Below, piece after piece: positions 1 to 64,000 of a DNA stretch of 64,000 nucleotides. Where the stretch lies: NCBI RefSeq assembly GCF_015831355.1, contig NZ_JADWYR010000001.1:1612001-1676000 (forward strand), in the 5' to 3' direction. The position numbers and the translations under genes were made by a program. Each line of letters starts with the position of its first letter. Position 1 is the first letter of the stretch. The notes under the pieces were generated by a model. It saw only the letters and a list, made by a program, of their open reading frames with translations. It did no database searches and had not been told where the DNA came from. The stretch is from Panacibacter microcysteis. Lineage in GTDB: Bacteria; Bacteroidota; Bacteroidia; Chitinophagales; Chitinophagaceae.

Positions 1-122
1 ATGGTTTCTGCTGCCTGCGGTACAAGTTTCCTGATCAGTGACCGTACCTGCTGAAGATATGCTTTTGTTACGGCAGGAAAACTATTGATGTATTCATCTA
101 TGTTTGCAGGTTTGGCAGGCAT
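1..122 (-). CDS. DUF1801 / YdhG-like protein, N-terminal fragment
   Basis: Only the first 40 or so residues lie in the window; the rest continues past the left edge. The reading frame starts at an ATG complementary to 120-122 and runs MPAKPANIDEYINSFPAVTK and onward, ending here near LIRKLVPQAAET. This resembles the start of DUF1801 (YdhG/iron-chaperone-like) proteins, small cytosolic proteins of poorly known role. The call rests on the opening pattern (a short lead, IDEYI, then a helix leading to VP.A.E.I). The end of the gene is not visible, so integrity cannot be judged. Confidence 0.6.
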   Translation of the reverse strand, partial: MPAKPANIDEYINSFPAVTKAYLQQVRSLIRKLVPQAAET

Positions 123-243
123 ATCTTTTGCATTGTTTATGACGAAAGTTATTAACAAAACCTGATGCCTGCAATATCACCAGTTTATTTTTAAAATATG
201 GCATGACTGTAACCGCAGCCTGCAGATGCCATAAAAACCGAAC

Positions 244-272
244 GTACAAGTGAGTGACACAACGGAAGCTTA
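244..272 (+). repeat. dispersed intergenic repeat, copy 1 (GTGACAC core)
   Basis: The core GTACAAGTGAGTGACACAAC at 244-263 is followed by GGAAGCTTA. It lies between the 3' end of the porin gene and the DUF1801 start. Confidence 0.8.
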
Positions 273-301
273 ACAGTATTACTAAAGCTGGTAACCAACA
301 C

Positions 302-1597
302 TTAAAACCTGAACTGTAACCTGAGCGTTAGTACATTGTCTTTTATATCGGTTGTATAGCCTTCCAGTGCCGAATTTTCGTTTTTAACCACATCATACCA
401 GGCCACCAATTTAAGATTGTCATCAAAATAATGAATGTAACCTACGCCAATTGTATTATACCTGATGTCTGCAGGATGTGCATTGGCGGCGGTGTTTATC
501 CCGGTGCCGGAAAGCCCGGTATTTGGATCGAGCCAGTCGTATTTAACGCCTAACTGGTTGTGTGTATCAAACGAATGTAGTAGGTAAAAAAAGGCGCCGT
601 TGAATTTTCTTGTGTAATATGGATCTGTGGTAAAGATTGCCGCAGGTGTTTCGTTTGAAGCTGCAGATGCTGTTTGTGTACCCCACCAGTATTCACCGCG
701 TATCTCTGTGGCGCCGTCGTTACCATGTTTCCATTTTAGTTGTGCATCTGCACCATAGTATTTGCGAGGCAGTTTCCTGCCAATGTTTGCCTGGCTTGAA
801 TCCGGAGTAAAATGGCCGGATTTGTCGAGTGTATAGAGGTATTTATCTGCCTGTATAAGACCGCCGTTGAAATAGGAAAGACCTGCAGAAAGGAGCAGGT
901 TTTTTTGTACCGGAACCGGTTTTAGCGAGGCACGGCTGATGAAATCTTTGTACGAATCGTAGTCTGCCGTGGCATTTAAACCTGGGCCGTTGAATACACC
1001 GGCATCAAGTTTTACATACCTGAGCCAGTTTGTTTTACCGCGGGGTTCAAATGAGATCATTGCACCAAGGTCGCGTTCAACTTTCATCAATGATTGAGAC
1101 ATACGACCACGCTCAGGCGATTCCCTGTCACCGGAGCCGAGGTTAAGTTCGTACCCGAAAGGCCTGGCAAAAAGACCGGCAGTAAAAGAGAAAAGTTTAG
1201 TATTATTTTCCAAGATTCTGCCCCAGAAATCGCGGGTAAAAAAGCCTCTTTCTGAACCGTCGAACTGGAAAACAAATTGAACAGAGGGTTTTTTTGTGTC
1301 GCTGAAATGCACATAATCTATGCGCAGGCGACCCCGGCGCATGCTAAAGCGGTTGTTTACATTGGGGGCAAAATCTCCACCCGCATAGCTTTTAGCGCCC
1401 TTGGTTTGAATAGTCTGAAACTGTGGCTGCATATAACCGCTGATTTTTACACGGTCATATTTTTTAAAGATGGAAAGCATCCCTTTCCCCATATCTTTTG
1501 TTGTATCTACCATATCCATTAAAAACTGGCTGTTGGAACTAAAAGAGGATATCAAAAAAACCGAAATAAACATTGCGGTTCTTAACAATTTATTCAT
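302..1597 (-). CDS. phosphate-selective porin O/P family outer membrane protein
   Basis: A 431-residue outer membrane porin, predicted to let anions, probably phosphate, across the outer membrane. A signal peptide is visible (MNKLLRTAMFISVFLISSFS, then NSQ). The body has alternating aromatic/polar beta-strand character, with the family's early strand features (KISGYMQPQFQ, NRFSMRRGRLRIDY) and a final strand ending LTLRLQFRF with a terminal Phe, the usual outer membrane barrel signal. It is transcribed away from a DUF47/PiT pair that starts about 120 bases from its own start, which supports phosphate as the substrate. Family membership is well supported; substrate is inferred from context. Confidence 0.85.
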   Translation of the reverse strand: MNKLLRTAMFISVFLISSFSSNSQFLMDMVDTTKDMGKGMLSIFKKYDRVKISGYMQPQFQTIQTKGAKSYAGGDFAPNVNNRFSMRRGRLRIDYVHFSDTKKPSVQFVFQFDGSERGFFTRDFWGRILENNTKLFSFTAGLFARPFGYELNLGSGDRESPERGRMSQSLMKVERDLGAMISFEPRGKTNWLRYVKLDAGVFNGPGLNATADYDSYKDFISRASLKPVPVQKNLLLSAGLSYFNGGLIQADKYLYTLDKSGHFTPDSSQANIGRKLPRKYYGADAQLKWKHGNDGATEIRGEYWWGTQTASAASNETPAAIFTTDPYYTRKFNGAFFYLLHSFDTHNQLGVKYDWLDPNTGLSGTGINTAANAHPADIRYNTIGVGYIHYFDDNLKLVAWYDVVKNENSALEGYTTDIKDNVLTLRLQFRF

Positions 1598-1696
1598 AAA
1601 ATGATAATATTCGGCAAAAGTAAAATTGCCGGGAAAACCCTATATTAAGAAATTGTTACCAAACTTAACATTGCCGGTTTGCCTGCACAAGGAATA

Positions 1697-1704
1697 TAAT
1701 TTTG
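1697..1704 (+). promoter_or_regulatory. candidate Bacteroidota -7 box (TAATTTTG)
   Basis: TAATTTTG matches the TAnnTTTG consensus known for Bacteroidota and ends 13 bases before the DUF47 start. A TTTG lies about 15 bases upstream, closer than the usual -33 spacing, so only the -7 part is well supported. Confidence 0.4.
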
Positions 1705-1717
1705 CCAAAACTTTTTT

Positions 1718-2362
1718 ATGGCGTTAAACCTCCTCAAACTTTTTACTCCAAAGGATAAAGTCTTTTATTCATTGTTTGAAGAAATAGCAAATACGGTTGC
1801 AAAAATGGGTACGGTACTTAAACAGCTTGTTTACGAAACTGACCTTGAAAAGCGTAACGCAATGGTTTCCCAGCTTGAAACCATGGAACACATTAATGAT
1901 GAACTTACCCATAAAGTTTTTACTGAATTAGGCCGCAATTTTATTACGCCATTTGACCGGGAAGATATCCACTACCTGGCAAGTGCACTTGATGATATCG
2001 CAGACTATATATACAATGCTGCCAAAAAAATAAGATTCTACCGTGTTAACCCAAATGATCCGGGTATTCAAAAAATGGCCGACCTTATTGAAATGAGTTC
2101 TGAGCATGTAAAGAGCGCAGTTATGGAGCTGCGTAACATGCGCAATATGAGACAGATAACAGATGCTCTTGTAAAAGTTAACAGTATTGAAAACCAGGCT
2201 GATGATGTATACGACATGAGCATTGACCGCCTGTTTGAAACAGAGCCTGATGCCAAAGAGGTGATCAAGAAAAGAGAGATCTACCAGGCTATGGAAAATG
2301 CTACAGATAAATGTGAGGACGCCGGGAATGTGATTGAATCAATCATCGTTAAATACGCTTAG
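1718..2362 (+). CDS. DUF47 (PhoU-like) phosphate transport accessory protein
   Basis: A 214-residue, all-helical cytosolic protein of the DUF47 family, related to PhoU, which typically accompanies PiT transporters and is thought to regulate or assist them. Typical features are the opening LLKLFTPKDKVFYSLFEEIA, FDREDIHYLASALDDIADYI in the middle, and the repeated second bundle with EIYQAMENATDKCEDAGNVI near the end. Length is normal for the family. It ends 49 bases before the proposed PiT start, so the two are very likely cotranscribed. The divergent porin upstream completes a phosphate uptake module. Confidence 0.9.
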   Translation: MALNLLKLFTPKDKVFYSLFEEIANTVAKMGTVLKQLVYETDLEKRNAMVSQLETMEHINDELTHKVFTELGRNFITPFDREDIHYLASALDDIADYIYNAAKKIRFYRVNPNDPGIQKMADLIEMSSEHVKSAVMELRNMRNMRQITDALVKVNSIENQADDVYDMSIDRLFETEPDAKEVIKKREIYQAMENATDKCEDAGNVIESIIVKYA

Positions 2363-2411
2363 CCAGGCATTTAACCGGCTTTTTACAAACCTCCTCAGCT
2401 TAACTGATATT

Positions 2412-3548
2412 ATGTCTACATTATTAGTAATCATTATTATACTGGCAATTGGCTTTGATTTTATTAATGGGTTTCATGATGCAGCCAACTCAATTGCTAC
2501 AATCGTTTCAACCAAAGTACTAACACCCTTCCAGGCCGTTGTCTGGGCAGCATTTTTTAACTTCCTGGCATTTTTTATATTCAGCGATCACAGCGTGGCC
2601 AACACTGTTGCCAAAACCGTACATGAAGGCAGTTACGACTTATACGTGGTACTGGCCGGTGTAATTGCAGCCATTATCTGGAACCTGCTTACCTGGTGGT
2701 ATGGTATACCTTCATCCTCTTCTCATACACTCATTGGAGGTTTTGCCGGTGCAGCGGTTGCACACGCTGGCTTCAGTGGTGTAAACTGGAGCCTGGACGG
2801 CGGTATAAGTCTTACACTGCTGTTCATACTGCTTGCACCCATAATCGGTATGATCATCTCCATGTTTATTACCCTGGTAACTATTCAAAAGAACTTCTGG
2901 TTAAAAATATCCATCATTATCGCCGTAGTATCAAGCTGTCTTATATTCATCAAATTCAAAAAGCCATTTGAGTTTTGGGCATTGCTTGTGCTGGGTGTAA
3001 TATTTGTGGCGTCTTACTTCTACAACTACCTTAAAGGCGAAAACGCTTACAAGACCGCCGGTATGTACAAAAGCCTGCAGCTGGTTTCTTCGGCAAGCTT
3101 TAGTATTGGCCATGGTGGTAGCGATGCGCAAAAAGTAATGGGTATTATCGGTGCTGCTATGGTTGCAGAGCATTACATTCCATCTATTGCAGATATACCC
3201 GCCTGGGTGCCTTTTGTCTGCTATTCTGCTATAGGCCTGGGTACTATGAGTGGCGGTTGGAAAATTGTAAAAACCATGGGTACTAAAATTACCAAAGTTA
3301 CCCCGCTGGAAGGTGTTTGTGCAGAAACAGCAGGTGCTATTACCTTATTTACTGCAGCTAATCTTGGTGCACCCGTAAGTACTACACATACCATCACAGG
3401 CTCTATCGTGGGTGTGGGGGCTACAAAGCGTTTAAGTGCTGTACGCTGGGGTGTTACGGTTAATCTTGTGTGGGCCTGGGTGCTTACCATTCCGGTAAGC
3501 GGCTTACTGGCTGCCGGCATTTATTCTCTCATTAAGCTTTTTGTATAG
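2412..3548 (+). CDS. pit: inorganic phosphate transporter, PiT family
   Basis: An inner membrane phosphate/cation symporter of about 378 residues. The PiT signature is seen twice, as usual for this internally duplicated family: GFDFINGFHDAANSIAT near the N-terminus and GAPVSTTHTITGSIVGVGA in the second half. Many hydrophobic helices lie between. I chose ATG at 2412 (MSTLLVIIIILAIGFDF), because the frame upstream of it overlaps the end of the DUF47 gene and does not look like PiT sequence. It forms a likely two-gene operon with the DUF47 protein. Confidence 0.92.
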   Translation: MSTLLVIIIILAIGFDFINGFHDAANSIATIVSTKVLTPFQAVVWAAFFNFLAFFIFSDHSVANTVAKTVHEGSYDLYVVLAGVIAAIIWNLLTWWYGIPSSSSHTLIGGFAGAAVAHAGFSGVNWSLDGGISLTLLFILLAPIIGMIISMFITLVTIQKNFWLKISIIIAVVSSCLIFIKFKKPFEFWALLVLGVIFVASYFYNYLKGENAYKTAGMYKSLQLVSSASFSIGHGGSDAQKVMGIIGAAMVAEHYIPSIADIPAWVPFVCYSAIGLGTMSGGWKIVKTMGTKITKVTPLEGVCAETAGAITLFTAANLGAPVSTTHTITGSIVGVGATKRLSAVRWGVTVNLVWAWVLTIPVSGLLAAGIYSLIKLFV

Positions 3549-3597
3549 CGGGTTATGTAGTTAAGTTTTACTTATTTTGCAGCACCAAAATACGCAT

Positions 3598-4653
3598 ATG
3601 CAAAAAATTCTCGTTACGGGTGGCTGCGGTTTTATTGGTTCTCATACAGTTGTAGACCTCATAGAAAATGGTTTCGACGTTATTTCAATCGACGATAATT
3701 CCCGTTCAACAACCTACCTGCTGGATGGCATCGAAAAAATTACCGGCAAAAAACTCAAGAACTATAAAGTAGACCTCAAAAATTTTGATGAAACGCTTGC
3801 CGTTTTCCAGGAGAATGAAGATATAACCGGCGTAATTCATTTTGCAGCCTTCAAGGCTGTAGGTGAGTCAGTAGAAAAGCCACTGGAATATTTCGAGAAC
3901 AACCTCTTTTCCCTTATCAACCTATTGAAATGTGTAAGAGAGTTTTCAATACCCAATTTTGTTTTTTCCTCTTCCTGTACGGTATATGGCAATCCTGATG
4001 CAATTCCGGTTACAGAAGAATCGCCGATAAAAAAAGCAGAATCTCCTTATGGCGCCACCAAGCAAATGGGCGAAGATATTATCCGCGAATTTGCAAGGGC
4101 ACACAACTCAAAATCTATTTTACTGCGGTACTTTAACCCGGTTGGTGCACACCCAACCACACTTATTGGCGAGTTACCCGTAGGCAGACCGCAAAACCTG
4201 GTACCTGCTATTACACAAACCGCCATTGGCAAAATTCCGCAAATGAGCGTATGGGGCAGTGATTATGATACAAGAGACGGAAGCTGTGTGAGAGATTATG
4301 TGCATGTTTGCGATATAGCTCATGCCCACACACTGGCATTGCAGTACCTGATGGCCAATAAGAACAAAACGGTTTGCGACGTGTTCAATCTTGGTACAGG
4401 CAATGGCGTTACCGTATTGGAAGCCATAAAAGCATTCGAGAAAGTATCTGGTGTAAAACTCAATTATAATATTGCGCCGCGCAGACCGGGCGATGTGGTG
4501 GCTATTTATGCCAACAATGATTTCGCGGTACAATCACTCGGCTGGAACATTCAGTACGACCTCGAAGATATGATGCGCACCGCCTGGCAATGGGAACTAA
4601 GGGTAAAGGAAGACGAAGCACTCATCAGTAAGCAGAACGCAAGTCTGAATTAA
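3598..4653 (+). CDS. galE: UDP-glucose 4-epimerase
   Basis: A 351-residue extended SDR enzyme interconverting UDP-glucose and UDP-galactose in the cytosol. The N-terminal Rossmann motif GGCGFIGSH binds NAD; FSSSCTVYG and the catalytic YGATK (Tyr-x-x-x-Lys) follow, then LRYFNPVGAHP and RDYVHV, all typical of GalE. Start is ATG at 3598 (MQKILVTGG), directly before the first beta strand; a TTG 21 bases upstream is less likely. It stands alone, 49 bases after PiT and without a clear operon partner. It could also act on other UDP-sugars. Confidence 0.93.
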   Translation: MQKILVTGGCGFIGSHTVVDLIENGFDVISIDDNSRSTTYLLDGIEKITGKKLKNYKVDLKNFDETLAVFQENEDITGVIHFAAFKAVGESVEKPLEYFENNLFSLINLLKCVREFSIPNFVFSSSCTVYGNPDAIPVTEESPIKKAESPYGATKQMGEDIIREFARAHNSKSILLRYFNPVGAHPTTLIGELPVGRPQNLVPAITQTAIGKIPQMSVWGSDYDTRDGSCVRDYVHVCDIAHAHTLALQYLMANKNKTVCDVFNLGTGNGVTVLEAIKAFEKVSGVKLNYNIAPRRPGDVVAIYANNDFAVQSLGWNIQYDLEDMMRTAWQWELRVKEDEALISKQNASLN

Positions 4654-4683
4654 ATAAAATTGGGTAGCCGGCAGCGGTGCTTA

Positions 4684-4714
4684 TGGCATCGCCTGTTGTG
4701 TCACTCACTTGTAC
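4684..4714 (-). repeat. dispersed intergenic repeat, copy 2 (GTGACAC core, GGCGATGCC flank)
   Basis: Read on the minus strand: GTACAAGTGAGTGACACAAC, then AGGCGATGCCA. It lies 30 bases after the galE stop. Confidence 0.85.
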
Positions 4715-4816
4715 TTTAGGAACAATAATGAACAGCCCCGGGAACACAATCCGGCGTACTGTTCAGGCAACAGAAGCAGACCGGCTCCGCAGCCCAAAGC
4801 TCACCAGTGTTATGCA

Positions 4817-4846
4817 GTACAAGAGTGCGACGCAACGATGCTGAGG
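4817..4846 (+). repeat. dispersed intergenic repeat, copy 3 (GCGACGC core)
   Basis: GTACAAGAGTGCGACGCAAC at 4817-4836 followed by GATGCTGAGG. It lies upstream of the transketolase-half gene, in the same gap as copy 2 but in opposite orientation. Confidence 0.85.
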
Positions 4847-4898
4847 AGCCATCCCAATGCCCGGTACAAAAGCATAAACACTTATAATCAATATAATC

Positions 4899-5864
4899 AT
4901 GCTCAAAGACATTCAGGTTTTAAATGAAAAGGAAACACGTGGTGGTTTTGGAGAAGGTATATACGAAGCAGGTAAGAAAAACGACAAAGTAGTGGTACTT
5001 ACTGCAGACCTTGCAGGATCACTTAAACTTGGTCCTTTTATAAAAGACTTTCCTAACAGGTTTGTACAATGCGGTATAGCAGAAGCAAACATGATGGGCA
5101 TTGCGGCAGGTTTAACGATTGGTGGTCACATACCCTATACTACCACGTTTGCCAATTTCAGCACCGGCAGGGTGTACGACCAGATTCGTCAGAGCATTGC
5201 ATACAGCGGTAAAAATGTAAAAATTTGTGCAAGCCATGCCGGCCTTACATTGGGCGAAGATGGCGCCACACACCAGATACTGGAAGATATTGGGTTAATG
5301 AAAATGCTGCCGGGTATGACGGTTATTGTACCCTGCGATTTTAACCAGACAAAAGCTGCAACCATAGCCATTGCAGACTACGAGGGCCCGGTTTATCTGC
5401 GTTTTGGCCGTCCCAAATGGCCAAATTTTACAAAAGAAGATGGCAGCGATTTTGTAATTGGTAAAGCACAGGTAGTGGGGGAAGGTAGCGATGTTAGCAT
5501 TTTTGCCTGTGGGCACCTGGTTTGGAAAGCAATTGAAGCAGGGCGTATACTGGAAGAAAAAGGATACACGGTAGACCTGGTAAACATTCATACCATAAAG
5601 CCGCTCGACGAAGCTGCGATCATTGCTTCTATTACTAAAACGGGTTGCGCAGTTACCTGCGAGGAGCACAACATACTGGGTGGCCTTGGTGAAAGCGTGG
5701 CAAGAGTGGCGGGTGCAAACAAACCCGTACCAATAGAAATGGTTGGCACCAAAGACACATTTGGCGAAAGCGGAAAGCCGGAAGAACTGTTAAAAAAATA
5801 TGGGCTGGATACACCGGATATCGTGGCCGCTGCAGAAAAGGCCATTGCCAGAAAAAAAGGATAA
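4899..5864 (+). CDS. transketolase family, C-terminal subunit (split transketolase/DXS-like)
   Basis: A 321-residue protein covering only the pyrimidine-binding and C-terminal domains of a thiamine-diphosphate transketolase. Visible parts: ETRGGFGEGIYEAG at the start, QCGIAEANMMGIAAGL containing the Glu that activates TPP, a central GGHIPYTTTFANF, and the C-terminal regulatory domain (VDLVNIHTIKPLD, CEEHNILGGLGESVA). In many bacteria the TPP-binding half is encoded just upstream. Here the upstream neighbour is galE, and downstream is a terminator and a sigma factor gene, so the partner is not in this window. It is probably the small subunit of a two-chain transketolase of the pentose phosphate pathway. 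Confidence 0.85.
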   Translation: MLKDIQVLNEKETRGGFGEGIYEAGKKNDKVVVLTADLAGSLKLGPFIKDFPNRFVQCGIAEANMMGIAAGLTIGGHIPYTTTFANFSTGRVYDQIRQSIAYSGKNVKICASHAGLTLGEDGATHQILEDIGLMKMLPGMTVIVPCDFNQTKAATIAIADYEGPVYLRFGRPKWPNFTKEDGSDFVIGKAQVVGEGSDVSIFACGHLVWKAIEAGRILEEKGYTVDLVNIHTIKPLDEAAIIASITKTGCAVTCEEHNILGGLGESVARVAGANKPVPIEMVGTKDTFGESGKPEELLKKYGLDTPDIVAAAEKAIARKKG

Positions 5865-5893
5865 AACAGCTTTTGATATTAAACCTTCATAAG

Positions 5894-5925
5894 AAAAACT
5901 CATCTTTTGTACGGGTGAGTTTTTT
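5894..5925 (+). terminator. intrinsic terminator after transketolase subunit
   Basis: AAAAACTCA and TGAGTTTTT form a 9-bp stem followed by a T-rich run, 30 bases after the stop codon. Confidence 0.75.
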
Positions 5926-5952
5926 ATTTTTATAGCCTAAAGCAAACTCTGC

Positions 5953-6498
5953 ATGCATGCTGATGACAAGGAACTTTTAAATGATTTCAGGCACGCTGAA
6001 ACGAAGGAACGGGCATTTACGGCGATTATAAAAAAATACCAGGAAAAGCTTTACTGGCATATACGCAGAATGGTGATCGATCATGATGATGCAAATGACG
6101 TATTACAGAATATGTTTATAAAGGTATGGAACGGGCTAAATAATTTCAGGGAAGACAGCCAGTTGTATACATGGTTGTACCGCATTGCAACAAATGAGTC
6201 GCTTACTTTTATTGAGCAGTCAAAAAAACGGGCATCAATAAGCCTGAGTGATGTGGAAACGGGCCTCGCAAATAAAATTGTGGCAGATAAAAATTTCGAT
6301 GCCAACAAACTGGAATGGAAATTACAAATAGCCATACAACAGTTGCCTGAGAAGCAACGTATTGTTTTCAACCTGCGGTATTATGATGAAATGCCTTACG
6401 AAGAAATGAGCAGGGTGTTGGAAACAAGTGAAGGAGCTTTAAAAGCAAGCTACCATCACGCAGCCCGTAAGATTGAAGAGTACATAAAAAACAATTAA
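5953..6498 (+). CDS. RNA polymerase sigma factor, ECF (sigma-70) family
   Basis: A 181-residue ECF sigma factor with region 2 at about residues 20-90 (DANDVLQNMFIKVWNGLNNF, YTWLYRIATNES) and region 4 at about 120-180 (LPEKQRIVFNLRYYDEMPYE, then a helix-turn-helix ending LKASYHHAARKIEEY). No region 1 or 3 is present. It is followed 37 bases later by a single-span membrane protein and then a small secreted protein, an arrangement typical of sigma/anti-sigma operons. The regulon is unknown. Confidence 0.92.
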   Translation: MHADDKELLNDFRHAETKERAFTAIIKKYQEKLYWHIRRMVIDHDDANDVLQNMFIKVWNGLNNFREDSQLYTWLYRIATNESLTFIEQSKKRASISLSDVETGLANKIVADKNFDANKLEWKLQIAIQQLPEKQRIVFNLRYYDEMPYEEMSRVLETSEGALKASYHHAARKIEEYIKNN

Positions 6499-6535
6499 AC
6501 TTATATTGCCCCTGCTGGTCTAACAATTTGTTAAA

Positions 6536-7282
6536 ATGGCTATCGCAAATCACATACAGGAAGAATTAAGACAAATAGCCCCGTCCATTGCCAACATGGA
6601 TAGGGTATACCCCTATGTTGTTCCGCCAGGTTATTTTGAACAGTTGGCTGATCGGGCATTGGATCATGCAATGGAAGGCGAAATACTAAGGCAAACAAAA
6701 GTGCTCGCAGCAGGCCCTGCACATGAGGTGCCTGCAGGTTACTTCGATAACCTGGCCGGGCTGATCATGGAAAAAATTCAGCAACAAAATAATTCCCGCG
6801 GTGAATTTTATGATGAGTTACAGGAAGTAGCGCCTTTGCTGAATAAAATAAGTAAAGAAAATATCTACCATGTACCGCCACAATATTTTGAAGATGTATT
6901 GCCTGCAAAAGTGCCGGCCCCTCCACAACAGGCTAAAGTTGTAGCCATGGGTGCAGCAGGCAATGTTAAAAGATGGATCAGTTACGCCGCCGCAGCAGCA
7001 GTTATGCTCTTCATTTCCACCACATCTTTCCTGTATGTAAACCACAGAATGAAACATGCCGCACATGCACTAACGGTAGAGCAAAGACTGGCTACCTTAA
7101 AAGATGAAGAGATACTCAGGTATCTTAAAAATGACGTGGGAGAAGGTGATTTTAATGCTACAAATTTTTCGGAAGAGAACCCTGATATAAATCATCTTCT
7201 TATTCATGCAAGTGATGCTGAAATCGAACGATACCTTGATGCAGAGCAGGAAAACAGTGATGAAAATACCAGCGGTATTTAA
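6536..7282 (+). CDS. putative anti-sigma-type membrane protein with VPxxYF repeats
   Basis: A 248-residue protein with one predicted membrane span at about residues 148-167. The cytosolic part carries three spaced copies of a short motif: VPPGYFEQL (30-37), VPAGYFDNL (65-73) and VPPQYFEDV (113-121). The C-terminal part is acidic. It lies just downstream of the ECF sigma gene, so it is likely to bind and control that sigma factor, but no classical zinc anti-sigma motif (HxxxCxxC) was seen. Function is inferred from topology and position only. Confidence 0.6.
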   Translation: MAIANHIQEELRQIAPSIANMDRVYPYVVPPGYFEQLADRALDHAMEGEILRQTKVLAAGPAHEVPAGYFDNLAGLIMEKIQQQNNSRGEFYDELQEVAPLLNKISKENIYHVPPQYFEDVLPAKVPAPPQQAKVVAMGAAGNVKRWISYAAAAAVMLFISTTSFLYVNHRMKHAAHALTVEQRLATLKDEEILRYLKNDVGEGDFNATNFSEENPDINHLLIHASDAEIERYLDAEQENSDENTSGI

Positions 7283-7294
7283 ATAGCCTTAAAG

Positions 7295-7735
7295 ATGAAA
7301 AAATTTTTTATTATTATTTCTTTATTATGTTTCCATAATTATATTTGTGTCGCTCAGACACAATCTAACGATAATTCGAACAAAGCTGAAGACGTAACGG
7401 TTGCCTACATGACGAAGGAACTGAACCTGACTCCTGATGAATCCAAAAAATTCTGGCCCGTTTACAACAATTATTTCAAAGAAATAAGAGAAGCAAAGAG
7501 TCATTTTGGTAATGATGAAGTTGCATTTGAAGAGCGAAAAGTGCAAATACGCAAAAAGTACCAGGGGCAATTCAGATCCGTACTCAACTCCGACAAAAGA
7601 GTCAACAAGGTTTTCGTATCTGAAAAAAATCTCCGCGATCTGTTTAGAAAAGAATGGCAGGACAGGCAAAGAAGAAAAAAATTTCCCGGTGCCAAAGCAC
7701 AGCGTGGTGTAATAAGACAAAGAAGAGTAAATTAA
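7295..7735 (+). CDS. small secreted protein, third gene of sigma operon
   Basis: A 146-residue protein with a signal peptide (MKKFFIIISLLCFHNYICVAQ). The mature part has AYMTKELNLTPDESKKFWPV, then a long charged helical region and a very basic tail (RQRRKKFPGAKAQRGVIRQR). The LTPDES..FWPVYN pattern recalls periplasmic Spy/CpxP-like helical proteins that accompany envelope stress regulators, but similarity is only in style. It starts 12 bases after the previous gene, so it is part of the same operon and could be a periplasmic sensor or target of that system. Confidence 0.6.
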   Translation: MKKFFIIISLLCFHNYICVAQTQSNDNSNKAEDVTVAYMTKELNLTPDESKKFWPVYNNYFKEIREAKSHFGNDEVAFEERKVQIRKKYQGQFRSVLNSDKRVNKVFVSEKNLRDLFRKEWQDRQRRKKFPGAKAQRGVIRQRRVN

Positions 7736-7824
7736 TTTAAATAGGTGTTTTTCATAGGTTAGCAACGGCCAGCTCTTTCCAGGGCGGGCCTATTTTTTTG
7801 CAGGCCTTTACCGTTACAACTGTG

Positions 7825-8511
7825 TTATGGCAGCTCTTTAATTTTGATATTTCTAAAAAATATGGGAGCACCGGCGTGTTTGCCCTGCAATCCAATACGG
7901 CCCTCCAGTGGCAAAGTAGCAAGTGGGTTTGTTAGCCATGCAGGTATATCTGTACCATCCGGGTTCTTTTTAGCAGAAGTATACAAACTCATGTCAAACT
8001 CGTTTACCAGTTCACCATTCAGCACGATCCAGATTTTTCTGCCAATGCATGTTATGGTATAATGGTTCCATTCGCCTGGTTTCTTTACTGTTCTTTTGCT
8101 GGCTGCCTGGTGGCCAAATACAGCTGCACATTGCCAGGTAGGGTTTGCCTTACTCCACTGTGCAGAATAATCATCTGCAATTTGTATTTCTACAGAATGC
8201 GGTATCCACTCCTGCATATCGGTTGCATGCACTACTACACCACTATTGGTACCATCAGCATTTTTAAATTCAAGGTCCAGTACAAAATTGTTGTATACTT
8301 TTTCGCTCCACAATGCCTCGTCGGCACTGGCAGTAAACACACCGTCCGTAACCGTCCAGACGTCGGCAGGAAATATTGCATTGGAAAGATCTGTTTTAAA
8401 AAGGTCTGTCCACCCTGCGCCAGAAGTAGAAGGGTGGCTGGCATGTTCATGCTGCGCCAAAGCTGCAAGGCATGTAAATGCGAGTATAATCAGTGAGAAA
8501 CTTTTTTTCAT
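7825..8511 (-). CDS. DUF1080 (3-keto-disaccharide hydrolase-like) secreted protein
   Basis: A 228-residue secreted protein with a clear signal peptide (MKKSFSLIILAFTCLAALAQ) followed by a His-rich stretch. The DUF1080 jelly-roll fold is indicated by GWTDLFKTDLS, the LWSEKVYNNFVLDLEFKNAD strand, GVVVHATD, the GEWNHYTITCIGRKIWIVLN region and the final GRIGLQGKHAGAPIFFRNIKIKEL, all characteristic of the family. Members are lectin-like, and some hydrolyse 3-keto-glycosides. Length is standard for a single domain. It converges with the sigma operon and has no carbohydrate genes directly beside it, so the substrate is unknown. Confidence 0.88.
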   Translation of the reverse strand: MKKSFSLIILAFTCLAALAQHEHASHPSTSGAGWTDLFKTDLSNAIFPADVWTVTDGVFTASADEALWSEKVYNNFVLDLEFKNADGTNSGVVVHATDMQEWIPHSVEIQIADDYSAQWSKANPTWQCAAVFGHQAASKRTVKKPGEWNHYTITCIGRKIWIVLNGELVNEFDMSLYTSAKKNPDGTDIPAWLTNPLATLPLEGRIGLQGKHAGAPIFFRNIKIKELP

Positions 8512-8608
8512 ATGGAAAGTTTTAGGAGCATATTAAAGTTAGTGAGCCTTTTGTTATTTGTACCTGTTTTTTCAGCATGGCTATGTTGTTCCGAATGTTA
8601 CTACTGCT

Positions 8609-9520
8609 TCACTCTTTACAAAAAAGAATTGTAAACCGGGCGGCAGGCCGCATATAATAGCGTTCAAACTTTTTGCTGTATTGCGCTATTTCATTGTTGT
8701 TCAAAATGTAAAAAGCACCCTCATCAGCATTATCAACATACTGCATGCTCAAAGACCAGCGATGGTTGAGATCATTCAGCCACTTAATACGTTCATCATC
8801 GGTTTTAATCGTTTTATATTGCTCCGCGTATTCGGGCGGGTATATAAATTCAAAACCAAATACAATCCAGTCTTTCGGAAAAGGAATGGTTTTGTCAGGC
8901 ATTTCAAATTCGTTCCAGCCTTGTTTGTAGGGGTACACAACAATACTGGTATCGGTAAGCTCTTTGCCGGGCATGCGGGCTTCATTGTCCCACTCATACC
9001 ACCTAAGCCTCACTGGTATCTGCACAGCCGAAGACTTTTCATCAAGCAGCAGGCTTACCTTTTTTAAAAAAGCATTACGGCCGGTATTATTGTAATAGCG
9101 CGACATGATCACCAGCCTTGTTTCCGGGCCCGGGCCTACGTACTGTTTAATGCGGCCCGTTTTTTTGTTCAGTGTAAATTCTTCAAACCGCGGGCAGTTC
9201 GAAACAATCACCGGTTGCAGATCCTGGTCTTCACGCGCCATTTTAATAACAAGTGTATTCGCCAGGTCGCGGCTCCTAAGCACATATCTCACATATCCCA
9301 GGTATTGTATAATGATCGAATCATCCTGCGGCAGTGAGTCTTTCGAAACATTGAAATAACCGTTTACATCTGTGTAGGTAACTTTTTGTTTGTTTTGATA
9401 AAGCACAATTGCATAAGCCAGAGGTTTGTTATTCAGCGAGTCTACAACACGCGGTAAATTCACCTGTCCGTAAGCACTAAAAACACAGCCTGTCAATAAG
9501 ATCAGCAAGAGCCTTTTCAT
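8609..9520 (-). CDS. carboxypeptidase-like regulatory domain protein
   Basis: A 303-residue protein with a signal peptide (MKRLLLILLTGCVFSAYGQ). Residues about 20-95 form a CarboxypepD_reg-like beta-sandwich (LPRVVDSLNNKPLAYAIVLY, YTDVNGYFNVSKDSL, IIIQYLGYVRYVL), the same module found at the N-terminus of SusC-type receptors. The remaining 200 residues are beta-rich with no motif I recognise. Proteins of this type are common in Bacteroidota and mostly uncharacterised. It is likely periplasmic or surface-associated. No operon partner is evident. Confidence 0.7.
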   Translation of the reverse strand: MKRLLLILLTGCVFSAYGQVNLPRVVDSLNNKPLAYAIVLYQNKQKVTYTDVNGYFNVSKDSLPQDDSIIIQYLGYVRYVLRSRDLANTLVIKMAREDQDLQPVIVSNCPRFEEFTLNKKTGRIKQYVGPGPETRLVIMSRYYNNTGRNAFLKKVSLLLDEKSSAVQIPVRLRWYEWDNEARMPGKELTDTSIVVYPYKQGWNEFEMPDKTIPFPKDWIVFGFEFIYPPEYAEQYKTIKTDDERIKWLNDLNHRWSLSMQYVDNADEGAFYILNNNEIAQYSKKFERYYMRPAARFTILFCKE

Positions 9521-9559
9521 GTACCGAAGTTATTATGCACACATGAATGTTTATGATAT

Positions 9560-9618
9560 TTTTTATGGGCCCGGCAGCTGTACAGGTATGAAGCTTTTGT
9601 TGCGTCGCACTCTTGTAC
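9560..9618 (-). repeat. dispersed intergenic repeat, copy 4 (long form)
   Basis: Read on the minus strand: core GTACAAGAGTGCGACGCAAC (9599-9618), then AAAAGCTTCATA and a tail GCCGGGCCCATAAAAA. This is the approximately 60-base long form of the family. Confidence 0.85.
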
Positions 9619-9715
9619 TGCATTGCATAATGCAACTGTTCCGGGCGTAGTTTCCGGTGTTTACATGGAACAGTCTCTGCAGGAACAACAGTTACAGGAG
9701 CAACTTATACAATTG

Positions 9716-10609
9716 CTATTCCATACTACCCGATAGCAATACCTGCCACGCAGCTGCAACATTTCCTGATTCAAGTAATTCCCGGGCATACAGGTGAAGT
9801 TCATGCTCCATTTCTTCCGGTGTTAATGCATAATACTGGAAAATATTTTTAAGGCGCGTGTCTTCAAATGTAGCGTCTACCCCAGGTATTTCATCAGCAT
9901 TGGCCAGCATTCCCAGGTTATTGCCGGTAAGTACCCTGCTGTTTAAAATACTTTTGGGAAGCGCGTCTATACCAATGCCCAGCTTGGTATTCGGTTTGGG
10001 AACTTCAAACAGGTTGGTCTCGTTTACCCTGCAGTACCAGTTACCGCCAAGCCTCGCCACATGTTGCAGTTTTCGCTGGTCAATCATATCCTTGTTTTCG
10101 TTCAAAATTTCGTCAGCTACATGCATACATAGCACTTCTGCTATTACAAGATTGCCTGCGCCGCCTGCTGTTCCCAGTGGCTTTATCTCTGTTACGGCGC
10201 ATTCCAGGTTTACTTTAGCTTCTTTCACCAGCGGAGGTTGTATGTATTTGCCGTTTGTCTTTGTAAAACCAGCTTTCACAAATTCATCTACACCTTTGGC
10301 AAACTCGCAGCTGGCGAGGCTTACCTGTTGTACCATGTCATAATCACAAATGCTTATTGCCACTTCAGGCAATTCATACAGGTTCTCCAGCGTATGTTTG
10401 GTCGAATTATCCCTTACCCTGCGGGCAGGTGAGAATACAACAATCGGCGGGTTGCTAGAAAACAGGTTGAAAAAACTGAAAGGGCTAAGGTTAACATGCC
10501 CGTTTTTATCTATTGTACTGGCAAATGCAATTGGCCGCGGGGCAATAGCATGCTGCAGCCAGTGCTGCCGCGCTGCAACTGTAAGGTCTTTCAGCTCGAG
10601 TGTTAGCAT
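9716..10609 (-). CDS. flavin reductase family protein (FMN-binding)
   Basis: A 297-residue cytosolic protein of the flavin reductase-like, FMN-binding split-barrel family. The typical opening is the RPIAFASTIDKNGHVNLSPF motif followed by FFNLFSSNPPIVVFSP and RDNSTKHTLENL. The C-terminal third is an extra helical extension seen in larger family members. I placed the start at the ATG complementary to 10607-10609 (MLTLELKDL); the 11 residues upstream are less likely to be coding. Such proteins reduce FMN or act as oxidoreductases; a specific substrate cannot be given. Confidence 0.8.
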   Translation of the reverse strand: MLTLELKDLTVAARQHWLQHAIAPRPIAFASTIDKNGHVNLSPFSFFNLFSSNPPIVVFSPARRVRDNSTKHTLENLYELPEVAISICDYDMVQQVSLASCEFAKGVDEFVKAGFTKTNGKYIQPPLVKEAKVNLECAVTEIKPLGTAGGAGNLVIAEVLCMHVADEILNENKDMIDQRKLQHVARLGGNWYCRVNETNLFEVPKPNTKLGIGIDALPKSILNSRVLTGNNLGMLANADEIPGVDATFEDTRLKNIFQYYALTPEEMEHELHLYARELLESGNVAAAWQVLLSGSME

Positions 10610-10728
10610 AAATGCTTTTTTATAGCACAAAATACACAACAAAACTGCGTAAACACCTCATATCAACTTCACTAATGCCGGGCGGTTAAAAAAAAGCTGC
10701 GTTCCCGAAAAATAATTAAGTGGAAATA

Positions 10729-10751
10729 ATAAATGTCAAAATAACACTTAT
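10729..10751 (+). promoter_or_regulatory. candidate operator, inverted repeat ATAAATGT-N7-ACACTTAT
   Basis: Half-sites at 10729-10736 and 10744-10751 form a near-perfect dyad with a 7-base spacer, ending 45 bases before the GH51 start. The same two half-sites with the same spacing occur 44 bases before araB (18815-18837). This suggests a shared regulator, possibly the Nudix-type AraR; which protein binds is inference. Confidence 0.6.
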
Positions 10752-10796
10752 CTTTAAACCTCCTTAATCTTAACTTAGGTAAAACTTACTGTTATT

Positions 10797-12341
10797 ATGA
10801 AGCATTTACGATTGCCCCTCTTACTCCTGTGTTTGTATGCTACCTCAGCAATTAATGCACAGCAGGCTACTGTTATGGTCAATGCCAGCCCAGGCAGCGC
10901 CACTACCATCAGCAAACATATTTATGGCCATTTTGCAGAGCACCTGGGCCGTTGTATATATGGTGGGTTTTATGTAGGCGATACCAGTAAAATACCCAAT
11001 ACTGCAGGTGTGCGTAACGATATTGTGGAAGCGTTGAAAAAACTGCAGATACCAAACCTGCGCTGGCCGGGTGGCTGCTTTGCCGATACATACCACTGGA
11101 AAGACGGCGTAGGCCCTAAAGACAAAAGACCTTCTATTGTAAATACCAACTGGGGCAATGTTACAGAAGATAACAGCTTCGGTACACACGACTTTCTCAA
11201 TATGTGCAAATTGCTGAATGCAGATCCTTACATTTCCGGTAACGTAGGCAGCGGTACGGCACAGGAACTTGCAGACTGGGTTCAATACACCAATTTCGAA
11301 AACAAAAGCCCTATGAGCGACTGGCGCAGACAAAACGGCCAGGACCAGCCATGGAACGTAAAATTCTGGGGTATTGGTAATGAAGCATGGGGTTGTGGTG
11401 GAAATATGACTGCAGAATATTATGCCAATGAATACCGCAAGTTTGCCACTTTCATGCCCAATTCTGCCAAAGCGCCATTGTACCGCATAGCCTCTGGCGC
11501 AAGCGGTGCAGACTACAACTGGACAGAAACACTCATGAAAAATATTCCGCACTGGATGCTTTCAGGTGTTGGTGTGCACCACTATTCGGTAATAGACTGG
11601 AACAAGAAAAGTTCGGCAACAGATTACAGCGAAGCACAATATTTCCTTACCATGAAAGAAGCATGGAAAATGGAAGAAATTGTAACAAAACACGCCGCTG
11701 TAATGGATAAATATGACCCCCAGAAAAAAGTAGCCATGATTGTAGATGAGTGGGGCGGCTGGTACGATGTAGAACCCAATACAAATCCAGGTTTTTTATA
11801 CCAACAAAATACAATGCGCGATGCAATGATTGCAGGTATAACACTCAACACCTTCAATAACCATGCAGACCGCGTACGCATGGCCAACCTGGCACAATGC
11901 GTAAATGTTTTGCAGGCCGTTATTCTTACCGATAAAGAAAAAATGATCCTTACACCTACTTACCATGTAATGGAAATGTACAAAGTGCACCAGGACGCTA
12001 CGCTGCTGCCCATACAACTGGCAACGAGCGATTACGTGGTTGGTACAGAAAAATTACCTGCCGTTACGGCTTCTGCATCAAAAGATGCGGGTGGTAAAAC
12101 ACATATTTCGCTTACCAATATCGATACAAAAAATACGCAGGTAATAACCATCAATATCGAAGGCGGGCAATATACATCAGTAACGGGCCGTATCCTCACT
12201 TCAAACAAATTACAGAACTATAATTCATTTGAAGAGCCGGATAAAATAAAGCCCGCTGCATTTAACGGCGCGTCTTTAAAAGGCAATGCTTTAACGTTAA
12301 AACTGCCACCATTCTCCGTAGTGGTACTGGAACTTAAATAA
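10797..12341 (+). CDS. GH51 alpha-L-arabinofuranosidase
   Basis: A 514-residue secreted glycoside hydrolase expected to remove terminal alpha-L-arabinofuranosyl units in the periplasm. The signal peptide ends near ATSAINAQ. The (beta/alpha)8 barrel carries HIYGHFAEHLGRCIYGG, LRWPGGCFADTYHW, the acid/base Glu196 in WGIGNEAWGCGG and the nucleophile Glu318 in VDEWGGWYDVEP, all canonical for GH51. A C-terminal beta domain ends PPFSVVVLELK. Length is normal. It is the first gene of the arabinose locus and is preceded by the candidate operator. Confidence 0.95.
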   Translation: MKHLRLPLLLLCLYATSAINAQQATVMVNASPGSATTISKHIYGHFAEHLGRCIYGGFYVGDTSKIPNTAGVRNDIVEALKKLQIPNLRWPGGCFADTYHWKDGVGPKDKRPSIVNTNWGNVTEDNSFGTHDFLNMCKLLNADPYISGNVGSGTAQELADWVQYTNFENKSPMSDWRRQNGQDQPWNVKFWGIGNEAWGCGGNMTAEYYANEYRKFATFMPNSAKAPLYRIASGASGADYNWTETLMKNIPHWMLSGVGVHHYSVIDWNKKSSATDYSEAQYFLTMKEAWKMEEIVTKHAAVMDKYDPQKKVAMIVDEWGGWYDVEPNTNPGFLYQQNTMRDAMIAGITLNTFNNHADRVRMANLAQCVNVLQAVILTDKEKMILTPTYHVMEMYKVHQDATLLPIQLATSDYVVGTEKLPAVTASASKDAGGKTHISLTNIDTKNTQVITINIEGGQYTSVTGRILTSNKLQNYNSFEEPDKIKPAAFNGASLKGNALTLKLPPFSVVVLELK

Positions 12342-12377
12342 AAAGAGCAGATTTTTGGTGCCCGGCACCAGTGCATG

Positions 12378-12408
12378 TGGCATCGCCTGTTGCGTCGCAC
12401 TCTTGTAC
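12378..12408 (-). repeat. dispersed intergenic repeat, copy 5 (GCGACGC core, GGCGATGCC flank)
   Basis: Minus-strand reading: GTACAAGAGTGCGACGCAAC then AGGCGATGCCA. This copy joins the core version usually paired with GAAGCTT to the other flank. It lies just after the first GH51 gene. Confidence 0.85.
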
Positions 12409-12537
12409 ACGCAGATCAATGATGGGCAACACGATGTGTGTTTGCAAAATGTAGTTGCGTGTACGGTGTTGTGTAACCACTGCTAAAACCAATTGTATTT
12501 ATAGAACCGGAACGCTGCAGCCGCCATAGAATGGGAA

Positions 12538-12571
12538 CGCACAAGTGAGTGACACAACAGGCGATGCCATA
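12538..12571 (+). repeat. dispersed intergenic repeat, copy 6 (GTGACAC core, GGCGATGCC flank)
   Basis: CACAAGTGAGTGACACAAC (first bases slightly changed) then AGGCGATGCCATA, upstream of the second GH51 gene. Confidence 0.8.
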
Positions 12572-12613
12572 GTAATCCATAGCTGATTAACAAATACTAA
12601 TACCTGCTTTTAT

Positions 12614-14602
12614 ATGAAAATAAAACACTGGCTTGGCGCGGTATTGCTGTGTATTGCAACGATTGCTTACCCCCAGCATACATTTACCGTAAAGGCCAAC
12701 AAACCTATAGCAGACATTGCACCAACCATGTGGGGAATTTTTTTTGAAGACATCAACCTTGGTGCAGACGGCGGCATTTACGCAGAACTGGTGAAGAACC
12801 GTTCATTTGAATTCAACAATCCCCTGATGGGCTGGAGCATAAAGATGTCTGACAAAACAGACCCGCAGGTAGCAGGTATGAACCCGCCCGTGCTTGTGGT
12901 GAACAGGAAAGAACACACCGCTAATCCAAGATATATTCATGTTACGGTTGATAATGCAGTAAAAGGAGATTTTCTCTTATCCAATGAGGGTTTCAGGGGT
13001 ATGGGCATAAAGAAAGATATACGTTATGATTTTTCTGTAATGTACCACCAGGCAACTGCTGGCGTAAAGTTGCACATAGCACTGTCAGACTCTGCGGGTA
13101 AAGAGCTGGGTAGTACAACCATCACGCCTGCAGAAACGGGTATTGGATGGCATAAAGCCACAGCAGCTTTTACCGCTAATGCAACAGTGATGAGGGGCAG
13201 GATGAATATTTGGTTTGAGGGCAACGGAGCAATAGACCTGGATATGGTTTCTTTATTTCCATCAGACACATGGAAAGGGCGGCCGGGTGGTATGCGTGCA
13301 GACATGGTACAAAAACTCGCAGATCTTAAGCCAGGTTTTATTCGTTTTCCGGGCGGCTGCATAGTAGAAGGTTACGACCTGGAGCACCGCTACCAATGGA
13401 AGAAAACTGTCGGCCCCATAGAAGAACGGCAACTGATCATTAACCGGTGGAACACAGAGTTTGCACACAGGCCGGCACCGGATTATTTCCAGACCTTTGG
13501 TTTGGGCTTTTTTGAATATTTCCAGTTGGCCGAAGATATTGGCGCCGCTCCATTACCAATTATCAACTGTGGTATGGCATGCCAGTTCAATTCCAAAGAA
13601 GTGGTGCCTATGGATGATCTGCAACCTTACATACAGGATGCGCTTGATCTTATAGAATTTGCAAATGGCGATGTGGCAAGCACCTGGGGCAAGGTTCGTG
13701 CAGCAATGGGGCACCCGGCGCCATTCAATCTTACCATGATGGGTATTGGCAACGAAAACTGGGGGCCGCAATATTTGGAAAGACTAAAGGCATTTACAAA
13801 AGCCATCAAAGAGAAATACCCTGCTATTAAACTTATCAACAGTTCGGGTTTTGCACCGGATGGCGCATTATTCAATTACCTGGATATAGAACTGCGAAAC
13901 ATGCAGGCAGACTTTATAGATGAACATTATTACAGGTCACCCGAATGGTTTTATGCCAATGTAAAACGCTACGATACTTTTCCGCGGAATAACACAAAAA
14001 TCTTTGCCGGTGAATATGCATCTCATGTAGACGGTACAAAAGGCGATCAGAAAAACTGTTGGCTCTCAGCTATCTCTGAAGCTGCCTTTATGACCGGCCT
14101 GGAGCGTAATGCAGCAGTGGTGAATATGGCCTCTTATGCGCCGTTGTTTGCGCATGTGGATGGCTGGCAATGGACACCAGATCTTATTTGGGTAAATAAC
14201 CTCGAATCTTATGGCACACCAGATTATTATGTGCAACAAATGTATACACTGAATAAAGGCAATAAAGTAGTGCCCGTTACACTTAACAATGAAGTTGTGG
14301 CCGGGCAGGACAGCCTGTATGCAACCGCCGCAATAGACACAGTAAAACGGGAAGTGATTATTAAAGTAGTAAACGCTTCCGCAAAGCCGCAGGAAAATAC
14401 AATAATATTGGAAGGTGCCGGCAAAACAGCAGCGCAGGCAACAGTCATCAGCATGCAAAGCAATGATCTGCTTGCGGTAAACTCTTTTACATCACCCACC
14501 AATATATCTCCCAAAACCTCAGTAATGAATGTTAAGGGAAAAAAGATCAGTGTAAAGGCTGCGCCTTATTCATTCACCATTTTTAGGATCGGTATGCAAT
14601 AA
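12614..14602 (+). CDS. GH51-type alpha-L-arabinofuranosidase, long form
   Basis: A 662-residue secreted arabinofuranosidase. A signal peptide (to about residue 20) is followed by the conserved MWGIFFEDINLGADGGIYAE, then an inserted carbohydrate-binding-like beta-sandwich at about 90-215, then the catalytic barrel (FIRFPGGCIVEGYDL) with the acid/base Glu381 in GIGNENWG and probable nucleophile Glu467 in FAGEYASH. The C-terminal beta domain is of the family type. It differs strongly from the 514-residue GH51 upstream, so the two probably act on different linkages. Only 4 bases separate it from the GH27 gene, so they share an operon. Confidence 0.93.
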   Translation: MKIKHWLGAVLLCIATIAYPQHTFTVKANKPIADIAPTMWGIFFEDINLGADGGIYAELVKNRSFEFNNPLMGWSIKMSDKTDPQVAGMNPPVLVVNRKEHTANPRYIHVTVDNAVKGDFLLSNEGFRGMGIKKDIRYDFSVMYHQATAGVKLHIALSDSAGKELGSTTITPAETGIGWHKATAAFTANATVMRGRMNIWFEGNGAIDLDMVSLFPSDTWKGRPGGMRADMVQKLADLKPGFIRFPGGCIVEGYDLEHRYQWKKTVGPIEERQLIINRWNTEFAHRPAPDYFQTFGLGFFEYFQLAEDIGAAPLPIINCGMACQFNSKEVVPMDDLQPYIQDALDLIEFANGDVASTWGKVRAAMGHPAPFNLTMMGIGNENWGPQYLERLKAFTKAIKEKYPAIKLINSSGFAPDGALFNYLDIELRNMQADFIDEHYYRSPEWFYANVKRYDTFPRNNTKIFAGEYASHVDGTKGDQKNCWLSAISEAAFMTGLERNAAVVNMASYAPLFAHVDGWQWTPDLIWVNNLESYGTPDYYVQQMYTLNKGNKVVPVTLNNEVVAGQDSLYATAAIDTVKREVIIKVVNASAKPQENTIILEGAGKTAAQATVISMQSNDLLAVNSFTSPTNISPKTSVMNVKGKKISVKAAPYSFTIFRIGMQ

Positions 14603-14606
14603 CAGT

Positions 14607-15956
14607 ATGAAGAAATTACTAATATCTGCAGCATTATTTTATTCAACAGTTATACAGGCACAGGTTGCTGGTAAACCACCTATGGGTTGGAACAGTTATA
14701 ACTGTTACGGGTCTGCTGTTCATGAAGATGAAGTAAAAGCCAATGCTGATTATGTTGCAGCCAACCTTAAGCAGTTTGGCTGGAACTACGTGGTGGTGGA
14801 TTTCTTATGGTCGTACGACAACCCGGCCGGCAGTAAAATCGGCAACCCATTTCAGCAACAGTTGTATGACGGTTCTTACGTGCCCTGGCTTGCGATGGAT
14901 GATTATGGCAGGCTATTGCCTACACCCAATAAATTTCCTTCTGCATTTGGCGGCAAAGGCTTTAAACCACTGGGCGACTACGTACATTCGCTCGGCTTGC
15001 AATTTGGCATACATGTAATGCGCGGCATACCCCGCCAGGCTGTATGGGCAAAATCGAAGGTATTGGGTGCAAACGGTATTACCGCAGACATGATAGCAGA
15101 TACATCATCTACCTGCCCCTGGATGAACCATATGTACGGGTTAAATATGCGTAAACCTGGTGCACAGGAATACCTCAATGCTATACTTAACCTGTATGCA
15201 TCGTGGGGGGTAGATTTTATTAAAGTAGATGATATTGCACGGCCATACAGCGCCGCAGAAATCGAAGGCTATAAAAAGGCGATTGCGCAATGCGGCAGGC
15301 CAATGGTACTTAGTATTTCTCCGGGCGAAACACCTGTGGCACAGGCAACCCATGTGCAGGCGAACGCCAATATGTGGCGCATGGCAGACGACTTTTGGGA
15401 TAGCTGGGACCAAATGCTGAAAATGTTCGACTATGCCCGGGCTTGGGAAGGAACAGGCGGAGCAGGGCACTGGCCGGATTGCGATATGATACAGATTGGT
15501 AAACTCTCCAAACGCGGGCCGGTTGGGCCCGAACGTTATAGCAGGTTTACAGAAGATGAACTTTACACACACATGAGTTTCTGGTGTATATTCCGTTCTC
15601 CGCTGATGTTGGGCGGCAACTTACCCGAAAACAGGAATATAGAACGAACACTCTTTACAAATGATGAAATCATTGCTGTAAACCAGCAGGGTGAAAACCC
15701 GAAACAGCTTTATAAGAAGGATGGAAACATGGCCTGGTATTCGCAGGTACAGGGCAGTAAAGATTTGTATGTGGCCTTATTCAATATTGCAGACAGTGCC
15801 CATGCAGTTACTTTAGATTTTGCACAGCTAGGTCTGAAAGGTAAGGTTGCCGTAAGAGATCTGTGGAAAAAGCAGGATGCAGGCGTATTCAAAAAATCCT
15901 TCACGCAGCGAATAAATGCACACGGGGCAATGGTTATTAAATTGCACGCTGAGTAG
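14607..15956 (+). CDS. GH27 family glycoside hydrolase (alpha-galactosidase / beta-L-arabinopyranosidase type)
   Basis: A 449-residue secreted enzyme with signal peptide MKKLLISAALFYSTVIQAQ. GH27 motifs: KPPMGWNSYNCYG at the mature N-terminus, WNYVVVDFLW, the nucleophile Asp208 in DFIKVDDIARP, and the acid/base Asp at 261/262 in WRMADDFWDSW. A C-terminal beta domain ends GAMVIKLHAE. Known GH27 enzymes hydrolyse alpha-galactosides or beta-L-arabinopyranosides, which have the same ring configuration apart from C6. The arabinan context favours an arabinopyranosidase or galactan side-chain role, but sequence alone does not decide. Confidence 0.88.
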   Translation: MKKLLISAALFYSTVIQAQVAGKPPMGWNSYNCYGSAVHEDEVKANADYVAANLKQFGWNYVVVDFLWSYDNPAGSKIGNPFQQQLYDGSYVPWLAMDDYGRLLPTPNKFPSAFGGKGFKPLGDYVHSLGLQFGIHVMRGIPRQAVWAKSKVLGANGITADMIADTSSTCPWMNHMYGLNMRKPGAQEYLNAILNLYASWGVDFIKVDDIARPYSAAEIEGYKKAIAQCGRPMVLSISPGETPVAQATHVQANANMWRMADDFWDSWDQMLKMFDYARAWEGTGGAGHWPDCDMIQIGKLSKRGPVGPERYSRFTEDELYTHMSFWCIFRSPLMLGGNLPENRNIERTLFTNDEIIAVNQQGENPKQLYKKDGNMAWYSQVQGSKDLYVALFNIADSAHAVTLDFAQLGLKGKVAVRDLWKKQDAGVFKKSFTQRINAHGAMVIKLHAE

Positions 15957-16037
15957 GCGGGCAACAACAATTCATCTAAACGTCGGGTTATAACGGGCAA
16001 TTTTTTTACTGTACTTTTAAAACTTCAAAAGGCACAT

Positions 16038-17162
16038 ATGAAATTCGGCACATTTATTTTTTCAACTGCAATGGCAGCAATCATGTCTGGTTGTGGTCAG
16101 CAAACAAAAAGTGAAGGGGAAACTACCATGAAAGCAGGCATTTCCAAAGAAAGCTGGGGCAATGTGGATAATGACAGTGTTTACCTCTATACGCTTACCA
16201 ATGCAAAAGGGACAGTCGTAAAGATTACCAACTACGGTGGTATTGTAACTTCGTTTGTTACGGAAGATAAAGCCGGCAATAAATCAAACATTGTATTAGG
16301 CTTCGATAGTCTTGCAGGCTACCTGGAGAAACCACCATATTTTGGTGCACTTATAGGCCGGTATGGTAACCGGATAGGCGATGCAACATTTACGCTTGAT
16401 GGCAAAGAGTATAAGCTTGCTGCCAACAATGGTAAAAATGCGCTGCATGGCGGTTTAAAAGGTTTTGATAAAGTTGTGTGGACACCAACTGTAATGAACG
16501 ATACCATTCCTACATTAATGCTTAGCTATATGAGTAAAGATGGCGAAGAAGGCTACCCCGGAAACCTGAAAGTGATGGTTCATTATACGCTTACCAATGA
16601 TGATGAACTGAAAATTGAATATAGCGCAACAACAGATAAGGCCACGCCTGTAAATCTTACCAACCACAGCTACTTTAATCTTACCGGCGATGTAAACAAT
16701 ACTATTCTCGGGCATACATTAATGATTGCTGCAGACCATTACACACCTGTTGATACAACATTAATACCCACAGGAGAAATAAAAGCAGTAAAAGGCACAC
16801 CATTCGACTTTACGGCCGCCAAACCAATAGGCAAGGACATCGATTCAGTGCCGGGCGGTTACGATCATAATTTTGTACTAAACAATAAAGATGGCTCGCT
16901 GCAAAAAGTGGCTGTACTGGCAGATTCAGTAAGCGGCAGAACGCTGGAGGTATATACAACAGAACCCGGTTTGCAGTTTTATACCGGCAATTTTTTAGAT
17001 GGTAAGTTTACCGTAAACGGTACACCGGTAAAATACAGAACAGCGCTGTGCCTGGAAACACAGCATTTTCCCGATTCGCCAAATAAACCGGAGTTCCCTT
17101 CTACCATTTTACAGCCTGGTACAACGTACCAGTCAACCACCATTTACAAAGTGGTAAAATAG
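16038..17162 (+). CDS. galM: aldose 1-epimerase (mutarotase), lipoprotein
   Basis: A 374-residue aldose 1-epimerase that interconverts alpha and beta anomers of free sugars. The N-terminus is a lipoprotein signal with lipobox MSGC at Cys19, so it probably sits in the periplasm or outer membrane rather than the cytosol. Family motifs: KITNYGGIVTSF, IGRYGNRIGDATF, NALHGG, the catalytic His in NLTNHSYFNL, and the catalytic Glu in CLETQHFPDSPN. It follows the glycoside hydrolases by about 80 bases and would equilibrate released arabinose before uptake. Confidence 0.93.
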   Translation: MKFGTFIFSTAMAAIMSGCGQQTKSEGETTMKAGISKESWGNVDNDSVYLYTLTNAKGTVVKITNYGGIVTSFVTEDKAGNKSNIVLGFDSLAGYLEKPPYFGALIGRYGNRIGDATFTLDGKEYKLAANNGKNALHGGLKGFDKVVWTPTVMNDTIPTLMLSYMSKDGEEGYPGNLKVMVHYTLTNDDELKIEYSATTDKATPVNLTNHSYFNLTGDVNNTILGHTLMIAADHYTPVDTTLIPTGEIKAVKGTPFDFTAAKPIGKDIDSVPGGYDHNFVLNNKDGSLQKVAVLADSVSGRTLEVYTTEPGLQFYTGNFLDGKFTVNGTPVKYRTALCLETQHFPDSPNKPEFPSTILQPGTTYQSTTIYKVVK

Positions 17163-17279
17163 CAACTTTTGGTTCTTTCCGGCTGCAGCGCTATGCCGCG
17201 TAAAAAAGCTTCTTTACATTTGGGGCCTGCATGTATAAGCCGGCCGCCACGCAGTATCGTTGATGATTATTGCAAAGGA

Positions 17280-17332
17280 GTACAAGAGTGCGACGCAACA
17301 ACAGTCGGTTAAGGAACAGAAAGCCGGGCTCA
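17280..17332 (+). repeat. dispersed intergenic repeat, copy 7 (long form)
   Basis: Core GTACAAGAGTGCGACGCAAC at 17280-17299 and a tail AAGCCGGGCTCATAAC near 17320-17335. The tail abuts the transaldolase leader. Confidence 0.85.
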
Positions 17333-17358
17333 TAACAACAATAAAACATAATAATATC

Positions 17359-18012
17359 ATGAAGTTTTTTATTGACACAGCAAACCTCGATCATATAAGA
17401 GAGGCACATGCATTAGGAATATTGGATGGTGTTACCACCAACCCGTCATTAATGGCAAAAGAAGGTATCAAAGGCACAGAAGCAATCAACAACCATTATA
17501 AGACCATCTGCGAAATTGTTGACGGAGACATTAGCGCAGAAGTACTGGGCACAGATTTTAACACCATTGTGGAAGAAGGTAAAGTGCTTGCTGCATTGCA
17601 CCCCAACATCGTGGTTAAAGTGCCTATGATTAAAGATGGTGTAAAAGCCATTAAATGGTTTACAGACAATGGCATTAAAACAAACTGCACACTCGTGTTC
17701 TCTGCAGGCCAGGCCATACTGGCTGCAAAAGCAGGCGCAACATACGTTTCGCCGTTTATTGGCCGTATAGACGACAGCGGTTGGGATGGTATGCAACTCA
17801 TCAGCCAGATTGCCAATATTTACACGCTGCAGGGTTTCGAAACACAGATACTCGCCGCTTCTATACGCAATGCGAACCACATTATACAATGCGCAGAGGC
17901 AGGTGCAGATGTCATCACATCACCACTTGAGCCCATACTCGGTTTATTAAAACATCCGTTAACAGACTTAGGTCTTGAAAAGTTTTTGGAAGACGCTAAA
18001 AAGATGGGCTAG
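17359..18012 (+). CDS. transaldolase, small TalC/fructose-6-phosphate aldolase type
   Basis: A 217-residue TIM-barrel aldolase of the short transaldolase subfamily. It opens MKFFIDTANLDHIREAHALG and has DGVTTNPSLMAKEG, PNIVVKVPMIKDG with the Schiff-base Lys, NCTLVFSAGQAILAAKAGA and SPFIGRIDD. Start is ATG at 17359, because the upstream in-frame stretch is repeat sequence. In the arabinose locus it would process pentose phosphate pathway intermediates downstream of AraD. Whether it is a transaldolase or fructose-6-phosphate aldolase cannot be settled by reading alone; transaldolase is the usual activity of chromosomal copies of this length. Confidence 0.9.
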   Translation: MKFFIDTANLDHIREAHALGILDGVTTNPSLMAKEGIKGTEAINNHYKTICEIVDGDISAEVLGTDFNTIVEEGKVLAALHPNIVVKVPMIKDGVKAIKWFTDNGIKTNCTLVFSAGQAILAAKAGATYVSPFIGRIDDSGWDGMQLISQIANIYTLQGFETQILAASIRNANHIIQCAEAGADVITSPLEPILGLLKHPLTDLGLEKFLEDAKKMG

Positions 18013-18041
18013 TTTTTTACATGAGACAGGCTTTTGAATAA

Positions 18042-18073
18042 GCATGAAGCATCGTTGCGTCGCACACTTGTAC
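18042..18073 (-). repeat. dispersed intergenic repeat, copy 8 (GCGACGC core)
   Basis: Minus-strand core GTACAAGTGTGCGACGCAAC (18054-18073), then GATGCTTCATGC. It overlaps the terminator stem described separately. Confidence 0.85.
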
Positions 18074-18106
18074 TGCATTACTGTGCGCAGCAACGATGCC
18101 TTTTTT
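18049..18106 (+). terminator. intrinsic terminator formed from repeat copy 8
   Basis: GCATCGTTGC (18049-18058) pairs with GCAACGATGC (18090-18099), extended by an inner GCACA/TGTGC stem, and is followed by CTTTTTT. It lies just after the transaldolase stop. The left arm is a piece of the dispersed repeat. Confidence 0.7.
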
Positions 18107-18148
18107 ATAAATCCGTACATGCACTAACATAATCGATCTCTTTTACTC

Positions 18149-18811
18149 ATGAGTATAAAAGCATTTCTGTTTGATCTTAACGGAACAATGGTAGACGATA
18201 TGGAATACCATGCGCGTGCATGGAGCGATATTTTAAACAATGATCTGCAGGCTGGCCTTAGCTATGCACAGGTCAAAGAGCAGATGTATGGCAAAAATGA
18301 AGAGCTGCTGGTACGCATTTTTGGAAAAGATCATTTTCTGCCTTCGCGTATGCAGGAACTGTCTGTAGAAAAAGAACGGCGCTACCAGGCTGCATTTTTG
18401 CCTGAACTGAAACTCATTGCAGGCCTAAACGATTTTCTTGCGTCTGCAAAACAGGAAAATATTAAAATGGCAATAGGTTCTGCAGCCATTACTTTCAATA
18501 TAGACTTTGTGCTCGATAATTTGCATATACGCGATTATTTTAAAGCCATTGTAAGTGCAGATGATGTGGCCATAAGCAAGCCACACCCGGAAACCTTTTT
18601 GAAGTGCGCCGCACAGCTAAATGTTTTGCCGCATGAGTGTATTGTGTTTGAAGATGCCCCAAAAGGTGTGGAAGCTGCACAAAATGCGGGTATGAAAACC
18701 GTGGTATTAACAACCATGCATGGCAAAGAAGAGTTTTCGGCATACAGCAATATCATTGCGTTTATCAGCGATTATACCGCATCCCAACCGCAGGATTTCC
18801 TGGTTGATTAA
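18149..18811 (+). CDS. HAD-superfamily phosphatase / beta-phosphoglucomutase-like
   Basis: A 220-residue HAD hydrolase of subfamily IA with a helical cap. Motif I is FLFDLNGTMVDDMEYH, with Asn in place of the second catalytic Asp (DLNGT instead of DxDGT). Motif II is MAIGSAA, motif III includes Lys in ISKPHPETF, and motif IV is VFEDAPKGVEAAQNAGM. The Asn replacement is found in some HADs and may alter or weaken phosphoryl transfer; this needs testing. It sits between the transaldolase and araB, which suggests a sugar-phosphate substrate such as a pentose phosphate, but that is inferred from context. Confidence 0.85.
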   Translation: MSIKAFLFDLNGTMVDDMEYHARAWSDILNNDLQAGLSYAQVKEQMYGKNEELLVRIFGKDHFLPSRMQELSVEKERRYQAAFLPELKLIAGLNDFLASAKQENIKMAIGSAAITFNIDFVLDNLHIRDYFKAIVSADDVAISKPHPETFLKCAAQLNVLPHECIVFEDAPKGVEAAQNAGMKTVVLTTMHGKEEFSAYSNIIAFISDYTASQPQDFLVD

Positions 18812-18814
18812 AAA

Positions 18815-18837
18815 ATAAATGTAGTATTTACACTTAT
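18815..18837 (+). promoter_or_regulatory. candidate operator, inverted repeat ATAAATGT-N7-ACACTTAT
   Basis: Half-sites at 18815-18822 and 18830-18837 are identical in sequence and spacing to those before the first GH51 gene (10729-10751). It ends 44 bases before the araB start. Confidence 0.6.
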
Positions 18838-18881
18838 TCAAAAAAGCTTTATCTTGCTGCAATAAAGCTTGCTGTTTCATT

Positions 18882-20537
18882 ATGTCATCATCATACGTTA
18901 TAGGAGTTGATTACGGTTCAGATTCTGTCCGTTCAATTATTGTAGATGCTTCCAACGGAACCGAGATCGCTTCCGCCGTTTTTTATTATCCCAGGTGGAA
19001 GAAAGGCCTGTATTGCAATCCTGCAGAAAATCAGTTCAGGCAGCACCCGCTCGATTACATAGAAGGGCTTGAAACAACGATCAAAGATTGTTTGGCCAAA
19101 GCCGGCAAAAACATTGCCGCAAACGTAACGGCAATATCGGTAGATACAACAGGCTCCACACCGGTGGCAGTTGATAAAACAGGCACTCCCCTGGCGCTTA
19201 CACCAGGTTTTGAAGAAAACCCGCATGCCATGTTTGTATTGTGGAAAGATCATACTGCAACAGGTGAGGCAGCAGAGATCAATGCACATGCCACCAGATA
19301 CCCCATTAATTATTTGCAGTATGTAGGTGGTATTTATTCATCAGAATGGTTCTGGGCCAAATTGCTGAGGATATTGCGCACAGATGAAAATGTACGTGCT
19401 GCCTGCTGCTCATGGGTAGAGCATTGCGACTGGATTCCGTTTCTCCTGACAGGTGGCACAGATATAAAACAAATGAAACGCGGCGTATGTTCTGCGGGGC
19501 ACAAGGCTTTGTGGGCAGCTGAATTCAATGGTTTGCCGCCCGCAACATTCTTTAAGGAACTAGATCCGTTGTTAGATGGCTTTACAGAGAAATTATTTAC
19601 TGAAACATATACGGCCGACCAGGCCGCTGGAAAGATTGCACCTGAATGGGCATCCCGCCTGGGCCTGCCTGCAGATGTTGTAATTGGCGTAGGCGCCTTT
19701 GATGCGCACATGGGTGCTGTTGGCGGGCAAATTGAACCGTACCACCTCAGTAAGGTTATGGGTACTTCCACATGCGATATGCTGGTAGCACCGGTGGAAG
19801 AAGTAGAAGGCACACTTGTAAAAGGTATTTGCGGCCAGGTGCCCGGTTCTGTAATACCGGGCATGATGGGTATGGAAGCCGGTCAGTCTGCTTTTGGAGA
19901 TACCTATGCATGGTTTAAACAAATCCTCCGGTGGCCTTTGCAGTTGTTGTCAGCGTCTGCTGTAATAGATGAAGCAACGGCGGCAGCCCTGCAGGAAGAA
20001 CTGGGCAATAAGATTATCAAAGAACTTTCTGAGGCGGCGGCAAAACTGCCGTTAAAAGAAACAGATGAGATTGCGGTCGACTGGCTCAATGGCCGGCGCA
20101 CGCCTGATGCAAACCAGGTTGTAAAAGCCGCGATCAGCGGGTTAAATCTTGGTACAGATGCGCCGCGTATTTTTAAGGCCCTCGTAGAAGCAACATGCTT
20201 CGGTGCCAAGGCAATCGTTGATCGCTTTGTGGAAGAAGGTGTGCCTGTAAAAGGGCTTATTGGTTTGGGTGGCGTTGCAAGAAAAGCGCCCTACATTATG
20301 CAGGTAATGGCAGATGTAATGAACATGCCCATCCGTATTCACCGGTCTGAGCAAACCTGTGCGGCAGGTGCAGCAATGTTTGCAGCAACGGCAGCCGGTT
20401 TATACAACAAGGTAGAAGATGCAATGGCGGCAATGGGTCAGGGGTTCGATATGGAGTATCAACCTAACCCCGTTACAGCTCCGATATACGCAAAGCGTTA
20501 TGAGCGGTATAAAGCATTGGGTAAGTGCATCAGTTAG
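18882..20537 (+). CDS. araB: ribulokinase
   Basis: A 551-residue FGGY-family kinase that phosphorylates L-ribulose to L-ribulose 5-phosphate in the cytosol. It opens with IGVDYGSDSVRSIIVDAS, the family phosphate-binding loop, and has SVDTTGSTPVAVD, GVGAFDAHMGAVGG, VMGTSTCDMLV, MGMEAGQSAFGDTYAWF and a C-terminal GLIGLGGVARKAPYIMQVMA, all typical of bacterial AraB. Length matches the family. It is the first gene of the araB-araD-GH127-araA group and is preceded by the candidate operator. Identity is secure. Confidence 0.96.
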   Translation: MSSSYVIGVDYGSDSVRSIIVDASNGTEIASAVFYYPRWKKGLYCNPAENQFRQHPLDYIEGLETTIKDCLAKAGKNIAANVTAISVDTTGSTPVAVDKTGTPLALTPGFEENPHAMFVLWKDHTATGEAAEINAHATRYPINYLQYVGGIYSSEWFWAKLLRILRTDENVRAACCSWVEHCDWIPFLLTGGTDIKQMKRGVCSAGHKALWAAEFNGLPPATFFKELDPLLDGFTEKLFTETYTADQAAGKIAPEWASRLGLPADVVIGVGAFDAHMGAVGGQIEPYHLSKVMGTSTCDMLVAPVEEVEGTLVKGICGQVPGSVIPGMMGMEAGQSAFGDTYAWFKQILRWPLQLLSASAVIDEATAAALQEELGNKIIKELSEAAAKLPLKETDEIAVDWLNGRRTPDANQVVKAAISGLNLGTDAPRIFKALVEATCFGAKAIVDRFVEEGVPVKGLIGLGGVARKAPYIMQVMADVMNMPIRIHRSEQTCAAGAAMFAATAAGLYNKVEDAMAAMGQGFDMEYQPNPVTAPIYAKRYERYKALGKCIS

Positions 20538-20675
20538 CCGGCAACCAGCGTGCATAATACACAATGAATAATGCATCAGTCTTATCAACAGCTAATGTTG
20601 AAAGCATTGGTTCATGCAGCGCAAACAGGTACATTACATGCTATTGCTCATATTCATTTTATTGTTTCATAAATA

Positions 20676-21371
20676 ATGAAGTACGAACACATACAACAGG
20701 AAGCATACGAAGCAAACATGCAGTTACCAAAACTCGGGCTGGTACTTTTTACCTTTGGTAATGTAAGTGCTGCAGACAAAAACTTAGGCGTGTTTGCTAT
20801 AAAACCAAGCGGCGTACCGTACGCAGATCTTTCACCGGATAAAATGGTGATCGTCGATTTCGACGGCAATATTGCAGAAGGTTCTTTACGGCCTTCCTCC
20901 GATACAAAAACACACGCAGTTTTATATAAACACTGGAATGGTATCGGCGGTATTGTGCATACGCATTCCACTTATGCCACCGCATGGGCGCAGGCACAAA
21001 GAGATATTCCTATATTCGGTACAACACATGCAGATCATAACACGACCGATATTCCCTGCGCACCACCAATGAATGATGAAATGATCAAAGGAAATTATGA
21101 ATATGAAACCGGTTTCCAGATCATTAATTGTTTCAATGAGCGTAGGCTTGATTATAAAGAAACCGAAATGATGCTGGTAGGCAATCACGCCCCTTTTACC
21201 TGGGGTAAGAATGCCGCAAAAGCAGTGTATAACAGTGCAGTGCTGGAGCAGATAGCTCAAATGGCCTTGTTCACAGAACAGATCAATAACAACGCACCAC
21301 GGCTGAAAGATGCATTGATCAAAAAACATTTTGAACGCAAGCACGGGCCAGACAGTTATTACGGGCAATAA
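20676..21371 (+). CDS. araD: L-ribulose-5-phosphate 4-epimerase
   Basis: A 231-residue class II aldolase-fold enzyme converting L-ribulose 5-phosphate to D-xylulose 5-phosphate. It shows FTFGNVSAADKNLGVFAIKP, SGVPYADLSPDKMV, the zinc ligands in GIVHTHSTYAT, the THADH motif, and the third zinc His in VGNHAPFTWG. The length is that of the AraD/SgaE family. It lies 138 bases after araB and completes the isomerase-kinase-epimerase route together with AraA. Confidence 0.95.
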   Translation: MKYEHIQQEAYEANMQLPKLGLVLFTFGNVSAADKNLGVFAIKPSGVPYADLSPDKMVIVDFDGNIAEGSLRPSSDTKTHAVLYKHWNGIGGIVHTHSTYATAWAQAQRDIPIFGTTHADHNTTDIPCAPPMNDEMIKGNYEYETGFQIINCFNERRLDYKETEMMLVGNHAPFTWGKNAAKAVYNSAVLEQIAQMALFTEQINNNAPRLKDALIKKHFERKHGPDSYYGQ

Positions 21372-21377
21372 AGAAAT

Positions 21378-21435
21378 TTTTTGGAGCCGGACAATTGAAT
21401 AAGCATGAAACATTCGTTGCGTCGCACTCTTGTAC
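21378..21435 (-). repeat. dispersed intergenic repeat, copy 9 (long form)
   Basis: Minus-strand core GTACAAGAGTGCGACGCAAC (21416-21435), then GAATGTTTCATGCTTATTC and a tail GTCCGGCTCC ending next to the araD stop. Confidence 0.85.
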
Positions 21436-21514
21436 TGTTGTACCAATTGCAGCTTTTGATACTGAAGATGCTAACTCGAAGAATACATAGTTGACCATAA
21501 AAATCCTGACGATT

Positions 21515-23557
21515 ATGAAGCGGATTATTTTTTCTTTCTCCTTGCTAAGCGCAGTCCTGGTTGCCACAGGTCAGCACAAAGATTATCCCATACAGGCAGT
21601 GCCTTTTACCAGTGTAAAGCTTACAGATAATTTTTGGATGCCACGCATCAAAATGAACCACACCGTTACCATTCCGGCTTCGTTTGAACGTTGTGAAAGC
21701 ACTGGTCGTGTAAAGAATTTTGTAATGGCAGCCAACAAAAGCGGTAAGTTTTGTACAGTGTATCCTTTCGACGATACAGATATTTACAAAACCATTGAAG
21801 GCGCATCTTACTCACTCAGTTTATTTCCCGATGCCAAATTGGATAAATACCTCGATTCACTCATTACAATCGTAGGTAAAGCACAGGAGCCGGATGGCTA
21901 CCTGTATACCGCAAGAACCATAGACCCGGTAAATGTCGGGCCGTGGCTGGGTAAGGAAAGATGGGAGAAAGAAAGAGAGCTAAGTCACGAATTATACAAC
22001 GCTGGCCATTTGTACGAAGCTGCAGCCGCGCACTATATTGCTACCGGCAAAAAAAACCTGCTTGATATTGCATTGAAAAATGCAGACCTCGTTTGTAGCG
22101 TTTTTGGTCCCGGCAAAAGGCATGTGGCACCCGGCCATGAGATTGTAGAAATGGGCCTGGTAAAGTTGTACCGCATAACGGGAAAGCCCGAATACCTTGC
22201 CACAGCAAAAGATTTTGTAGAATACCGTGGCCACTACAACGGTTACGATTCTACCAGCAAAGATCAATGGAAGAATGGCAAATACTGGCAGGATGATGTA
22301 CCGGTTGCACAACAGCGGGAAGCTGTTGGCCACGCAGTACGGGCCGGCTACCTGTATTCAGGTGTGGCTGATATTGCTGCCCTTACGGGTGATAAAGCGT
22401 TGCTTACAGCAATAGACAGTATCTGGGCAAATGTGGTAAGCAAAAAAATGTACGTGCAGGGCGGCACCGGTGCCATAGGCGATGGTGAGCGTTACGGAGA
22501 AAACTATGAATTACCCAACGAAACAGCTTACAACGAAACATGTGCCGCCATATCAAACATTTTCTGGAATGAGCGTATGTTCCAGTTGCATGGCGATGCA
22601 AAATATATTGACGTACTGGAGAAGATATTGTACAACGGTTTTATTTCGGGTATTGGCCTCGATGGCAAATCGTTTTTTTATACGAATGCCATGCAGATCA
22701 AAAATACATTCGATCACCGGGATATGGAATCAGCCCGTTCCGGCTGGTTTGTGTGCTCCTGCTGCCCTACCAACGACTTAAGGTTACTGCCATCTATACC
22801 TGGTTATGTATATGCACAGAAAGATGATCAGTTGTATGTAAACCTCTTTATTAACGGCAATGCAACGATGAAAATAATGGGTAAAGATGTTGCTGTGGAA
22901 CAGCAGAACAACTACCCCTGGAGCGGAGATCTGAAATTCATTGTAAATCCTAAAAAACCTGCTGCATTTGCTATGCTGGTACGTATACCAGGCTGGGCAA
23001 AAGGTGTGGCTATACCTTCTGACCTCTACGCTTTTAAAAACAACATGCGTACACAGGTGCAGGTACCCATTACAATAAACGGGCAGCCGGTAGAATACGA
23101 AATGCAAAACGGGTATGCGGTCATCAAAAGAACATGGAAAAAAGACGATGTGGTAGAAGTAAAACTGCCAATGGATGTAGAACGTGTAGTGGCAAACAAT
23201 AAAGTAAAAGATGACATTAATAAAGTTGCTTTGCAGCGTGGCCCTATTATTTATTGTGCGGAGTGGGCAGACAATAATGGGAAGGCAACAAATATCATTA
23301 TACCCGATGCGGCAGCTTTTACCGCATCATTTAAAGCGGATATGTTGAATGGCATTGAAATATTGCAGGCACAGGTGCCGGTTGTAGAAGTGAAAAACAA
23401 TCAAACCATTCAAACCGAACAAAAAACATTAACGGCTATTCCTTATTATGCATGGGCAAACAGGGGTAAAGGCGAAATGATGATCTGGTTTCCGGAAAAA
23501 GTTACGGCCGTAGACCTGTTGGCAGGTGAGCCCCATATACCAGAACCCGACAAATAA
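21515..23557 (+). CDS. GH127 (DUF1680) beta-L-arabinofuranosidase
   Basis: A 680-residue secreted enzyme of the DUF1680/GH127 family, which cleaves beta-L-arabinofuranosides. Signal peptide to about residue 19. The family's metal/catalytic Cys-Glu set is visible: Glu341 and Cys343 in YNETCAAISN and the pair Cys416-Cys417 in CSCCPTN, matching the arrangement known from bifidobacterial enzymes of this family. The N-terminal barrel and C-terminal beta-sandwich are both present. Start is ATG at 21515; the earlier TTG at 21491 is unlikely. It lies between araD and araA, so enzyme and catabolism genes are coexpressed. Confidence 0.92.
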   Translation: MKRIIFSFSLLSAVLVATGQHKDYPIQAVPFTSVKLTDNFWMPRIKMNHTVTIPASFERCESTGRVKNFVMAANKSGKFCTVYPFDDTDIYKTIEGASYSLSLFPDAKLDKYLDSLITIVGKAQEPDGYLYTARTIDPVNVGPWLGKERWEKERELSHELYNAGHLYEAAAAHYIATGKKNLLDIALKNADLVCSVFGPGKRHVAPGHEIVEMGLVKLYRITGKPEYLATAKDFVEYRGHYNGYDSTSKDQWKNGKYWQDDVPVAQQREAVGHAVRAGYLYSGVADIAALTGDKALLTAIDSIWANVVSKKMYVQGGTGAIGDGERYGENYELPNETAYNETCAAISNIFWNERMFQLHGDAKYIDVLEKILYNGFISGIGLDGKSFFYTNAMQIKNTFDHRDMESARSGWFVCSCCPTNDLRLLPSIPGYVYAQKDDQLYVNLFINGNATMKIMGKDVAVEQQNNYPWSGDLKFIVNPKKPAAFAMLVRIPGWAKGVAIPSDLYAFKNNMRTQVQVPITINGQPVEYEMQNGYAVIKRTWKKDDVVEVKLPMDVERVVANNKVKDDINKVALQRGPIIYCAEWADNNGKATNIIIPDAAAFTASFKADMLNGIEILQAQVPVVEVKNNQTIQTEQKTLTAIPYYAWANRGKGEMMIWFPEKVTAVDLLAGEPHIPEPDK

Positions 23558-23636
23558 CAGTTGCCGGGAAAAGTGCCATACCAATTTGTAAAAACAATAT
23601 ATAAAAGCGTTCTGTGAGGATCGCATGCTCTGAATT

Positions 23637-25172
23637 ATGAAGCAATTCAATTATGCTTCCAATGATGGAAGCAAGCCACTTGGAAAACTGGAAGTTTGGT
23701 TTTTTACAGGAAGCCAGCATTTGTATGGCGAAGAAACATTGAAACAGGTTGCTGCCCACTCGCAGGAAATTGCGGAAGCTTTGAATGCTGCTGCAGTTAT
23801 ACCGGTTACAATCGTGTATAAACCCACTGTAAAATCCACGGAGGAAATATATGCCATTTGCCAGGAGGCAAACACCGCCGCCAACTGCATCGGAATGATT
23901 GCATGGATGCATACTTTCTCGCCTGCAAAAATGTGGATCAACGGATTGAAGATTTTGCAGAAACCTATGCTGCACCTGCATACACAATACAACAGGGATA
24001 TTCCATGGAATGATATTGACATGGATTTCATGAACCTGAACCAGAGTGCTCATGGTGACAGGGAATTTGGTTTTATGGTTAGCCGTATGCGCATAAGGAG
24101 AAAAGTAGTGGTGGGGCATTGGCAGAGTACTGCAGTACATGAGCAGATAGAAGTTTGGAGCCGTGCAGCAGCAGGGTGGTACGACTGGCAGGGTGCCAAA
24201 TTTGTGCGTTTTGGAGACAATATGCGCTATGTGGCAGTTACCGATGGCGATAAAGTAGAAGCAGAGCTGAAGTTTGGATTTGCGGTAAATACGCATGGTA
24301 TAGGAGACCTTGTAAAAGTTATTAACGCAGTAGAGGAGAAAGACATTGATGCATTGTGCGAGGTTTATGAAACAGCATATCTAGTACAGGATAGTTTAAA
24401 AAAATCAGGGGCACAGCATGGATCTTTAAGAGAAGCCGCAAAGATTGAAATAGGTCTGCGTACTTTTCTTGAGGCAGGTGGCTACAAAGGCTTTACTGAT
24501 TCTTTTGAAGACCTGCACGGCATGATACAACTTCCCGGTTTGCCTGTACAAAGGCTGATGAACGAGGGTTACGGTTTTGCGGGGGAAGGCGACTGGAAAA
24601 CGCCGGCGCTGGTGAGAGCCATGAAAGTGATGGCCGCAGGCCTGAAAGGGGGTAACTCTTTTATGGAAGACTACACTTATCATTTTGAGCCAGGCAATGA
24701 AATGGTACTGGGGTCTCATATGCTGGAAATATGCGAAAGCATAGCAAAAGATAAACCCAAATGCGAAATACATGCACTGGGTATTGGTGGAAAAGCTGAT
24801 CCTGTGAGACTTGTATTTGATGTTGCAGGCGGCCAGGCACTCAATGCATCGCTGGTGGATATGGGCAACCGCTTCAGGTTGATTGTAAATACGGTGGAAG
24901 CAGCAGCGCCACAACATGCATTGCCAAAGCTGCCGGTAGCCAGGGTTTTATGGAAACCACACCCAAACATGGCAGACGGTTGTGCTGCATGGATCTATGC
25001 CGGCGGCGCACACCACACGGCTTACAGCCAGAACCTTACCGGTGCACACCTGGAAGATTTTGCTGACATGGCTGGCATTGAGTATGTGATCATAGACGAG
25101 GCAACAACACTGCGTGCATTGAAAAATGAATTAAGGTGGAGCGATGTTTATTACCAGCTTAACAGGCAGTAA
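23637..25172 (+). CDS. araA: L-arabinose isomerase
   Basis: A 511-residue cytosolic metal-dependent isomerase converting L-arabinose to L-ribulose. It shows [19 protein letters not shown] at the start, [27 protein letters not shown], and [20 protein letters not shown], with C-terminal [12 protein letters not shown]. The length is typical. It is the last enzyme gene of the ara group; the SSS transporter follows by about 210 bases, with a repeat copy in between. Identity is secure. Confidence 0.96.
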
Positions 25173-25294
25173 ATGATTTTTTGCCCCGTAGTATGGCTTT
25201 TGATATTTTGAATGTAGAAATCATTATTTTGTGCAATCGTTTGCTCAAATTAGCTGTTTAGAAGGTTGATCACTTGCCGAATGAAGGACAGAAC

Positions 25295-25353
25295 GTACAA
25301 GTGTGCGACGCAACGAAGCTTAATAGCAGCAATAAAGCCCGGTTCATAATAAT
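25295..25353 (+). repeat. dispersed intergenic repeat, copy 10 (long form)
   Basis: GTACAAGTGTGCGACGCAAC at 25295-25314, then GAAGCTTAATAG and a tail AAGCCCGGTTCATAATAAT, upstream of the SSS transporter. Confidence 0.85.
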
Positions 25354-25382
25354 ATACCTCAAACATCAACGATTGATTTGTT

Positions 25383-27095
25383 ATGGAGAAACTTTTCTTT
25401 GAAGACAAGCTGATATTTATTATCTACTTTCTCATTGTGGCTGGCTACGGCTACTACATTTACCGCAAAAAGAAAAAAGCTGTTACCGATACGCACGACT
25501 TCTTTCTTGCAGAGGGCTCACTTACCTGGTGGGCTATCGGTGCATCACTGATTGCATCGAACATATCTGCAGAGCAGTTTATTGGCATGAGCGGTAATGG
25601 CTACAGCATTGGTATTGCGGTGGCTGCCTACGAATGGATTGCTGCTGTAGCGCTGATCATTGTTGCAGTTTGGTTTATACCGGTGTACCTGAAGAACAAG
25701 ATCTTTACCATGCCGCAGTTTCTCGAGAACCGGTATAATAAAACGGTAAGTCTTATTATGGCTATCTTCTGGTTGTTCCTGTACATTTTTGTAAACCTTA
25801 CGTCTATACTGTACCTGGGTGCGGTTGCTATCAATAACCTTGTTGGCGGCAGCCCTGACCAGTTTCATATGATCGTTATTGCATTGAGTATTTTTGCCAT
25901 ACTCATTACACTGGGTGGTATGAAGGTGATTGGTTTTACCGATGTGATACAGGTAACAGTACTGATCATCGGCGGTTTGGCAACAACCTATATTGCTCTT
26001 ACACTTGTAAGTGAAAAATTTGGTTTGGGCAAAGACATTGTTGCTGGTTTTAATAAACTGCTGGAAGATGCACCAGACCACTTTCACATGATCTTTAAAA
26101 AGCCTGATGCAAACTCTACGCAGCAGGAGATCAATAATTATTTAACCATACCGGGTTTATTGAGTTATGTGGCCGGTATCTGGATCGTTAACCTTAACTA
26201 CTGGGGCTGTAACCAATACATTACACAACGTGCGCTGGGTGCAGACCTCAACACAGCGCGTAAGGGTATATTGTTTGCAGGCTTTATAAAATTATTGATG
26301 CCTGTAATAGTAATGCTGCCTGGTATTGCTGCCTATGTATTGTACAAAAACGGGTCTTTACAACAGGAAATGATTACCGGCAGCAAAGATGGCGCTGTAA
26401 TAGCAGACAATGCCTACTCAGCAATCCTGGGTTATCTGCCGCATGGTCTTATCGGTTTATCACTCGCTGCACTTACAGCTGCTATCGTAGCTTCCCTGGC
26501 AGGTAAAGCCAACAGTATCTCAACTATTTACACGCTGGATATTTATAAAAAGTACATCAACAAAGAAGCGTCTGAAAAGAAGATGGTATGGACTGGCCGC
26601 ATCACCATTCTTGCAGCTATGGTTATCTCCATCATTTTTACGTGGGATGATATTTTGGGTATTGGTGGTGAAGGTGGTTTTACTTTTATACAGAAATATA
26701 CCGGCTTTATAAGCCCGGGCGTATTCGCCATGTTCATACTCGGTATGTTTTGGAAAAGAACCACCGGCGCTGCCGCTGTGGCGGGTGTATTAACAGGTTT
26801 TATACTCAGCGTTGTATTCAACGTATTTGCACCATCATGGTTTGGCCCTGAAACGATCTTATACACTGCCTATAAGAACAATGCAGGTGTATATGAAATT
26901 CCTTTCCACATTTGTATGGGGCTGGCGTTTGGTTTTACCATGCTGGTAATGATCGTAATGAGCATAGCAGGTCCTAAGATCAATCCAAAATCATTTGAGA
27001 TAGACAAAGGCATGTTCAAAGTATCGCCGGGCACACTGGCAATGATCGTAATAACACTGCTTATTATCTCCATGTTATATGTGCGGTTCTGGTAA
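25383..27095 (+). CDS. sodium/sugar symporter (SSS family), probable L-arabinose uptake
   Basis: A 570-residue inner membrane protein of the sodium:solute symporter family with about 14 hydrophobic segments. Typical SSS parts are the early AIGASLIASNISAEQFIGMSG, the GGMKVIGFTDVIQ stretch and a C-terminal helix set. The pattern resembles the sugar (galactose/glucose-like) subgroup. It directly follows araA and ends in a strong terminator, so it is likely the arabinose importer of the locus; substrate is inferred from context. Confidence 0.9.
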   Translation: MEKLFFEDKLIFIIYFLIVAGYGYYIYRKKKKAVTDTHDFFLAEGSLTWWAIGASLIASNISAEQFIGMSGNGYSIGIAVAAYEWIAAVALIIVAVWFIPVYLKNKIFTMPQFLENRYNKTVSLIMAIFWLFLYIFVNLTSILYLGAVAINNLVGGSPDQFHMIVIALSIFAILITLGGMKVIGFTDVIQVTVLIIGGLATTYIALTLVSEKFGLGKDIVAGFNKLLEDAPDHFHMIFKKPDANSTQQEINNYLTIPGLLSYVAGIWIVNLNYWGCNQYITQRALGADLNTARKGILFAGFIKLLMPVIVMLPGIAAYVLYKNGSLQQEMITGSKDGAVIADNAYSAILGYLPHGLIGLSLAALTAAIVASLAGKANSISTIYTLDIYKKYINKEASEKKMVWTGRITILAAMVISIIFTWDDILGIGGEGGFTFIQKYTGFISPGVFAMFILGMFWKRTTGAAAVAGVLTGFILSVVFNVFAPSWFGPETILYTAYKNNAGVYEIPFHICMGLAFGFTMLVMIVMSIAGPKINPKSFEIDKGMFKVSPGTLAMIVITLLIISMLYVRFW

Positions 27096-27105
27096 AAAAA
27101 TATGA

Positions 27106-27138
27106 AAGAAGCTGGCTGCGGCCGGCTTCTTCTTTTTT
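27106..27138 (+). terminator. intrinsic terminator after SSS transporter
   Basis: An 11-bp stem (AAGAAGCTGGC / GCCGGCTTCTT, one wobble) with loop TGCG followed by CTTTTTT. It begins 11 bases past the transporter stop. Confidence 0.88.
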
Positions 27139-27169
27139 AAGTAACATTTCATGTGCGGCATAACTTAAA
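27136..27169 (+). promoter_or_regulatory. inverted repeat TTTAAGT-N20-ACTTAAA upstream of araR
   Basis: TTTAAGT (27136-27142) and ACTTAAA (27163-27169) are perfect 7-base inverted arms 58 bases before the araR start. It could be an autoregulatory site, but the first arm overlaps the terminator T-run, so chance is possible. Confidence 0.25.
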
Positions 27170-27226
27170 TCATGCTGCATATTCCGCACAATCACTACTT
27201 TCGGCGCCAAAAGATCAAGCATCATA

Positions 27227-27919
27227 ATGTCAAGCATTATACAATATAAGCACCACGACCGTTTTCTGCTGGCAGTAGATTGTATCATTTTTGGTTTTGA
27301 TGGCGAACGTTTAAAGGCACTTTTTATCAAACGTGGTTTCGAGCCCGAAATTGGAAAATGGTCTTTGATGGGTGGTTTTGTAAACCGGCAGGAAAGCGTG
27401 GAAGCCGCGGCTGCACGTGTGTTACAACAACTAACCGGTCTTGACAATATTTATATGGAACAGATCGGTTGCTTTGGCGATGTTGACAGAGACCCCGGTG
27501 GCCGTGTAATATCCGTAGCTTATTTTGCCCTCATCAACATTGCTGATTACACAGAAAACATGATGCAGGAGCACAATGCCAAATGGTTCACCATCGATAA
27601 AATTCCACAACTGGTATTCGACCATAAAAAAATGGTATTGCTTGCAAAAGAAAGGCTGCAGCAAAAAGTGGCTAACCACCCCATTGGGTTTGAATTGCTG
27701 CCCGAAAAATTTACACTCCGCCAGCTACAAAATTTGTACGAGGCCATTTACGGTAATGAGCTCGACAAAAGAAACTTCACAAGAAAGATTCTTTCGCTCG
27801 ATATACTTCACAAGCTAAACGAGAAAGAAAAAGCCTCTTCCCGCAAAGGCTCTTACTATTTTGTCTTCGATGAAAAGCGGTATAAAAAGCTCGAAACAGA
27901 AGGCGTCAAGTTCATTTAG
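27227..27919 (+). CDS. araR: Nudix-family transcriptional regulator (NrtR/AraR type)
   Basis: A 230-residue protein with an N-terminal Nudix domain (about 10-150) and a C-terminal winged-helix domain (about 150-230, FTLRQLQNLYEAIYGNELDK, RRKILSLDILHKL-like). The Nudix box region GGFVNRQESVEAAAARVLQQ (49-68) lacks the catalytic pattern: RE becomes RV and the EE pair becomes QQ, so hydrolase activity is unlikely and ligand sensing is likely. A Nudix-related AraR controlling arabinose genes has been described in Bacteroides. Position right after the arabinose transporter supports the name; the effector and binding site here are inferred. ATG at 27227 chosen. Confidence 0.85.
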   Translation: MSSIIQYKHHDRFLLAVDCIIFGFDGERLKALFIKRGFEPEIGKWSLMGGFVNRQESVEAAAARVLQQLTGLDNIYMEQIGCFGDVDRDPGGRVISVAYFALINIADYTENMMQEHNAKWFTIDKIPQLVFDHKKMVLLAKERLQQKVANHPIGFELLPEKFTLRQLQNLYEAIYGNELDKRNFTRKILSLDILHKLNEKEKASSRKGSYYFVFDEKRYKKLETEGVKFI

Positions 27920-27972
27920 CATCACCCGTTGTTTATGCACGGTTTTTTGTCGTTAAGCCAGCAGTGGGCTTT

Positions 27973-28010
27973 TATGGCATCGCCTGTTGCCACGCTCGTT
28001 TCAGCGTTCC
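27973..28010 (-). repeat. dispersed intergenic repeat, copy 11 (degenerate)
   Basis: Minus-strand reading: GGAACGCTGAAACGAG, then CGTGGCAACAGGCGATGCCA. The core is altered (GCGTGGC), making this the most diverged copy; the GGCGATGCC flank is intact. Confidence 0.6.
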
Positions 28011-28180
28011 GTTTTTATGGCAGCTGCAGCGCTCCATATCCTTTACACGTTTAATCTCTCACGTTTCCCATCTCCCACAAATCACCCCCTGTCCATACTT
28101 TCTTATCTCTTCCCGCTCTTTTGTAACATATTAGCATCATTAATGGCTAAAATTGCTTTAATTGCCCTGCTTTTTCTACT

Positions 28181-31100
28181 ATGTTGCTGAATAAGAAAAC
28201 GATAGTGTTGCTTTGTCTTGTGCTGTATACGAACCTGTTAACCGCACAGCAACATAATATATACCAGTTTGCACACCTCAATTTTACACAAGGCTTGTCG
28301 CACAACCAGGTTAACTGCGTGTACAAAGACAAAAAGGGTTTTGTTTGGTTTGGTACCATGAGTGGCCTCAACCGTTATGATGGTTACAACATCAAAGTCT
28401 TCCGCCATAAAGACGAAGACTCTACTTCCCTCAACGACGATTTCATTGGCGGCATCTTCGAAGGCCCGGGTAACAAACGCTGGATTCAGACTGGCACAGG
28501 CTTCAGCATCTACGATCAGCAAACAGAAAAATTCGATAACAATACAGGCGCTTACTTTAAAACACATCAGCTTCCCTCCGTCGGTTTGTTCAGTATTGTA
28601 AAGTCTGGCACCGGCTATTGGTTTGCTTATGCAGATAGTGGCCTGTTTTACATCAACCGGCAAAAACTGGCTGCGGTGATTAAAACAGGTATCGGGCTCA
28701 CGTACCCCAATACGCAAGCCATCACAGATGTAAAAGCAGACAGCAAAGGAAATATATGGATCGCAAAACTCAACGGCGAAATTGAACAGGCAGACAGTAA
28801 CGGAACAATAACCAAACGCCTGTCTGTATTGCCGCCGCTTGCAGTCAACGCATATACCGGTTATAAACTATTCATTGATAATGACAATGAACTATGGGTT
28901 TACAGCCGGGGTTCTGTGCCCGGTATATTTCACATCAAACCGCAAAACGGATCTGTCAGGCAATACTCACGCAAATCTGCACCGGTCGCGCTCAACAACG
29001 ATATCGTTACCGGTGTTGTGCAGGATAACAAAGGCCTGCTGTGGATAGCAACAGACCATGGTGGTGTAAACATAATAGACAAGCAGTCGGGAACAATCTT
29101 TACACTGGAAAATAAGTTGTATGACAATACCAGTATTGCCCAAAACAGTCTAAACACCATTTACAAAGACGATCTCGGTATAATATGGCTGGGTACTTAC
29201 AAACAGGGCGTTAGCTATTATCATGAAACCATCTTCAAATTTCACCTTTACCGCCATAAACCTTCAGATATCACCAGCCTGCCATATGATGACATCAACA
29301 AATTTGTGGAAGACGATAAAGGCAATATCTGGATCGGCACTAACGGGGAAGGGCTTGTTTATTATAACAGGTCTGCAAATACCTATAAGCAATACAGGCA
29401 TAATGCCGCAGACAACAGCAGTCTGGCAAACGATGTTATTGTAAGCCTATGGATCGACCATACAAACAAATTATGGATCGGCACTTATTTCGGCGGCCTC
29501 GATTGTTTTGATGGCACTTCCTTCAAACATTTCAGGCATAACGATGCAGACACAAACTCATTGTCAGATGACCGGGTCTGGGACATATTTGAAGACTCTT
29601 ACAAAAATCTTTGGATTGGCACTTTCGAGAATGGGCTGGACCGGTACGACAGGGAGAAAAATGTATTTGTGCATTACAGGCCAGGGCAGCAGGGTTCTGT
29701 ACATGCCAGGTATGTTACCCAAATAATCGAAGATAAACAACAACAACTCTGGCTTGCTACTGCTTATGGTATAGACAGGCTCGACAGGCAAAAAAACGAG
29801 TTTGTACACTACAACAATGCAGGCAACAAACTCAGTAACGATAATGTGATCTTTATACTCTCCGATAGCCGTGGGCTGCTTTGGGCCGGTACAAGAGATG
29901 GCTTGAATGTATTGAACCCCGTAAACCGCCGGTTCCAGGTATTCAGAACAACAGATGGCCTTGCAGACAATACCATACTTAGTTTGCTGGAAGATGAAGC
30001 CGGCAGCCTCTGGGCTAGTACGCCAAACGGCATCTCGAGGATTGAAGTATCCGGCAATGTTGCTTCGGGTATTACCATTAACTGTAAAAACTACGATGAG
30101 CTCGATGGCCTGCAGGGCAAAGAGTTCAACCAGAAAGCAGTGCTTAAAACAAGCCGCGGAGAACTGGTATTCGGTGGCGCCAATGGCTTCAATATTTTTA
30201 AGCCTTCAGATATAAAAAGCAACAGCAGTATACCGGCTATTGCTTTTACAAACCTGCAGGTGTTTAACAGGAATATAGAGGCAGGCGGTAAATTAAATAA
30301 ACAGGTGATCATTAATGAAGCAATACCCCAAACAAAGACAATCACGCTCAGGTATAATGAAAATATTTTCTCGCTGGAATTTGCAGCATTAAGCTACATC
30401 AACACATTAAAAAATAAATACGCATACAAACTCGAAGGCTTTAATGCCGACTGGGTTTATACAGATGGATATTCAAGAAAAGTAACCTATACCAACCTCG
30501 ATCCCGGTGAATATACATTTCGTGTAAAAGCGTCTAACAACGATGGTGTATGGAACGAAGAGGGCATAGCGGTAAAAATAATTGTGTTGCCACCATTCTG
30601 GCAAACACCACTGGCTTATGTGTTATATGTGCTTGCTATAGTAGCTGTGCTGTTTTTTGCAAGACGAATAACCATCCGGCGGGCAAAAATGCGTTTTGCA
30701 CTCGAGCAGGAAAGGAAAGAAGCACAGCGCATGCACGAGCTCGATATGATGAAGATCCGGTTCTTTACAAATGTGAGCCACGAGTTTAGAACACCGCTTT
30801 CTCTTATACTGGCACCCGTGGATAAGCTCATACGCTCTGCCGCAGACCCGCTGCAAAAACAACAGTACCAGCTCATCAACAGGAATGCAAGAAGATTGCT
30901 CAACCTTGTAAACCAGTTGCTCGATTTTCGCAAAATGGAAGTGCAGGAGCTAAAGCTACACGCTACTGAAGGCGATATTGCCAGGTTTATCAGGAACATT
31001 TCTTATTCGTTTACAGACATAGCCGAAAAAAAGAACATCCGGTTTTCGTATGAGTCAGAAGTAGAATCGCTGCAAACAAAGTTCGACCACGATAAAATCG

Positions 31101-32326
31101 AACGCATACTGTTTAACCTGTTATCAAACGCTTTTAAGTTTACACCGGAAAACGGGAGTGTGGCAGTGGAGTTGAACGCTACCAAAACCACAGATAATAC
31201 CATGCTTGAAATAAAAATAAAAGATACAGGTATCGGTATTCCACCAGCCAAGCAACAAAAGATCTTCGAAAGATTTTTCCAGAACGAAGTGCCCGGTTCT
31301 ATGGTAAACCAGGGCAGTGGTATTGGCCTTGCCATTACAAAAGAATTTGTAAAGCTGCACAACGGCACCATAACTGTAGAAAGCGAAGAAGACAATGGCG
31401 CCTGTTTTACGGTAACTATTCCGCTGCAGCCCATAACCGAAGCACAAACAAAAAACAACCGGCAGGAATTATTGCACCAGGCTACCGCCGCACCAAGACA
31501 GGCAATACCCGGCACCGTAAAAAAGGCTACTGTGCTCATTGTTGAAGACAACGACGATTTTCTTTTTTACCTGAAAGATAACCTCAATGAGCACTACAAT
31601 ATTGCCGAGGCCTCCGATGGTAAAGAGGGTTGGCAAAAAGCACTTGCCATACACCCGGATATTATCGTTAGCGATATCAGCATGCCCGTAATGGACGGCA
31701 TAGAGCTTTGTAAAAAAATAAAGCAGGATGCACGTACCAAACATATACCCGTGGTGCTGCTTACAGCACTTGCCGGCGAAGAACAACAACTGCGCGGTCT
31801 CGAAACAGGCGCTGCAGATTACATGTCCAAGCCGTTTAATTTCGAAATACTGCTCAGGCGTATCCGCAACCTGTTATCCCAAAACGAATCGCTCAAACAA
31901 ACCTTTGCCAAACAGGTAGAAGTTAAAACCACCGATATAAAACTCAGTTCGCCCGATGAAAAATTTGTGCAGGATGCACTGGCCATTACCGAAAAAAACA
32001 TCTCCAATGCAGATTTTTCTGTTGAAGAGCTCAGCCGCGCCTTACTCATGAGCCGCGTGGCTGTTTACAAACGCCTCTTTGCGTTAACCGGTAAAACACC
32101 CATTGAATTTATTCGCGCTGTAAGGCTGCAGCGGGCGGCACAATTACTGGAGCAATCTAATATGACAGTGGCAGAAGTGGCCTACGAAACCGGTTTCAAC
32201 AACCCCAAGTATTTCTCAAAATATTTCAAAGTACACTACGGCGTATTGCCTTCCGCATATGTTGCCTCAAAAAAGGCCGCAACAACCAATGCCGGGCCGG
32301 GCAGGCAAACAGAACACAATGCATAA
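28181..32326 (+). CDS. hybrid two-component system regulator (HTCS)
   Basis: A 1381-residue one-chain signalling protein: signal peptide, about 14 beta-propeller repeats (Reg_prop, e.g. GLSHNQVNCVYKDKKGFVWF), a Y_Y_Y domain near 720-790, one membrane span at about 805-830, a histidine kinase with His867 in VSHEFRTPLSLIL, an ATPase domain (DTGIGIPPAKQQKIFERFF), a receiver with phosphoacceptor Asp1165 in VSDISMPVMDG, and a C-terminal AraC-type DNA-binding domain. Such proteins sense oligosaccharides in the periplasm and activate adjacent PUL genes. The susC/D operon starts about 1.1 kb downstream, so an arabinan fragment is the likely ligand. Confidence 0.95.
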   Translation: MLLNKKTIVLLCLVLYTNLLTAQQHNIYQFAHLNFTQGLSHNQVNCVYKDKKGFVWFGTMSGLNRYDGYNIKVFRHKDEDSTSLNDDFIGGIFEGPGNKRWIQTGTGFSIYDQQTEKFDNNTGAYFKTHQLPSVGLFSIVKSGTGYWFAYADSGLFYINRQKLAAVIKTGIGLTYPNTQAITDVKADSKGNIWIAKLNGEIEQADSNGTITKRLSVLPPLAVNAYTGYKLFIDNDNELWVYSRGSVPGIFHIKPQNGSVRQYSRKSAPVALNNDIVTGVVQDNKGLLWIATDHGGVNIIDKQSGTIFTLENKLYDNTSIAQNSLNTIYKDDLGIIWLGTYKQGVSYYHETIFKFHLYRHKPSDITSLPYDDINKFVEDDKGNIWIGTNGEGLVYYNRSANTYKQYRHNAADNSSLANDVIVSLWIDHTNKLWIGTYFGGLDCFDGTSFKHFRHNDADTNSLSDDRVWDIFEDSYKNLWIGTFENGLDRYDREKNVFVHYRPGQQGSVHARYVTQIIEDKQQQLWLATAYGIDRLDRQKNEFVHYNNAGNKLSNDNVIFILSDSRGLLWAGTRDGLNVLNPVNRRFQVFRTTDGLADNTILSLLEDEAGSLWASTPNGISRIEVSGNVASGITINCKNYDELDGLQGKEFNQKAVLKTSRGELVFGGANGFNIFKPSDIKSNSSIPAIAFTNLQVFNRNIEAGGKLNKQVIINEAIPQTKTITLRYNENIFSLEFAALSYINTLKNKYAYKLEGFNADWVYTDGYSRKVTYTNLDPGEYTFRVKASNNDGVWNEEGIAVKIIVLPPFWQTPLAYVLYVLAIVAVLFFARRITIRRAKMRFALEQERKEAQRMHELDMMKIRFFTNVSHEFRTPLSLILAPVDKLIRSAADPLQKQQYQLINRNARRLLNLVNQLLDFRKMEVQELKLHATEGDIARFIRNISYSFTDIAEKKNIRFSYESEVESLQTKFDHDKIERILFNLLSNAFKFTPENGSVAVELNATKTTDNTMLEIKIKDTGIGIPPAKQQKIFERFFQNEVPGSMVNQGSGIGLAITKEFVKLHNGTITVESEEDNGACFTVTIPLQPITEAQTKNNRQELLHQATAAPRQAIPGTVKKATVLIVEDNDDFLFYLKDNLNEHYNIAEASDGKEGWQKALAIHPDIIVSDISMPVMDGIELCKKIKQDARTKHIPVVLLTALAGEEQQLRGLETGAADYMSKPFNFEILLRRIRNLLSQNESLKQTFAKQVEVKTTDIKLSSPDEKFVQDALAITEKNISNADFSVEELSRALLMSRVAVYKRLFALTGKTPIEFIRAVRLQRAAQLLEQSNMTVAEVAYETGFNNPKYFSKYFKVHYGVLPSAYVASKKAATTNAGPGRQTEHNA

Positions 32327-32398
32327 GTTACCAGCCGGCCCTTTAACCAGCGTTATGCAAGCGTCATTGTATTATTTGTTTTTCAGCAGTAGTTTTTC

Positions 32399-32435
32399 AT
32401 GGCATCGCCGGTTGTGTCACTCCCTTCAGGGTTCC
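32399..32435 (-). repeat. dispersed intergenic repeat, copy 12 (GTGACAC core)
   Basis: Minus-strand: GGAACCCTGAAGGGAGTGAC, then ACAACCGGCGATGCCAT. It lies after the HTCS gene. The left flank is the GGAAC version, not GTACAAG. Confidence 0.75.
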
Positions 32436-32503
32436 TGTTTTATGGCGGCTGTAGTTTCCGGGTGTAGTGGCTTATACCGGGTACAAAACATAACGTACGC
32501 TAT

Positions 32504-33004
32504 TCAACTCCGCAAATAAGCCTGTCGTAAAACCTTCCATGGCCCTCCGTTTTCCTGCTCAATCAGGCTTACTTCGTCAAAATAAAAACTGCCTGGTAAA
32601 TTGTATTGCGCCACCTCTTTAAAAATCTCATCGGTACAAAAACCATTGCGCGGGTGTATAAGCGTTATGTGCGCTGTTGGTATGTGCGGTATTTGCACTA
32701 TCTTTTTGAGAATACCCTCCCGTAGTGCTATAAACGATTGCTGGCCTGGCAATGCCGCCAGCCACAAACCTCTGCCTGCGTCAAACCTTTCGGGCGGGCC
32801 AAACTGTAATTCAAATGCGGCGTAGTTACCATAAAGCATGTTGTGCCACAATTTGTCCGGCTGCGCTATCTCGTTCTCCCGGCAAAGTGTTATATGCGCT
32901 TTGATCAGTGCGTGCTGCAGCGGGTTGTAATGTTGCCTTATTTTCTCAATAATGGCAGCTTGCCGGGGCTGTAAGAACAGTGTAAGTTGTTGTCTTTTCA
33001 TCAT
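32504..33004 (-). CDS. 2'-5' RNA ligase / cyclic phosphodiesterase-like protein
   Basis: A 166-residue protein with the two HxT motifs of the 2H phosphoesterase fold: HITLCREN (first) and HITLIHPRN (second), with the conserved spacing and surrounding beta strands. The upstream in-frame residues beyond about 30 are unlikely to be coding; I chose ATG at 33004 (MMKRQQLTLFLQ), with 33001 equally possible. Family members act on cyclic phosphates or 2'-5' linkages in RNA. It faces opposite to HTCS and susC and has no obvious role in arabinan use. Identity is fair, function unknown. Confidence 0.8.
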   Translation of the reverse strand: MMKRQQLTLFLQPRQAAIIEKIRQHYNPLQHALIKAHITLCRENEIAQPDKLWHNMLYGNYAAFELQFGPPERFDAGRGLWLAALPGQQSFIALREGILKKIVQIPHIPTAHITLIHPRNGFCTDEIFKEVAQYNLPGSFYFDEVSLIEQENGGPWKVLRQAYLRS

Positions 33005-33434
33005 CTTCTGTTGGTATACTCCAATACCGCCATTGCGGTGTATTTGAAACAAATTATACAGTTGGAAACGCCATTTTGCGGTGGCAGTTAACAAAAGATA
33101 CCTTTTAAATAAACATTTTATACCGGTCGGTTAACATTTTGATACCCAAACATAAACATTGTACTCCCCGGTTTTGCTGCTGCTGCCGCTAATTTCAACC
33201 TGTATTGAACCATAGATTTTTTATAACTGATTGCATTGCTTTTTTCGGGATCAAACTGCAACGACTAAGTAAGCTGCTAAGAACGACAGAACCTGGAACT
33301 GCTGAACAAATTTCTGAACGATGAAGTGATTGCGACGCAACCGGCGATGCCATAGAATACTGCTGCCGGTATTACAAAAAATCTTAACGACTGTCTTTGA
33401 TTAACAATTTCTAATAAACACTAATTGTTTGCTT
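33005..33434. other. 430-bp gap before susC
   Basis: No convincing gene is seen. It holds AT-rich sequence, repeat copy 13 and the susC leader. Promoter elements must lie here, but no clear -33/-7 pair could be fixed. Confidence 0.5.
33317..33354 (+). repeat. dispersed intergenic repeat, copy 13 (GCGACGC core, GGCGATGCC flank)
   Basis: AACGATGAAGTGATTGCGAC, then GCAACCGGCGATGCCATA. The left flank is of the GGAAC..TGAA type. Confidence 0.75.
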
Positions 33435-36400
33435 ATGAGAGCAGCTAAAATGGCACGAACAACAAAAGTGCTGCTATGGACTTGCTGGTGTTGCCTTGCA
33501 CTTGCATTTACCACTTCTGCACAAAATGCTACCCGGAAAATTACCGGCACTGTAAAAGACGACAAGGGCGCTCCGTTAAACGGCGTTACCGTCGAAGTAA
33601 AGAAATCGAAACTTTTTGCTGTAACCAACGCATCCGGCGTGTTTTCTTTAACTGTGCCGGACAATGCAACCACGCTGGTAATAAGCTACGTGGGCATGGC
33701 AAAACAGGAAGTCGACATTAGTAAAACGACCGTTGTAGATGTTGCGCTGCAGCCCACTTCTCAAAACCTCAACGATGTGATCGTTATTGGTTATGGTACC
33801 GCCAAAAGGGCAAGTATTACGTCTTCAATTTCGTCTGTTAGTGCGAAGGATATAAAAGACCTGCCTGTCGCGGGTGTAGACCAGGCGCTGCAGGGCAAGG
33901 TTGCCGGTGTAACGGTAACGAACAACAGCGGCCAGCCGGGTGGCGGTGTTGCGCTGCGGGTGCGTGGTATAACCACCATTAACAGCAACGACCCGCTGAT
34001 TGTGATAGACGGTGTATTGTTTCCGTCGAACACAAAAACCAGTTCAGGCTATGCAGGCCTTGGTGGCTCAGACGGCCAGACCGGGAACAGTGTGATGTCT
34101 ACACTGAACCCCAACGATATTGAAACGATCGATGTATTAAAAGATGCATCTGCACAAGCCATCTATGGTTCGCAGGCTGCAAACGGGGTGATCATTATAA
34201 CTACCAAGAAGGGAAAAGTGGGAGAAGGAAAAATTAATTACGATGGTTATGTGGGCCAGTCACAGGTGGCAAAAAAGCTCGACCTGATGAACCTGCGTGA
34301 GTTTGCACAATACCAGAATGAAGTGGCACCCATTGTAGGGCTTACACCCTCAGAAGAATTCAAAGACCCTTCTGTACTGGGCGAGGGCACAGACTGGCAG
34401 GAAGCCATGTTTCGTCATGCAAACATGCAGAACCACCAGCTGAGTTTTTCCGGCGGTAAGGACAAAACAACCTATTACCTGTCGCTCAATTATTTTAACC
34501 AGGAAGGCATTTTGATCGGCTCAGATTTTAAACGTTTCTCCACCCGTTTCAATCTCGATCACCAGTTGAAAAACTGGCTGAAGATTGGCGTAAGCATGAA
34601 CGCTTCCAGAAGTATCCAGAACGTTACGCTGGCAGATGCAGCCGAAGGAACAATCTGGTGGGGTGCAGTACAAAGCCCGCTGATCCCCGTTAAAAACCTT
34701 GATGGTACATGGGGCGGTGGTACCACGATAGGAGGTTTTCAATATGGCCAGGATAACCCTATAGCCAGGAGTAATTACCGTGGTAACAAATCAACCACCT
34801 CGCAGGTATTTGGTAACATTTATGCAGAGCTGCAGTTTTCAAAAAATCTCTCTTTGCGCAATGAGGTGGCCTATACGCTTGGTTTAAATAATAATCTTGC
34901 TTACCAGTATTCAGGAAACATAGGGCCCACCCAATTGCAAAGCCAGATGTTTGATGCCCGTGGAAACAGTTATTATTATGCCGTAAGAAACTACCTCAAC
35001 TACAATAAATACTTTGGCAAACATGCTATAAGCGCTACTGCCGGCCACGAAATACAGTATTCTTATTATGAAGGTATCTCCGGCAAAAAAGTAGACCTCG
35101 CCAATAACATCATTGACCTTAATGCGGGCAACAGTGATAAAGACACATGGGAACTTGGTGGTGGCAAGAGCAACTGGGCCATGGAATCTTACTTTGTGCG
35201 TGGCAGTTATACGTATGACAACCGTTATTCGCTTTCTGTAAGCTTTCGTGCAGATGGTTCTTCCAATTTTGGTCCTAACAACAAATGGGGTTATTTCCCG
35301 GGTGCTTCACTCGGCTGGACAGTTACCAACGAGAAGTTTGCAGAAAACATTAAATCTGTTGTAAACTTTATGAAGATTAGGGTAGGTTATGGTGCCGTGG
35401 GCAATCAGAATCTGCCAGGCGGTGCGCCGAATCCGCCGTATACCTCTGTAATCGGTTTCTGGCCCGGCCCTGTTGGTTTTGGTACGTCAAGCTACCTCAA
35501 CGGTATTACCAATCCAAACCTTAGCTGGGAATCCGTAATTACCAAAAACATTGGTATAGATCTGTCCTTCTTCAAAGGTGCCATAGATCTTAATGTAGAT
35601 GTGTACAGGAAAACAACGTCAGACATGTTACTGTTCCTGACCGGCCCAAGACTCATCGGTGTTGGAGACCAGTGGGATGATCTGAAAGCGCCTGTAGGAA
35701 ACGTTGGACAAATGACCAACTCCGGTGTTGATATCAGCCTTACATCCAACAACATCCGTAAACAAAATTTTTCGTGGAAGACAAACTTCATCTTTTCCAC
35801 CTTTAAAAACAGGCTCGACAATATGGCCGCCTCTACAGCAGGCTTAACCGGTAAAGTATACTACGATAATTATACCATTACCTATACACAGCCCGGCTAT
35901 GCAGTTGGTTCTTTCTTCGGCCTTGTTACAGACGGGTTGTTCCGCACACAGGAAGACCTGGATAACAGCCTGCCACAGTTTGGTTACAGTGTAGACGAGC
36001 AGCATACATGGCTGGGCGATGTACGTTTCAAAGACATCAACGGAGATAAGAAGATTGATGCAAACGACATTACGTTTATCGGCAGCCCGCTGCCAAAATT
36101 CACCTACGGGTTTACCAACACATTCAGCTATAAAGAATTTGACCTGTCGGTTTTCCTGCAGGGTAGCCAGGGCGCAAAGATCTTCAACTTCCTGCGTTGG
36201 CAAACAGAGAAAATGGATAATGCTTTCTATAACCAGACAAGGGCAGTAATGGATCGCTATACCGCAGATAATACTGGTGGAAGCCTGCCACGCTTTACCA
36301 ATCTCAACGTGAACAACGTGTATATGTCAGACCGCTACGTAGAAGATGGCTCATACCTGCGCATACAGAACGTTACATTGGGTTACAGGCTGCCCAAAAA

Positions 36401-36593
36401 CCTGATCAGCAAAGCAAAGATCAGCAATGCAAGATTTTATGTGTCTGTTCAAAATCTTAAAACATTTACCAGCTACAGCGGTTACGATCCTGAGATTGGC
36501 GCATTTAACAACAGTATAAAACTTATGAACGTAGATATGGGCCACTATCCAAATCCACGCACATTCACAGCAGGCTTAAACGTTGAATTTTAA
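33435..36593 (+). CDS. SusC/RagA-type TonB-dependent outer membrane receptor
   Basis: A 1052-residue SusC-like importer. Signal peptide, then a CarboxypepD_reg-like domain (about 30-105, KITGTVKDDKGAPLNGVTVE), a plug with VIVIGYGTAKRASITSSISS and GVITTKKG-like ending (NGVIIITTKKGK), and a large beta barrel with GLVTDGLFRTQEDLD, DINGDKKIDANDITFIGSPL and a C-terminal strand ending AGLNVEF. It would take up arabino-oligosaccharides across the outer membrane using TonB. ATG at 33435 chosen over the upstream TTG. It forms an operon with SusD-like and IPT genes downstream. Confidence 0.95.
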   Translation: MRAAKMARTTKVLLWTCWCCLALAFTTSAQNATRKITGTVKDDKGAPLNGVTVEVKKSKLFAVTNASGVFSLTVPDNATTLVISYVGMAKQEVDISKTTVVDVALQPTSQNLNDVIVIGYGTAKRASITSSISSVSAKDIKDLPVAGVDQALQGKVAGVTVTNNSGQPGGGVALRVRGITTINSNDPLIVIDGVLFPSNTKTSSGYAGLGGSDGQTGNSVMSTLNPNDIETIDVLKDASAQAIYGSQAANGVIIITTKKGKVGEGKINYDGYVGQSQVAKKLDLMNLREFAQYQNEVAPIVGLTPSEEFKDPSVLGEGTDWQEAMFRHANMQNHQLSFSGGKDKTTYYLSLNYFNQEGILIGSDFKRFSTRFNLDHQLKNWLKIGVSMNASRSIQNVTLADAAEGTIWWGAVQSPLIPVKNLDGTWGGGTTIGGFQYGQDNPIARSNYRGNKSTTSQVFGNIYAELQFSKNLSLRNEVAYTLGLNNNLAYQYSGNIGPTQLQSQMFDARGNSYYYAVRNYLNYNKYFGKHAISATAGHEIQYSYYEGISGKKVDLANNIIDLNAGNSDKDTWELGGGKSNWAMESYFVRGSYTYDNRYSLSVSFRADGSSNFGPNNKWGYFPGASLGWTVTNEKFAENIKSVVNFMKIRVGYGAVGNQNLPGGAPNPPYTSVIGFWPGPVGFGTSSYLNGITNPNLSWESVITKNIGIDLSFFKGAIDLNVDVYRKTTSDMLLFLTGPRLIGVGDQWDDLKAPVGNVGQMTNSGVDISLTSNNIRKQNFSWKTNFIFSTFKNRLDNMAASTAGLTGKVYYDNYTITYTQPGYAVGSFFGLVTDGLFRTQEDLDNSLPQFGYSVDEQHTWLGDVRFKDINGDKKIDANDITFIGSPLPKFTYGFTNTFSYKEFDLSVFLQGSQGAKIFNFLRWQTEKMDNAFYNQTRAVMDRYTADNTGGSLPRFTNLNVNNVYMSDRYVEDGSYLRIQNVTLGYRLPKNLISKAKISNARFYVSVQNLKTFTSYSGYDPEIGAFNNSIKLMNVDMGHYPNPRTFTAGLNVEF

Positions 36594-36607
36594 AAAAAGA
36601 AAGAAGT

Positions 36608-36664
36608 TTTATGAACCGGGCAGATGAATAAGCATGAAGCTTCTGTTGCGTCGCACACTTGTAC
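36608..36664 (-). repeat. dispersed intergenic repeat, copy 14 (long form)
   Basis: Minus-strand core GTACAAGTGTGCGACGCAAC (36645-36664), then AGAAGCTTCATGCTTATTC and tail CCCGGTTCATAAAA abutting the susC stop. Confidence 0.85.
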
Positions 36665-36770
36665 TGTATCGCATGATGCAACAATGCAACCAGCGTACCA
36701 ATAGCAGGCGCCACTGCAACACACGTCAACCGGGCAAAAAACTTTAGTGTAAACAACAAACCGTTATACA

Positions 36771-38333
36771 ATGAAACATAAAAGCATATATGCCATATTA
36801 CTAAGCACCGCTTTGCTGGCATCCTGTAAAAAAAGTTTTATTGACAGACCCGCACTCGATGCAACTACTTTACAGAATTATTACAATACCAAAGAAGAAG
36901 TAAGAAGCTTAACCAGCACACTCTACGGCCTGCCCTGGAGTGGTTACGAAAACCGCGCAATGGATGCCATTGGAGATGTAATGGCCGGCAATGAATATAC
37001 CGGGGGAAATGATGATCCGCCATTCCTTAATTTCTCCTTTGCCTCAACCTCTGTGCGCATAGCAGATGCATGGAAGGTATTTTACAAAATAGGCGGGTGG
37101 ACAAGCGCTTACATACAGGCACTCGAGCAAAAGAAGGCCGAAGGCGGTGATGCATCCTTTATCGATCCCGCTATTGCAGAATGCCACTTCCTGCGCGGTA
37201 CAGTTTATTTCTACATTGGCCGTATCTGGGGTCCGGCTCCCATTGTAACAGACCCGGGTGCAGTAGCATTGGCAGGCAACTTTAATATACCACGTTACTT
37301 TAAAGAAGATGTGTTACGTTTTGCTCTCGAAGAACTCCAGATGGCAGAAGCAGGCTTGCCCGAAACAGATGAACCCGGCCGCGTAACCAGGTATGCAGCA
37401 AAAGGTATGATGGCAAAGTTGTACCTCTACAACAAAGACTACGAAAATGCAAAGATCAAAGCAGGTGAGGTGATCAGTTCAGGCCACTATAGCCTGTTCC
37501 CTGATTATGCCGCCATGTTTAACTCAAGTGCCAATAACAATAATGTAGAGTCACTCTTTTCTATTCAGCACCAGTTAACCAGCAACCCCTGGGGTTCGGG
37601 CAACCAGAAAAACCCAGACCGCGGGCCAAGCAATATGCAAACATCAGAGGCCAGCATGTGGGAGCTCTATGCCCCGTCTATGGATATACAGGCAGCTTAC
37701 GAATCAGGAGACCTCCGTCGCAAAGGTTCTATGATGCAGCATGGCTGGACAAAACCCGAATGGAAACCCGTAAACTCAAACCCCGTGTATAATGCATTTA
37801 TGGCAAACGGTTATGTATACGACACCATTCAGCCTGTAGGCGAAGGCGGCCAGAAAAACACAACCCGCGCAAACATTGCCAAGTACGTGGTAGGCCCGGG
37901 AAAATCTTATGGCGGCGAAACAGTGCTTGGTATGAATACCGGCATCAATACCATGATGCTGAGGTACGCAGATGTACTGCTTATTTACGCAGAAGCAGTG
38001 CTGGGTACACAGGCTTCCACTTCAGATGCTGGCGCACTCGATGCCTTCAATAAAGTGCGTACACGAGCCGGCCTGTTGCCCAAAACATCTATTACAATGG
38101 ATGACGTACTGCACGAACGCCGCGTAGAGTTTGCTTTTGAAGGTGATTACTGGTTTGATATACAGCGGCAGGGTTTTGCAAAAGCCAAACAAATAATAGA
38201 AGCACAGAACAGGGGCACATTCGATTTTGAACAACATGTAACCTTCTCAGAACAATACATGTACCTGCCAATACCTGCCGGTGAAATCCTGCAGGATCCT
38301 GAACTGGCAAAAGAACCTGTCTCATATTATTAA
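36771..38333 (+). CDS. SusD/RagB-type surface glycan-binding lipoprotein
   Basis: A 520-residue lipoprotein with lipobox LASC at Cys19 followed by KKSFID. The SusD fold is indicated by helical TPR-like stretches (AIAECHFLRGTVYFYIGRIW, AAKGMMAKLYLYNKDYENAK), the SusD C-terminal block (HERRVEFAFEGDYWFDIQRQ) and the final PIPAGEILQDPEL. It pairs with the SusC barrel to bind glycan and close it. It lies 177 bases downstream of susC with a repeat copy in between, which is unusual for such pairs, whose genes commonly abut. Confidence 0.95.
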   Translation: MKHKSIYAILLSTALLASCKKSFIDRPALDATTLQNYYNTKEEVRSLTSTLYGLPWSGYENRAMDAIGDVMAGNEYTGGNDDPPFLNFSFASTSVRIADAWKVFYKIGGWTSAYIQALEQKKAEGGDASFIDPAIAECHFLRGTVYFYIGRIWGPAPIVTDPGAVALAGNFNIPRYFKEDVLRFALEELQMAEAGLPETDEPGRVTRYAAKGMMAKLYLYNKDYENAKIKAGEVISSGHYSLFPDYAAMFNSSANNNNVESLFSIQHQLTSNPWGSGNQKNPDRGPSNMQTSEASMWELYAPSMDIQAAYESGDLRRKGSMMQHGWTKPEWKPVNSNPVYNAFMANGYVYDTIQPVGEGGQKNTTRANIAKYVVGPGKSYGGETVLGMNTGINTMMLRYADVLLIYAEAVLGTQASTSDAGALDAFNKVRTRAGLLPKTSITMDDVLHERRVEFAFEGDYWFDIQRQGFAKAKQIIEAQNRGTFDFEQHVTFSEQYMYLPIPAGEILQDPELAKEPVSYY

Positions 38334-38352
38334 TTCTAAACGATCAGTCAAA

Positions 38353-39405
38353 ATGAAAAAGAGTTTCCATATAAAAATGCTTGCAGGTGGCCTGGTGCTT
38401 ATGGCAATGTTCACCTTCAATGCCTGTACAAAAGATACCGATGGCAGCCCGCAGCTAAAACCGGGCGATCCCGTAGCAAACGCTATTGCCCCCGATTCTG
38501 CAGCCGGTGGCGCGGTACTTACACTAACCGGCTCAGGCCTGGGCGATATCCGCAGCATTGTATTCTCCAACGACAGCGTACCGGCCTCTTTTTACTCAAC
38601 GCTCAATACAGAAACAGCACTTGTATTTCGCGTGCCCGATACAGCATCAGGCGGTGCACAGAACATTATCTTCACAAACAGTGCCGGCAAGGCGTTGATT
38701 GTACCTTTCAAAGTATTGGCTTACCCCAATGTAACCACCGCTTTTCCTACAGACTTCGAGCAAGGCACAACCGTTACACTTACCGGCAATAACCTTGCAG
38801 ATGTATCGAAGGTAGTTATTGAAGGCACCACTGAGGAAGCCGCCATTGTTTCGCAAACAAAAAAGCAACTGGTTATACAAATGCCTGCAACAACAGTTAA
38901 CCGTGGTTTTTTGCGTATTACCAATACCAGCGGAGATGTTGTAACAACGCAGGAGTTTACCAATGTAGCCAATGCCACACAAGTGTTTACCGAAGATTTT
39001 GTGAACCCCGCACAAAGCTGGTCGTGGGGTGGAGAGTATACACCATCTGCAGATGTTGCTATAACCGGTGCTAAAAGCCTGAAAGCCGCATACGATCCTG
39101 CAGGTGCATGGGGTGGCTTGCAGATAGGCATGGGTTCTGAACTTATGCTGCCATCCGGTACAAAGTATATCTCTTTCTGGGTAAGAGGTGCAGACGAAGA
39201 CAAAAATGTAACCTTCCAGGTAAAAGGCAATTACTGGTCTACCGATAATTCAGAAGTTATTACAGTGCCCGCCAACAAGTGGACATACTTTAGAAAAGAG
39301 ATCAGCAGCTTTATGCCGGGTGTAAGTTCTGTAAGTGTTATTTTATTCCAGATACACGATGCAGGCAAAACCTTGTATTTTGATAATATCATGTTTACCA
39401 AATAA
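38353..39405 (+). CDS. IPT/TIG-domain surface glycan-binding lipoprotein (SusE-position)
   Basis: A 350-residue lipoprotein with lipobox FNAC at Cys25. Two IPT/TIG immunoglobulin-like domains are seen (about 45-120 and 125-205: APDSAAGGAVLTLTGSGLGD; FPTDFEQGTTVTLTGNNLAD), then a C-terminal carbohydrate-binding-like beta-sandwich with WSWGGEYTPS, YISFWVRGAD and LYFDNIMF. This domain order is common in non-catalytic glycan-binding proteins of PULs. Start is ATG at 38353, 19 bases after the SusD stop. It would help capture arabinan at the surface. Confidence 0.85.
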   Translation: MKKSFHIKMLAGGLVLMAMFTFNACTKDTDGSPQLKPGDPVANAIAPDSAAGGAVLTLTGSGLGDIRSIVFSNDSVPASFYSTLNTETALVFRVPDTASGGAQNIIFTNSAGKALIVPFKVLAYPNVTTAFPTDFEQGTTVTLTGNNLADVSKVVIEGTTEEAAIVSQTKKQLVIQMPATTVNRGFLRITNTSGDVVTTQEFTNVANATQVFTEDFVNPAQSWSWGGEYTPSADVAITGAKSLKAAYDPAGAWGGLQIGMGSELMLPSGTKYISFWVRGADEDKNVTFQVKGNYWSTDNSEVITVPANKWTYFRKEISSFMPGVSSVSVILFQIHDAGKTLYFDNIMFTK

Positions 39406-39552
39406 GCAAAAGCGCTCAACGGGAAAGATCTTCATCTTTTTCTCTCATAAGGGCAGTTAGTCGAAGGCAAACTGTTGCCTGCAAAATTTTGCAGGCACAG
39501 TTTTTCCAATAGTTTTATTTGGTGGTCACCTGCAGTACTAAAACAGGCTTTA

Positions 39553-39572
39553 CTTGCGTCGCACTCTTGTAC
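39553..39572 (-). repeat. dispersed intergenic repeat, copy 15 (GCGACGC core)
   Basis: Minus-strand: GTACAAGAGTGCGACGCAAG, then TAAAGCC, as in copy 24. Confidence 0.85.
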
Positions 39573-39669
39573 TGCAATGCACAACTGAGCTTTTCGCAGC
39601 TGCGCAATAATTCGTCGCTGCTGTTTATAAAGTTGGCTGTGCTGTAAGCTGCTGCTACCTGTACAGAAA

Positions 39670-39700
39670 GTACAAGTGAGTGACACAACAGGCGATGCCA
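39670..39700 (+). repeat. dispersed intergenic repeat, copy 16 (GTGACAC core, GGCGATGCC flank)
   Basis: GTACAAGTGAGTGACACAAC followed by AGGCGATGCCA, 55 bases before the GH-A lipoprotein start. Confidence 0.85.
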
Positions 39701-39754
39701 CCTGCACCAGTGCTGGTAACAATAAATATTACAATCTTAAAACAACCACCGGTT

Positions 39755-41479
39755 ATGTTTACCGCAAGAATAATACTGCTCTTATCAGCAGGCGCTTTGG
39801 CAATAACAGCTTGTAAAAAATCTGTAACCAAAGATGATGGCGGAGGTACCACCCCGCCCACAGATTCAACAGGTACTGTGGTTACGCCGAAAGACCCCGA
39901 AACTGCAGCCACAACAGGCTTTTTTTTAAACGACTGGAAGCCTAAAACATTTACGCCGCCTGCTTACAATGAAGGAACGGTACCTGCTGCCACAACGGCC
40001 ACCATTACGGCAGATGCTTCTGTAATTGTTTCTAAAATACCTGCTACGTTATTTGCCAATAATGCCAACCTGTGGATGGGCAATTTTACCGATGGTGTTT
40101 TGCTTAATCATATTACCAACCAGCACCCGGGTGTATTACGTTTTCCCGGTGGCAGCATCAGCGATGTTTTTTTCTGGAATGCACCCAATAATGCGAAGCC
40201 TTCTACCGCGCCTGAAACACTGGTTAATGCAGATGGCGTAAGTACTGCATCAAATTTCTGGTATGGCAAAAACACTGAAAGCTGGACGTGCTCTGTAGAT
40301 AACTATTACAGCATGCTGCAGCAAACAGGGAATGAAGGGATGATTACAGTAAACTATGGGTATGCACGCTACGGAACAGGGCCAAACCCTGTTGCAGATG
40401 CAGCACACCTTGCAGCAGAATGGGTGCGTTACGATAACGGCAGAACAAAATACTGGGAAGTGGGCAACGAAAATTTTGGCAGTTGGGAAGCTGGTTACAG
40501 GATAAACACCGCCAACAACAAAGATGGCCAGCCGGAGATTTTAACCGGTGACTTGTATGCCAGACATGCAAAGGTTTTCATAGATTCTATGCGCAATGCC
40601 GCGCAGCAGGTGGGTGCAACCATTTACATCGGTACACAATTACTCGATCATGTTGCCGAAAGCTGGGAACCTGCTTTGAGTAAAACGTGGAACGAGCAGG
40701 TAATGCCGCAGGTTGCTGCTGCAACAGACTATCATATTGTGCACAATTATTACACGGCATACCAGACCAATGCACCCGCCAGTGAAGTGCTGGCTTCTGC
40801 AGCTTCGGCCACTACCAAAATGACCGGTGTGCTTACAGCCATTGGCGCAACCAATAAACCACTTGCACTTACAGAATACAATATATTTTCTACAGGCTCA
40901 AGGCAAATGGTTTCTCATGTGGCGGGTATGCATGCAGTGCTGGTGTTAAACGAGTTAATGAAGAACAAATACGGTTTTGCTGCGCGTTGGGATCTTGCCA
41001 ACGGATGGGAAGATGGCAATGACCATGGTTTGTATAGTAACGGCGATGAGCCGGGTGTGGCAAAGTGGAATCCCAGGCCCGCATTTTACTACCTGTATTT
41101 TTTTCAGAAAATGTTGGGCGACCGGCTGATCAATGCATCAGTAGCGGGAGGTACCAACCTGTCAGTTTATGCATCAACGTATTCTTCGGGGCAGCTGGGG
41201 CTAACGATCGTAAACCAATCTGCCACGGCACAAACGGCACAGGTAAAATTTAAAAATTTCAATGCAGGCAACAGGTATTACTGGTATACGCTTACCGGTG
41301 GTACAGATGGCGGTGAGTTTTCCAGGAAAGTTATCGTAAACGGCGAAGGACCATCAGGAGTTGCCGGCGGCCCGGATAACTATACCGGTATAAAACCATA
41401 TGCTGCATCTGCCGGTAACGGTATTAAAATAGATATACCCGCAAGGGCAGTAATTTTTGTAGTGGTTGATAAGAAATAG
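39755..41479 (+). CDS. GH-A clan glycoside hydrolase lipoprotein (GH51-like, family uncertain)
   Basis: A 574-residue lipoprotein with lipobox ITAC at Cys20 and a Gly/Thr/Pro-rich linker (about 26-50). The body reads as a (beta/alpha)8 barrel with PGVLRFPGGSISDVFFW, the probable acid/base Glu239 in WEVGNENFGSW and the probable nucleophile Glu374 in ALTEYNIFS, the Asn-Glu and later Glu pattern of clan GH-A. A C-terminal beta domain ends AVIFVVVDKK. It resembles GH51 in these motifs but is not close to either GH51 gene in this window. Surface placement beside the SusC/D genes suggests an endo-acting arabinanase or similar, which is inference. Confidence 0.75.
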   Translation: MFTARIILLLSAGALAITACKKSVTKDDGGGTTPPTDSTGTVVTPKDPETAATTGFFLNDWKPKTFTPPAYNEGTVPAATTATITADASVIVSKIPATLFANNANLWMGNFTDGVLLNHITNQHPGVLRFPGGSISDVFFWNAPNNAKPSTAPETLVNADGVSTASNFWYGKNTESWTCSVDNYYSMLQQTGNEGMITVNYGYARYGTGPNPVADAAHLAAEWVRYDNGRTKYWEVGNENFGSWEAGYRINTANNKDGQPEILTGDLYARHAKVFIDSMRNAAQQVGATIYIGTQLLDHVAESWEPALSKTWNEQVMPQVAAATDYHIVHNYYTAYQTNAPASEVLASAASATTKMTGVLTAIGATNKPLALTEYNIFSTGSRQMVSHVAGMHAVLVLNELMKNKYGFAARWDLANGWEDGNDHGLYSNGDEPGVAKWNPRPAFYYLYFFQKMLGDRLINASVAGGTNLSVYASTYSSGQLGLTIVNQSATAQTAQVKFKNFNAGNRYYWYTLTGGTDGGEFSRKVIVNGEGPSGVAGGPDNYTGIKPYAASAGNGIKIDIPARAVIFVVVDKK

Positions 41480-41480
41480 T

Positions 41481-41509
41481 AAAAGCCGGGTTTTCACCCG
41501 GTTTTTTTT
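41481..41509 (+). terminator. intrinsic terminator between convergent GH-A and araC-type genes
   Basis: AGCCGGGT-TTTC-ACCCGG stem followed by eight T. The T-run lies on the + side, so it serves the GH-A gene; the A-run before the stem may also serve the opposite gene. Confidence 0.85.
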
Positions 41510-42395
41510 ATATAAACGTTCTTACACCCGAAGCATTATAGGTATCCCTGAACTCTTTGGGTGTGCAGTTTTTCTTCTTTTTAAAAATGCGGTTAAAGTT
41601 GCTCATGTTGTTAAAGCCGCAATTGTATGCAATCTCTGTAATGTTCTGTGTTGTATCAATCAGTAACCGCGATGCATGGCCAAGCCTTATTTCGTTAAGC
41701 GTATCAATAAACGTTTTACCGGTTCTTGCTTTAAAGAAACGACTGAATGCCACATCTGTCATTAAGGCAAGTTTTGCTGCTTCAGCCAGCGTAATATCCT
41801 TACTAAAATTGGCGTTGAGGTAATGCATCACTTTTTCTACGCGGCGGCTGTTGTAAGAAAATGAATTGTCAGCAGCTACAAAAGAAACATCAGATAATGT
41901 TTTCATGTTACGGCTTACAGACAGGTCGTGCAGGATAGACATCAGCTCCAGCACAGAATCAAAGCCATGTTTTTTGGTAAGTTCAACCAGCCTCGGTTTG
42001 ATGGCCTGCGTGGTTTCTTTTGAGAACAAGATGCCACGCAAAGATTTTTCAAACATGCTCCTTATAAAACTTAGCTGGTTCCTGTTTAAAAATGCCTCAT
42101 CAAACAAATCGCGGTGAAACTGTATGGTAATTTCTTTTATGTCTTTACATGCGCAGTTATGATTAAACCAGCCATGTTGCAAATTAGGGCCTACCAATAC
42201 CAGTTCAAAATCGTCCAGTTCGCCGATATGATCGCCGATTATTCTTTGCGCGCCATGCGCATTTAATATAAAATTCAGTTCAAATTCTTCATGATAATGC
42301 AGCGGGAAATCGAACGTGGATTTGTTGCGTGAAAAAAGTGTAAAGCAGTCATTTTTTGTTAATGGAATGATTTCTCTCAGTAGTTCTGCAGGCAT
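41508..42395 (-). CDS. AraC-family transcriptional regulator
   Basis: A 295-residue regulator with an N-terminal cupin-like sensing domain (FPLHYHEEFELNFIL, GPNLQHGWF) and a C-terminal AraC-type double helix-turn-helix (KDITLAEAAKLALMTDVAFS, then ITEIAYNCGFNNMSNFNRIF, KKNCTPKEFRDTY). The cupin part suggests it senses a small molecule directly. It converges with the GH-A lipoprotein and is divergent from the second SSS gene, so it may control that transporter. The ligand is unknown. Confidence 0.93.
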   Translation of the reverse strand: MPAELLREIIPLTKNDCFTLFSRNKSTFDFPLHYHEEFELNFILNAHGAQRIIGDHIGELDDFELVLVGPNLQHGWFNHNCACKDIKEITIQFHRDLFDEAFLNRNQLSFIRSMFEKSLRGILFSKETTQAIKPRLVELTKKHGFDSVLELMSILHDLSVSRNMKTLSDVSFVAADNSFSYNSRRVEKVMHYLNANFSKDITLAEAAKLALMTDVAFSRFFKARTGKTFIDTLNEIRLGHASRLLIDTTQNITEIAYNCGFNNMSNFNRIFKKKKNCTPKEFRDTYNASGVRTFI

Positions 42396-42854
42396 GGCAA
42401 TCAGTAAAGTAAATAATGAAATTTAAACAGTAAAGCTAAAAAAATATTAGCTCAGATAAATTCAGATATCCGTAAAAATGATTGTGCGGCAGTATTTAAG
42501 AACTATTTAAGCTATAGGGACGCCTCTTTCTATAAATTTTAAGATAAAAAAGTACTTGTGTGTTTTACGGAAAACATTAGATTTACAACAACGTTTCAAT
42601 ACCGCTCAAAACCGGTTGCTGCTACAGGTTCATCACGTCTTTCATATATATAGATTGATATTGTCATTAGCAGCAATAAGATGGTATTTCAAAAGAAACC
42701 CGCTGTGCGATCAGGTGTTGATATCATTTTATGCTGCGCTGTTTTTTGGAAACGGGACACAAACGACAGCAAGTGTAAATGAGGTGCAGCTTGCATCGCA
42801 TACGGGTTTTAATATATTAAGTATTTTTTTCTCAAGCAGTAATTTTAAAAGAAT

Positions 42855-42888
42855 AAGCCTGTTGTTTCTACAACGGGCTTTTATTTTT
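42855..42888 (+). terminator. orphan intrinsic terminator
   Basis: An 11-bp stem (AAGCCTGTTGT / ACAACGGGCTT, one wobble) with loop TTCT followed by TTATTTTT. No confident gene lies upstream on this strand within 1.3 kb. Confidence 0.8.
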
Positions 42889-42924
42889 AAATCGTGTTTT
42901 TTTTGGTACCGGCTGCAGCACGTG

Positions 42925-42960
42925 TGGCATCGCCTGTTGTGTCACTCACTTCATCGTTCC
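42925..42960 (-). repeat. dispersed intergenic repeat, copy 17 (GTGACAC core, GGCGATGCC flank)
   Basis: Minus-strand: GGAACGATGAAGTGAGTGAC, then ACAACAGGCGATGCCA. Left flank of the GGAAC type. Confidence 0.8.
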
Positions 42961-43132
42961 AATCATTAACCCGGCCATTCCAGGGTACAACAAACGTTTG
43001 AGATAATATCATCAGCAGGCAGCAAAGCCAGTAGAAAATTTGTCACTGTAATCGCAGCATTACTCATCAAACTTTTGCATGGTTCAATCAGTTTTATAAA
43101 CGAAATTGAACCCCCAATAACAACAGACCGGC

Positions 43133-44965
43133 ATGCGCTTACAATGGATTGATATAGCAATTGTTTTTGCCTACCTGATCTCGATGCTGGTTATTGGCTG
43201 GCTGCTTCGTAAAAAAGCACGGAAGAATAAAGACAATTATTTACTGGGCGGTAAATCCCTGCCCTGGTATATGCTGGGGCTAAGTGATGCGTCAGATATG
43301 TTTGATATCAGCGGAACGATGTGGATGGTATCGTTGTGTTTTGTGTATGGCATGAAGAGCATGTGGATACCATGGCTATGGCCGGTATTCAACCAGGTTT
43401 TTTTGATGATGTTTCTATCCAAATGGTTACGCAGATCCAATGCTACCACAGGTGCAGAATGGCTGGTTACCAGGTTTGGATCTGATGACACAGGCTGCAG
43501 AGGTTCTCACAATGTAATGGTTGCTTTTGCGCTGCTTAGTTGCTTTGGTTTTCTTGCATATGGTTTTATCGGCCTGGGAAAATTTACGGAGATATTTATT
43601 CCCTGGCGGTACATAGAACCATATATACCATTTAATGTGTCACCTCAGTATGTACCGCACGTTTATGGCATTATTTTTACAATATTCGCCACTTTTTATT
43701 CTGTTGTAGGGGGCATGCATAGCATTGTTATTGGTGATGTGATCAAATACATTGTAATGACAATTGCATGTATAGCCGTTGCTGCAATAGCCATGATACA
43801 CCTGCACGGAGAAAACAATACACTCAATGTACCGCATGGCTGGTACACGCCTTTTTTCGGCCGCACATTAGATGACCTTGACTGGTCTGGCATTATTGAA
43901 GATGTAAACCGGAAGATCAGCGATGATGGGTTTTCCATGTTCTCCGTTTTTTTTATGATGATGTTGTTCAAAGGGGTGTTTGCCAGTCTTGCAGGCCCGG
44001 CACCTAATTACGACATGCAGAAGATACTCTCAACCAGGTCGCCAAAAGAAGCATCGAAAATGACGGGCTTTGTTTCTATTGTATTGTTACCAATCCGATA
44101 TGCATTGATCATCGGGTTAACTGTATTGGCGCTTCTCTACTACGATCAGCTGAATCTTTCTTCACCCGCAGGTACAGATTTCGAAAAGATACTTCCTTCT
44201 GCGGTAAACAGCTTTTTGCCGGTGGGAATACTGGGCCTTGTACTAACCGGGCTGCTCGGTGCTTTTATGGGTACTTTTTCCGGTACGCTGAATGCCGCAC
44301 AGGCTTACATAGTAAATGATATATACCTTAAATACATCAACCCGAAAGCGTCTACACGAATGATCATTACCACCAATTATGTAGTAGGTACGCTGGTGGT
44401 TGTAATTGGTATCCTGCTCGGCTTCATTGCAAAAGACATCAACAGCGTGTTGCAATGGATCGTTGGCGCGCTTTATGGAGGTTACATTGCCGCCAACATG
44501 TTTAAGTGGTATTGGTGGAGGTTCAATGCAAATGGCTTCTTTTGGGGTATGTTAAGCGGGGTGGCCGCAGCACTGGTATTCCCTTATGTTTTTGATGGTT
44601 TGCCATTGTATAACTGGCCCTTGCTTTTCCTGGTATCTGTTGCGGGTTGCATTGCCGGTACGTATGCTGCTCCCGCAACAAATATGCACACGCTTACAGC
44701 TTTTTACCGCACCGTAAAGCCATGGGGCTTCTGGAAACCAGTGGAGGCTATTGTTTTGTCTGAAGACCCTACGTTCAGCACAGGTAACCGTTTCAGGCTG
44801 GATGCGTTGAATGTTGTATTGGGTATAATAGCACAATGCGCCCTAACCCTGTTACCCATGTATATTGTGCTTTGGATGAAATTACATGTAGCAATAGTTT
44901 CAGTAATACTCCTGGTGATCATTCTGATACTGAAAAAAACATGGTGGAACAAACTGGAAGATTAA
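43133..44965 (+). CDS. sodium:solute symporter (SSS family), second transporter
   Basis: A 610-residue inner membrane protein with about 14 hydrophobic segments and the SSS early pattern NYLLGGKSLPWYMLGLSDAS, then FDISGTMWMV, a conserved GPAPNYDMQKILSTRSPKEA loop and GGYIAANMFKWYWWRFNANG. It differs strongly from the transporter at 25.4 kb (longer, distinct loops), so it probably carries another solute. The AraC-type regulator lies divergently upstream. Substrate cannot be told; a sugar or other breakdown product is inferred from the locus. Confidence 0.88.
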   Translation: MRLQWIDIAIVFAYLISMLVIGWLLRKKARKNKDNYLLGGKSLPWYMLGLSDASDMFDISGTMWMVSLCFVYGMKSMWIPWLWPVFNQVFLMMFLSKWLRRSNATTGAEWLVTRFGSDDTGCRGSHNVMVAFALLSCFGFLAYGFIGLGKFTEIFIPWRYIEPYIPFNVSPQYVPHVYGIIFTIFATFYSVVGGMHSIVIGDVIKYIVMTIACIAVAAIAMIHLHGENNTLNVPHGWYTPFFGRTLDDLDWSGIIEDVNRKISDDGFSMFSVFFMMMLFKGVFASLAGPAPNYDMQKILSTRSPKEASKMTGFVSIVLLPIRYALIIGLTVLALLYYDQLNLSSPAGTDFEKILPSAVNSFLPVGILGLVLTGLLGAFMGTFSGTLNAAQAYIVNDIYLKYINPKASTRMIITTNYVVGTLVVVIGILLGFIAKDINSVLQWIVGALYGGYIAANMFKWYWWRFNANGFFWGMLSGVAAALVFPYVFDGLPLYNWPLLFLVSVAGCIAGTYAAPATNMHTLTAFYRTVKPWGFWKPVEAIVLSEDPTFSTGNRFRLDALNVVLGIIAQCALTLLPMYIVLWMKLHVAIVSVILLVIILILKKTWWNKLED

Positions 44966-45224
44966 GGCGCTTTTGAACGACAAAGAAGTAGTTTTATTAT
45001 AGTGTGGCAACACGATCTTTGGCATGTGTATAAAAAATATTGCGCGTAATATTATGCTAAATGTTGTGGAAATTTAATCAAGGGTGTTGAATGACGGAAA
45101 CAATAGAAAATATAAATACGCGTTTATATGCATGGATTTCAAGTGCACTAAGCAAAAGGAACGTGCAAAATGCAGTTTCCTGAATTCGTTAAACGCTTAA
45201 TTGCTTCAATGCATTTTTGAACAG

Positions 45225-45256
45225 AAAAGTCATGGCAGATCAGCTATGGCTTTTTT
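45225..45256 (+). terminator. intrinsic terminator downstream of second SSS gene
   Basis: AAAGTCATGGC-AGATCA-GCTATGGCTTT stem (two wobbles) followed by TTTTTT. It is 260 bases past the transporter stop and abuts the end of the HD gene on the other strand. Confidence 0.7.
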
Positions 45257-45258
45257 GT

Positions 45259-45873
45259 TTATAACGTATACAGCTCTTCCTGCATATTCTCTTTTGCCTG
45301 TGCTTCAAACAACGCTGAAAAATGCGGTGTTTTATAAATGTGGTCCTGCGCAAGAAAATATTGCAACACTTTTCAGCGGCTTGGTTTATATAAAAAGCCC
45401 GGGTAAAACTTGTATTCATTTCTTACATGGTGTGCATACGCATTGTACGTTGCGCTGTCGCTGCCAAGTATAGACAGGTCTGCATCTGTAAAATAATTGG
45501 TATCTGTGCTTTTACTGTGTACGTGGCTTTTGGTGGCAAGTATATGTTGGCTGCACAAGGCAATTTTTGCCTGCGGGTAATTGATGGCCTTTAATCTCCT
45601 GGCTGCAGTTAATGCACTTTGGGCTTCATTGTCCCGCCGCCTTGCTTTGTATATAAGGTCATGATAAAACAATGCAAACAGGATTGTTGGCCAGTCTTCG
45701 ATATAATCTCTGCATGCTTCGAGCTGCGTGTACATCTGCTGCAGGTGTAGCAGGTTATGATAATGGCGCTGCCTGCCTGTATATGCGCTTTCCACTTCAT
45801 TCCAGTATGTTTTACACAACGCATCATCGCTGTTATAAGCCATAAGAAGATGGATGAAAATTTCTTTAAGCAT
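45259..45873 (-). pseudogene. HD-superfamily metal-dependent phosphohydrolase with in-frame TGA
   Basis: A member of the predicted HD phosphohydrolase family; metal ligands are visible in RHYHNLLHLQ, ALFYHDLIYK and NYFTDADLSILG. Translation from ATG at 45873 stops at a TGA (minus strand, complement of 45373-45375) right after FLYKPSR. In the same frame past the stop the sequence continues KVLQYFLAQDHIYKTPHFSA and ends at a TAA (45259-45261), which matches the usual C-terminal end of this family. One substitution therefore removes 37 residues. It may be a pseudogene, a truncated active protein, a readthrough case or a sequencing error. An upstream ATG at 45936 is also possible. Confidence 0.8.
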
Positions 45874-45958
45874 TACGTATTTTATTTTCAGAACCTTCAT
45901 TGTCAACAATGCTGTATAACAGCCGGGGCGTTGCAAATGCTCAGCAAAGATTCAAATG

Positions 45959-45990
45959 TTGAAGAGTGCGACGCAAGCAAAGCTTAATAG
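45959..45990 (+). repeat. dispersed intergenic repeat, copy 18 (partial left flank)
   Basis: GAAGAGTGCGACGCAAG then CAAAGCTTAATAG. The GTAC start of the core is lost. Confidence 0.7.
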
Positions 45991-46020
45991 TAGTGCTGCA
46001 GCATGGCTCAATATTGAATT

Positions 46021-46043
46021 AAAAAAGCACTTATGTGCTTTTT
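46021..46043 (-). terminator. hairpin terminator after murI
   Basis: AAAAAGCAC-TTAT-GTGCTTTTT stem with A-run before and T-run after, so it could work in either direction. It is downstream of murI on the minus strand. Confidence 0.65.
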
Positions 46044-46089
46044 CTTTTTATAACGAATTTAAAAAATGTTGGTGGTCTGTATTGCTACT

Positions 46090-46120
46090 ATGAAGCTTAG
46101 GTTGTGTCACTCACTTGTAC
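46090..46120 (-). repeat. dispersed intergenic repeat, copy 19 (GTGACAC core, GAAGCTT flank)
   Basis: Minus-strand core GTACAAGTGAGTGACACAAC (46101-46120), then CTAAGCTTCATA. It shows the GTGACAC core joined to the AGCTTCAT flank. Confidence 0.85.
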
Positions 46121-46179
46121 TGCAGAGCGTTAACGGGGCACACGATGCTGCCTTGCGTACATCGTGTGGTGCGTGTTTG

Positions 46180-47001
46180 TCAGCTAAGATCTGTATGTAT
46201 GGCACTCACCGGTCTCCCATAAAATGCAGCGGCATGCTTGTCAAAGTCTGCAGTTGAATCTGTAGTGTAAAATATCTTTTGGCCATTTTTGGACAGCCTT
46301 GTTTCCATCTCATTATGACGTTTCAGGTAATCTGCAAGACTGTTTGCAACAATCTTGCCCTGGGATAAAATGGTAATATCAACAGGTGTATATTCTGTGA
46401 TCTTTTTTATCAACAAAGGGTAATGCGTGCAGGCCAGCAAAATGGTATCTATGAGCGGTTCTTTTTTCAATAGCTGGTGAATGTTTTTCTTAATGAAAAA
46501 GTCTGCCCCATGGCCTTCATGCTCATTATTTTCCACCAGTGGAACCCACATAGGGCAGGCCTCCTGTATTACCTGTACGTCAGGATAAAACTTGTTGATC
46601 TCGATAACATAAGAGTTTGATTGCACGGTACCGTTGGTGGCGAGAACACCGACTTTCTTGCTTTTCGTATATTGGCCTACGACTTCAGTTGTTGGTCTTA
46701 TAACGCCCAGCACACGTTTATCCGGCGCCATTCGCGGCAGGTCATTTTGCTGTATTGTTCTTAAAGCTTTTGCCGATGCTGTATTACAGGCAAGAATAAC
46801 AAGCGGGCAACCTTGCCTGAAAAACCATTCCACGCACTGTAAGGTATAATGGTATACAGTATTGAACGAACGGTTGCCATAAGGTGAACGTGAGTTATCG
46901 CCAAGGTATATATAATCATACTGCGGCAGTTTGGCTACTATTTCTTTGAGCACCGTAAGACCGCCATAGCCTGAATCAAAAACACCGATACTTCCTTGCA
47001 T
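46180..47001 (-). CDS. murI: glutamate racemase
   Basis: A 273-residue cofactor-independent racemase supplying D-glutamate for peptidoglycan. Motifs: IGVFDSGYGGLTVLKEI with the catalytic-site Asp/Ser, YLGDNSRSPYGNRS, the first catalytic Cys (Cys72) in LACNTASAKAL and the second Cys in LLACTHYPLLI. Length is normal. It is the last gene of the uppS-bamA-ompH-ompH-murI cluster on the minus strand, separated from ompH by a strong terminator, so it likely has its own promoter. Confidence 0.95.
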   Translation of the reverse strand: MQGSIGVFDSGYGGLTVLKEIVAKLPQYDYIYLGDNSRSPYGNRSFNTVYHYTLQCVEWFFRQGCPLVILACNTASAKALRTIQQNDLPRMAPDKRVLGVIRPTTEVVGQYTKSKKVGVLATNGTVQSNSYVIEINKFYPDVQVIQEACPMWVPLVENNEHEGHGADFFIKKNIHQLLKKEPLIDTILLACTHYPLLIKKITEYTPVDITILSQGKIVANSLADYLKRHNEMETRLSKNGQKIFYTTDSTADFDKHAAAFYGRPVSAIHTDLS

Positions 47002-47103
47002 GTTATGCTGTTTTTCTTTTACTAAAGTACAGGTTTAAACAATGTGTTATGCAGTGTTGTAACAAGTTCACTTCTATATAGTAAAATACTGGAGTTGGCC
47101 AAT

Positions 47104-47133
47104 AAAAAAACCACGCATAAGCGTGGTTTTTTT
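47104..47133 (-). terminator. intrinsic terminator at end of ompH gene
   Basis: AAAAAAACCACGC-ATAA-GCGTGGTTTTTTT, a perfect stem with T-runs in both directions. It follows the second ompH stop on the minus strand and precedes murI. Confidence 0.9.
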
Positions 47134-47150
47134 ATAACAAGATTGTTGGA

Positions 47151-47774
47151 CTAATTTGTTTTTGGCTTTGTGGCACCGCCTGTTGCAGGCTTGGTAGCCG
47201 GAGGTGTTTTCGATGCATCCGGATCATCACCCACCTGCAGCAATTCCTGTGGCAGAGATGTAAGTTTCAATTCCTTTGCTACAGAGATAAACAGGTTATC
47301 GATAGGAAAACCCAGTTCATAAGTCTGTGGTTTAAGAATCAAATTATACTTTTTGGTTTCCAGTACTTTTTTGTAAGCATTTACTACCTGTGTGTAGAGG
47401 GGCTGTGCAAGCTGGCCTCTTTTCATCTCTACTTTTCTTTGAGCGATCTGCTGCCAGTAAACAAGATTCATTGCCATTTCTCTGCGCTTGCCATCAGTGT
47501 AGTCAAGAACAGCTTTTGATTTACCTGCGGTAGAGTCAGCCTTAAATGTGCTGTCTAAACGCTGGTATTCTGTTTGATAAATGTTATATTCTGTTGCTAA
47601 AGAATCCTGTTGGTAAATCTGCAACAGGCTATCTACTTCCGCATATTGGGGCATGCCGTATGTAACCATTGCATCAAGATCAAATACCGCGACCTTAAAC
47701 TGCTGTGCCTTAACCTCTCCACCTGCGAACAATACAGCAGAAAGAACGAGCATTGATAAAAAGACTTTTTTCAT
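47151..47774 (-). CDS. OmpH/Skp family periplasmic chaperone
   Basis: A 207-residue periplasmic protein with signal peptide (MKKVFLSMLVLSAVLFAGGE) and a long helical middle rich in charged residues typical of Skp/OmpH, which holds unfolded outer membrane proteins. The C-terminus is a Pro/Thr/Lys-rich tail (TPPATKPATGGATKPK), an extension beyond the usual OmpH end. Start at ATG 47774, eight residues inside the longest frame. It is paired with a second OmpH gene and bamA in one cluster. Confidence 0.88.
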   Translation of the reverse strand: MKKVFLSMLVLSAVLFAGGEVKAQQFKVAVFDLDAMVTYGMPQYAEVDSLLQIYQQDSLATEYNIYQTEYQRLDSTFKADSTAGKSKAVLDYTDGKRREMAMNLVYWQQIAQRKVEMKRGQLAQPLYTQVVNAYKKVLETKKYNLILKPQTYELGFPIDNLFISVAKELKLTSLPQELLQVGDDPDASKTPPATKPATGGATKPKTN

Positions 47775-47820
47775 GAGTGTGCTGTTGAATTTAAACAATT
47801 GATTTTTGATGATTGAATGT

Positions 47821-48333
47821 TTATTTTATGCCCAATTCGCGCAAGATATCATCGCTCTTGTCAAGTTTGGGGTCGGCAAATATAACAGTAATTCCTTCAC
47901 TTTTGTCAAGTATAAAGTCGTACCCGCGGGCTACTGCAATTTTTTGCACCGCGTTATAAACTTTATCCTGTAAGGGTTTTACCAGTTTTTCTCTTTCTTT
48001 GAAAAGGTCTCCCTGGTAGCCAAAGCGTCTTTTCTGGAGATCGCGTAATTCCTTTTCTTTATTGAACAGTTCATCTTCTCTTTTCTTCTTTAAATCATCG
48101 CTCAGCATAAACTGTTCTGCTTCGTAATCTTTGTACATTTTGTCGAGTTCAGCTTGCCTGCTGTCGATTTCTTTTTGCCACTGTTCGCTGATAAGCTGCA
48201 GTTTTTTGTCTGCATCTGTATACTCAGGCATTTTATTGAGGATATATTTTGTATCGATTACGGCGTAGCGCTGTGCATAGGAAGTTGCGGTAAGAAAGAA
48301 GCAACTAAGTACTATGATAAATATTTTTTTCAT
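47821..48333 (-). CDS. OmpH/Skp family periplasmic chaperone
   Basis: A 170-residue OmpH/Skp protein with signal peptide MKKIFIIVLSCFFLTATSYA, then YAVIDTKYILNKMPEYTDAD, a long coiled-coil helix (EIDSRQAELDKMYKDYEAEQ) and a returning strand YDFILDKSEGITVIFADPKL, the full Skp layout. Start at ATG 48333, since the 39 residues upstream come from repeat sequence. It probably assists BamA in outer membrane protein assembly. The other OmpH gene follows 47 bases later. Confidence 0.92.
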   Translation of the reverse strand: MKKIFIIVLSCFFLTATSYAQRYAVIDTKYILNKMPEYTDADKKLQLISEQWQKEIDSRQAELDKMYKDYEAEQFMLSDDLKKKREDELFNKEKELRDLQKRRFGYQGDLFKEREKLVKPLQDKVYNAVQKIAVARGYDFILDKSEGITVIFADPKLDKSDDILRELGIK

Positions 48334-48415
48334 ATAACAGGTTTTAGAGATCTGTAAAGTAAATGTTGGTAAGATTTCGCCCCGATCTTCGCACATGCTC
48401 CAAAGCGTTTCAACA

Positions 48416-48475
48416 GTACAAGCGTGCGACGCAACAGAAGCTTCATGCATAGGCTGCAGCCGGGCTCATACATAC
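48416..48475 (+). repeat. dispersed intergenic repeat, copy 20 (long form)
   Basis: GTACAAGCGTGCGACGCAAC (48416-48435), then AGAAGCTTCATGCATAGG and a tail CAGCCGGGCTCATACAT pointing at the bamA stop. Confidence 0.85.
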
Positions 48476-48487
48476 TGTTCTGCCAAA

Positions 48488-51238
48488 TCAATCCGGTTCA
48501 AAGCCCAGCATAAAGGTAAACCTTGATGCGTCTTTAAGCGAACCGCCATTCTTCATTCTGTCCAGGCCAATACCATAATCAAAGCCCAGCAAACCAAACA
48601 TTGGCAGGAAGAACCTTACACCTACACCTACTGAACGACGCAACTGGAACGGGTTGTAATCTTTAAACGAATACCATCCATTTGCCGCTTCGAAGAAGGT
48701 AAGTCCGTAAATAGTGCTGCTTGCTGCGGTGCTGAACGGATAGCGCAACTCCAGCGTGTATTTGTTGAACATGGTAAAGTATTGTGATGCGCCCTGCTGA
48801 TCAGGGTTTACACGAGGATCTGACGTTTCGTATACCGGGTAACCTCTTTGTGCAATGATATCGTAACCAAGCAGCGCGTAAGTGTTACTAAGGCCTGCAT
48901 CACCCACCTGGAACCTTTCAAACGGAGAAATTTCGAGGTCTTTGTTGTAGCGGCCAAGGTAACCAAACTTGGCAGCAAGCTTAAGTACAAACTGCCTGTT
49001 TCTTTCTTCACCTGCCGGTTTACCAATTGGTACATACCACTCGCCGGTAAAGCGCCATTTGTGGTATTCGATCCAGCTATATGGATTAGATGAATTAACG
49101 ATATTCTTGTTAAACAAAGAGTAAGGCGGTGTTAATGCAAGGCTCAGGTTGAAATTGGAACCTGTGCGGGGGAATATCTGCTGATCGAGCGAATACCTTG
49201 TAAGGTTCAACCTCAGACTAAGGTTGTTGGAAAAACCGTTCCTGAATAAACTACCATCGGGCAATTTCAATGTTTGTGAAATTGGATAGTTCTTCAGTTT
49301 ATAACGTGCAAAGCTTAATGAGGCTCCAAAAGAGAAATAGTCATCAGGCCATTTCAACTGCTTTTGTAAACCAATAGAAGCACCTGTTGTTTTGAAAAAA
49401 GAAGTGTCGGCCGCTGCCTTGGTATAGGTACCGGTTGTGTAATCGTAAGCATTGGCAAATTTTGTATCGTAAAAACTTACGGTGAACGCGTTTCTTTTTT
49501 TGCCACCCAGCCATGGTTCAGTAAATGATACGTTGTAAGAACGGTAAGCACGGCCATTACTTTGTACACGCAGGCTTAACTTCTGGCCATCACCAACGGG
49601 TAACGGATCCCATGCTTTTTTGTTCCAGATGTTTTTTATTGAAAAGTTATTGAACGAAACACCTACCGTACCAGTAAGACCAATACCGCCACCAAAACCT
49701 GCGCTAAGCTCAAGCTGGTCGCTGGATTTTTCAACCACATTCCAGGTAACATCTACTGTACCATCTTCCGGGTTTGGAACAATATTGGGAGAAATCTTTT
49801 CCTGGTCGAAGAAGCTGAGGTTGGCAATCTCACGCTGAGAACGGATCACATCGCTACGGCTGAATTTCTCACCCGGTAATGTTCTAAGTTCGCGCCTTAT
49901 CACATATTCCTTTGTACGGTCATTGCCCGCAATACGAACATTTTTCCATCTGGCCTGTGGGCCTTCCTGTATCTTGATCTCAAAATCGATGGTATCATTG
50001 TAAACAGCGGTCTCAATCGGGTTAACCTGGAAGAAGAGATAGCCATCATCCATATACAACCCGCTAATGTCTCCACCCTCAGGAGAAATACTTTTACCAA
50101 GTTTTTTATTCAGTAACTCGGCATTGTAAATATCTCCTTTCTTCACACCAAGAATAACGGTAAGCAAAGAATCGGAATATTTAGAATTGCCTTTCCAGGT
50201 AATATTGCCAAAATAGTATTTGTGCCCTTCATCAACTTTAAGATCAATATTGATATTTCCCCTGGCATTTGAATACACTTTATCCTGAACAATGGCTGCA
50301 TCCCGGTTACCCAGCGAGTTGTAGTATTCAATGATTTTTTCTTTGTCTTCTTCGTATTTCTTCTCATCGAATTTTGCGTTGGAAAAAATCTTCAGGCGTA
50401 CATAGGGGTCAAGTACCCGGCGTGTTTTGGTAAAAGTAAGGTATCCTTTGTCGTGCAGGTATTCGCTGAAAGTATAACGGGAAGGATTGGCAATACCGCC
50501 AGAGTCTTTGGGTGGAAACAGTGTTAAGCGGGTCATTTCTTTTGTACCCTTCATTTGCTTTTTCAGCTTAAGCTCATTCACTGTTTCATTGCCAATAAGG
50601 TTGATCTGGTTGATCTTTACTTTACTGCCTTTATTTATATAAAGGTATAAAACCACCGAGTTTTCAAGCGTTGTATCCCTTATGGTCTCAATGTTTACTT
50701 TTACGTTACGGAAACCTTTTTCAAAATAAAATTTGTCAATCGCGTCAATAGCGGTACGCTTCATGTTTTCCGTAACCACACGTCCTTTTACTAACCCTGT
50801 TTTAGGGCCAAGATCATCCTGCTCAGATTTATTTACGTTGCGCAGGTAATAGTTAGATAAGCGGGGCCTTTCTGTTACATTGATTTCTATCGAAATATTA
50901 TTGCCGTCCAGTTTTGTAAGATAAATGGCCACATCGCTAAAGTAATTCTGCGCCCAGAGTTTGTTGATCGCTTTTGCAAAATTATCACCGCCGGGCAGTG
51001 TTACTTCGTCACCAACATTTAAACCGGCTACCGATGTAAGCAGGGCCTGGTCAAAATATTTGTTGCCTGTAACCTTTATATCAGCAATTTTATATTTCTG
51101 AGGGGTGGTCTGGTTTAAAATATTAAGCAGTTCTGGATCTAAAGATGTAATTGATGTATCGGCAACCTGGGCTTCAACTGCAAGACCTGATAAACCAAAA
51201 ACAAATAGCGCTAATAAAGACTTATAAAATCGCTGCAT
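48488..51238 (-). CDS. bamA: outer membrane protein assembly factor BamA
   Basis: A 916-residue Omp85 protein: signal peptide, then about five POTRA domains (residues about 40-470) and a C-terminal 16-strand barrel. Features include IEINVTERPRLSNYYLRNVN, the POTRA repeats GYLFFQVNPIETAVYNDTID, and barrel strands such as RRSVGVGVRFFLPMFGLLGF with the GFDYGIGLDRM region. It inserts beta-barrel proteins such as SusC into the outer membrane. The C-terminus reads FTFMLGFEPD rather than ending in an aromatic residue, a minor departure from the usual beta signal. Confidence 0.95.
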   Translation of the reverse strand: MQRFYKSLLALFVFGLSGLAVEAQVADTSITSLDPELLNILNQTTPQKYKIADIKVTGNKYFDQALLTSVAGLNVGDEVTLPGGDNFAKAINKLWAQNYFSDVAIYLTKLDGNNISIEINVTERPRLSNYYLRNVNKSEQDDLGPKTGLVKGRVVTENMKRTAIDAIDKFYFEKGFRNVKVNIETIRDTTLENSVVLYLYINKGSKVKINQINLIGNETVNELKLKKQMKGTKEMTRLTLFPPKDSGGIANPSRYTFSEYLHDKGYLTFTKTRRVLDPYVRLKIFSNAKFDEKKYEEDKEKIIEYYNSLGNRDAAIVQDKVYSNARGNINIDLKVDEGHKYYFGNITWKGNSKYSDSLLTVILGVKKGDIYNAELLNKKLGKSISPEGGDISGLYMDDGYLFFQVNPIETAVYNDTIDFEIKIQEGPQARWKNVRIAGNDRTKEYVIRRELRTLPGEKFSRSDVIRSQREIANLSFFDQEKISPNIVPNPEDGTVDVTWNVVEKSSDQLELSAGFGGGIGLTGTVGVSFNNFSIKNIWNKKAWDPLPVGDGQKLSLRVQSNGRAYRSYNVSFTEPWLGGKKRNAFTVSFYDTKFANAYDYTTGTYTKAAADTSFFKTTGASIGLQKQLKWPDDYFSFGASLSFARYKLKNYPISQTLKLPDGSLFRNGFSNNLSLRLNLTRYSLDQQIFPRTGSNFNLSLALTPPYSLFNKNIVNSSNPYSWIEYHKWRFTGEWYVPIGKPAGEERNRQFVLKLAAKFGYLGRYNKDLEISPFERFQVGDAGLSNTYALLGYDIIAQRGYPVYETSDPRVNPDQQGASQYFTMFNKYTLELRYPFSTAASSTIYGLTFFEAANGWYSFKDYNPFQLRRSVGVGVRFFLPMFGLLGFDYGIGLDRMKNGGSLKDASRFTFMLGFEPD

Positions 51239-51378
51239 CCGGTTCGTGTTTGAAAATGCTTCTGCAGTTATGTTTTATGGTTATTGCAGACGCTTAAGAT
51301 TTTAAGTTGGGCAAATTAAAAGGATTATTCAGAATTGTGTCAAAACTGTTTGTTAAAACAAACGGTGCTTATTTTAAT

Positions 51379-52137
51379 TTAATGCACCGGTTCAGTCTTT
51401 ACCTGCTCTCCTGTTTTACCAAATCTGCGTTCCCTGTTTTGATAATCAATAATTGCTTCGTACAGGTTCTCTTTCCTGAAATCAGGCCACCTGACATTTG
51501 TAAAATACAATTCTGCATAAGCTAACTGGTATAAAAGAAAGTTGCTGATCCGGTATTCACCGCTGGTTCTTATCATTAGTTCAGGATCGGGGAATTCGCT
51601 GGTGGTTAAATAACGCTGCAACGTATCTTGGTTGATGGTTTCAGGTTCAATTTTGCCATTTTTTACATCAACAGCAATATTTTTTACGGCGTTTACCAGC
51701 TCCCAGCGGCTGCTATAGCTAAGTGCCATAATCAGGTGCATGCTGGTGTTGTCGTGGGTTTCATCGAGTACTTCCTGCAGTTCCTTCCGTGCCCTGTCCG
51801 GCAACATGCTCATGTCACCAATAACATGGAGCTTTATGTTGTTTTTTTTAAGATCGGCAGCTTCTTTCTTAATGGTTTCAATAAGCAGCTCCATTAAACC
51901 GGTAACTTCCTGTGCCGGCCGGTCCCAGTTTTCGGTACTAAAAGCGTATAAAGTGAGGTATTGAATGCCAATTTCGCCGGCGCCTTCAACAATATTCCGT
52001 ACACTTTCCACGCCATGGAAATGACCGTATAACCTGTCCTGGCCTTTTTCCCTGGCCCAGCGACCGTTACCGTCCATTATAATGGCCACGTGTTTCGGAA
52101 GGCGTGTTTTATCTATTTTTTCCAGCAAATCCTGCAT
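51379..52137 (-). CDS. uppS: undecaprenyl diphosphate synthase (isoprenyl transferase)
   Basis: A 252-residue cis-prenyltransferase making the C55 lipid carrier for peptidoglycan and other cell envelope polymers. It shows HVAIIMDGNGRWAREKGQDR (with the catalytic Asp), GAGEIGIQYLTLYAFSTENW, ALSYSSRWELVNAVKNIA and the C-terminal IRTSGEYRISNFLLYQLAYA, PDFRKENLYEAI. Length is normal. It is the first gene of the cell envelope cluster on the minus strand. Confidence 0.96.
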   Translation of the reverse strand: MQDLLEKIDKTRLPKHVAIIMDGNGRWAREKGQDRLYGHFHGVESVRNIVEGAGEIGIQYLTLYAFSTENWDRPAQEVTGLMELLIETIKKEAADLKKNNIKLHVIGDMSMLPDRARKELQEVLDETHDNTSMHLIMALSYSSRWELVNAVKNIAVDVKNGKIEPETINQDTLQRYLTTSEFPDPELMIRTSGEYRISNFLLYQLAYAELYFTNVRWPDFRKENLYEAIIDYQNRERRFGKTGEQVKTEPVH

Positions 52138-52258
52138 ACTTAGGCATTAAAGGATGGCAAAATTAATGAAATAGATGGGTTATGTGCGGGCACTTTTAAA
52201 ATAAGTAGCATATACCTTATGTAAAGCCGGGTTTTTATGTAGCGGGCTATGGTTTTCT

Positions 52259-52295
52259 ATGGCATCGCCTGTTGTGTCACTCCCTTCAGGGTTCC
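52259..52295 (-). repeat. dispersed intergenic repeat, copy 21 (GTGACAC core, GGCGATGCC flank)
   Basis: Minus-strand: GGAACCCTGAAGGGAGTGAC, then ACAACAGGCGATGCCAT. Nearly identical to copy 12, including the left flank. Confidence 0.8.
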
Positions 52296-52463
52296 TCATT
52301 TATGGCAGCTGTGGCGTTCTGTTTAGCCGGCCTGTACGCACTAAGACAAAGGTGAAAAGAACAGCAACCTGCATGCGCCTGGTAAAGACTGCTCCCTTTT
52401 GCTGGAACCATTCATGACCATGACTTCGCTTCAGTCTTCGCATTGCCCGGCAAAGTTCCTGCC

Positions 52464-52522
52464 GTACAAGAGTGCGACGCAACGGAAGTTCAATATGTGT
52501 ACAGGTGCCGGGTACATAAAAA
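52464..52522 (+). repeat. dispersed intergenic repeat, copy 22 (long form)
   Basis: GTACAAGAGTGCGACGCAAC (52464-52483), then GGAAGTTCAATATGTG and a tail GTGCCGGGTACATAAAA reaching the dnaX stop. Confidence 0.85.
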
Positions 52523-54358
52523 TCAGTAATCCAGTTCCAGCCGTAATTTATCTCTCAGGTCTCTTAACAAGGGATACCTTTCGGCCATCTTCTCAAAGCG
52601 CTGCCGGCTGTTGAGTACAAGGTTTGCCGGTACTTCTTCCTCTTCTCCCTGCTCTACAAGTACTTTAAAGGTAATACTGCGGTTGTTGAAAGCCTGCTGT
52701 ACAAAATCTGCCAGCAACATCTTTTCCTGTTCTATAAAGCGCTGTTGCGTAATGGCATGCACAACCACGGTGAAGAAATTATCTGTTTCTATATTAAGCT
52801 TTGCAAGCTTAAACGTATTGGCAGAAGAATGCTTTTGTTGCTCTTCCATCTTTAAGCCATATTGGTTCCAGGTATCCTGCAGTTTGTTTAGTTCCAGCGC
52901 TTCTGCTTCTTTGATCTCCTCAATATTGTACTGGTCGCCAATTTTGGCCCTTAAAGTTTCGAGCAGGCTTACCTTGCCAACCGCAGGCCGGGCGGTTGCG
53001 GCCGCTGCAGATTGTGCACCATTAACAGGTAGTTTTGCTGCCACGGTTGCCGTGGCTGTATTGGCTTTTGGCTTTGTTGCTGGTTTTGTTTCCGGCTGTA
53101 CTTCTTCCTGTATGTATAACCTGGACGACTGCTGAGTGGCGGGTTTGGCATCTGTAGCCGCTGCCTTTACCTGCAAAGGATTGATGTTTTTAATTTTATA
53201 AGCTACAGGGCCGTCAAGCCGTTTTTTTTTAATTACGGTACCATTATCTGTGGAAAGTTCAATGGCCTGTTGCAAAAAGTTGAGTTTAATCAGCGCCATT
53301 TCCACGTGCAGTCTTTTGTTGCGGGCCATCTTGTAGTTAATTTCCGCTTCGTTCAAAATGTTCAAAGCACTTACCAAAAAGGAAAGGCCGGTGGCTTTCG
53401 CTACCGAAGTGTATTTTTCCTGCATACCTTCTACCACATCCAGTAATGCTGCGGCCTTTACATCTTTACATACCAGTATGTTTCGTATAAATTCTGCAAA
53501 GCCATTTAGCACCATGTCGCCTTCAAAACCTTTTTTATTGATCTCATCATACAGCAACATAGCCGCTGCAAGATCCTGTTGCAGCAGGTGCTCCAATAAA
53601 CGGAAATAGTAGTCGTGATCAAGAATATTTAAATGCTCCAGCGTATTCTGGTATGTTACTTCGCCGTTGGTAAAGCTTACGATTTTGTCCAGAATGCTTA
53701 GTGCATCCCGCATGCAACCCTCGCTTTTCTGTGCTATTACCTGCAATGCAGCTTTGTCTGCTTTTATTTCTTCCTTATCGGCTATTTCCTGCAGGTGCTC
53801 TACGGTATCATTTCCTGTAATACGTTTAAAATCGAAGATCTGGCAACGCGATAAAATGGTAGGAAGTATTTTGTGCTTTTCTGTAGTAGCTAAAATGAAT
53901 ATAGCATAAGGTGGCGGTTCTTCCAGTGTTTTAAGGAATGCATTGAATGCGCTTGCGCTAAGCATGTGTACCTCATCTACAATATATACTTTGTACTTAC
54001 CTGCCTGTGGTGCAAAGCGCACCTGCTCTACAAGAGATCTTATATCATCCACAGAATTATTCGAAGCGGCATCCAGTTCATGAATGTTCAAAGAAATTCC
54101 ATCGTTAAAACTTTTGCATGAATGACATTCGTTGCATGCTTCACCATCCGGCTGAAGATTCTCGCAATTGATTGTTTTGGCAAGTATACGTGCACAGGTT
54201 GTTTTACCTACGCCACGCGGACCACAAAACAGAAAAGCATGCGCAAGCTGGTTATTCCTGATAGCGTTTTTGAGCGTGGTGGTAATGTGGGCCTGGCCAA
54301 CAACAGTGTCAAAGGTTTGTGGCCTGTATTTTCTTGCCGAAACAATAAATTTGTCCAT
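52523..54358 (-). CDS. dnaX: DNA polymerase III subunit gamma/tau
   Basis: A 611-residue clamp-loader ATPase. The AAA+ module has Walker A GPRGVGKTT (Lys52), a zinc site with Cys65, Cys75, Cys78 and Cys81, Walker B/DExx VDEVHMLS, and the SRC motif LSRCQIFDFKRI. The C-terminal region (about 380-480) is a low-complexity Ala/Thr/Lys/Pro linker, then a conserved tail. Cytosolic, part of the replisome. It starts divergently from nothing nearby; the exonuclease gene lies upstream on the same strand. Confidence 0.96.
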   Translation of the reverse strand: MDKFIVSARKYRPQTFDTVVGQAHITTTLKNAIRNNQLAHAFLFCGPRGVGKTTCARILAKTINCENLQPDGEACNECHSCKSFNDGISLNIHELDAASNNSVDDIRSLVEQVRFAPQAGKYKVYIVDEVHMLSASAFNAFLKTLEEPPPYAIFILATTEKHKILPTILSRCQIFDFKRITGNDTVEHLQEIADKEEIKADKAALQVIAQKSEGCMRDALSILDKIVSFTNGEVTYQNTLEHLNILDHDYYFRLLEHLLQQDLAAAMLLYDEINKKGFEGDMVLNGFAEFIRNILVCKDVKAAALLDVVEGMQEKYTSVAKATGLSFLVSALNILNEAEINYKMARNKRLHVEMALIKLNFLQQAIELSTDNGTVIKKKRLDGPVAYKIKNINPLQVKAAATDAKPATQQSSRLYIQEEVQPETKPATKPKANTATATVAAKLPVNGAQSAAAATARPAVGKVSLLETLRAKIGDQYNIEEIKEAEALELNKLQDTWNQYGLKMEEQQKHSSANTFKLAKLNIETDNFFTVVVHAITQQRFIEQEKMLLADFVQQAFNNRSITFKVLVEQGEEEEVPANLVLNSRQRFEKMAERYPLLRDLRDKLRLELDY

Positions 54359-54420
54359 AACACTGCAAGATAATAATGTTCACTGTTTTCGATCTGTGGT
54401 TTAAGATTTAGTTGTGCACA

Positions 54421-55158
54421 TCAGGAAACAATGGTTATGTCGTTATCAGTAAGCAGCGGAAGGTTTTTGAACCGCAGTATCAGGTTGGCTACAACAATCA
54501 CGTCCCGCTGGCAATATTCAACAATCCTCGGTAGGTTTTTTTCCTCGTAGTAAACATGTTGCACCTGGCTGCCATCAATATCTGTTTTTGAAGTAGGCAC
54601 ATCCAATACATTTGCCAGCAGGTGAAGTGATGTATAATGTTTGTAATCGCCAAATTTCCACCACTGCAGCGTATCTGTCATCTTCACTTCCCATGGTTTT
54701 GCACCCTGGAAGCTGAGATATGAAGGAAGCGGTATATGATTGATGAGCATACGCCTGCACAAATAAGGAATATCGAACTCTCTTATATTATGTCCTGCAA
54801 ATTGAAAATTTTTATTATGTTTATGCCACTTATCTGTTATCTCAATAAATGACCGAAGCAGCAATCCCTCATCGTCTCCTGAAATACTTTTTAAGCGTAG
54901 TGATGGCTTATTTTCTTCATTATTATGAAAGAATCCGGTGCTTATACAAATCACTTTTCCAAACTCTGCAAGTATGCCAGCCCTTTGCTGGTAAGCGTTT
55001 TCAGGCGAAACATTTTCTGGCACGGTTTTGGAAATCTTGTCGCTCCAGAGACTTTTCCAGGCTTCCGGGAGTTGCGCATAATCCCGGTACTGAGGCACAG
55101 TTTCAATGTCAATTACCAATAAGTTATAAATAGAATCAGCACCATAAACATTTGTCAT
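54421..55158 (-). CDS. DEDD-type 3'-5' exonuclease (PolB-like exonuclease domain)
   Basis: A 245-residue exonuclease with the three acidic motifs of the DnaQ-like fold: Exo I LVIDIETVP (Asp, Glu), Exo II FAGHNIREFDIPYL (Asp) and Exo III VEYCQRDVIVV (Asp with a preceding Tyr, DEDDy type). The pattern matches predicted exonucleases related to the proofreading domain of family B DNA polymerases, but no polymerase part is present. It lies 62 bases upstream of dnaX on the same strand and could be cotranscribed with it; a role in DNA repair is inferred. Confidence 0.88.
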   Translation of the reverse strand: MTNVYGADSIYNLLVIDIETVPQYRDYAQLPEAWKSLWSDKISKTVPENVSPENAYQQRAGILAEFGKVICISTGFFHNNEENKPSLRLKSISGDDEGLLLRSFIEITDKWHKHNKNFQFAGHNIREFDIPYLCRRMLINHIPLPSYLSFQGAKPWEVKMTDTLQWWKFGDYKHYTSLHLLANVLDVPTSKTDIDGSQVQHVYYEEKNLPRIVEYCQRDVIVVANLILRFKNLPLLTDNDITIVS

Positions 55159-55183
55159 ATAAACACTTAAATTTCTTATTAAT

Positions 55184-56170
55184 ATGAGCTATACAAATTA
55201 TCCATCTGCCGGTTCTACACCGCAACAGCAGCCACCTAAAGACAATCGTAAACTTATCTATGGTTTATTAATAGCTGCACTACTTGGTACCTGGGGTTAT
55301 GTTGTGTATGATAAGAGTAAATCTAAAGAAACAATTACACAACTACAAACACAATATTCAAACGTTGATTCTGCCCGCAATGAAATACAGGAAGAATACA
55401 ATGATGCACTGGCCCGTATGGATTCTCTTACCGGCAGCAATACACAGTTAACTTCAGAATTAACTGACCGCCAGAAAGAAATTGAAAAACTAAAATCAAA
55501 TATCAAGTCAGAGCTTGGTAAGAAGAATGCAGACCTTTCAAAAGCTAAGTCAATGATCGCCGAACTCAATGGTAAGATCAATGATCTGGTTGCAGAAGTT
55601 GAAAGGTTGAAACTTGAAAATACGCAGCTTACTGAAACAAACCAGCGTGTAACCGCAGAAAGAGATACTGTAACTGCACAGAAAGCTGTTGTAGAGCAAA
55701 ATCTTGCTTCCACACAACAGGAAAAAGCACATGTTGAAGATATTGGTTCAACACTACACGCTTCTAATATCAATATCACACCTATTGATATCAAGAACAG
55801 TGGTAAAGAAAAAACTACCACTACAGCAAGACGTGTAGACGTGTTCAGAATATCTTTTGATCTTGATGAAAACAGGATCTCTCCAAGTGGTTCAAAAGAA
55901 TTGTATGTATCTGTTACCGGGCCCGATGGCAAACCTATTACAATGCCTTCATCGAGCGGTACATTTACCACAAGAGAAGAAGGAGATAAAACTTTTACCA
56001 GTAAAGTAAATGTTGAATACGAACAGGGAAAACGCACACCTGTAAGCTTCGATTGGAAACCCGAAGCTGGTAAATACCAGACCGGAAATTACAAGGTAGA
56101 AATTTACCAGAATGGTTTTAAGATCGGTGAAGGAACAAAGGCATTGAAGAAAGGCGGCATATTTGGATAG
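55184..56170 (+). CDS. membrane-anchored coiled-coil protein of unknown function
   Basis: A 328-residue protein with one N-terminal membrane span (LIYGLLIAALLGTWGYVVYD, about 25-44), a long coiled coil (about 50-190, heptad-like NSNVDSARNEIQEEYNDAL and KIEKLKSNIKSELGKK style) and a C-terminal beta-rich domain (VDVFRISFDLDENRISPSGS, GNYKVEIYQNGFKIGEG). The C-terminal part would lie outside the cytosol. It is divergent from the exonuclease gene (25 bases) and followed by a terminator. I do not recognise a characterised family. Confidence 0.75.
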   Translation: MSYTNYPSAGSTPQQQPPKDNRKLIYGLLIAALLGTWGYVVYDKSKSKETITQLQTQYSNVDSARNEIQEEYNDALARMDSLTGSNTQLTSELTDRQKEIEKLKSNIKSELGKKNADLSKAKSMIAELNGKINDLVAEVERLKLENTQLTETNQRVTAERDTVTAQKAVVEQNLASTQQEKAHVEDIGSTLHASNINITPIDIKNSGKEKTTTTARRVDVFRISFDLDENRISPSGSKELYVSVTGPDGKPITMPSSSGTFTTREEGDKTFTSKVNVEYEQGKRTPVSFDWKPEAGKYQTGNYKVEIYQNGFKIGEGTKALKKGGIFG

Positions 56171-56193
56171 TTCAGGTTTCTCTATATATTACC

Positions 56194-56221
56194 AACCCCC
56201 GCATTTTGCGGGGTTTTTTAT
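56194..56221 (+). terminator. intrinsic terminator after coiled-coil protein
   Basis: CCCCGCA-TTT-TGCGGGG stem followed by TTTTTTATTTTT, within the 85 bases between the coiled-coil and kinase genes. Confidence 0.9.
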
Positions 56222-56255
56222 TTTTCAGGCATCAAAGATTCTATACTTTAGAAGC

Positions 56256-57413
56256 ATGATTAAACAATGGATCAACGGTAAGACGGTTATTTTTTTAATA
56301 GCAATCAGTATTGTTACCGGAACTGTTTTTTATTCTCAATATTTATCGAGGAAGATTGCCGCAGACGAAAAGAACAGGGTAGATACATGGGTGCAGGCAT
56401 TAAAAACAATGATGATCGTAAACGATCCGCAAAGCCTTACGCTGGCTTCTAAAATATCGCTTGAAAATAAAGACATACCCATTATAGAAACAGACGAAAA
56501 CGACCGGATAAACCCGGGCAACTGTATAAATCTGGATTCTAACGCCATCGCCGGCGATCCCAAATACCTCAGCCGTAAGCTTGCCGAATTTAAAAAGCAA
56601 AATGATCCTATCACACTTGTTTTAAGCGATAGCCCATATGTAGCCAACAAATATTATTATGGCGAAAGCATCTTGCAAAAAGAGGTGCGTTATTATCCCA
56701 TTATACAATTGGTTATCGTAGGCTTGTTTATCATTATTACCGTTATTGCCCAGCGTACCGCCTACATGAGCACGCAAAACCAGTTATGGGCCGGCATGGC
56801 AAAAGAAACAGCACATCAGTTAGGTACTCCTGTCACCAGTTTAAAAGGCTGGATAGAAGTACTAAAAGATATACCGGGCAATGAAAAGATCGTAACCGAA
56901 ATTGAAAAAGATGTGGTAAGGCTGGAGTTGATTACCGACCGTTTTGGGAAGATCGGCAGTAAGCCAAACCTGGAACAAAAGAACCTGGTTGAGCAAATAG
57001 AAACCATGGTAGAGTACATTAAAAAGCGGTCGGGGCGCAATGTAGATTTTTCCATAGATACCAATGGTGCCGGTGTTGTAAATGCCATGATCTCGCCGCC
57101 CCTGTTTGACTGGGTAATGGAAAATCTGCTTAAGAACGGGCTCGACGCAATGGAAGGCAAGGGTTCTATACAAATACGTATCAGGGAAACGGATACACAA
57201 ATAAAGATCGATGTAAAAGACAGCGGAAAGGGCATATCTAAAGCCAACCTCAAAAATGTTTTTGAACCAGGGTTTACTACCAAAAAACGTGGGTGGGGGC
57301 TGGGTTTAACGCTTGCCAAAAGAATTATTGAGCAGTACCATAAAGGTGCTATTTATGTAAAAAACAGCGAGATTGGCAAGGGTACTACCTTCAGAATAGA
57401 ATTGCACAAATAG
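56256..57413 (+). CDS. membrane sensor histidine kinase
   Basis: A 385-residue histidine kinase with two membrane spans (about 9-27 and 145-168) around a small extracytoplasmic domain, then HisKA with AKETAHQLGTPVTSLKGWIE (phosphoacceptor His) and an ATPase domain with ENLLKNGLDAMEGK, DSGKGISKANLKNVFEPGFT and WGLGLTLAKRIIEQYHKG. Start is ATG at 56256, since the frame upstream covers the terminator. No response regulator gene is adjacent; its partner must be elsewhere. It immediately precedes tRNA-Leu. Confidence 0.9.
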   Translation: MIKQWINGKTVIFLIAISIVTGTVFYSQYLSRKIAADEKNRVDTWVQALKTMMIVNDPQSLTLASKISLENKDIPIIETDENDRINPGNCINLDSNAIAGDPKYLSRKLAEFKKQNDPITLVLSDSPYVANKYYYGESILQKEVRYYPIIQLVIVGLFIIITVIAQRTAYMSTQNQLWAGMAKETAHQLGTPVTSLKGWIEVLKDIPGNEKIVTEIEKDVVRLELITDRFGKIGSKPNLEQKNLVEQIETMVEYIKKRSGRNVDFSIDTNGAGVVNAMISPPLFDWVMENLLKNGLDAMEGKGSIQIRIRETDTQIKIDVKDSGKGISKANLKNVFEPGFTTKKRGWGLGLTLAKRIIEQYHKGAIYVKNSEIGKGTTFRIELHK

Positions 57414-57459
57414 CGATTGAAAAATAATGCTATCCCCTTACATTTGCATTCCCAAAGTT

Positions 57460-57543
57460 GCGGAGGTGGCGAAATTGGTAGACGCACTACTTTGAGGTGG
57501 TAGCGCCGTAACTGGCGTGGGAGTTCGAATCTCCTCTTCCGCA
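57460..57543 (+). tRNA. tRNA-Leu (anticodon GAG)
   Basis: A class II tRNA of 84 bases. Acceptor GCGGAGG pairs with CTTCCGC, the anticodon stem CTACT/GGTAG encloses loop TTGAGGT with anticodon GAG, a variable arm CGCC/GGCG follows, and the T-loop is TTCGAAT. The discriminator is A; the CCA end is not fully encoded. Confidence 0.95.
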
Positions 57544-57544
57544 C

Positions 57545-57575
57545 AAAAGCTTCTTCTTATGAAGAGGCTTTTTTA
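57545..57575 (+). terminator. intrinsic terminator after tRNA-Leu
   Basis: AAAGCTTCTTC-TTAT-GAAGAGGCTTT stem (one wobble) then TTTTT. Confidence 0.88.
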
Positions 57576-58027
57576 TTTTATGTACCCAACTCCATTGCTA
57601 CTATTTAGCTGCCGTTGCGTCGCACTCTTGTACTGCAGAAGCTACACTGAACAAGTGCGACGACCATAACATTATTTTACACCGGGCGTATTATAAGTAC
57701 CAAAAAATAGTGGCGTTATACACCGAATGCCTGTCACCAAAATCAACCGCATGGGCGTTATACCTGTCTTTGTTATTTGTGCGTTTTCTGCCTTGGTAGG
57801 CCCAAAAATGCCGTAAAATATCCATATACCGGTTTACACAGTATAACAAAACATTGCATGGTTACAGGCTGGTAGTAACTGATTGGTATCGGTCCAGGTA
57901 TGCAGGCATTGCTTTACACAAAGACAATCATTCTTCAATCTTCGCGTTTTGTTGAATATTGCTTCAGCCGTACAAGAGTGCGACGCAAGTAAAGCCTCAT
58001 GCATGTTATACAGCCGGGCTCATAAAA
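57576..58027. other. 450-bp gap after tRNA-Leu
   Basis: No convincing gene. It holds repeat copies 23 and 24, an inverted partial element (AACAAGTGCGACGACC near 57647-57662) facing copy 23, and a small minus-strand open frame (57691-57825) of 44 codons that is recorded as a weak observation. Confidence 0.5.
57614..57633 (-). repeat. dispersed intergenic repeat, copy 23 (GCGACGC core)
   Basis: Minus-strand GTACAAGAGTGCGACGCAAC, then GGCAGC. The core can pair with AGTGCGACG at 57651-57659 to form a 9-bp stem with a long loop. Confidence 0.85.
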
Positions 58028-58028
58028 T
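57970..58028 (+). repeat. dispersed intergenic repeat, copy 24 (long form)
   Basis: GTACAAGAGTGCGACGCAAG (57970-57989), then TAAAGCCTCATGCATG and the tail CAGCCGGGCTCATAAAA, which reaches the stop codon of the plug-domain gene on the other strand. Confidence 0.85.
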
Positions 58029-60460
58029 TATTCTATCACTTTTTCTATGTGTGTTATACGGCCATCTTTGGTTACACCTTCTACAATAACCCTGAAGCTG
58101 TTGGTAATATCATTGTTATAGAAAGTAAGTTTTACCATTTTGTTTCTTGCATTGGTTAAGATCATAGGGTTCCAGTAAAGGGTAGAGCGCAGGTCTTCCT
58201 GTTCATTGCGTTGGTCAAATGTGCCGTAGTTGGGCGAGTAAAACTCTTTTTCTGGCGCATAACCCATTACCAGTTTCGAGGGCATGCCTTTGCCTTTGGT
58301 TACAGGTGCAGCGCCGCCTTTCTTGGTATATATGGCTATTGCACCATTGGCGCCGCCGCCAAAAGCGCCAAAAAAAGGTGGTGGAAAAACTTTGATATAA
58401 GCAACATCGCTGGGGTTGGTAGAGCCGATCTGGCTAATGTCGACCGGCATTTCATTGATATAAAAGGAAGGCGTACCACCGCGCCATTGTACAGATGGCT
58501 GGCTGCCGGGCCCTGTTTGGCCGGTTATATTTAGCCCCGCAACTTTTCCGCGCAGGTAGTTAAATATATCAAGAGAAGACCTCGCAAACGGGTCATTTTC
58601 CAGGTCGAAAGAACGGGCATTGCCACCGCTGAACAAGCCCGACGCATATTGCTCATCGAGTATCTGTTCCCGGCTTTTTGTTTTAGCCTTTACCGTTACA
58701 CCTTCCAGCGTAGTGCCTTCCAGGAATTTTGCAAGTCTTGCCTGCTCACTGGCAAAGTAAAGGTTGCGGTTTTCGGCAGCGCTATCGAGGAAATAACGGT
58801 TCATGTTTTTATCAAAATTGATCTTACCCGGTGATGGTAGTGTGCCGTTATTAAATACAACTTCAGTGGAATTAGCCATGTCTTTGGCTCCGGCAAACTG
58901 GTAATAGATCCTGGTGGTATCGAACAAAATAACGTTGGGGTCTTTAAAAGAGCCATCCTTCTCCAGCGAAACCTGCATGCTGTTTCTGGTGCTGTCACTC
59001 TTCCTGTCGAGAATAAGGAATAAGAAACCCGACTGGCGCATATCCATTGCAGAAGTGCCAAATACTTTTCCTGCCAGAGAGAGGTAACTGGTATCGTTGG
59101 AATACTTTATCACGGGCATTTTGCCGGCTACAAGATCGTTCCATTTTATGCGGCGCCAGCCGTTTGTGAGCATTACGAGATCAAGCTGTTGTTGTAAGGA
59201 ATCGCTGCTATTGGCAAAATAATATCCGGGTTTGTACACATTTCCTTTCAGATCGCCGGTAAGTAACAGGCGGGAGATAATGTTATCGCTGCTGTCTATA
59301 CCTATGCCGGCATCAGTAACTGCTACCGAGAGGTTTGCTTCCAGTGTATCAGGAACATTTATTACCAGCGTATTTTTACCGCGTTTAGATGTGCCCAAAG
59401 CAGCAAAGCCAACTTCTGGCTCAAATACGTAATCATTGTTGTTGATAAAAGTTATTCTCTCCGCAACGGCCACCCAGTTTGCATCGAATACGGTTAGCTG
59501 CAGAATGCCGCTTGGCAACTGATCCACAGGAATAGCACCGCCAACCGCAGGGGTTTCTTTAAGATTTACATTGGCCATATACACAAGGTGCTGGTCCATG
59601 GTGGCAACAATTTGCACCTGTTCAAGATTTTCAGCAGCAGTGGTACTTCTTTTTATAATAAAACTTCTTTTGCCTTCGGTAAGGCGCACTTCCAGGGATA
59701 TGCCACCCGGCTTCACAGCAGGCAGTGGTGTTTCATATGGTTTGCCCTGTTCATCTTTCCATTTTGCAATATACTTCTCGTTGGCTTTTGCATCCAGCGG
59801 GAAGATGCCCATACCATCGTGTACCGAAGTGAAAGTGGCAACCGTCTCACCTTTGCTGTTTACTATAGTACCTTTGGCATTGCATGGCTTGCCGTTATCA
59901 TAAACTGACTTAAATGCTATACGGCAGTTTATGCCTGCAATACAGTCGCCGCTTTCCGAGAAGAAATCAATGGCAGGTTTGTTTACAGCCGGTGCTTTTG
60001 CGGCTGTTTGTTTTTGCTGTAAAATCCTGATGTCTTTGTTATAGAGAAAGGAAGAATCAAAATTGAGCATCCACTTTGTATAAGCCCTTACATGAATGCT
60101 GTTTCCACTATATGTTTTGGGTATTACATAGCTGCCTTTTGCAGACGATGCAATCATGGGCAATACAGCATGCGATAACACATTGCCGTTTGCATCAGTA
60201 TGGTCTATATAAATATTGGCACTTACCAGCGATGGCGTAGTTGCCGACATAATGTACGCTTTAAACCAGATCGTTTCACCCGGCGCATATACCGGTTTAT
60301 CAAACTGTATGTACACTTTTTCCTGCGGAAAACCGGTTCCAAGGTTTTCAAGATTGGCCGTAAAGGTTTCTTTATTTATTTGCTGCGAAAAAGCAAGCGA
60401 AGGGCAGTACACGATCAGCAATAAACAAAGCAGCCTTTGCATAGTAATTCTTTTGGTCAT
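58028..60460 (-). CDS. MG2 and TonB-plug domain protein without a barrel
   Basis: An 810-residue exported protein. Signal peptide (MQRLLCLLLIVYCPSLAFSQ). Residues about 35-130 resemble the MG2 domain of alpha-2-macroglobulin-like proteins (KVYIQFDKPVYAPGETIWFK), followed by beta-sandwich modules. Near the C-terminus is a TonB-receptor plug-like part (FDLENDPFARSSLDIFNYLR, GKVAGLNITGQTGPG, NGAIAIYTKKGG). No outer membrane barrel follows, so it cannot be a transporter alone. Such proteins are common and uncharacterised in Bacteroidota. Start is ATG at 60460, preferred to an upstream TTG. Confidence 0.8.
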   Translation of the reverse strand: MTKRITMQRLLCLLLIVYCPSLAFSQQINKETFTANLENLGTGFPQEKVYIQFDKPVYAPGETIWFKAYIMSATTPSLVSANIYIDHTDANGNVLSHAVLPMIASSAKGSYVIPKTYSGNSIHVRAYTKWMLNFDSSFLYNKDIRILQQKQTAAKAPAVNKPAIDFFSESGDCIAGINCRIAFKSVYDNGKPCNAKGTIVNSKGETVATFTSVHDGMGIFPLDAKANEKYIAKWKDEQGKPYETPLPAVKPGGISLEVRLTEGKRSFIIKRSTTAAENLEQVQIVATMDQHLVYMANVNLKETPAVGGAIPVDQLPSGILQLTVFDANWVAVAERITFINNNDYVFEPEVGFAALGTSKRGKNTLVINVPDTLEANLSVAVTDAGIGIDSSDNIISRLLLTGDLKGNVYKPGYYFANSSDSLQQQLDLVMLTNGWRRIKWNDLVAGKMPVIKYSNDTSYLSLAGKVFGTSAMDMRQSGFLFLILDRKSDSTRNSMQVSLEKDGSFKDPNVILFDTTRIYYQFAGAKDMANSTEVVFNNGTLPSPGKINFDKNMNRYFLDSAAENRNLYFASEQARLAKFLEGTTLEGVTVKAKTKSREQILDEQYASGLFSGGNARSFDLENDPFARSSLDIFNYLRGKVAGLNITGQTGPGSQPSVQWRGGTPSFYINEMPVDISQIGSTNPSDVAYIKVFPPPFFGAFGGGANGAIAIYTKKGGAAPVTKGKGMPSKLVMGYAPEKEFYSPNYGTFDQRNEQEDLRSTLYWNPMILTNARNKMVKLTFYNNDITNSFRVIVEGVTKDGRITHIEKVIE

Positions 60461-60588
60461 AGTAAGATTGCTCAAAGTAATTCAAGAATACAATAACACC
60501 TAATATCTTAACAGTTTGGCAACAGAAACCTGTTCTCGTTTTAGATGCATTTTCAAAATTAGCTAACTTCATTTCTTTAATACCTGTT

Positions 60589-61491
60589 ATGCATCGTACA
60601 TTTTTATTCTTACTGGTTTTCATTGCTGCTGCGGCGCATGCACAACAAACAGATGCAAAACTGCAGGCAGCAATTGCCACCCTGGTAAAGGGCTTTAATG
60701 GCAACATAGGTGTATACGTGCATGATCTTAAACACGATAAAATTGCTGCAATAAACGCAGATACGGTTTTTCCAACGGCGAGTATTGTAAAAATGCCTAT
60801 TCTGCTGGGCATCATGAACAGGATACAAAAAAGAGAATTGCAGTACCACCAGCGGCTTACATATACCGACTCGCTTTTTTACAATGAAGGAGACGATATA
60901 CTTGCATCTTTTAAAGACAGCGCTACCATAGAACTTAGCAAGGTCATCATGCTTATGCTAACCACAAGCGATAACACAGCGAGTCTGTGGTTGCAGGGCC
61001 TGGCCGGTGGCGGCACCCAAATCAACAGCATACTCGACAGTCTTGGCTTTACAAACACGCGTGTAAACAGCAGAACACCCGGCCGGGAAACCAACAGGAG
61101 CCTGTATGGCTGGGGCCAAACAACCCCCAAAGAGATAGCTCAGATGATGGAGCGTATTGTAATGGGACATTTACTGGGTGCGCCAGATGGTCAAATGTTG
61201 CGGCTGCTGGGCCGGCAGTACTGGGACGAAGAAGCTTTGTCGCAAATTCCACCCGGTGTGTTTACAGCAGATAAAAATGGTGCCGTAGATGCCAGCCGCG
61301 ATGAGATCGTATATGTAAACAGCGCCGTAAACCCTTATATATTCAGCATTTTTACCAAAAATAACAAAGACACCAGTTGGCAGTATAACAACGAAGCGTG
61401 GGTGCTTACACGCAAATTGTCTGCCTTGCTGTGGAAATACTATAACCCCAAAAGCAACTGGCAGGCGCCGCCGGTATCTAAAGAAGAATAA
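60589..61491 (+). CDS. class A beta-lactamase-like serine hydrolase
   Basis: A 300-residue secreted protein with signal peptide MHRTFLFLLVFIAAAAHAQQ. Penicillin-recognising motifs are visible: Ser65-x-x-Lys68 in TASIVKMPIL, Ser127-Asp-Asn in TTSDNTASLW, and Lys229-Asn-Gly at the place of the usual KTG. A possible omega-loop Glu lies in GRETNRS (Glu167). The KNG in place of KTG/KSG and the uncertain omega loop make beta-lactam hydrolysis unproven; it may be a peptidoglycan-related hydrolase. It is a single gene facing the plug-domain protein divergently. Confidence 0.8.
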   Translation: MHRTFLFLLVFIAAAAHAQQTDAKLQAAIATLVKGFNGNIGVYVHDLKHDKIAAINADTVFPTASIVKMPILLGIMNRIQKRELQYHQRLTYTDSLFYNEGDDILASFKDSATIELSKVIMLMLTTSDNTASLWLQGLAGGGTQINSILDSLGFTNTRVNSRTPGRETNRSLYGWGQTTPKEIAQMMERIVMGHLLGAPDGQMLRLLGRQYWDEEALSQIPPGVFTADKNGAVDASRDEIVYVNSAVNPYIFSIFTKNNKDTSWQYNNEAWVLTRKLSALLWKYYNPKSNWQAPPVSKEE

Positions 61492-61514
61492 GGTGGGCCG
61501 GGCAGTTGCATTAC

Positions 61515-61546
61515 TATGAAGCTTCTGTTGCGTCGCACACTTGTAC
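61515..61546 (-). repeat. dispersed intergenic repeat, copy 25 (GCGACGC core, GAAGCTT flank)
   Basis: Minus-strand core GTACAAGTGTGCGACGCAAC (61527-61546), then AGAAGCTTCATA, 24 bases after the beta-lactamase-like stop. Confidence 0.85.
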
Positions 61547-61777
61547 TGCAGTACCCTGTGCAGCACGCAGGGTACAGTCTGCGTATACTTTTACAGTCGT
61601 TTACGAGCAGACTTTACAGACAGCCTGCCTGCATGTTTTTACTGCCGGGTAAGGTCTTTCACAAAAATCAAAGCACTAACTTGAATCTATTGCATTTTAC
61701 TGTAATTTCACGGCTCGAAAAAAAAGTAGCATAGTGCATGTTGCAAACGAGGTATCGCTGCCGAATAATGTGATGGC

Positions 61778-61810
61778 GTACAAGTGAGTGACACAACCAC
61801 AGTTCAATAG
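61778..61810 (+). repeat. dispersed intergenic repeat, copy 26 (GTGACAC core)
   Basis: GTACAAGTGAGTGACACAAC then CACAGTTCAATAG, 50 bases before the E2 start. Confidence 0.85.
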
Positions 61811-61859
61811 CAGCTATGCAGCTAAGTACAAAAATTGAATATTTAAATCTTACATACCA

Positions 61860-63524
61860 ATGGCAGAAGTGATTTTAATGCCCCGTTTGAGTGATACCAT
61901 GACAGAAGGTGTTATTGCGGCATGGCATAAAAAACCAGGAGACGCGGTTAAGAAAGGCGACCTTTTAGCTGAGATTGAAACAGATAAGGCAACAATGGAG
62001 CTGGAAAGTTACCAGGAGGGTACGCTGCTTCATGTTGGTGCTGATAAGGGAGGTAAACTGCAGGTAAACGACCTTTTGGCCATTATTGGTAAGCAGGGTG
62101 AAGATGTGAGTGCACTTGTTGCACAGCATAATGGCAACGGAGGTAATGGTGCTGCTGCGCCTAAAGCAACAGAAGAAGCGCCTAAGAAAGAAGAGCCTAA
62201 AAAAGAAGAAGCCCCTGCACAACCTTCGGGCGGTGGCCGCATAGATGTTGCTGCAATGGAAGAGGTAGTGTTAATGCCACGTTTAAGTGATACTATGACC
62301 GAAGGTGTAATTGCAGGCTGGCACAAAAATGTTGGAGATACAGTAAAAAAAGGCGAAGTACTGGCCGATATTGAGACTGACAAAGCCACCATGGAACTGG
62401 AAAGCTATAAAGAAGGAGTTCTGTTATACCAGGGTGCAAAAGCAGGCGAAAAAATACAGGTGAATGACCTGCTTTGTATCATTGGCAAAGAAGGGTTCGA
62501 TGTGAATAAAGTATTGGAAGCAATGAAAAACGGTGGTGGTGCAGCAACGGCGCCGGCCGAAACAAAGGAAACGCCAAAGGCGGAAAGCAGCGCTTCTGCG
62601 CAGGCTGCCGCACCTGTAGCTGAACAGCAGGTAGTGAATGAAGGCAGAATTTTTGCATCTCCCCTGGCTAAGAAAATTGCCTCTGAAAAAGGGATAGACC
62701 TGAAATATGTAAAAGGTAGTGGCGATAATGGTCGTATTACCAAAACTGATATTGATAATTATAAGCCTGCTGATGCGCCGGCTGCAAGCGCTGCACCCGC
62801 TGCGGCTCCTGCATCTAAAGCCACCACTGCGCCTGTAGGCCAGGAAAGCTTTGAAGAAGTGCCGGTATCGCAGATGCGTAAAACAATTGCACGCCGCCTG
62901 AGTGAAAGCCTGTTTACAGCACCGCATTTTTATCTTACCATGAGTATTGATATGGATGCCTGTGTTGCTGCACGTGCGAAACTGAACGAAGTAAGCAGTG
63001 TAAAAATAAGTTTCAATGACCTTGTACTGAAAGCGGTGGCAGTGGCACTGAAGCAACACCCTAAAGTAAACAGCAGCTGGCTGGGTGATAAGATAAGGAT
63101 CAACCACCATGTAAATATTGGGGTGGCAGTAGCCGTGGATGAAGGTTTGCTGGTACCGGTGGTACGGTTTGCGGATGCAAAATCTCTGAGCCAGATTGCT
63201 ACAGAAGTAAAAGACTATGCAAAGAAGGCAAAAGACAAGAAACTGCAGCCTTCTGACTGGGAAGGAAGCACATTTACCATATCTAACCTTGGTATGTTTG
63301 GCATAGACCAGTTTACCGCCATTATTAATCCGCCGGATGCATGTATATTGGCTGTGGGCGGCATATCCCAGGAGCCGGTAGTCAAGAATGGAGCCATTGT
63401 ACCAGGCAATGTGATGAAGGTTACACTAAGCTGCGACCACCGTGTGGTAGACGGTGCTACAGGAGCCGCATTTTTACAAACTGTAAAAAGCCTGCTGGAA
63501 GAGCCTTTAAGAATGATGATTTAA
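61860..63524 (+). CDS. dihydrolipoamide acyltransferase (E2) of pyruvate dehydrogenase-type complex
   Basis: A 554-residue E2 subunit with two lipoyl domains (about 1-80 and 134-212, each with the lipoylation Lys in ETDKATMELES), two Ala/Pro/Glu-rich linkers, an E3-binding domain (about 262-300, FASPLAKKIASEKGIDLKYV) and a catalytic domain with RKTIARRLSESL and the active-site HxxxD (His527, Asp531 in CDHRVVDGATG). Likely the acetyltransferase of pyruvate dehydrogenase. No E1 or E3 gene is adjacent in the window, so the complex is encoded at several loci or the rest lies outside. Convergent terminator follows. Confidence 0.95.
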   Translation: MAEVILMPRLSDTMTEGVIAAWHKKPGDAVKKGDLLAEIETDKATMELESYQEGTLLHVGADKGGKLQVNDLLAIIGKQGEDVSALVAQHNGNGGNGAAAPKATEEAPKKEEPKKEEAPAQPSGGGRIDVAAMEEVVLMPRLSDTMTEGVIAGWHKNVGDTVKKGEVLADIETDKATMELESYKEGVLLYQGAKAGEKIQVNDLLCIIGKEGFDVNKVLEAMKNGGGAATAPAETKETPKAESSASAQAAAPVAEQQVVNEGRIFASPLAKKIASEKGIDLKYVKGSGDNGRITKTDIDNYKPADAPAASAAPAAAPASKATTAPVGQESFEEVPVSQMRKTIARRLSESLFTAPHFYLTMSIDMDACVAARAKLNEVSSVKISFNDLVLKAVAVALKQHPKVNSSWLGDKIRINHHVNIGVAVAVDEGLLVPVVRFADAKSLSQIATEVKDYAKKAKDKKLQPSDWEGSTFTISNLGMFGIDQFTAIINPPDACILAVGGISQEPVVKNGAIVPGNVMKVTLSCDHRVVDGATGAAFLQTVKSLLEEPLRMMI

Positions 63525-63550
63525 CAGTAAAAATTGTTTTGTTATAAATG

Positions 63551-63576
63551 GCGGGCTTGTAAAAGCCCGCTTTTTT
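63551..63576 (+). terminator. intrinsic terminator after E2 gene
   Basis: GCGGGCTT-GTAA-AAGCCCGC stem then TTTTTT, 27 bases past the E2 stop. Confidence 0.92.
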
Positions 63577-63650
63577 ATTGCTACAATAAAAGGTTTTTGT
63601 AAAAAATATATTGTGTACGCGGACTAGCCAGGAGTGCTGAATAATGATGG

Positions 63651-63690
63651 GAACGATGAACGGAGTGCGACGCAACAGGTGATGCCACAA
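63651..63690 (+). repeat. dispersed intergenic repeat, copy 27 (GCGACGC core, GGTGATGCC flank)
   Basis: GAACGATGAACGGAGTGCGAC region, then GCAACAGGTGATGCCACAAG. Left flank of the GGAAC..TGAA type with the GCGACGC core. Confidence 0.75.
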
Positions 63691-63716
63691 GCACTGCAGC
63701 CGGCAACATTATATGG

Positions 63717-64000
63717 CTAACTTTTCCGTGACTCGAGTGTAAAACCTATGGTGGTACCTACGTCTGGCTTGCTGCGTACATGTATAGTCTGGTTATGGGC
63801 CTCTATAATATGTTTGCAGATAGAAAGCCCGAGACCGGTGCCTCCTACATTGCGGCTGCGGCCGGTGTCTGTGCGGTAGAAACGTTCGAATATACGCAGG
63901 AGGTGTTCTTCTGCTATGCCTATTCCATCATCACTTATCTCGATGAGTACATGCTGGTCGTCTGTATTGTAAATGCTGGCAACAATATTGCCGCCGTGCA
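63717..64000 (-). CDS. PhoR-like sensor histidine kinase, C-terminal fragment
   Basis: The last 94 or so residues of a histidine kinase; the rest lies beyond the right edge. The minus-strand frame reads VLIEISDDGIGIAEEHLLRI, FERFYRTDTGRSRNVGGTGL, GLSICKHIIEAHNQTIHV and ends GTTIGFTLESRKS before a TAG (complement of 63717-63719). D-box, F-box and G-box of the ATPase domain are all present. The RFYRTDxxRSR and GGTGLGL pattern is typical of PhoR-type kinases; the signal and partner cannot be seen. Confidence 0.85.
   Translation of the reverse strand, partial: HGGNIVASIYNTDDQHVLIEISDDGIGIAEEHLLRIFERFYRTDTGRSRNVGGTGLGLSICKHIIEAHNQTIHVRSKPDVGTTIGFTLESRKS

Follow-up and report, generated by a model that had tools for sequence, protein, structure and literature searches.

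The window analysed here, a 64-kb stretch of DNA taken at its full length, carries two gene runs for arabinoside release and arabinose catabolism, each preceded by a copy of the same inverted repeat, together with three regulator genes (Pfam domains in parentheses):

10729..10751, + strand: putative AraR operator 1, ATAAATGT-CAAAATA-ACACTTAT, exact match, upstream of the GH51 gene run
10797..12341, + strand: GH51 alpha-L-arabinofuranosidase, first gene after operator 1 (PF06964, Alpha-L-AF_C; PF22848, ASD1_dom)
12614..14602, + strand: second GH51-type arabinofuranosidase (PF22848, PF06964)
14607..15956, + strand: GH27-type alpha-galactosidase (Melibiase_2)
16038..17162, + strand: aldose 1-epimerase, probable arabinose mutarotase with the AraM role (PF01263)
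17260..18012, + strand: transaldolase/fructose-6-phosphate aldolase (PF00923)
18149..18811, + strand: HAD-type phosphatase (PF13419)
18815..18837, + strand: putative AraR operator 2, ATAAATGT-AGTATTT-ACACTTAT, exact match, upstream of araB
18850..18857, + strand: candidate -7 promoter box, TATCTTGC, 12 nt after operator 2
18882..20537, + strand: araB, FGGY ribulokinase, first gene after operator 2 (FGGY_N, FGGY_C)
20676..21371, + strand: class II aldolase-type epimerase, called araD from its neighbours (PF00596)
21491..23557, + strand: GH127 beta-L-arabinofuranosidase, within the catabolic run (PF07944)
23637..25172, + strand: araA, L-arabinose isomerase (PF02610, PF11762, PF24856)
25383..27095, + strand: sodium:solute symporter, probable arabinose importer with a presumed AraP role (PF00474)
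27106..27131, + strand: terminator-like hairpin in the symporter/araR gap (11-pair stem followed by CTTTTTT), suggestive
27227..27919, + strand: araR, Nudix and winged-helix repressor, proposed reader of both operators (NUDIX, NrtR_WHD, AraR_C)
28181-32326: hybrid two-component regulator (HTCS) with an HTH_AraC domain
41508-42395: AraC-type protein with an HTH_AraC domain

The Melibiase_2 product is one that we take to belong to GH27. The run behind operator 2 is ordered araB, araD, GH127, araA and symporter, and the operator itself starts 4 nt past the HAD stop codon. The hairpin at 27106..27131 speaks only weakly against araR as a member of the araB operon, because the scan, in which it was listed first, returned 19 terminator-like sites in the region against an average of 19.5 in shuffles. 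The AraM role of the epimerase is probable by analogy with the AraR system of Bacteroides thetaiotaomicron (BtAraR, PMC4666351).

The two operators share their half-sites and 7-base spacing and differ in their spacers; operator 1 ends 45 nt before the GH51 ATG (10797) and operator 2 ends 44 nt before the araB ATG (18882). The first-pass annotation had described this arrangement, and its coordinates proved exact and both gaps agreed on re-measurement. No third place within 2 mismatches of ATAAATGT-N7-ACACTTAT was found in the 64-kb window. At up to 3 mismatches the window held 6 matches, 4 of which were the two operators read on both strands, and 100 shuffles of it gave a mean of 1.33 matches and a largest count of 5. 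The genome-wide search proposed in that annotation, with the pattern ATAARTGT-N7-ACAYTTAT, yielded few exact matches (4 in 5.21 Mb, including the two in the window; the reversed control gave 0). Up to 2 mismatches were found at 35 places versus 17 in the reversed control, indicating that the loose operator pattern carries much chance.

The site recurs among relatives with its spacing intact. In the family, an N7 site within 2 mismatches was present in 22 of 53 araB upstream regions, so that a good part of the relatives' ara loci keep it, whereas other spacers gave 0 or 1; operator 1 together with its flanking CTTTAA was kept upstream of the GH51 gene in genomes G058 and G063. Around the best 80 of 595 AraR loci (1.475 Mb), the N7 pattern occurred at 98 sites (10, 38 and 50 at 0, 1 and 2 mismatches), compared with 2 for the reversed control and 1-6, none exact, for each of the other spacers (3 to 12). 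Within these best 80 of 595 loci, all 48 sites within 1 mismatch lay outside ORFs, which make up 89% of the DNA, and 26 of the 80 loci had no site within 2 mismatches. The 98 family genomes held 23 exact sites (reversed control, 1), distributed over 14 of the 47 genomes with an AraR match of at least 50% identity and none of the 51 without such a match; for genomes of at least 4 Mb the association was 12/40 versus 0/16 (Fisher p 0.012). An araB match at E 1e-100 or better was found in 49 of the 98, and 22 of 43 AraR-positive genomes lacked a core-intact site (up to 3 mismatches) within 500 nt upstream of araB, which in some of them may sit inside a longer operon.

These data bear on whether the repeats are a product of chance or an unrelated structural feature, for example a hairpin terminator. 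A genome count at up to 2 mismatches that is merely twice the reversed control (35 versus 17) would fit such an origin, as would one exact site in G058 that lies between convergent genes, but two observations argue against it: the N7 spacing is specifically conserved both upstream of araB in other genera and near AraR genes, and sites ahead of GH51 and GH95 genes have been retained within diverging flanking sequence. Chance and hairpin were both rejected by the spacer-shifted and reversed controls, and we give them a vanishingly small probability. The earlier statement that chance was very unlikely is thus borne out by the exact genome counts (4 versus 0) and by the N7-specific recurrence before araB in relatives.

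The repeats resemble the operator of BtAraR (BT0354), a 21-bp semipalindrome with the core GTGT-N7-ACAC that lies before arabinose genes and was gel-shifted and crystallised; the BT0365 EMSA oligonucleotide contains AAAGTGT-N7-ACACTTAT, and DNA binding is abolished by L-arabinose (PMC4666351). The right half-site is identical, the spacing is again 7 bp, and GH51 and ara genes are targets in both systems. The left half differs, being ATGT here and GTGT in BtAraR; since a perfect palindrome needs GTGT, either operator is imperfect by one base pair, and the A occupies the base where K179 contacts G in BtAraR. The ara operon of the BtAraR species has tandem operators and the BtAraR gene order is araMPRDAB (PMC4666351), whereas here a single site within 3 mismatches precedes araB and the order is araB-araD-GH127-araA-symporter-araR. 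Tandem ara operators are a feature of the BtAraR species, not of the AraR family. As regards autoregulation, also unlike the BtAraR regulon, no operator site within 3 mismatches occurs in the 500 nt ahead of this gene; a site within 2 mismatches was present in 5 of 30 araR upstream regions.

The protein encoded at 27227-27919 has an N-terminal Nudix domain (NUDIX, 15-137) fused to a winged helix (NrtR_WHD, 154-214; AraR_C, 152-229), and it matched the structures 5bs6 (AraR, E 1.4e-77) and 3gz5 (E 1.8e-26). The latter, with 3gz6, is presumably SoNrtR, an ADP-ribose-responsive NrtR with the same domain architecture and a different ligand. Identity to BtAraR was 52% over 215 residues, all 10 L-arabinose contacts listed for BtAraR (including Arg34, Arg86, His131 and the hydrophobic pocket) were identical, and the recognition helix D178 K179 R180 N181 (DKRN) was kept. 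The Nudix signature is impaired (the stretch reads GGFVNRQESVEAAAARVLQQLTGL), with 3 of its 4 Glu replaced by V, Q and L; loss of two or three Glu is described as a mark of the BtAraR type (PMC4666351). K184, K204 and R205 of BtAraR, called absolutely conserved among AraR orthologues in the same source, are R, R and K here, conservative changes that are also common among aligned family orthologues; they do not disprove the AraR type, because the conservation statement describes a 2015 set and sets no requirement. S163, R183, A207 and A208, which make van der Waals contacts, differ as well.

NrtR-family DNA motifs are highly variable between groups of bacteria, and the family also contains the xylose-linked XylR (BT0791; PMC3878776), which is 33% identical to BtAraR (PMC4666351). 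This genome holds five NrtR_WHD genes, and one paralogue is ~4 kb away from two similar sites arranged in tandem upstream of SusCD, so we considered whether one of the four others (C1:232614, 1822381, 2359714, 2776375) could be the main reader or a co-reader. All four have DRRN or RRTT instead of DKRN and none has the AraR contact set, Arg34 and Phe36 being missing in 4/4 and Tyr5 in 3/4, and in G058 the tandem sites persist although the orthologous paralogue gene is ~190 kb away. We therefore consider a paralogue a very improbable reader.

The first-pass annotation had named the AraC-type and HTCS proteins as alternative readers; in that case, either protein would activate both runs. Both genes lie inside the window and encode HTH_AraC domains, and three B. 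thetaiotaomicron loci are under dual HTCS and AraR control (PMC4666351). Against this stand the match to the BtAraR operator and the finding that, in the best 80 of 595 AraR loci, 45 of 54 site-bearing loci had no HTCS/AraC relative nearby (tblastn E 1e-5), sites being present in 45 of 66 loci that lacked such a relative and in 9 of 14 that had one. Reading by either protein is thus disfavoured and very improbable.

The match in half-site and spacing to BtAraR, the kept sugar contacts and recognition helix, the conservation of the site and its tie to AraR genes led us to conclude, with high confidence, that both inverted repeats are operators of the NrtR-family AraR encoded at 27227-27919, shared by the GH51 and ara runs. 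The first-pass annotation had proposed this shared operator and had named the Nudix-type AraR as best candidate, with no mention of the BtAraR system; the former is the best-supported reading, and the latter agrees with the identity to BtAraR, the sugar contacts and a motif that follows AraR genes. By analogy with BtAraR, we infer binding, repression and release by arabinose in this organism. When arabinose is absent, each winged helix of an AraR dimer would sit on one of the two (R)TGT half-sites, which lie 7 bp apart, and bound AraR would block RNA polymerase at both promoters. L-arabinose entering the cell would bind the Nudix domain and cause AraR to let go, and the GH51 run, with its arabinofuranosidases and epimerase, would then be transcribed together with the araB-araD-GH127-araA-symporter run. 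The finding is mostly an ordinary one, a known AraR switch in a new lineage, as the same signal adjoins AraR genes in many branches of the phylum. AraR was described from a Bacteroides and Prevotella set (PMC4666351); this host lies outside it, and AraR and its operator are indicated far beyond that set, which makes the motif usable for annotating arabinose regulons across environmental Bacteroidota.

For promoter placement, a simple sigma-70 scan of the region gave 34 sites against a shuffle mean of 38, without excess, and we therefore used the Bacteroidota -7 consensus TAnnTTTG and its variant TAnnTTGY (PMC7366714, PMC9723704). A TAnnTT-type box occurs in relatives' araB upstream regions at a place similar to that of the candidate box at 18850..18857. 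In the window's lineage the operator would lie upstream of the -7 box, whereas in some relatives the box may fall within the operator spacer: in one set the spacer TAnnTTG would itself be the -7 box, preceded by a T-run at a distance of 21 nt, and the AraR dimer would straddle the element read by sigma. This second group consists of 12 sequences picked by pattern (spacer end TTG, GTGT/ACAC halves), and its choice-independent features are TA (11/12) and the upstream T-run alone, the latter reading TTTT where the -33 consensus has TTTG. Before selection, the spacer ended in TTG in 12 of 20 core-intact araB sites. A TAnnTTGY box follows the operator as well in at least 2 of the 12, and the promoter assignment in this group is therefore not unique. 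Tentatively, AraR may serve as an arabinose switch throughout the phylum, with an operator that has moved relative to the promoter and a regulon that here includes a GH95 and esterase operon; we give this proposal slightly less than an even chance.

Two operons outside the window, a GH95-esterase operon and a SusCD operon with a tandem operator pair before its SusC gene, are probable further AraR targets; their sites lie at C2:81903 (GH95) and at C1:1826838 and C1:1826863 (the SusC tandem pair). The repeat pair thereby becomes a testable regulon comprising the GH51 run, the ara run and probably these two operons. If this holds, arabinose would open expression of GH95, a predicted alpha-L-galactosidase, and of the esterase, which would uncap complex arabinoxylan side chains; GH95 is not among the BtAraR target families listed in one section of PMC4666351. 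The Thr/His rule was rejected as proof of GH95 L-galactosidase activity: Thr was kept in 30 of 30 GH95 relatives examined, so the rule does not discriminate among them, and its own authors regarded it as undecided (PMC4491172).

Exact sites were also present in G006, G055 and G064:C70. Some exact sites in other genomes, such as that between convergent genes in G058, adjoin genes without a clear arabinose role, and sites lie near PfkB-, ROK- and LacI-type genes in G064 and G023. In the present genome, the exact site C3:10971 is located between an M4 peptidase gene and genes for T9SS-sorted proteins.

The inverted repeat ATAAATGT-N7-ACACTTAT (N7, a 7-base spacer) was detected exactly at positions 10729-10751 (site 1) and 18815-18837 (site 2), ending 45 nt before the ATG at 10797 and 44 nt before the ATG at 18882, respectively, as the first-pass annotation had described; no third copy within 2 mismatches was found elsewhere in the window. 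Site 1 precedes two GH51-type arabinofuranosidase genes followed, in order, by alpha-galactosidase, aldose epimerase, transaldolase-type and HAD phosphatase genes. Site 2, which starts 4 nt beyond the stop codon of the HAD gene, precedes araB, araD, GH127, araA and a sodium symporter gene. The wider pattern ATAARTGT-N7-ACAYTTAT, proposed for a genome search in that annotation, occurred four times in the 5.21-Mb genome, versus none for the reversed pattern, which served as the chance estimate. At up to 2 mismatches the counts were 35 and 17, so loose matches by themselves are weak evidence. The paired sites are real, and their earlier reading as a shared arabinose operator recognized by a Nudix-type AraR is right: they are predicted AraR operators. 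The candidate regulator gene and the element before it are as follows.

27106-27131, hairpin resembling a terminator, between the genes for the symporter and AraR (such sites are no commoner in this region than in shuffles)
27227-27919, Nudix-type regulator gene (araR), downstream of the symporter gene and the hairpin

No operator of its own was found in the 500 nt upstream of araR. Its product contains NUDIX, NrtR_WHD and AraR_C domains, matches AraR structures in the PDB (5bs6, 5dd4, 5ddg, 5deq) with an E value of 1.4e-77, and shares 52% identity with AraR over 215 residues. All 10 sugar-contact positions, taken from the structural account in PMC4666351, are identical. D178, K179, R180 and N181 are unchanged; R, R and K stand in place of K184, K204 and R205, and S163, R183, A207 and A208 are also changed. 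The four other NrtR_WHD proteins of the genome have DRRN or RRTT at the recognition positions; none of the four retains Arg34 or Phe36, and Tyr5 is missing from three. Judged by sequence, only the window's protein among these five looks like an L-arabinose-sensing AraR.

The DNA-binding account of BtAraR, the arabinose-sensing repressor of Bacteroides thetaiotaomicron, places crystal contacts on a GTGT motif in a GTGT-N7-ACAC duplex, includes AAAGTGT-AAAAAAG-ACACTTAT in the BT0365 gel-shift oligo, and states that arabinose abolishes binding (PMC4666351). Compared with this operator, the window sites have an identical right half and 7-base spacing, but ATGT instead of GTGT in the left half. AraR was reported there in 17 Bacteroides and 15 Prevotella species, and we found no report of AraR operators beyond this set in the open-access literature searched.

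An AraR alignment was used to select named loci, the best 80 of 595 (1.475 Mb), including Chryseolinea, Flavihumibacter, Chitinophaga, Neolewinella, Flavobacterium, Maribacter, Spirosoma and Mucilaginibacter records and one record titled Beijerinckiaceae; a few genomes contribute two loci. Among these best 80, the N7 pattern gave 10, 38 and 50 sites at 0, 1 and 2 mismatches, versus 0, 0 and 2 for the reversed control; every other spacer gave 0, 0-1 and 1-6. Sites were present at 54 loci, and 26 had none within 2 mismatches. All 48 sites with at most 1 mismatch lay outside ORFs (ATG start, at least 120 aa), which make up 89% of the DNA. A hybrid two-component (HTCS) or AraC-type protein, both encoded in the window, is disfavoured as the reader of the sites, because no such relative occurred within the stretch examined near 45 of the 54 site-bearing loci; sites were found at 9 of 14 loci with such a relative versus 45 of 66 without. 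The P. microcysteis system is a newly added member of the AraR regulon family; spread across the phylum, a probable GH95 target and a putative shift in promoter position are the additions to the known picture. A 599-aa ORF without a Pfam match (39680-41479) lies between the window's SusCD and AraC-type genes.

In a sample of 98 family genomes, AraR relatives (E 1e-10 or better) were present in 81 and araB (E 1e-100) in 49. The exact pattern occurred in 14 genomes (23 sites; reversed control, 1), all among the 47 with an AraR match at 50% identity or higher (G023 and G059 counted via partial hits), and in none of the other 51 (Fisher 1e-5); for genomes of at least 4 Mb, it occurred in 12 of 40 with such a match versus 0 of 16 without (p 0.012), both p values being optimistic because the genomes are related species. 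In 500 nt upstream of araB (53 of 55 listed regions), N7 sites were found in 4, 10, 22 and 31 regions at up to 0, 1, 2 and 3 mismatches, versus 0, 0, 0 and 1 for the reversed control; spacers of 3-6 and 8-12 gave 0, 0, 0-1 and 0-6. Sites with intact half-site cores preceded araB in 21 of 43 genomes with AraR and in none of the four araB genomes lacking a close AraR; an additional region, from G030, has a core-intact site with 3 mismatches. P. microcysteis also has a second araB-like kinase gene (G000:C4:11303-12931, 65% identical); the 500 nt preceding it contain no AraR site at up to 3 mismatches.

A -7-like box, TATCTTGC, lies at 18850-18857, 12 nt past operator 2. The operator would accordingly cover DNA upstream of -7, and AraR bound there would be expected to obstruct polymerase. 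Similar boxes occur upstream of relatives' araB. A second group of relatives has the operator mostly near the araB start, within 30 nt of the matched start in 10 of 12 cases. Its spacer reads TAnnTTG (11 of 20 core-intact araB sites), and a conserved TTTT ends 21 nt upstream of this box in 12 second-group sequences, themselves selected for TTG. From sequence, this arrangement resembles the Bacteroidota promoter, given as TTTG/-33 and TAnnTTTG/-7 in the promoter descriptions of PMC7366714 and PMC9723704. Several -7-like boxes, at 18850-18857 and upstream of relatives' araB, read TAnnTTGY, not TAnnTTTG, a form like the SM5 motif, which is associated in PMC9723704 with a probable alternative sigma factor.

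Another exact site of the genome (C2:81903) lies upstream of a GH95 gene, after which come an esterase gene and two genes of the fucosidase family. The GH95 enzyme is tentatively predicted to be an alpha-L-galactosidase. GH95 relatives in three other genomes are also preceded by the site, exactly in G063 and with one mismatch in both G058 and G070; with P. microcysteis, four of the 30 genomes examined have it. Other spacers gave 0 within 1 mismatch and 0-2 within 2. A tandem AraR-like pair, 25 bp centre to centre (L023:10838-10885, G000:C1:1826838-1826885), precedes a SusC/SusD operon, and also occurs before SusC in G058, making two of six genomes with a match (eight candidates scored per genome). 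In P. microcysteis about 4 kb separate the pair from a divergent NrtR paralogue whose recognition helix has RRTT; in G058 the distance is about 190 kb. At G000:C3:10971-10993 (L022), a perfectly symmetric ATAAGTGT-N7-ACACTTAT has an M4 peptidase gene on one side and genes encoding T9SS-sorted proteins on the other; it shows no obvious connection with arabinose. In the subset of exact sites followed elsewhere, neighbours were GH43 (G039), GH3 (G002), GH97 (G023), GH98 with an acetylesterase (G085), symporter (G078), and PfkB-, ROK-, LacI-type and esterase genes.
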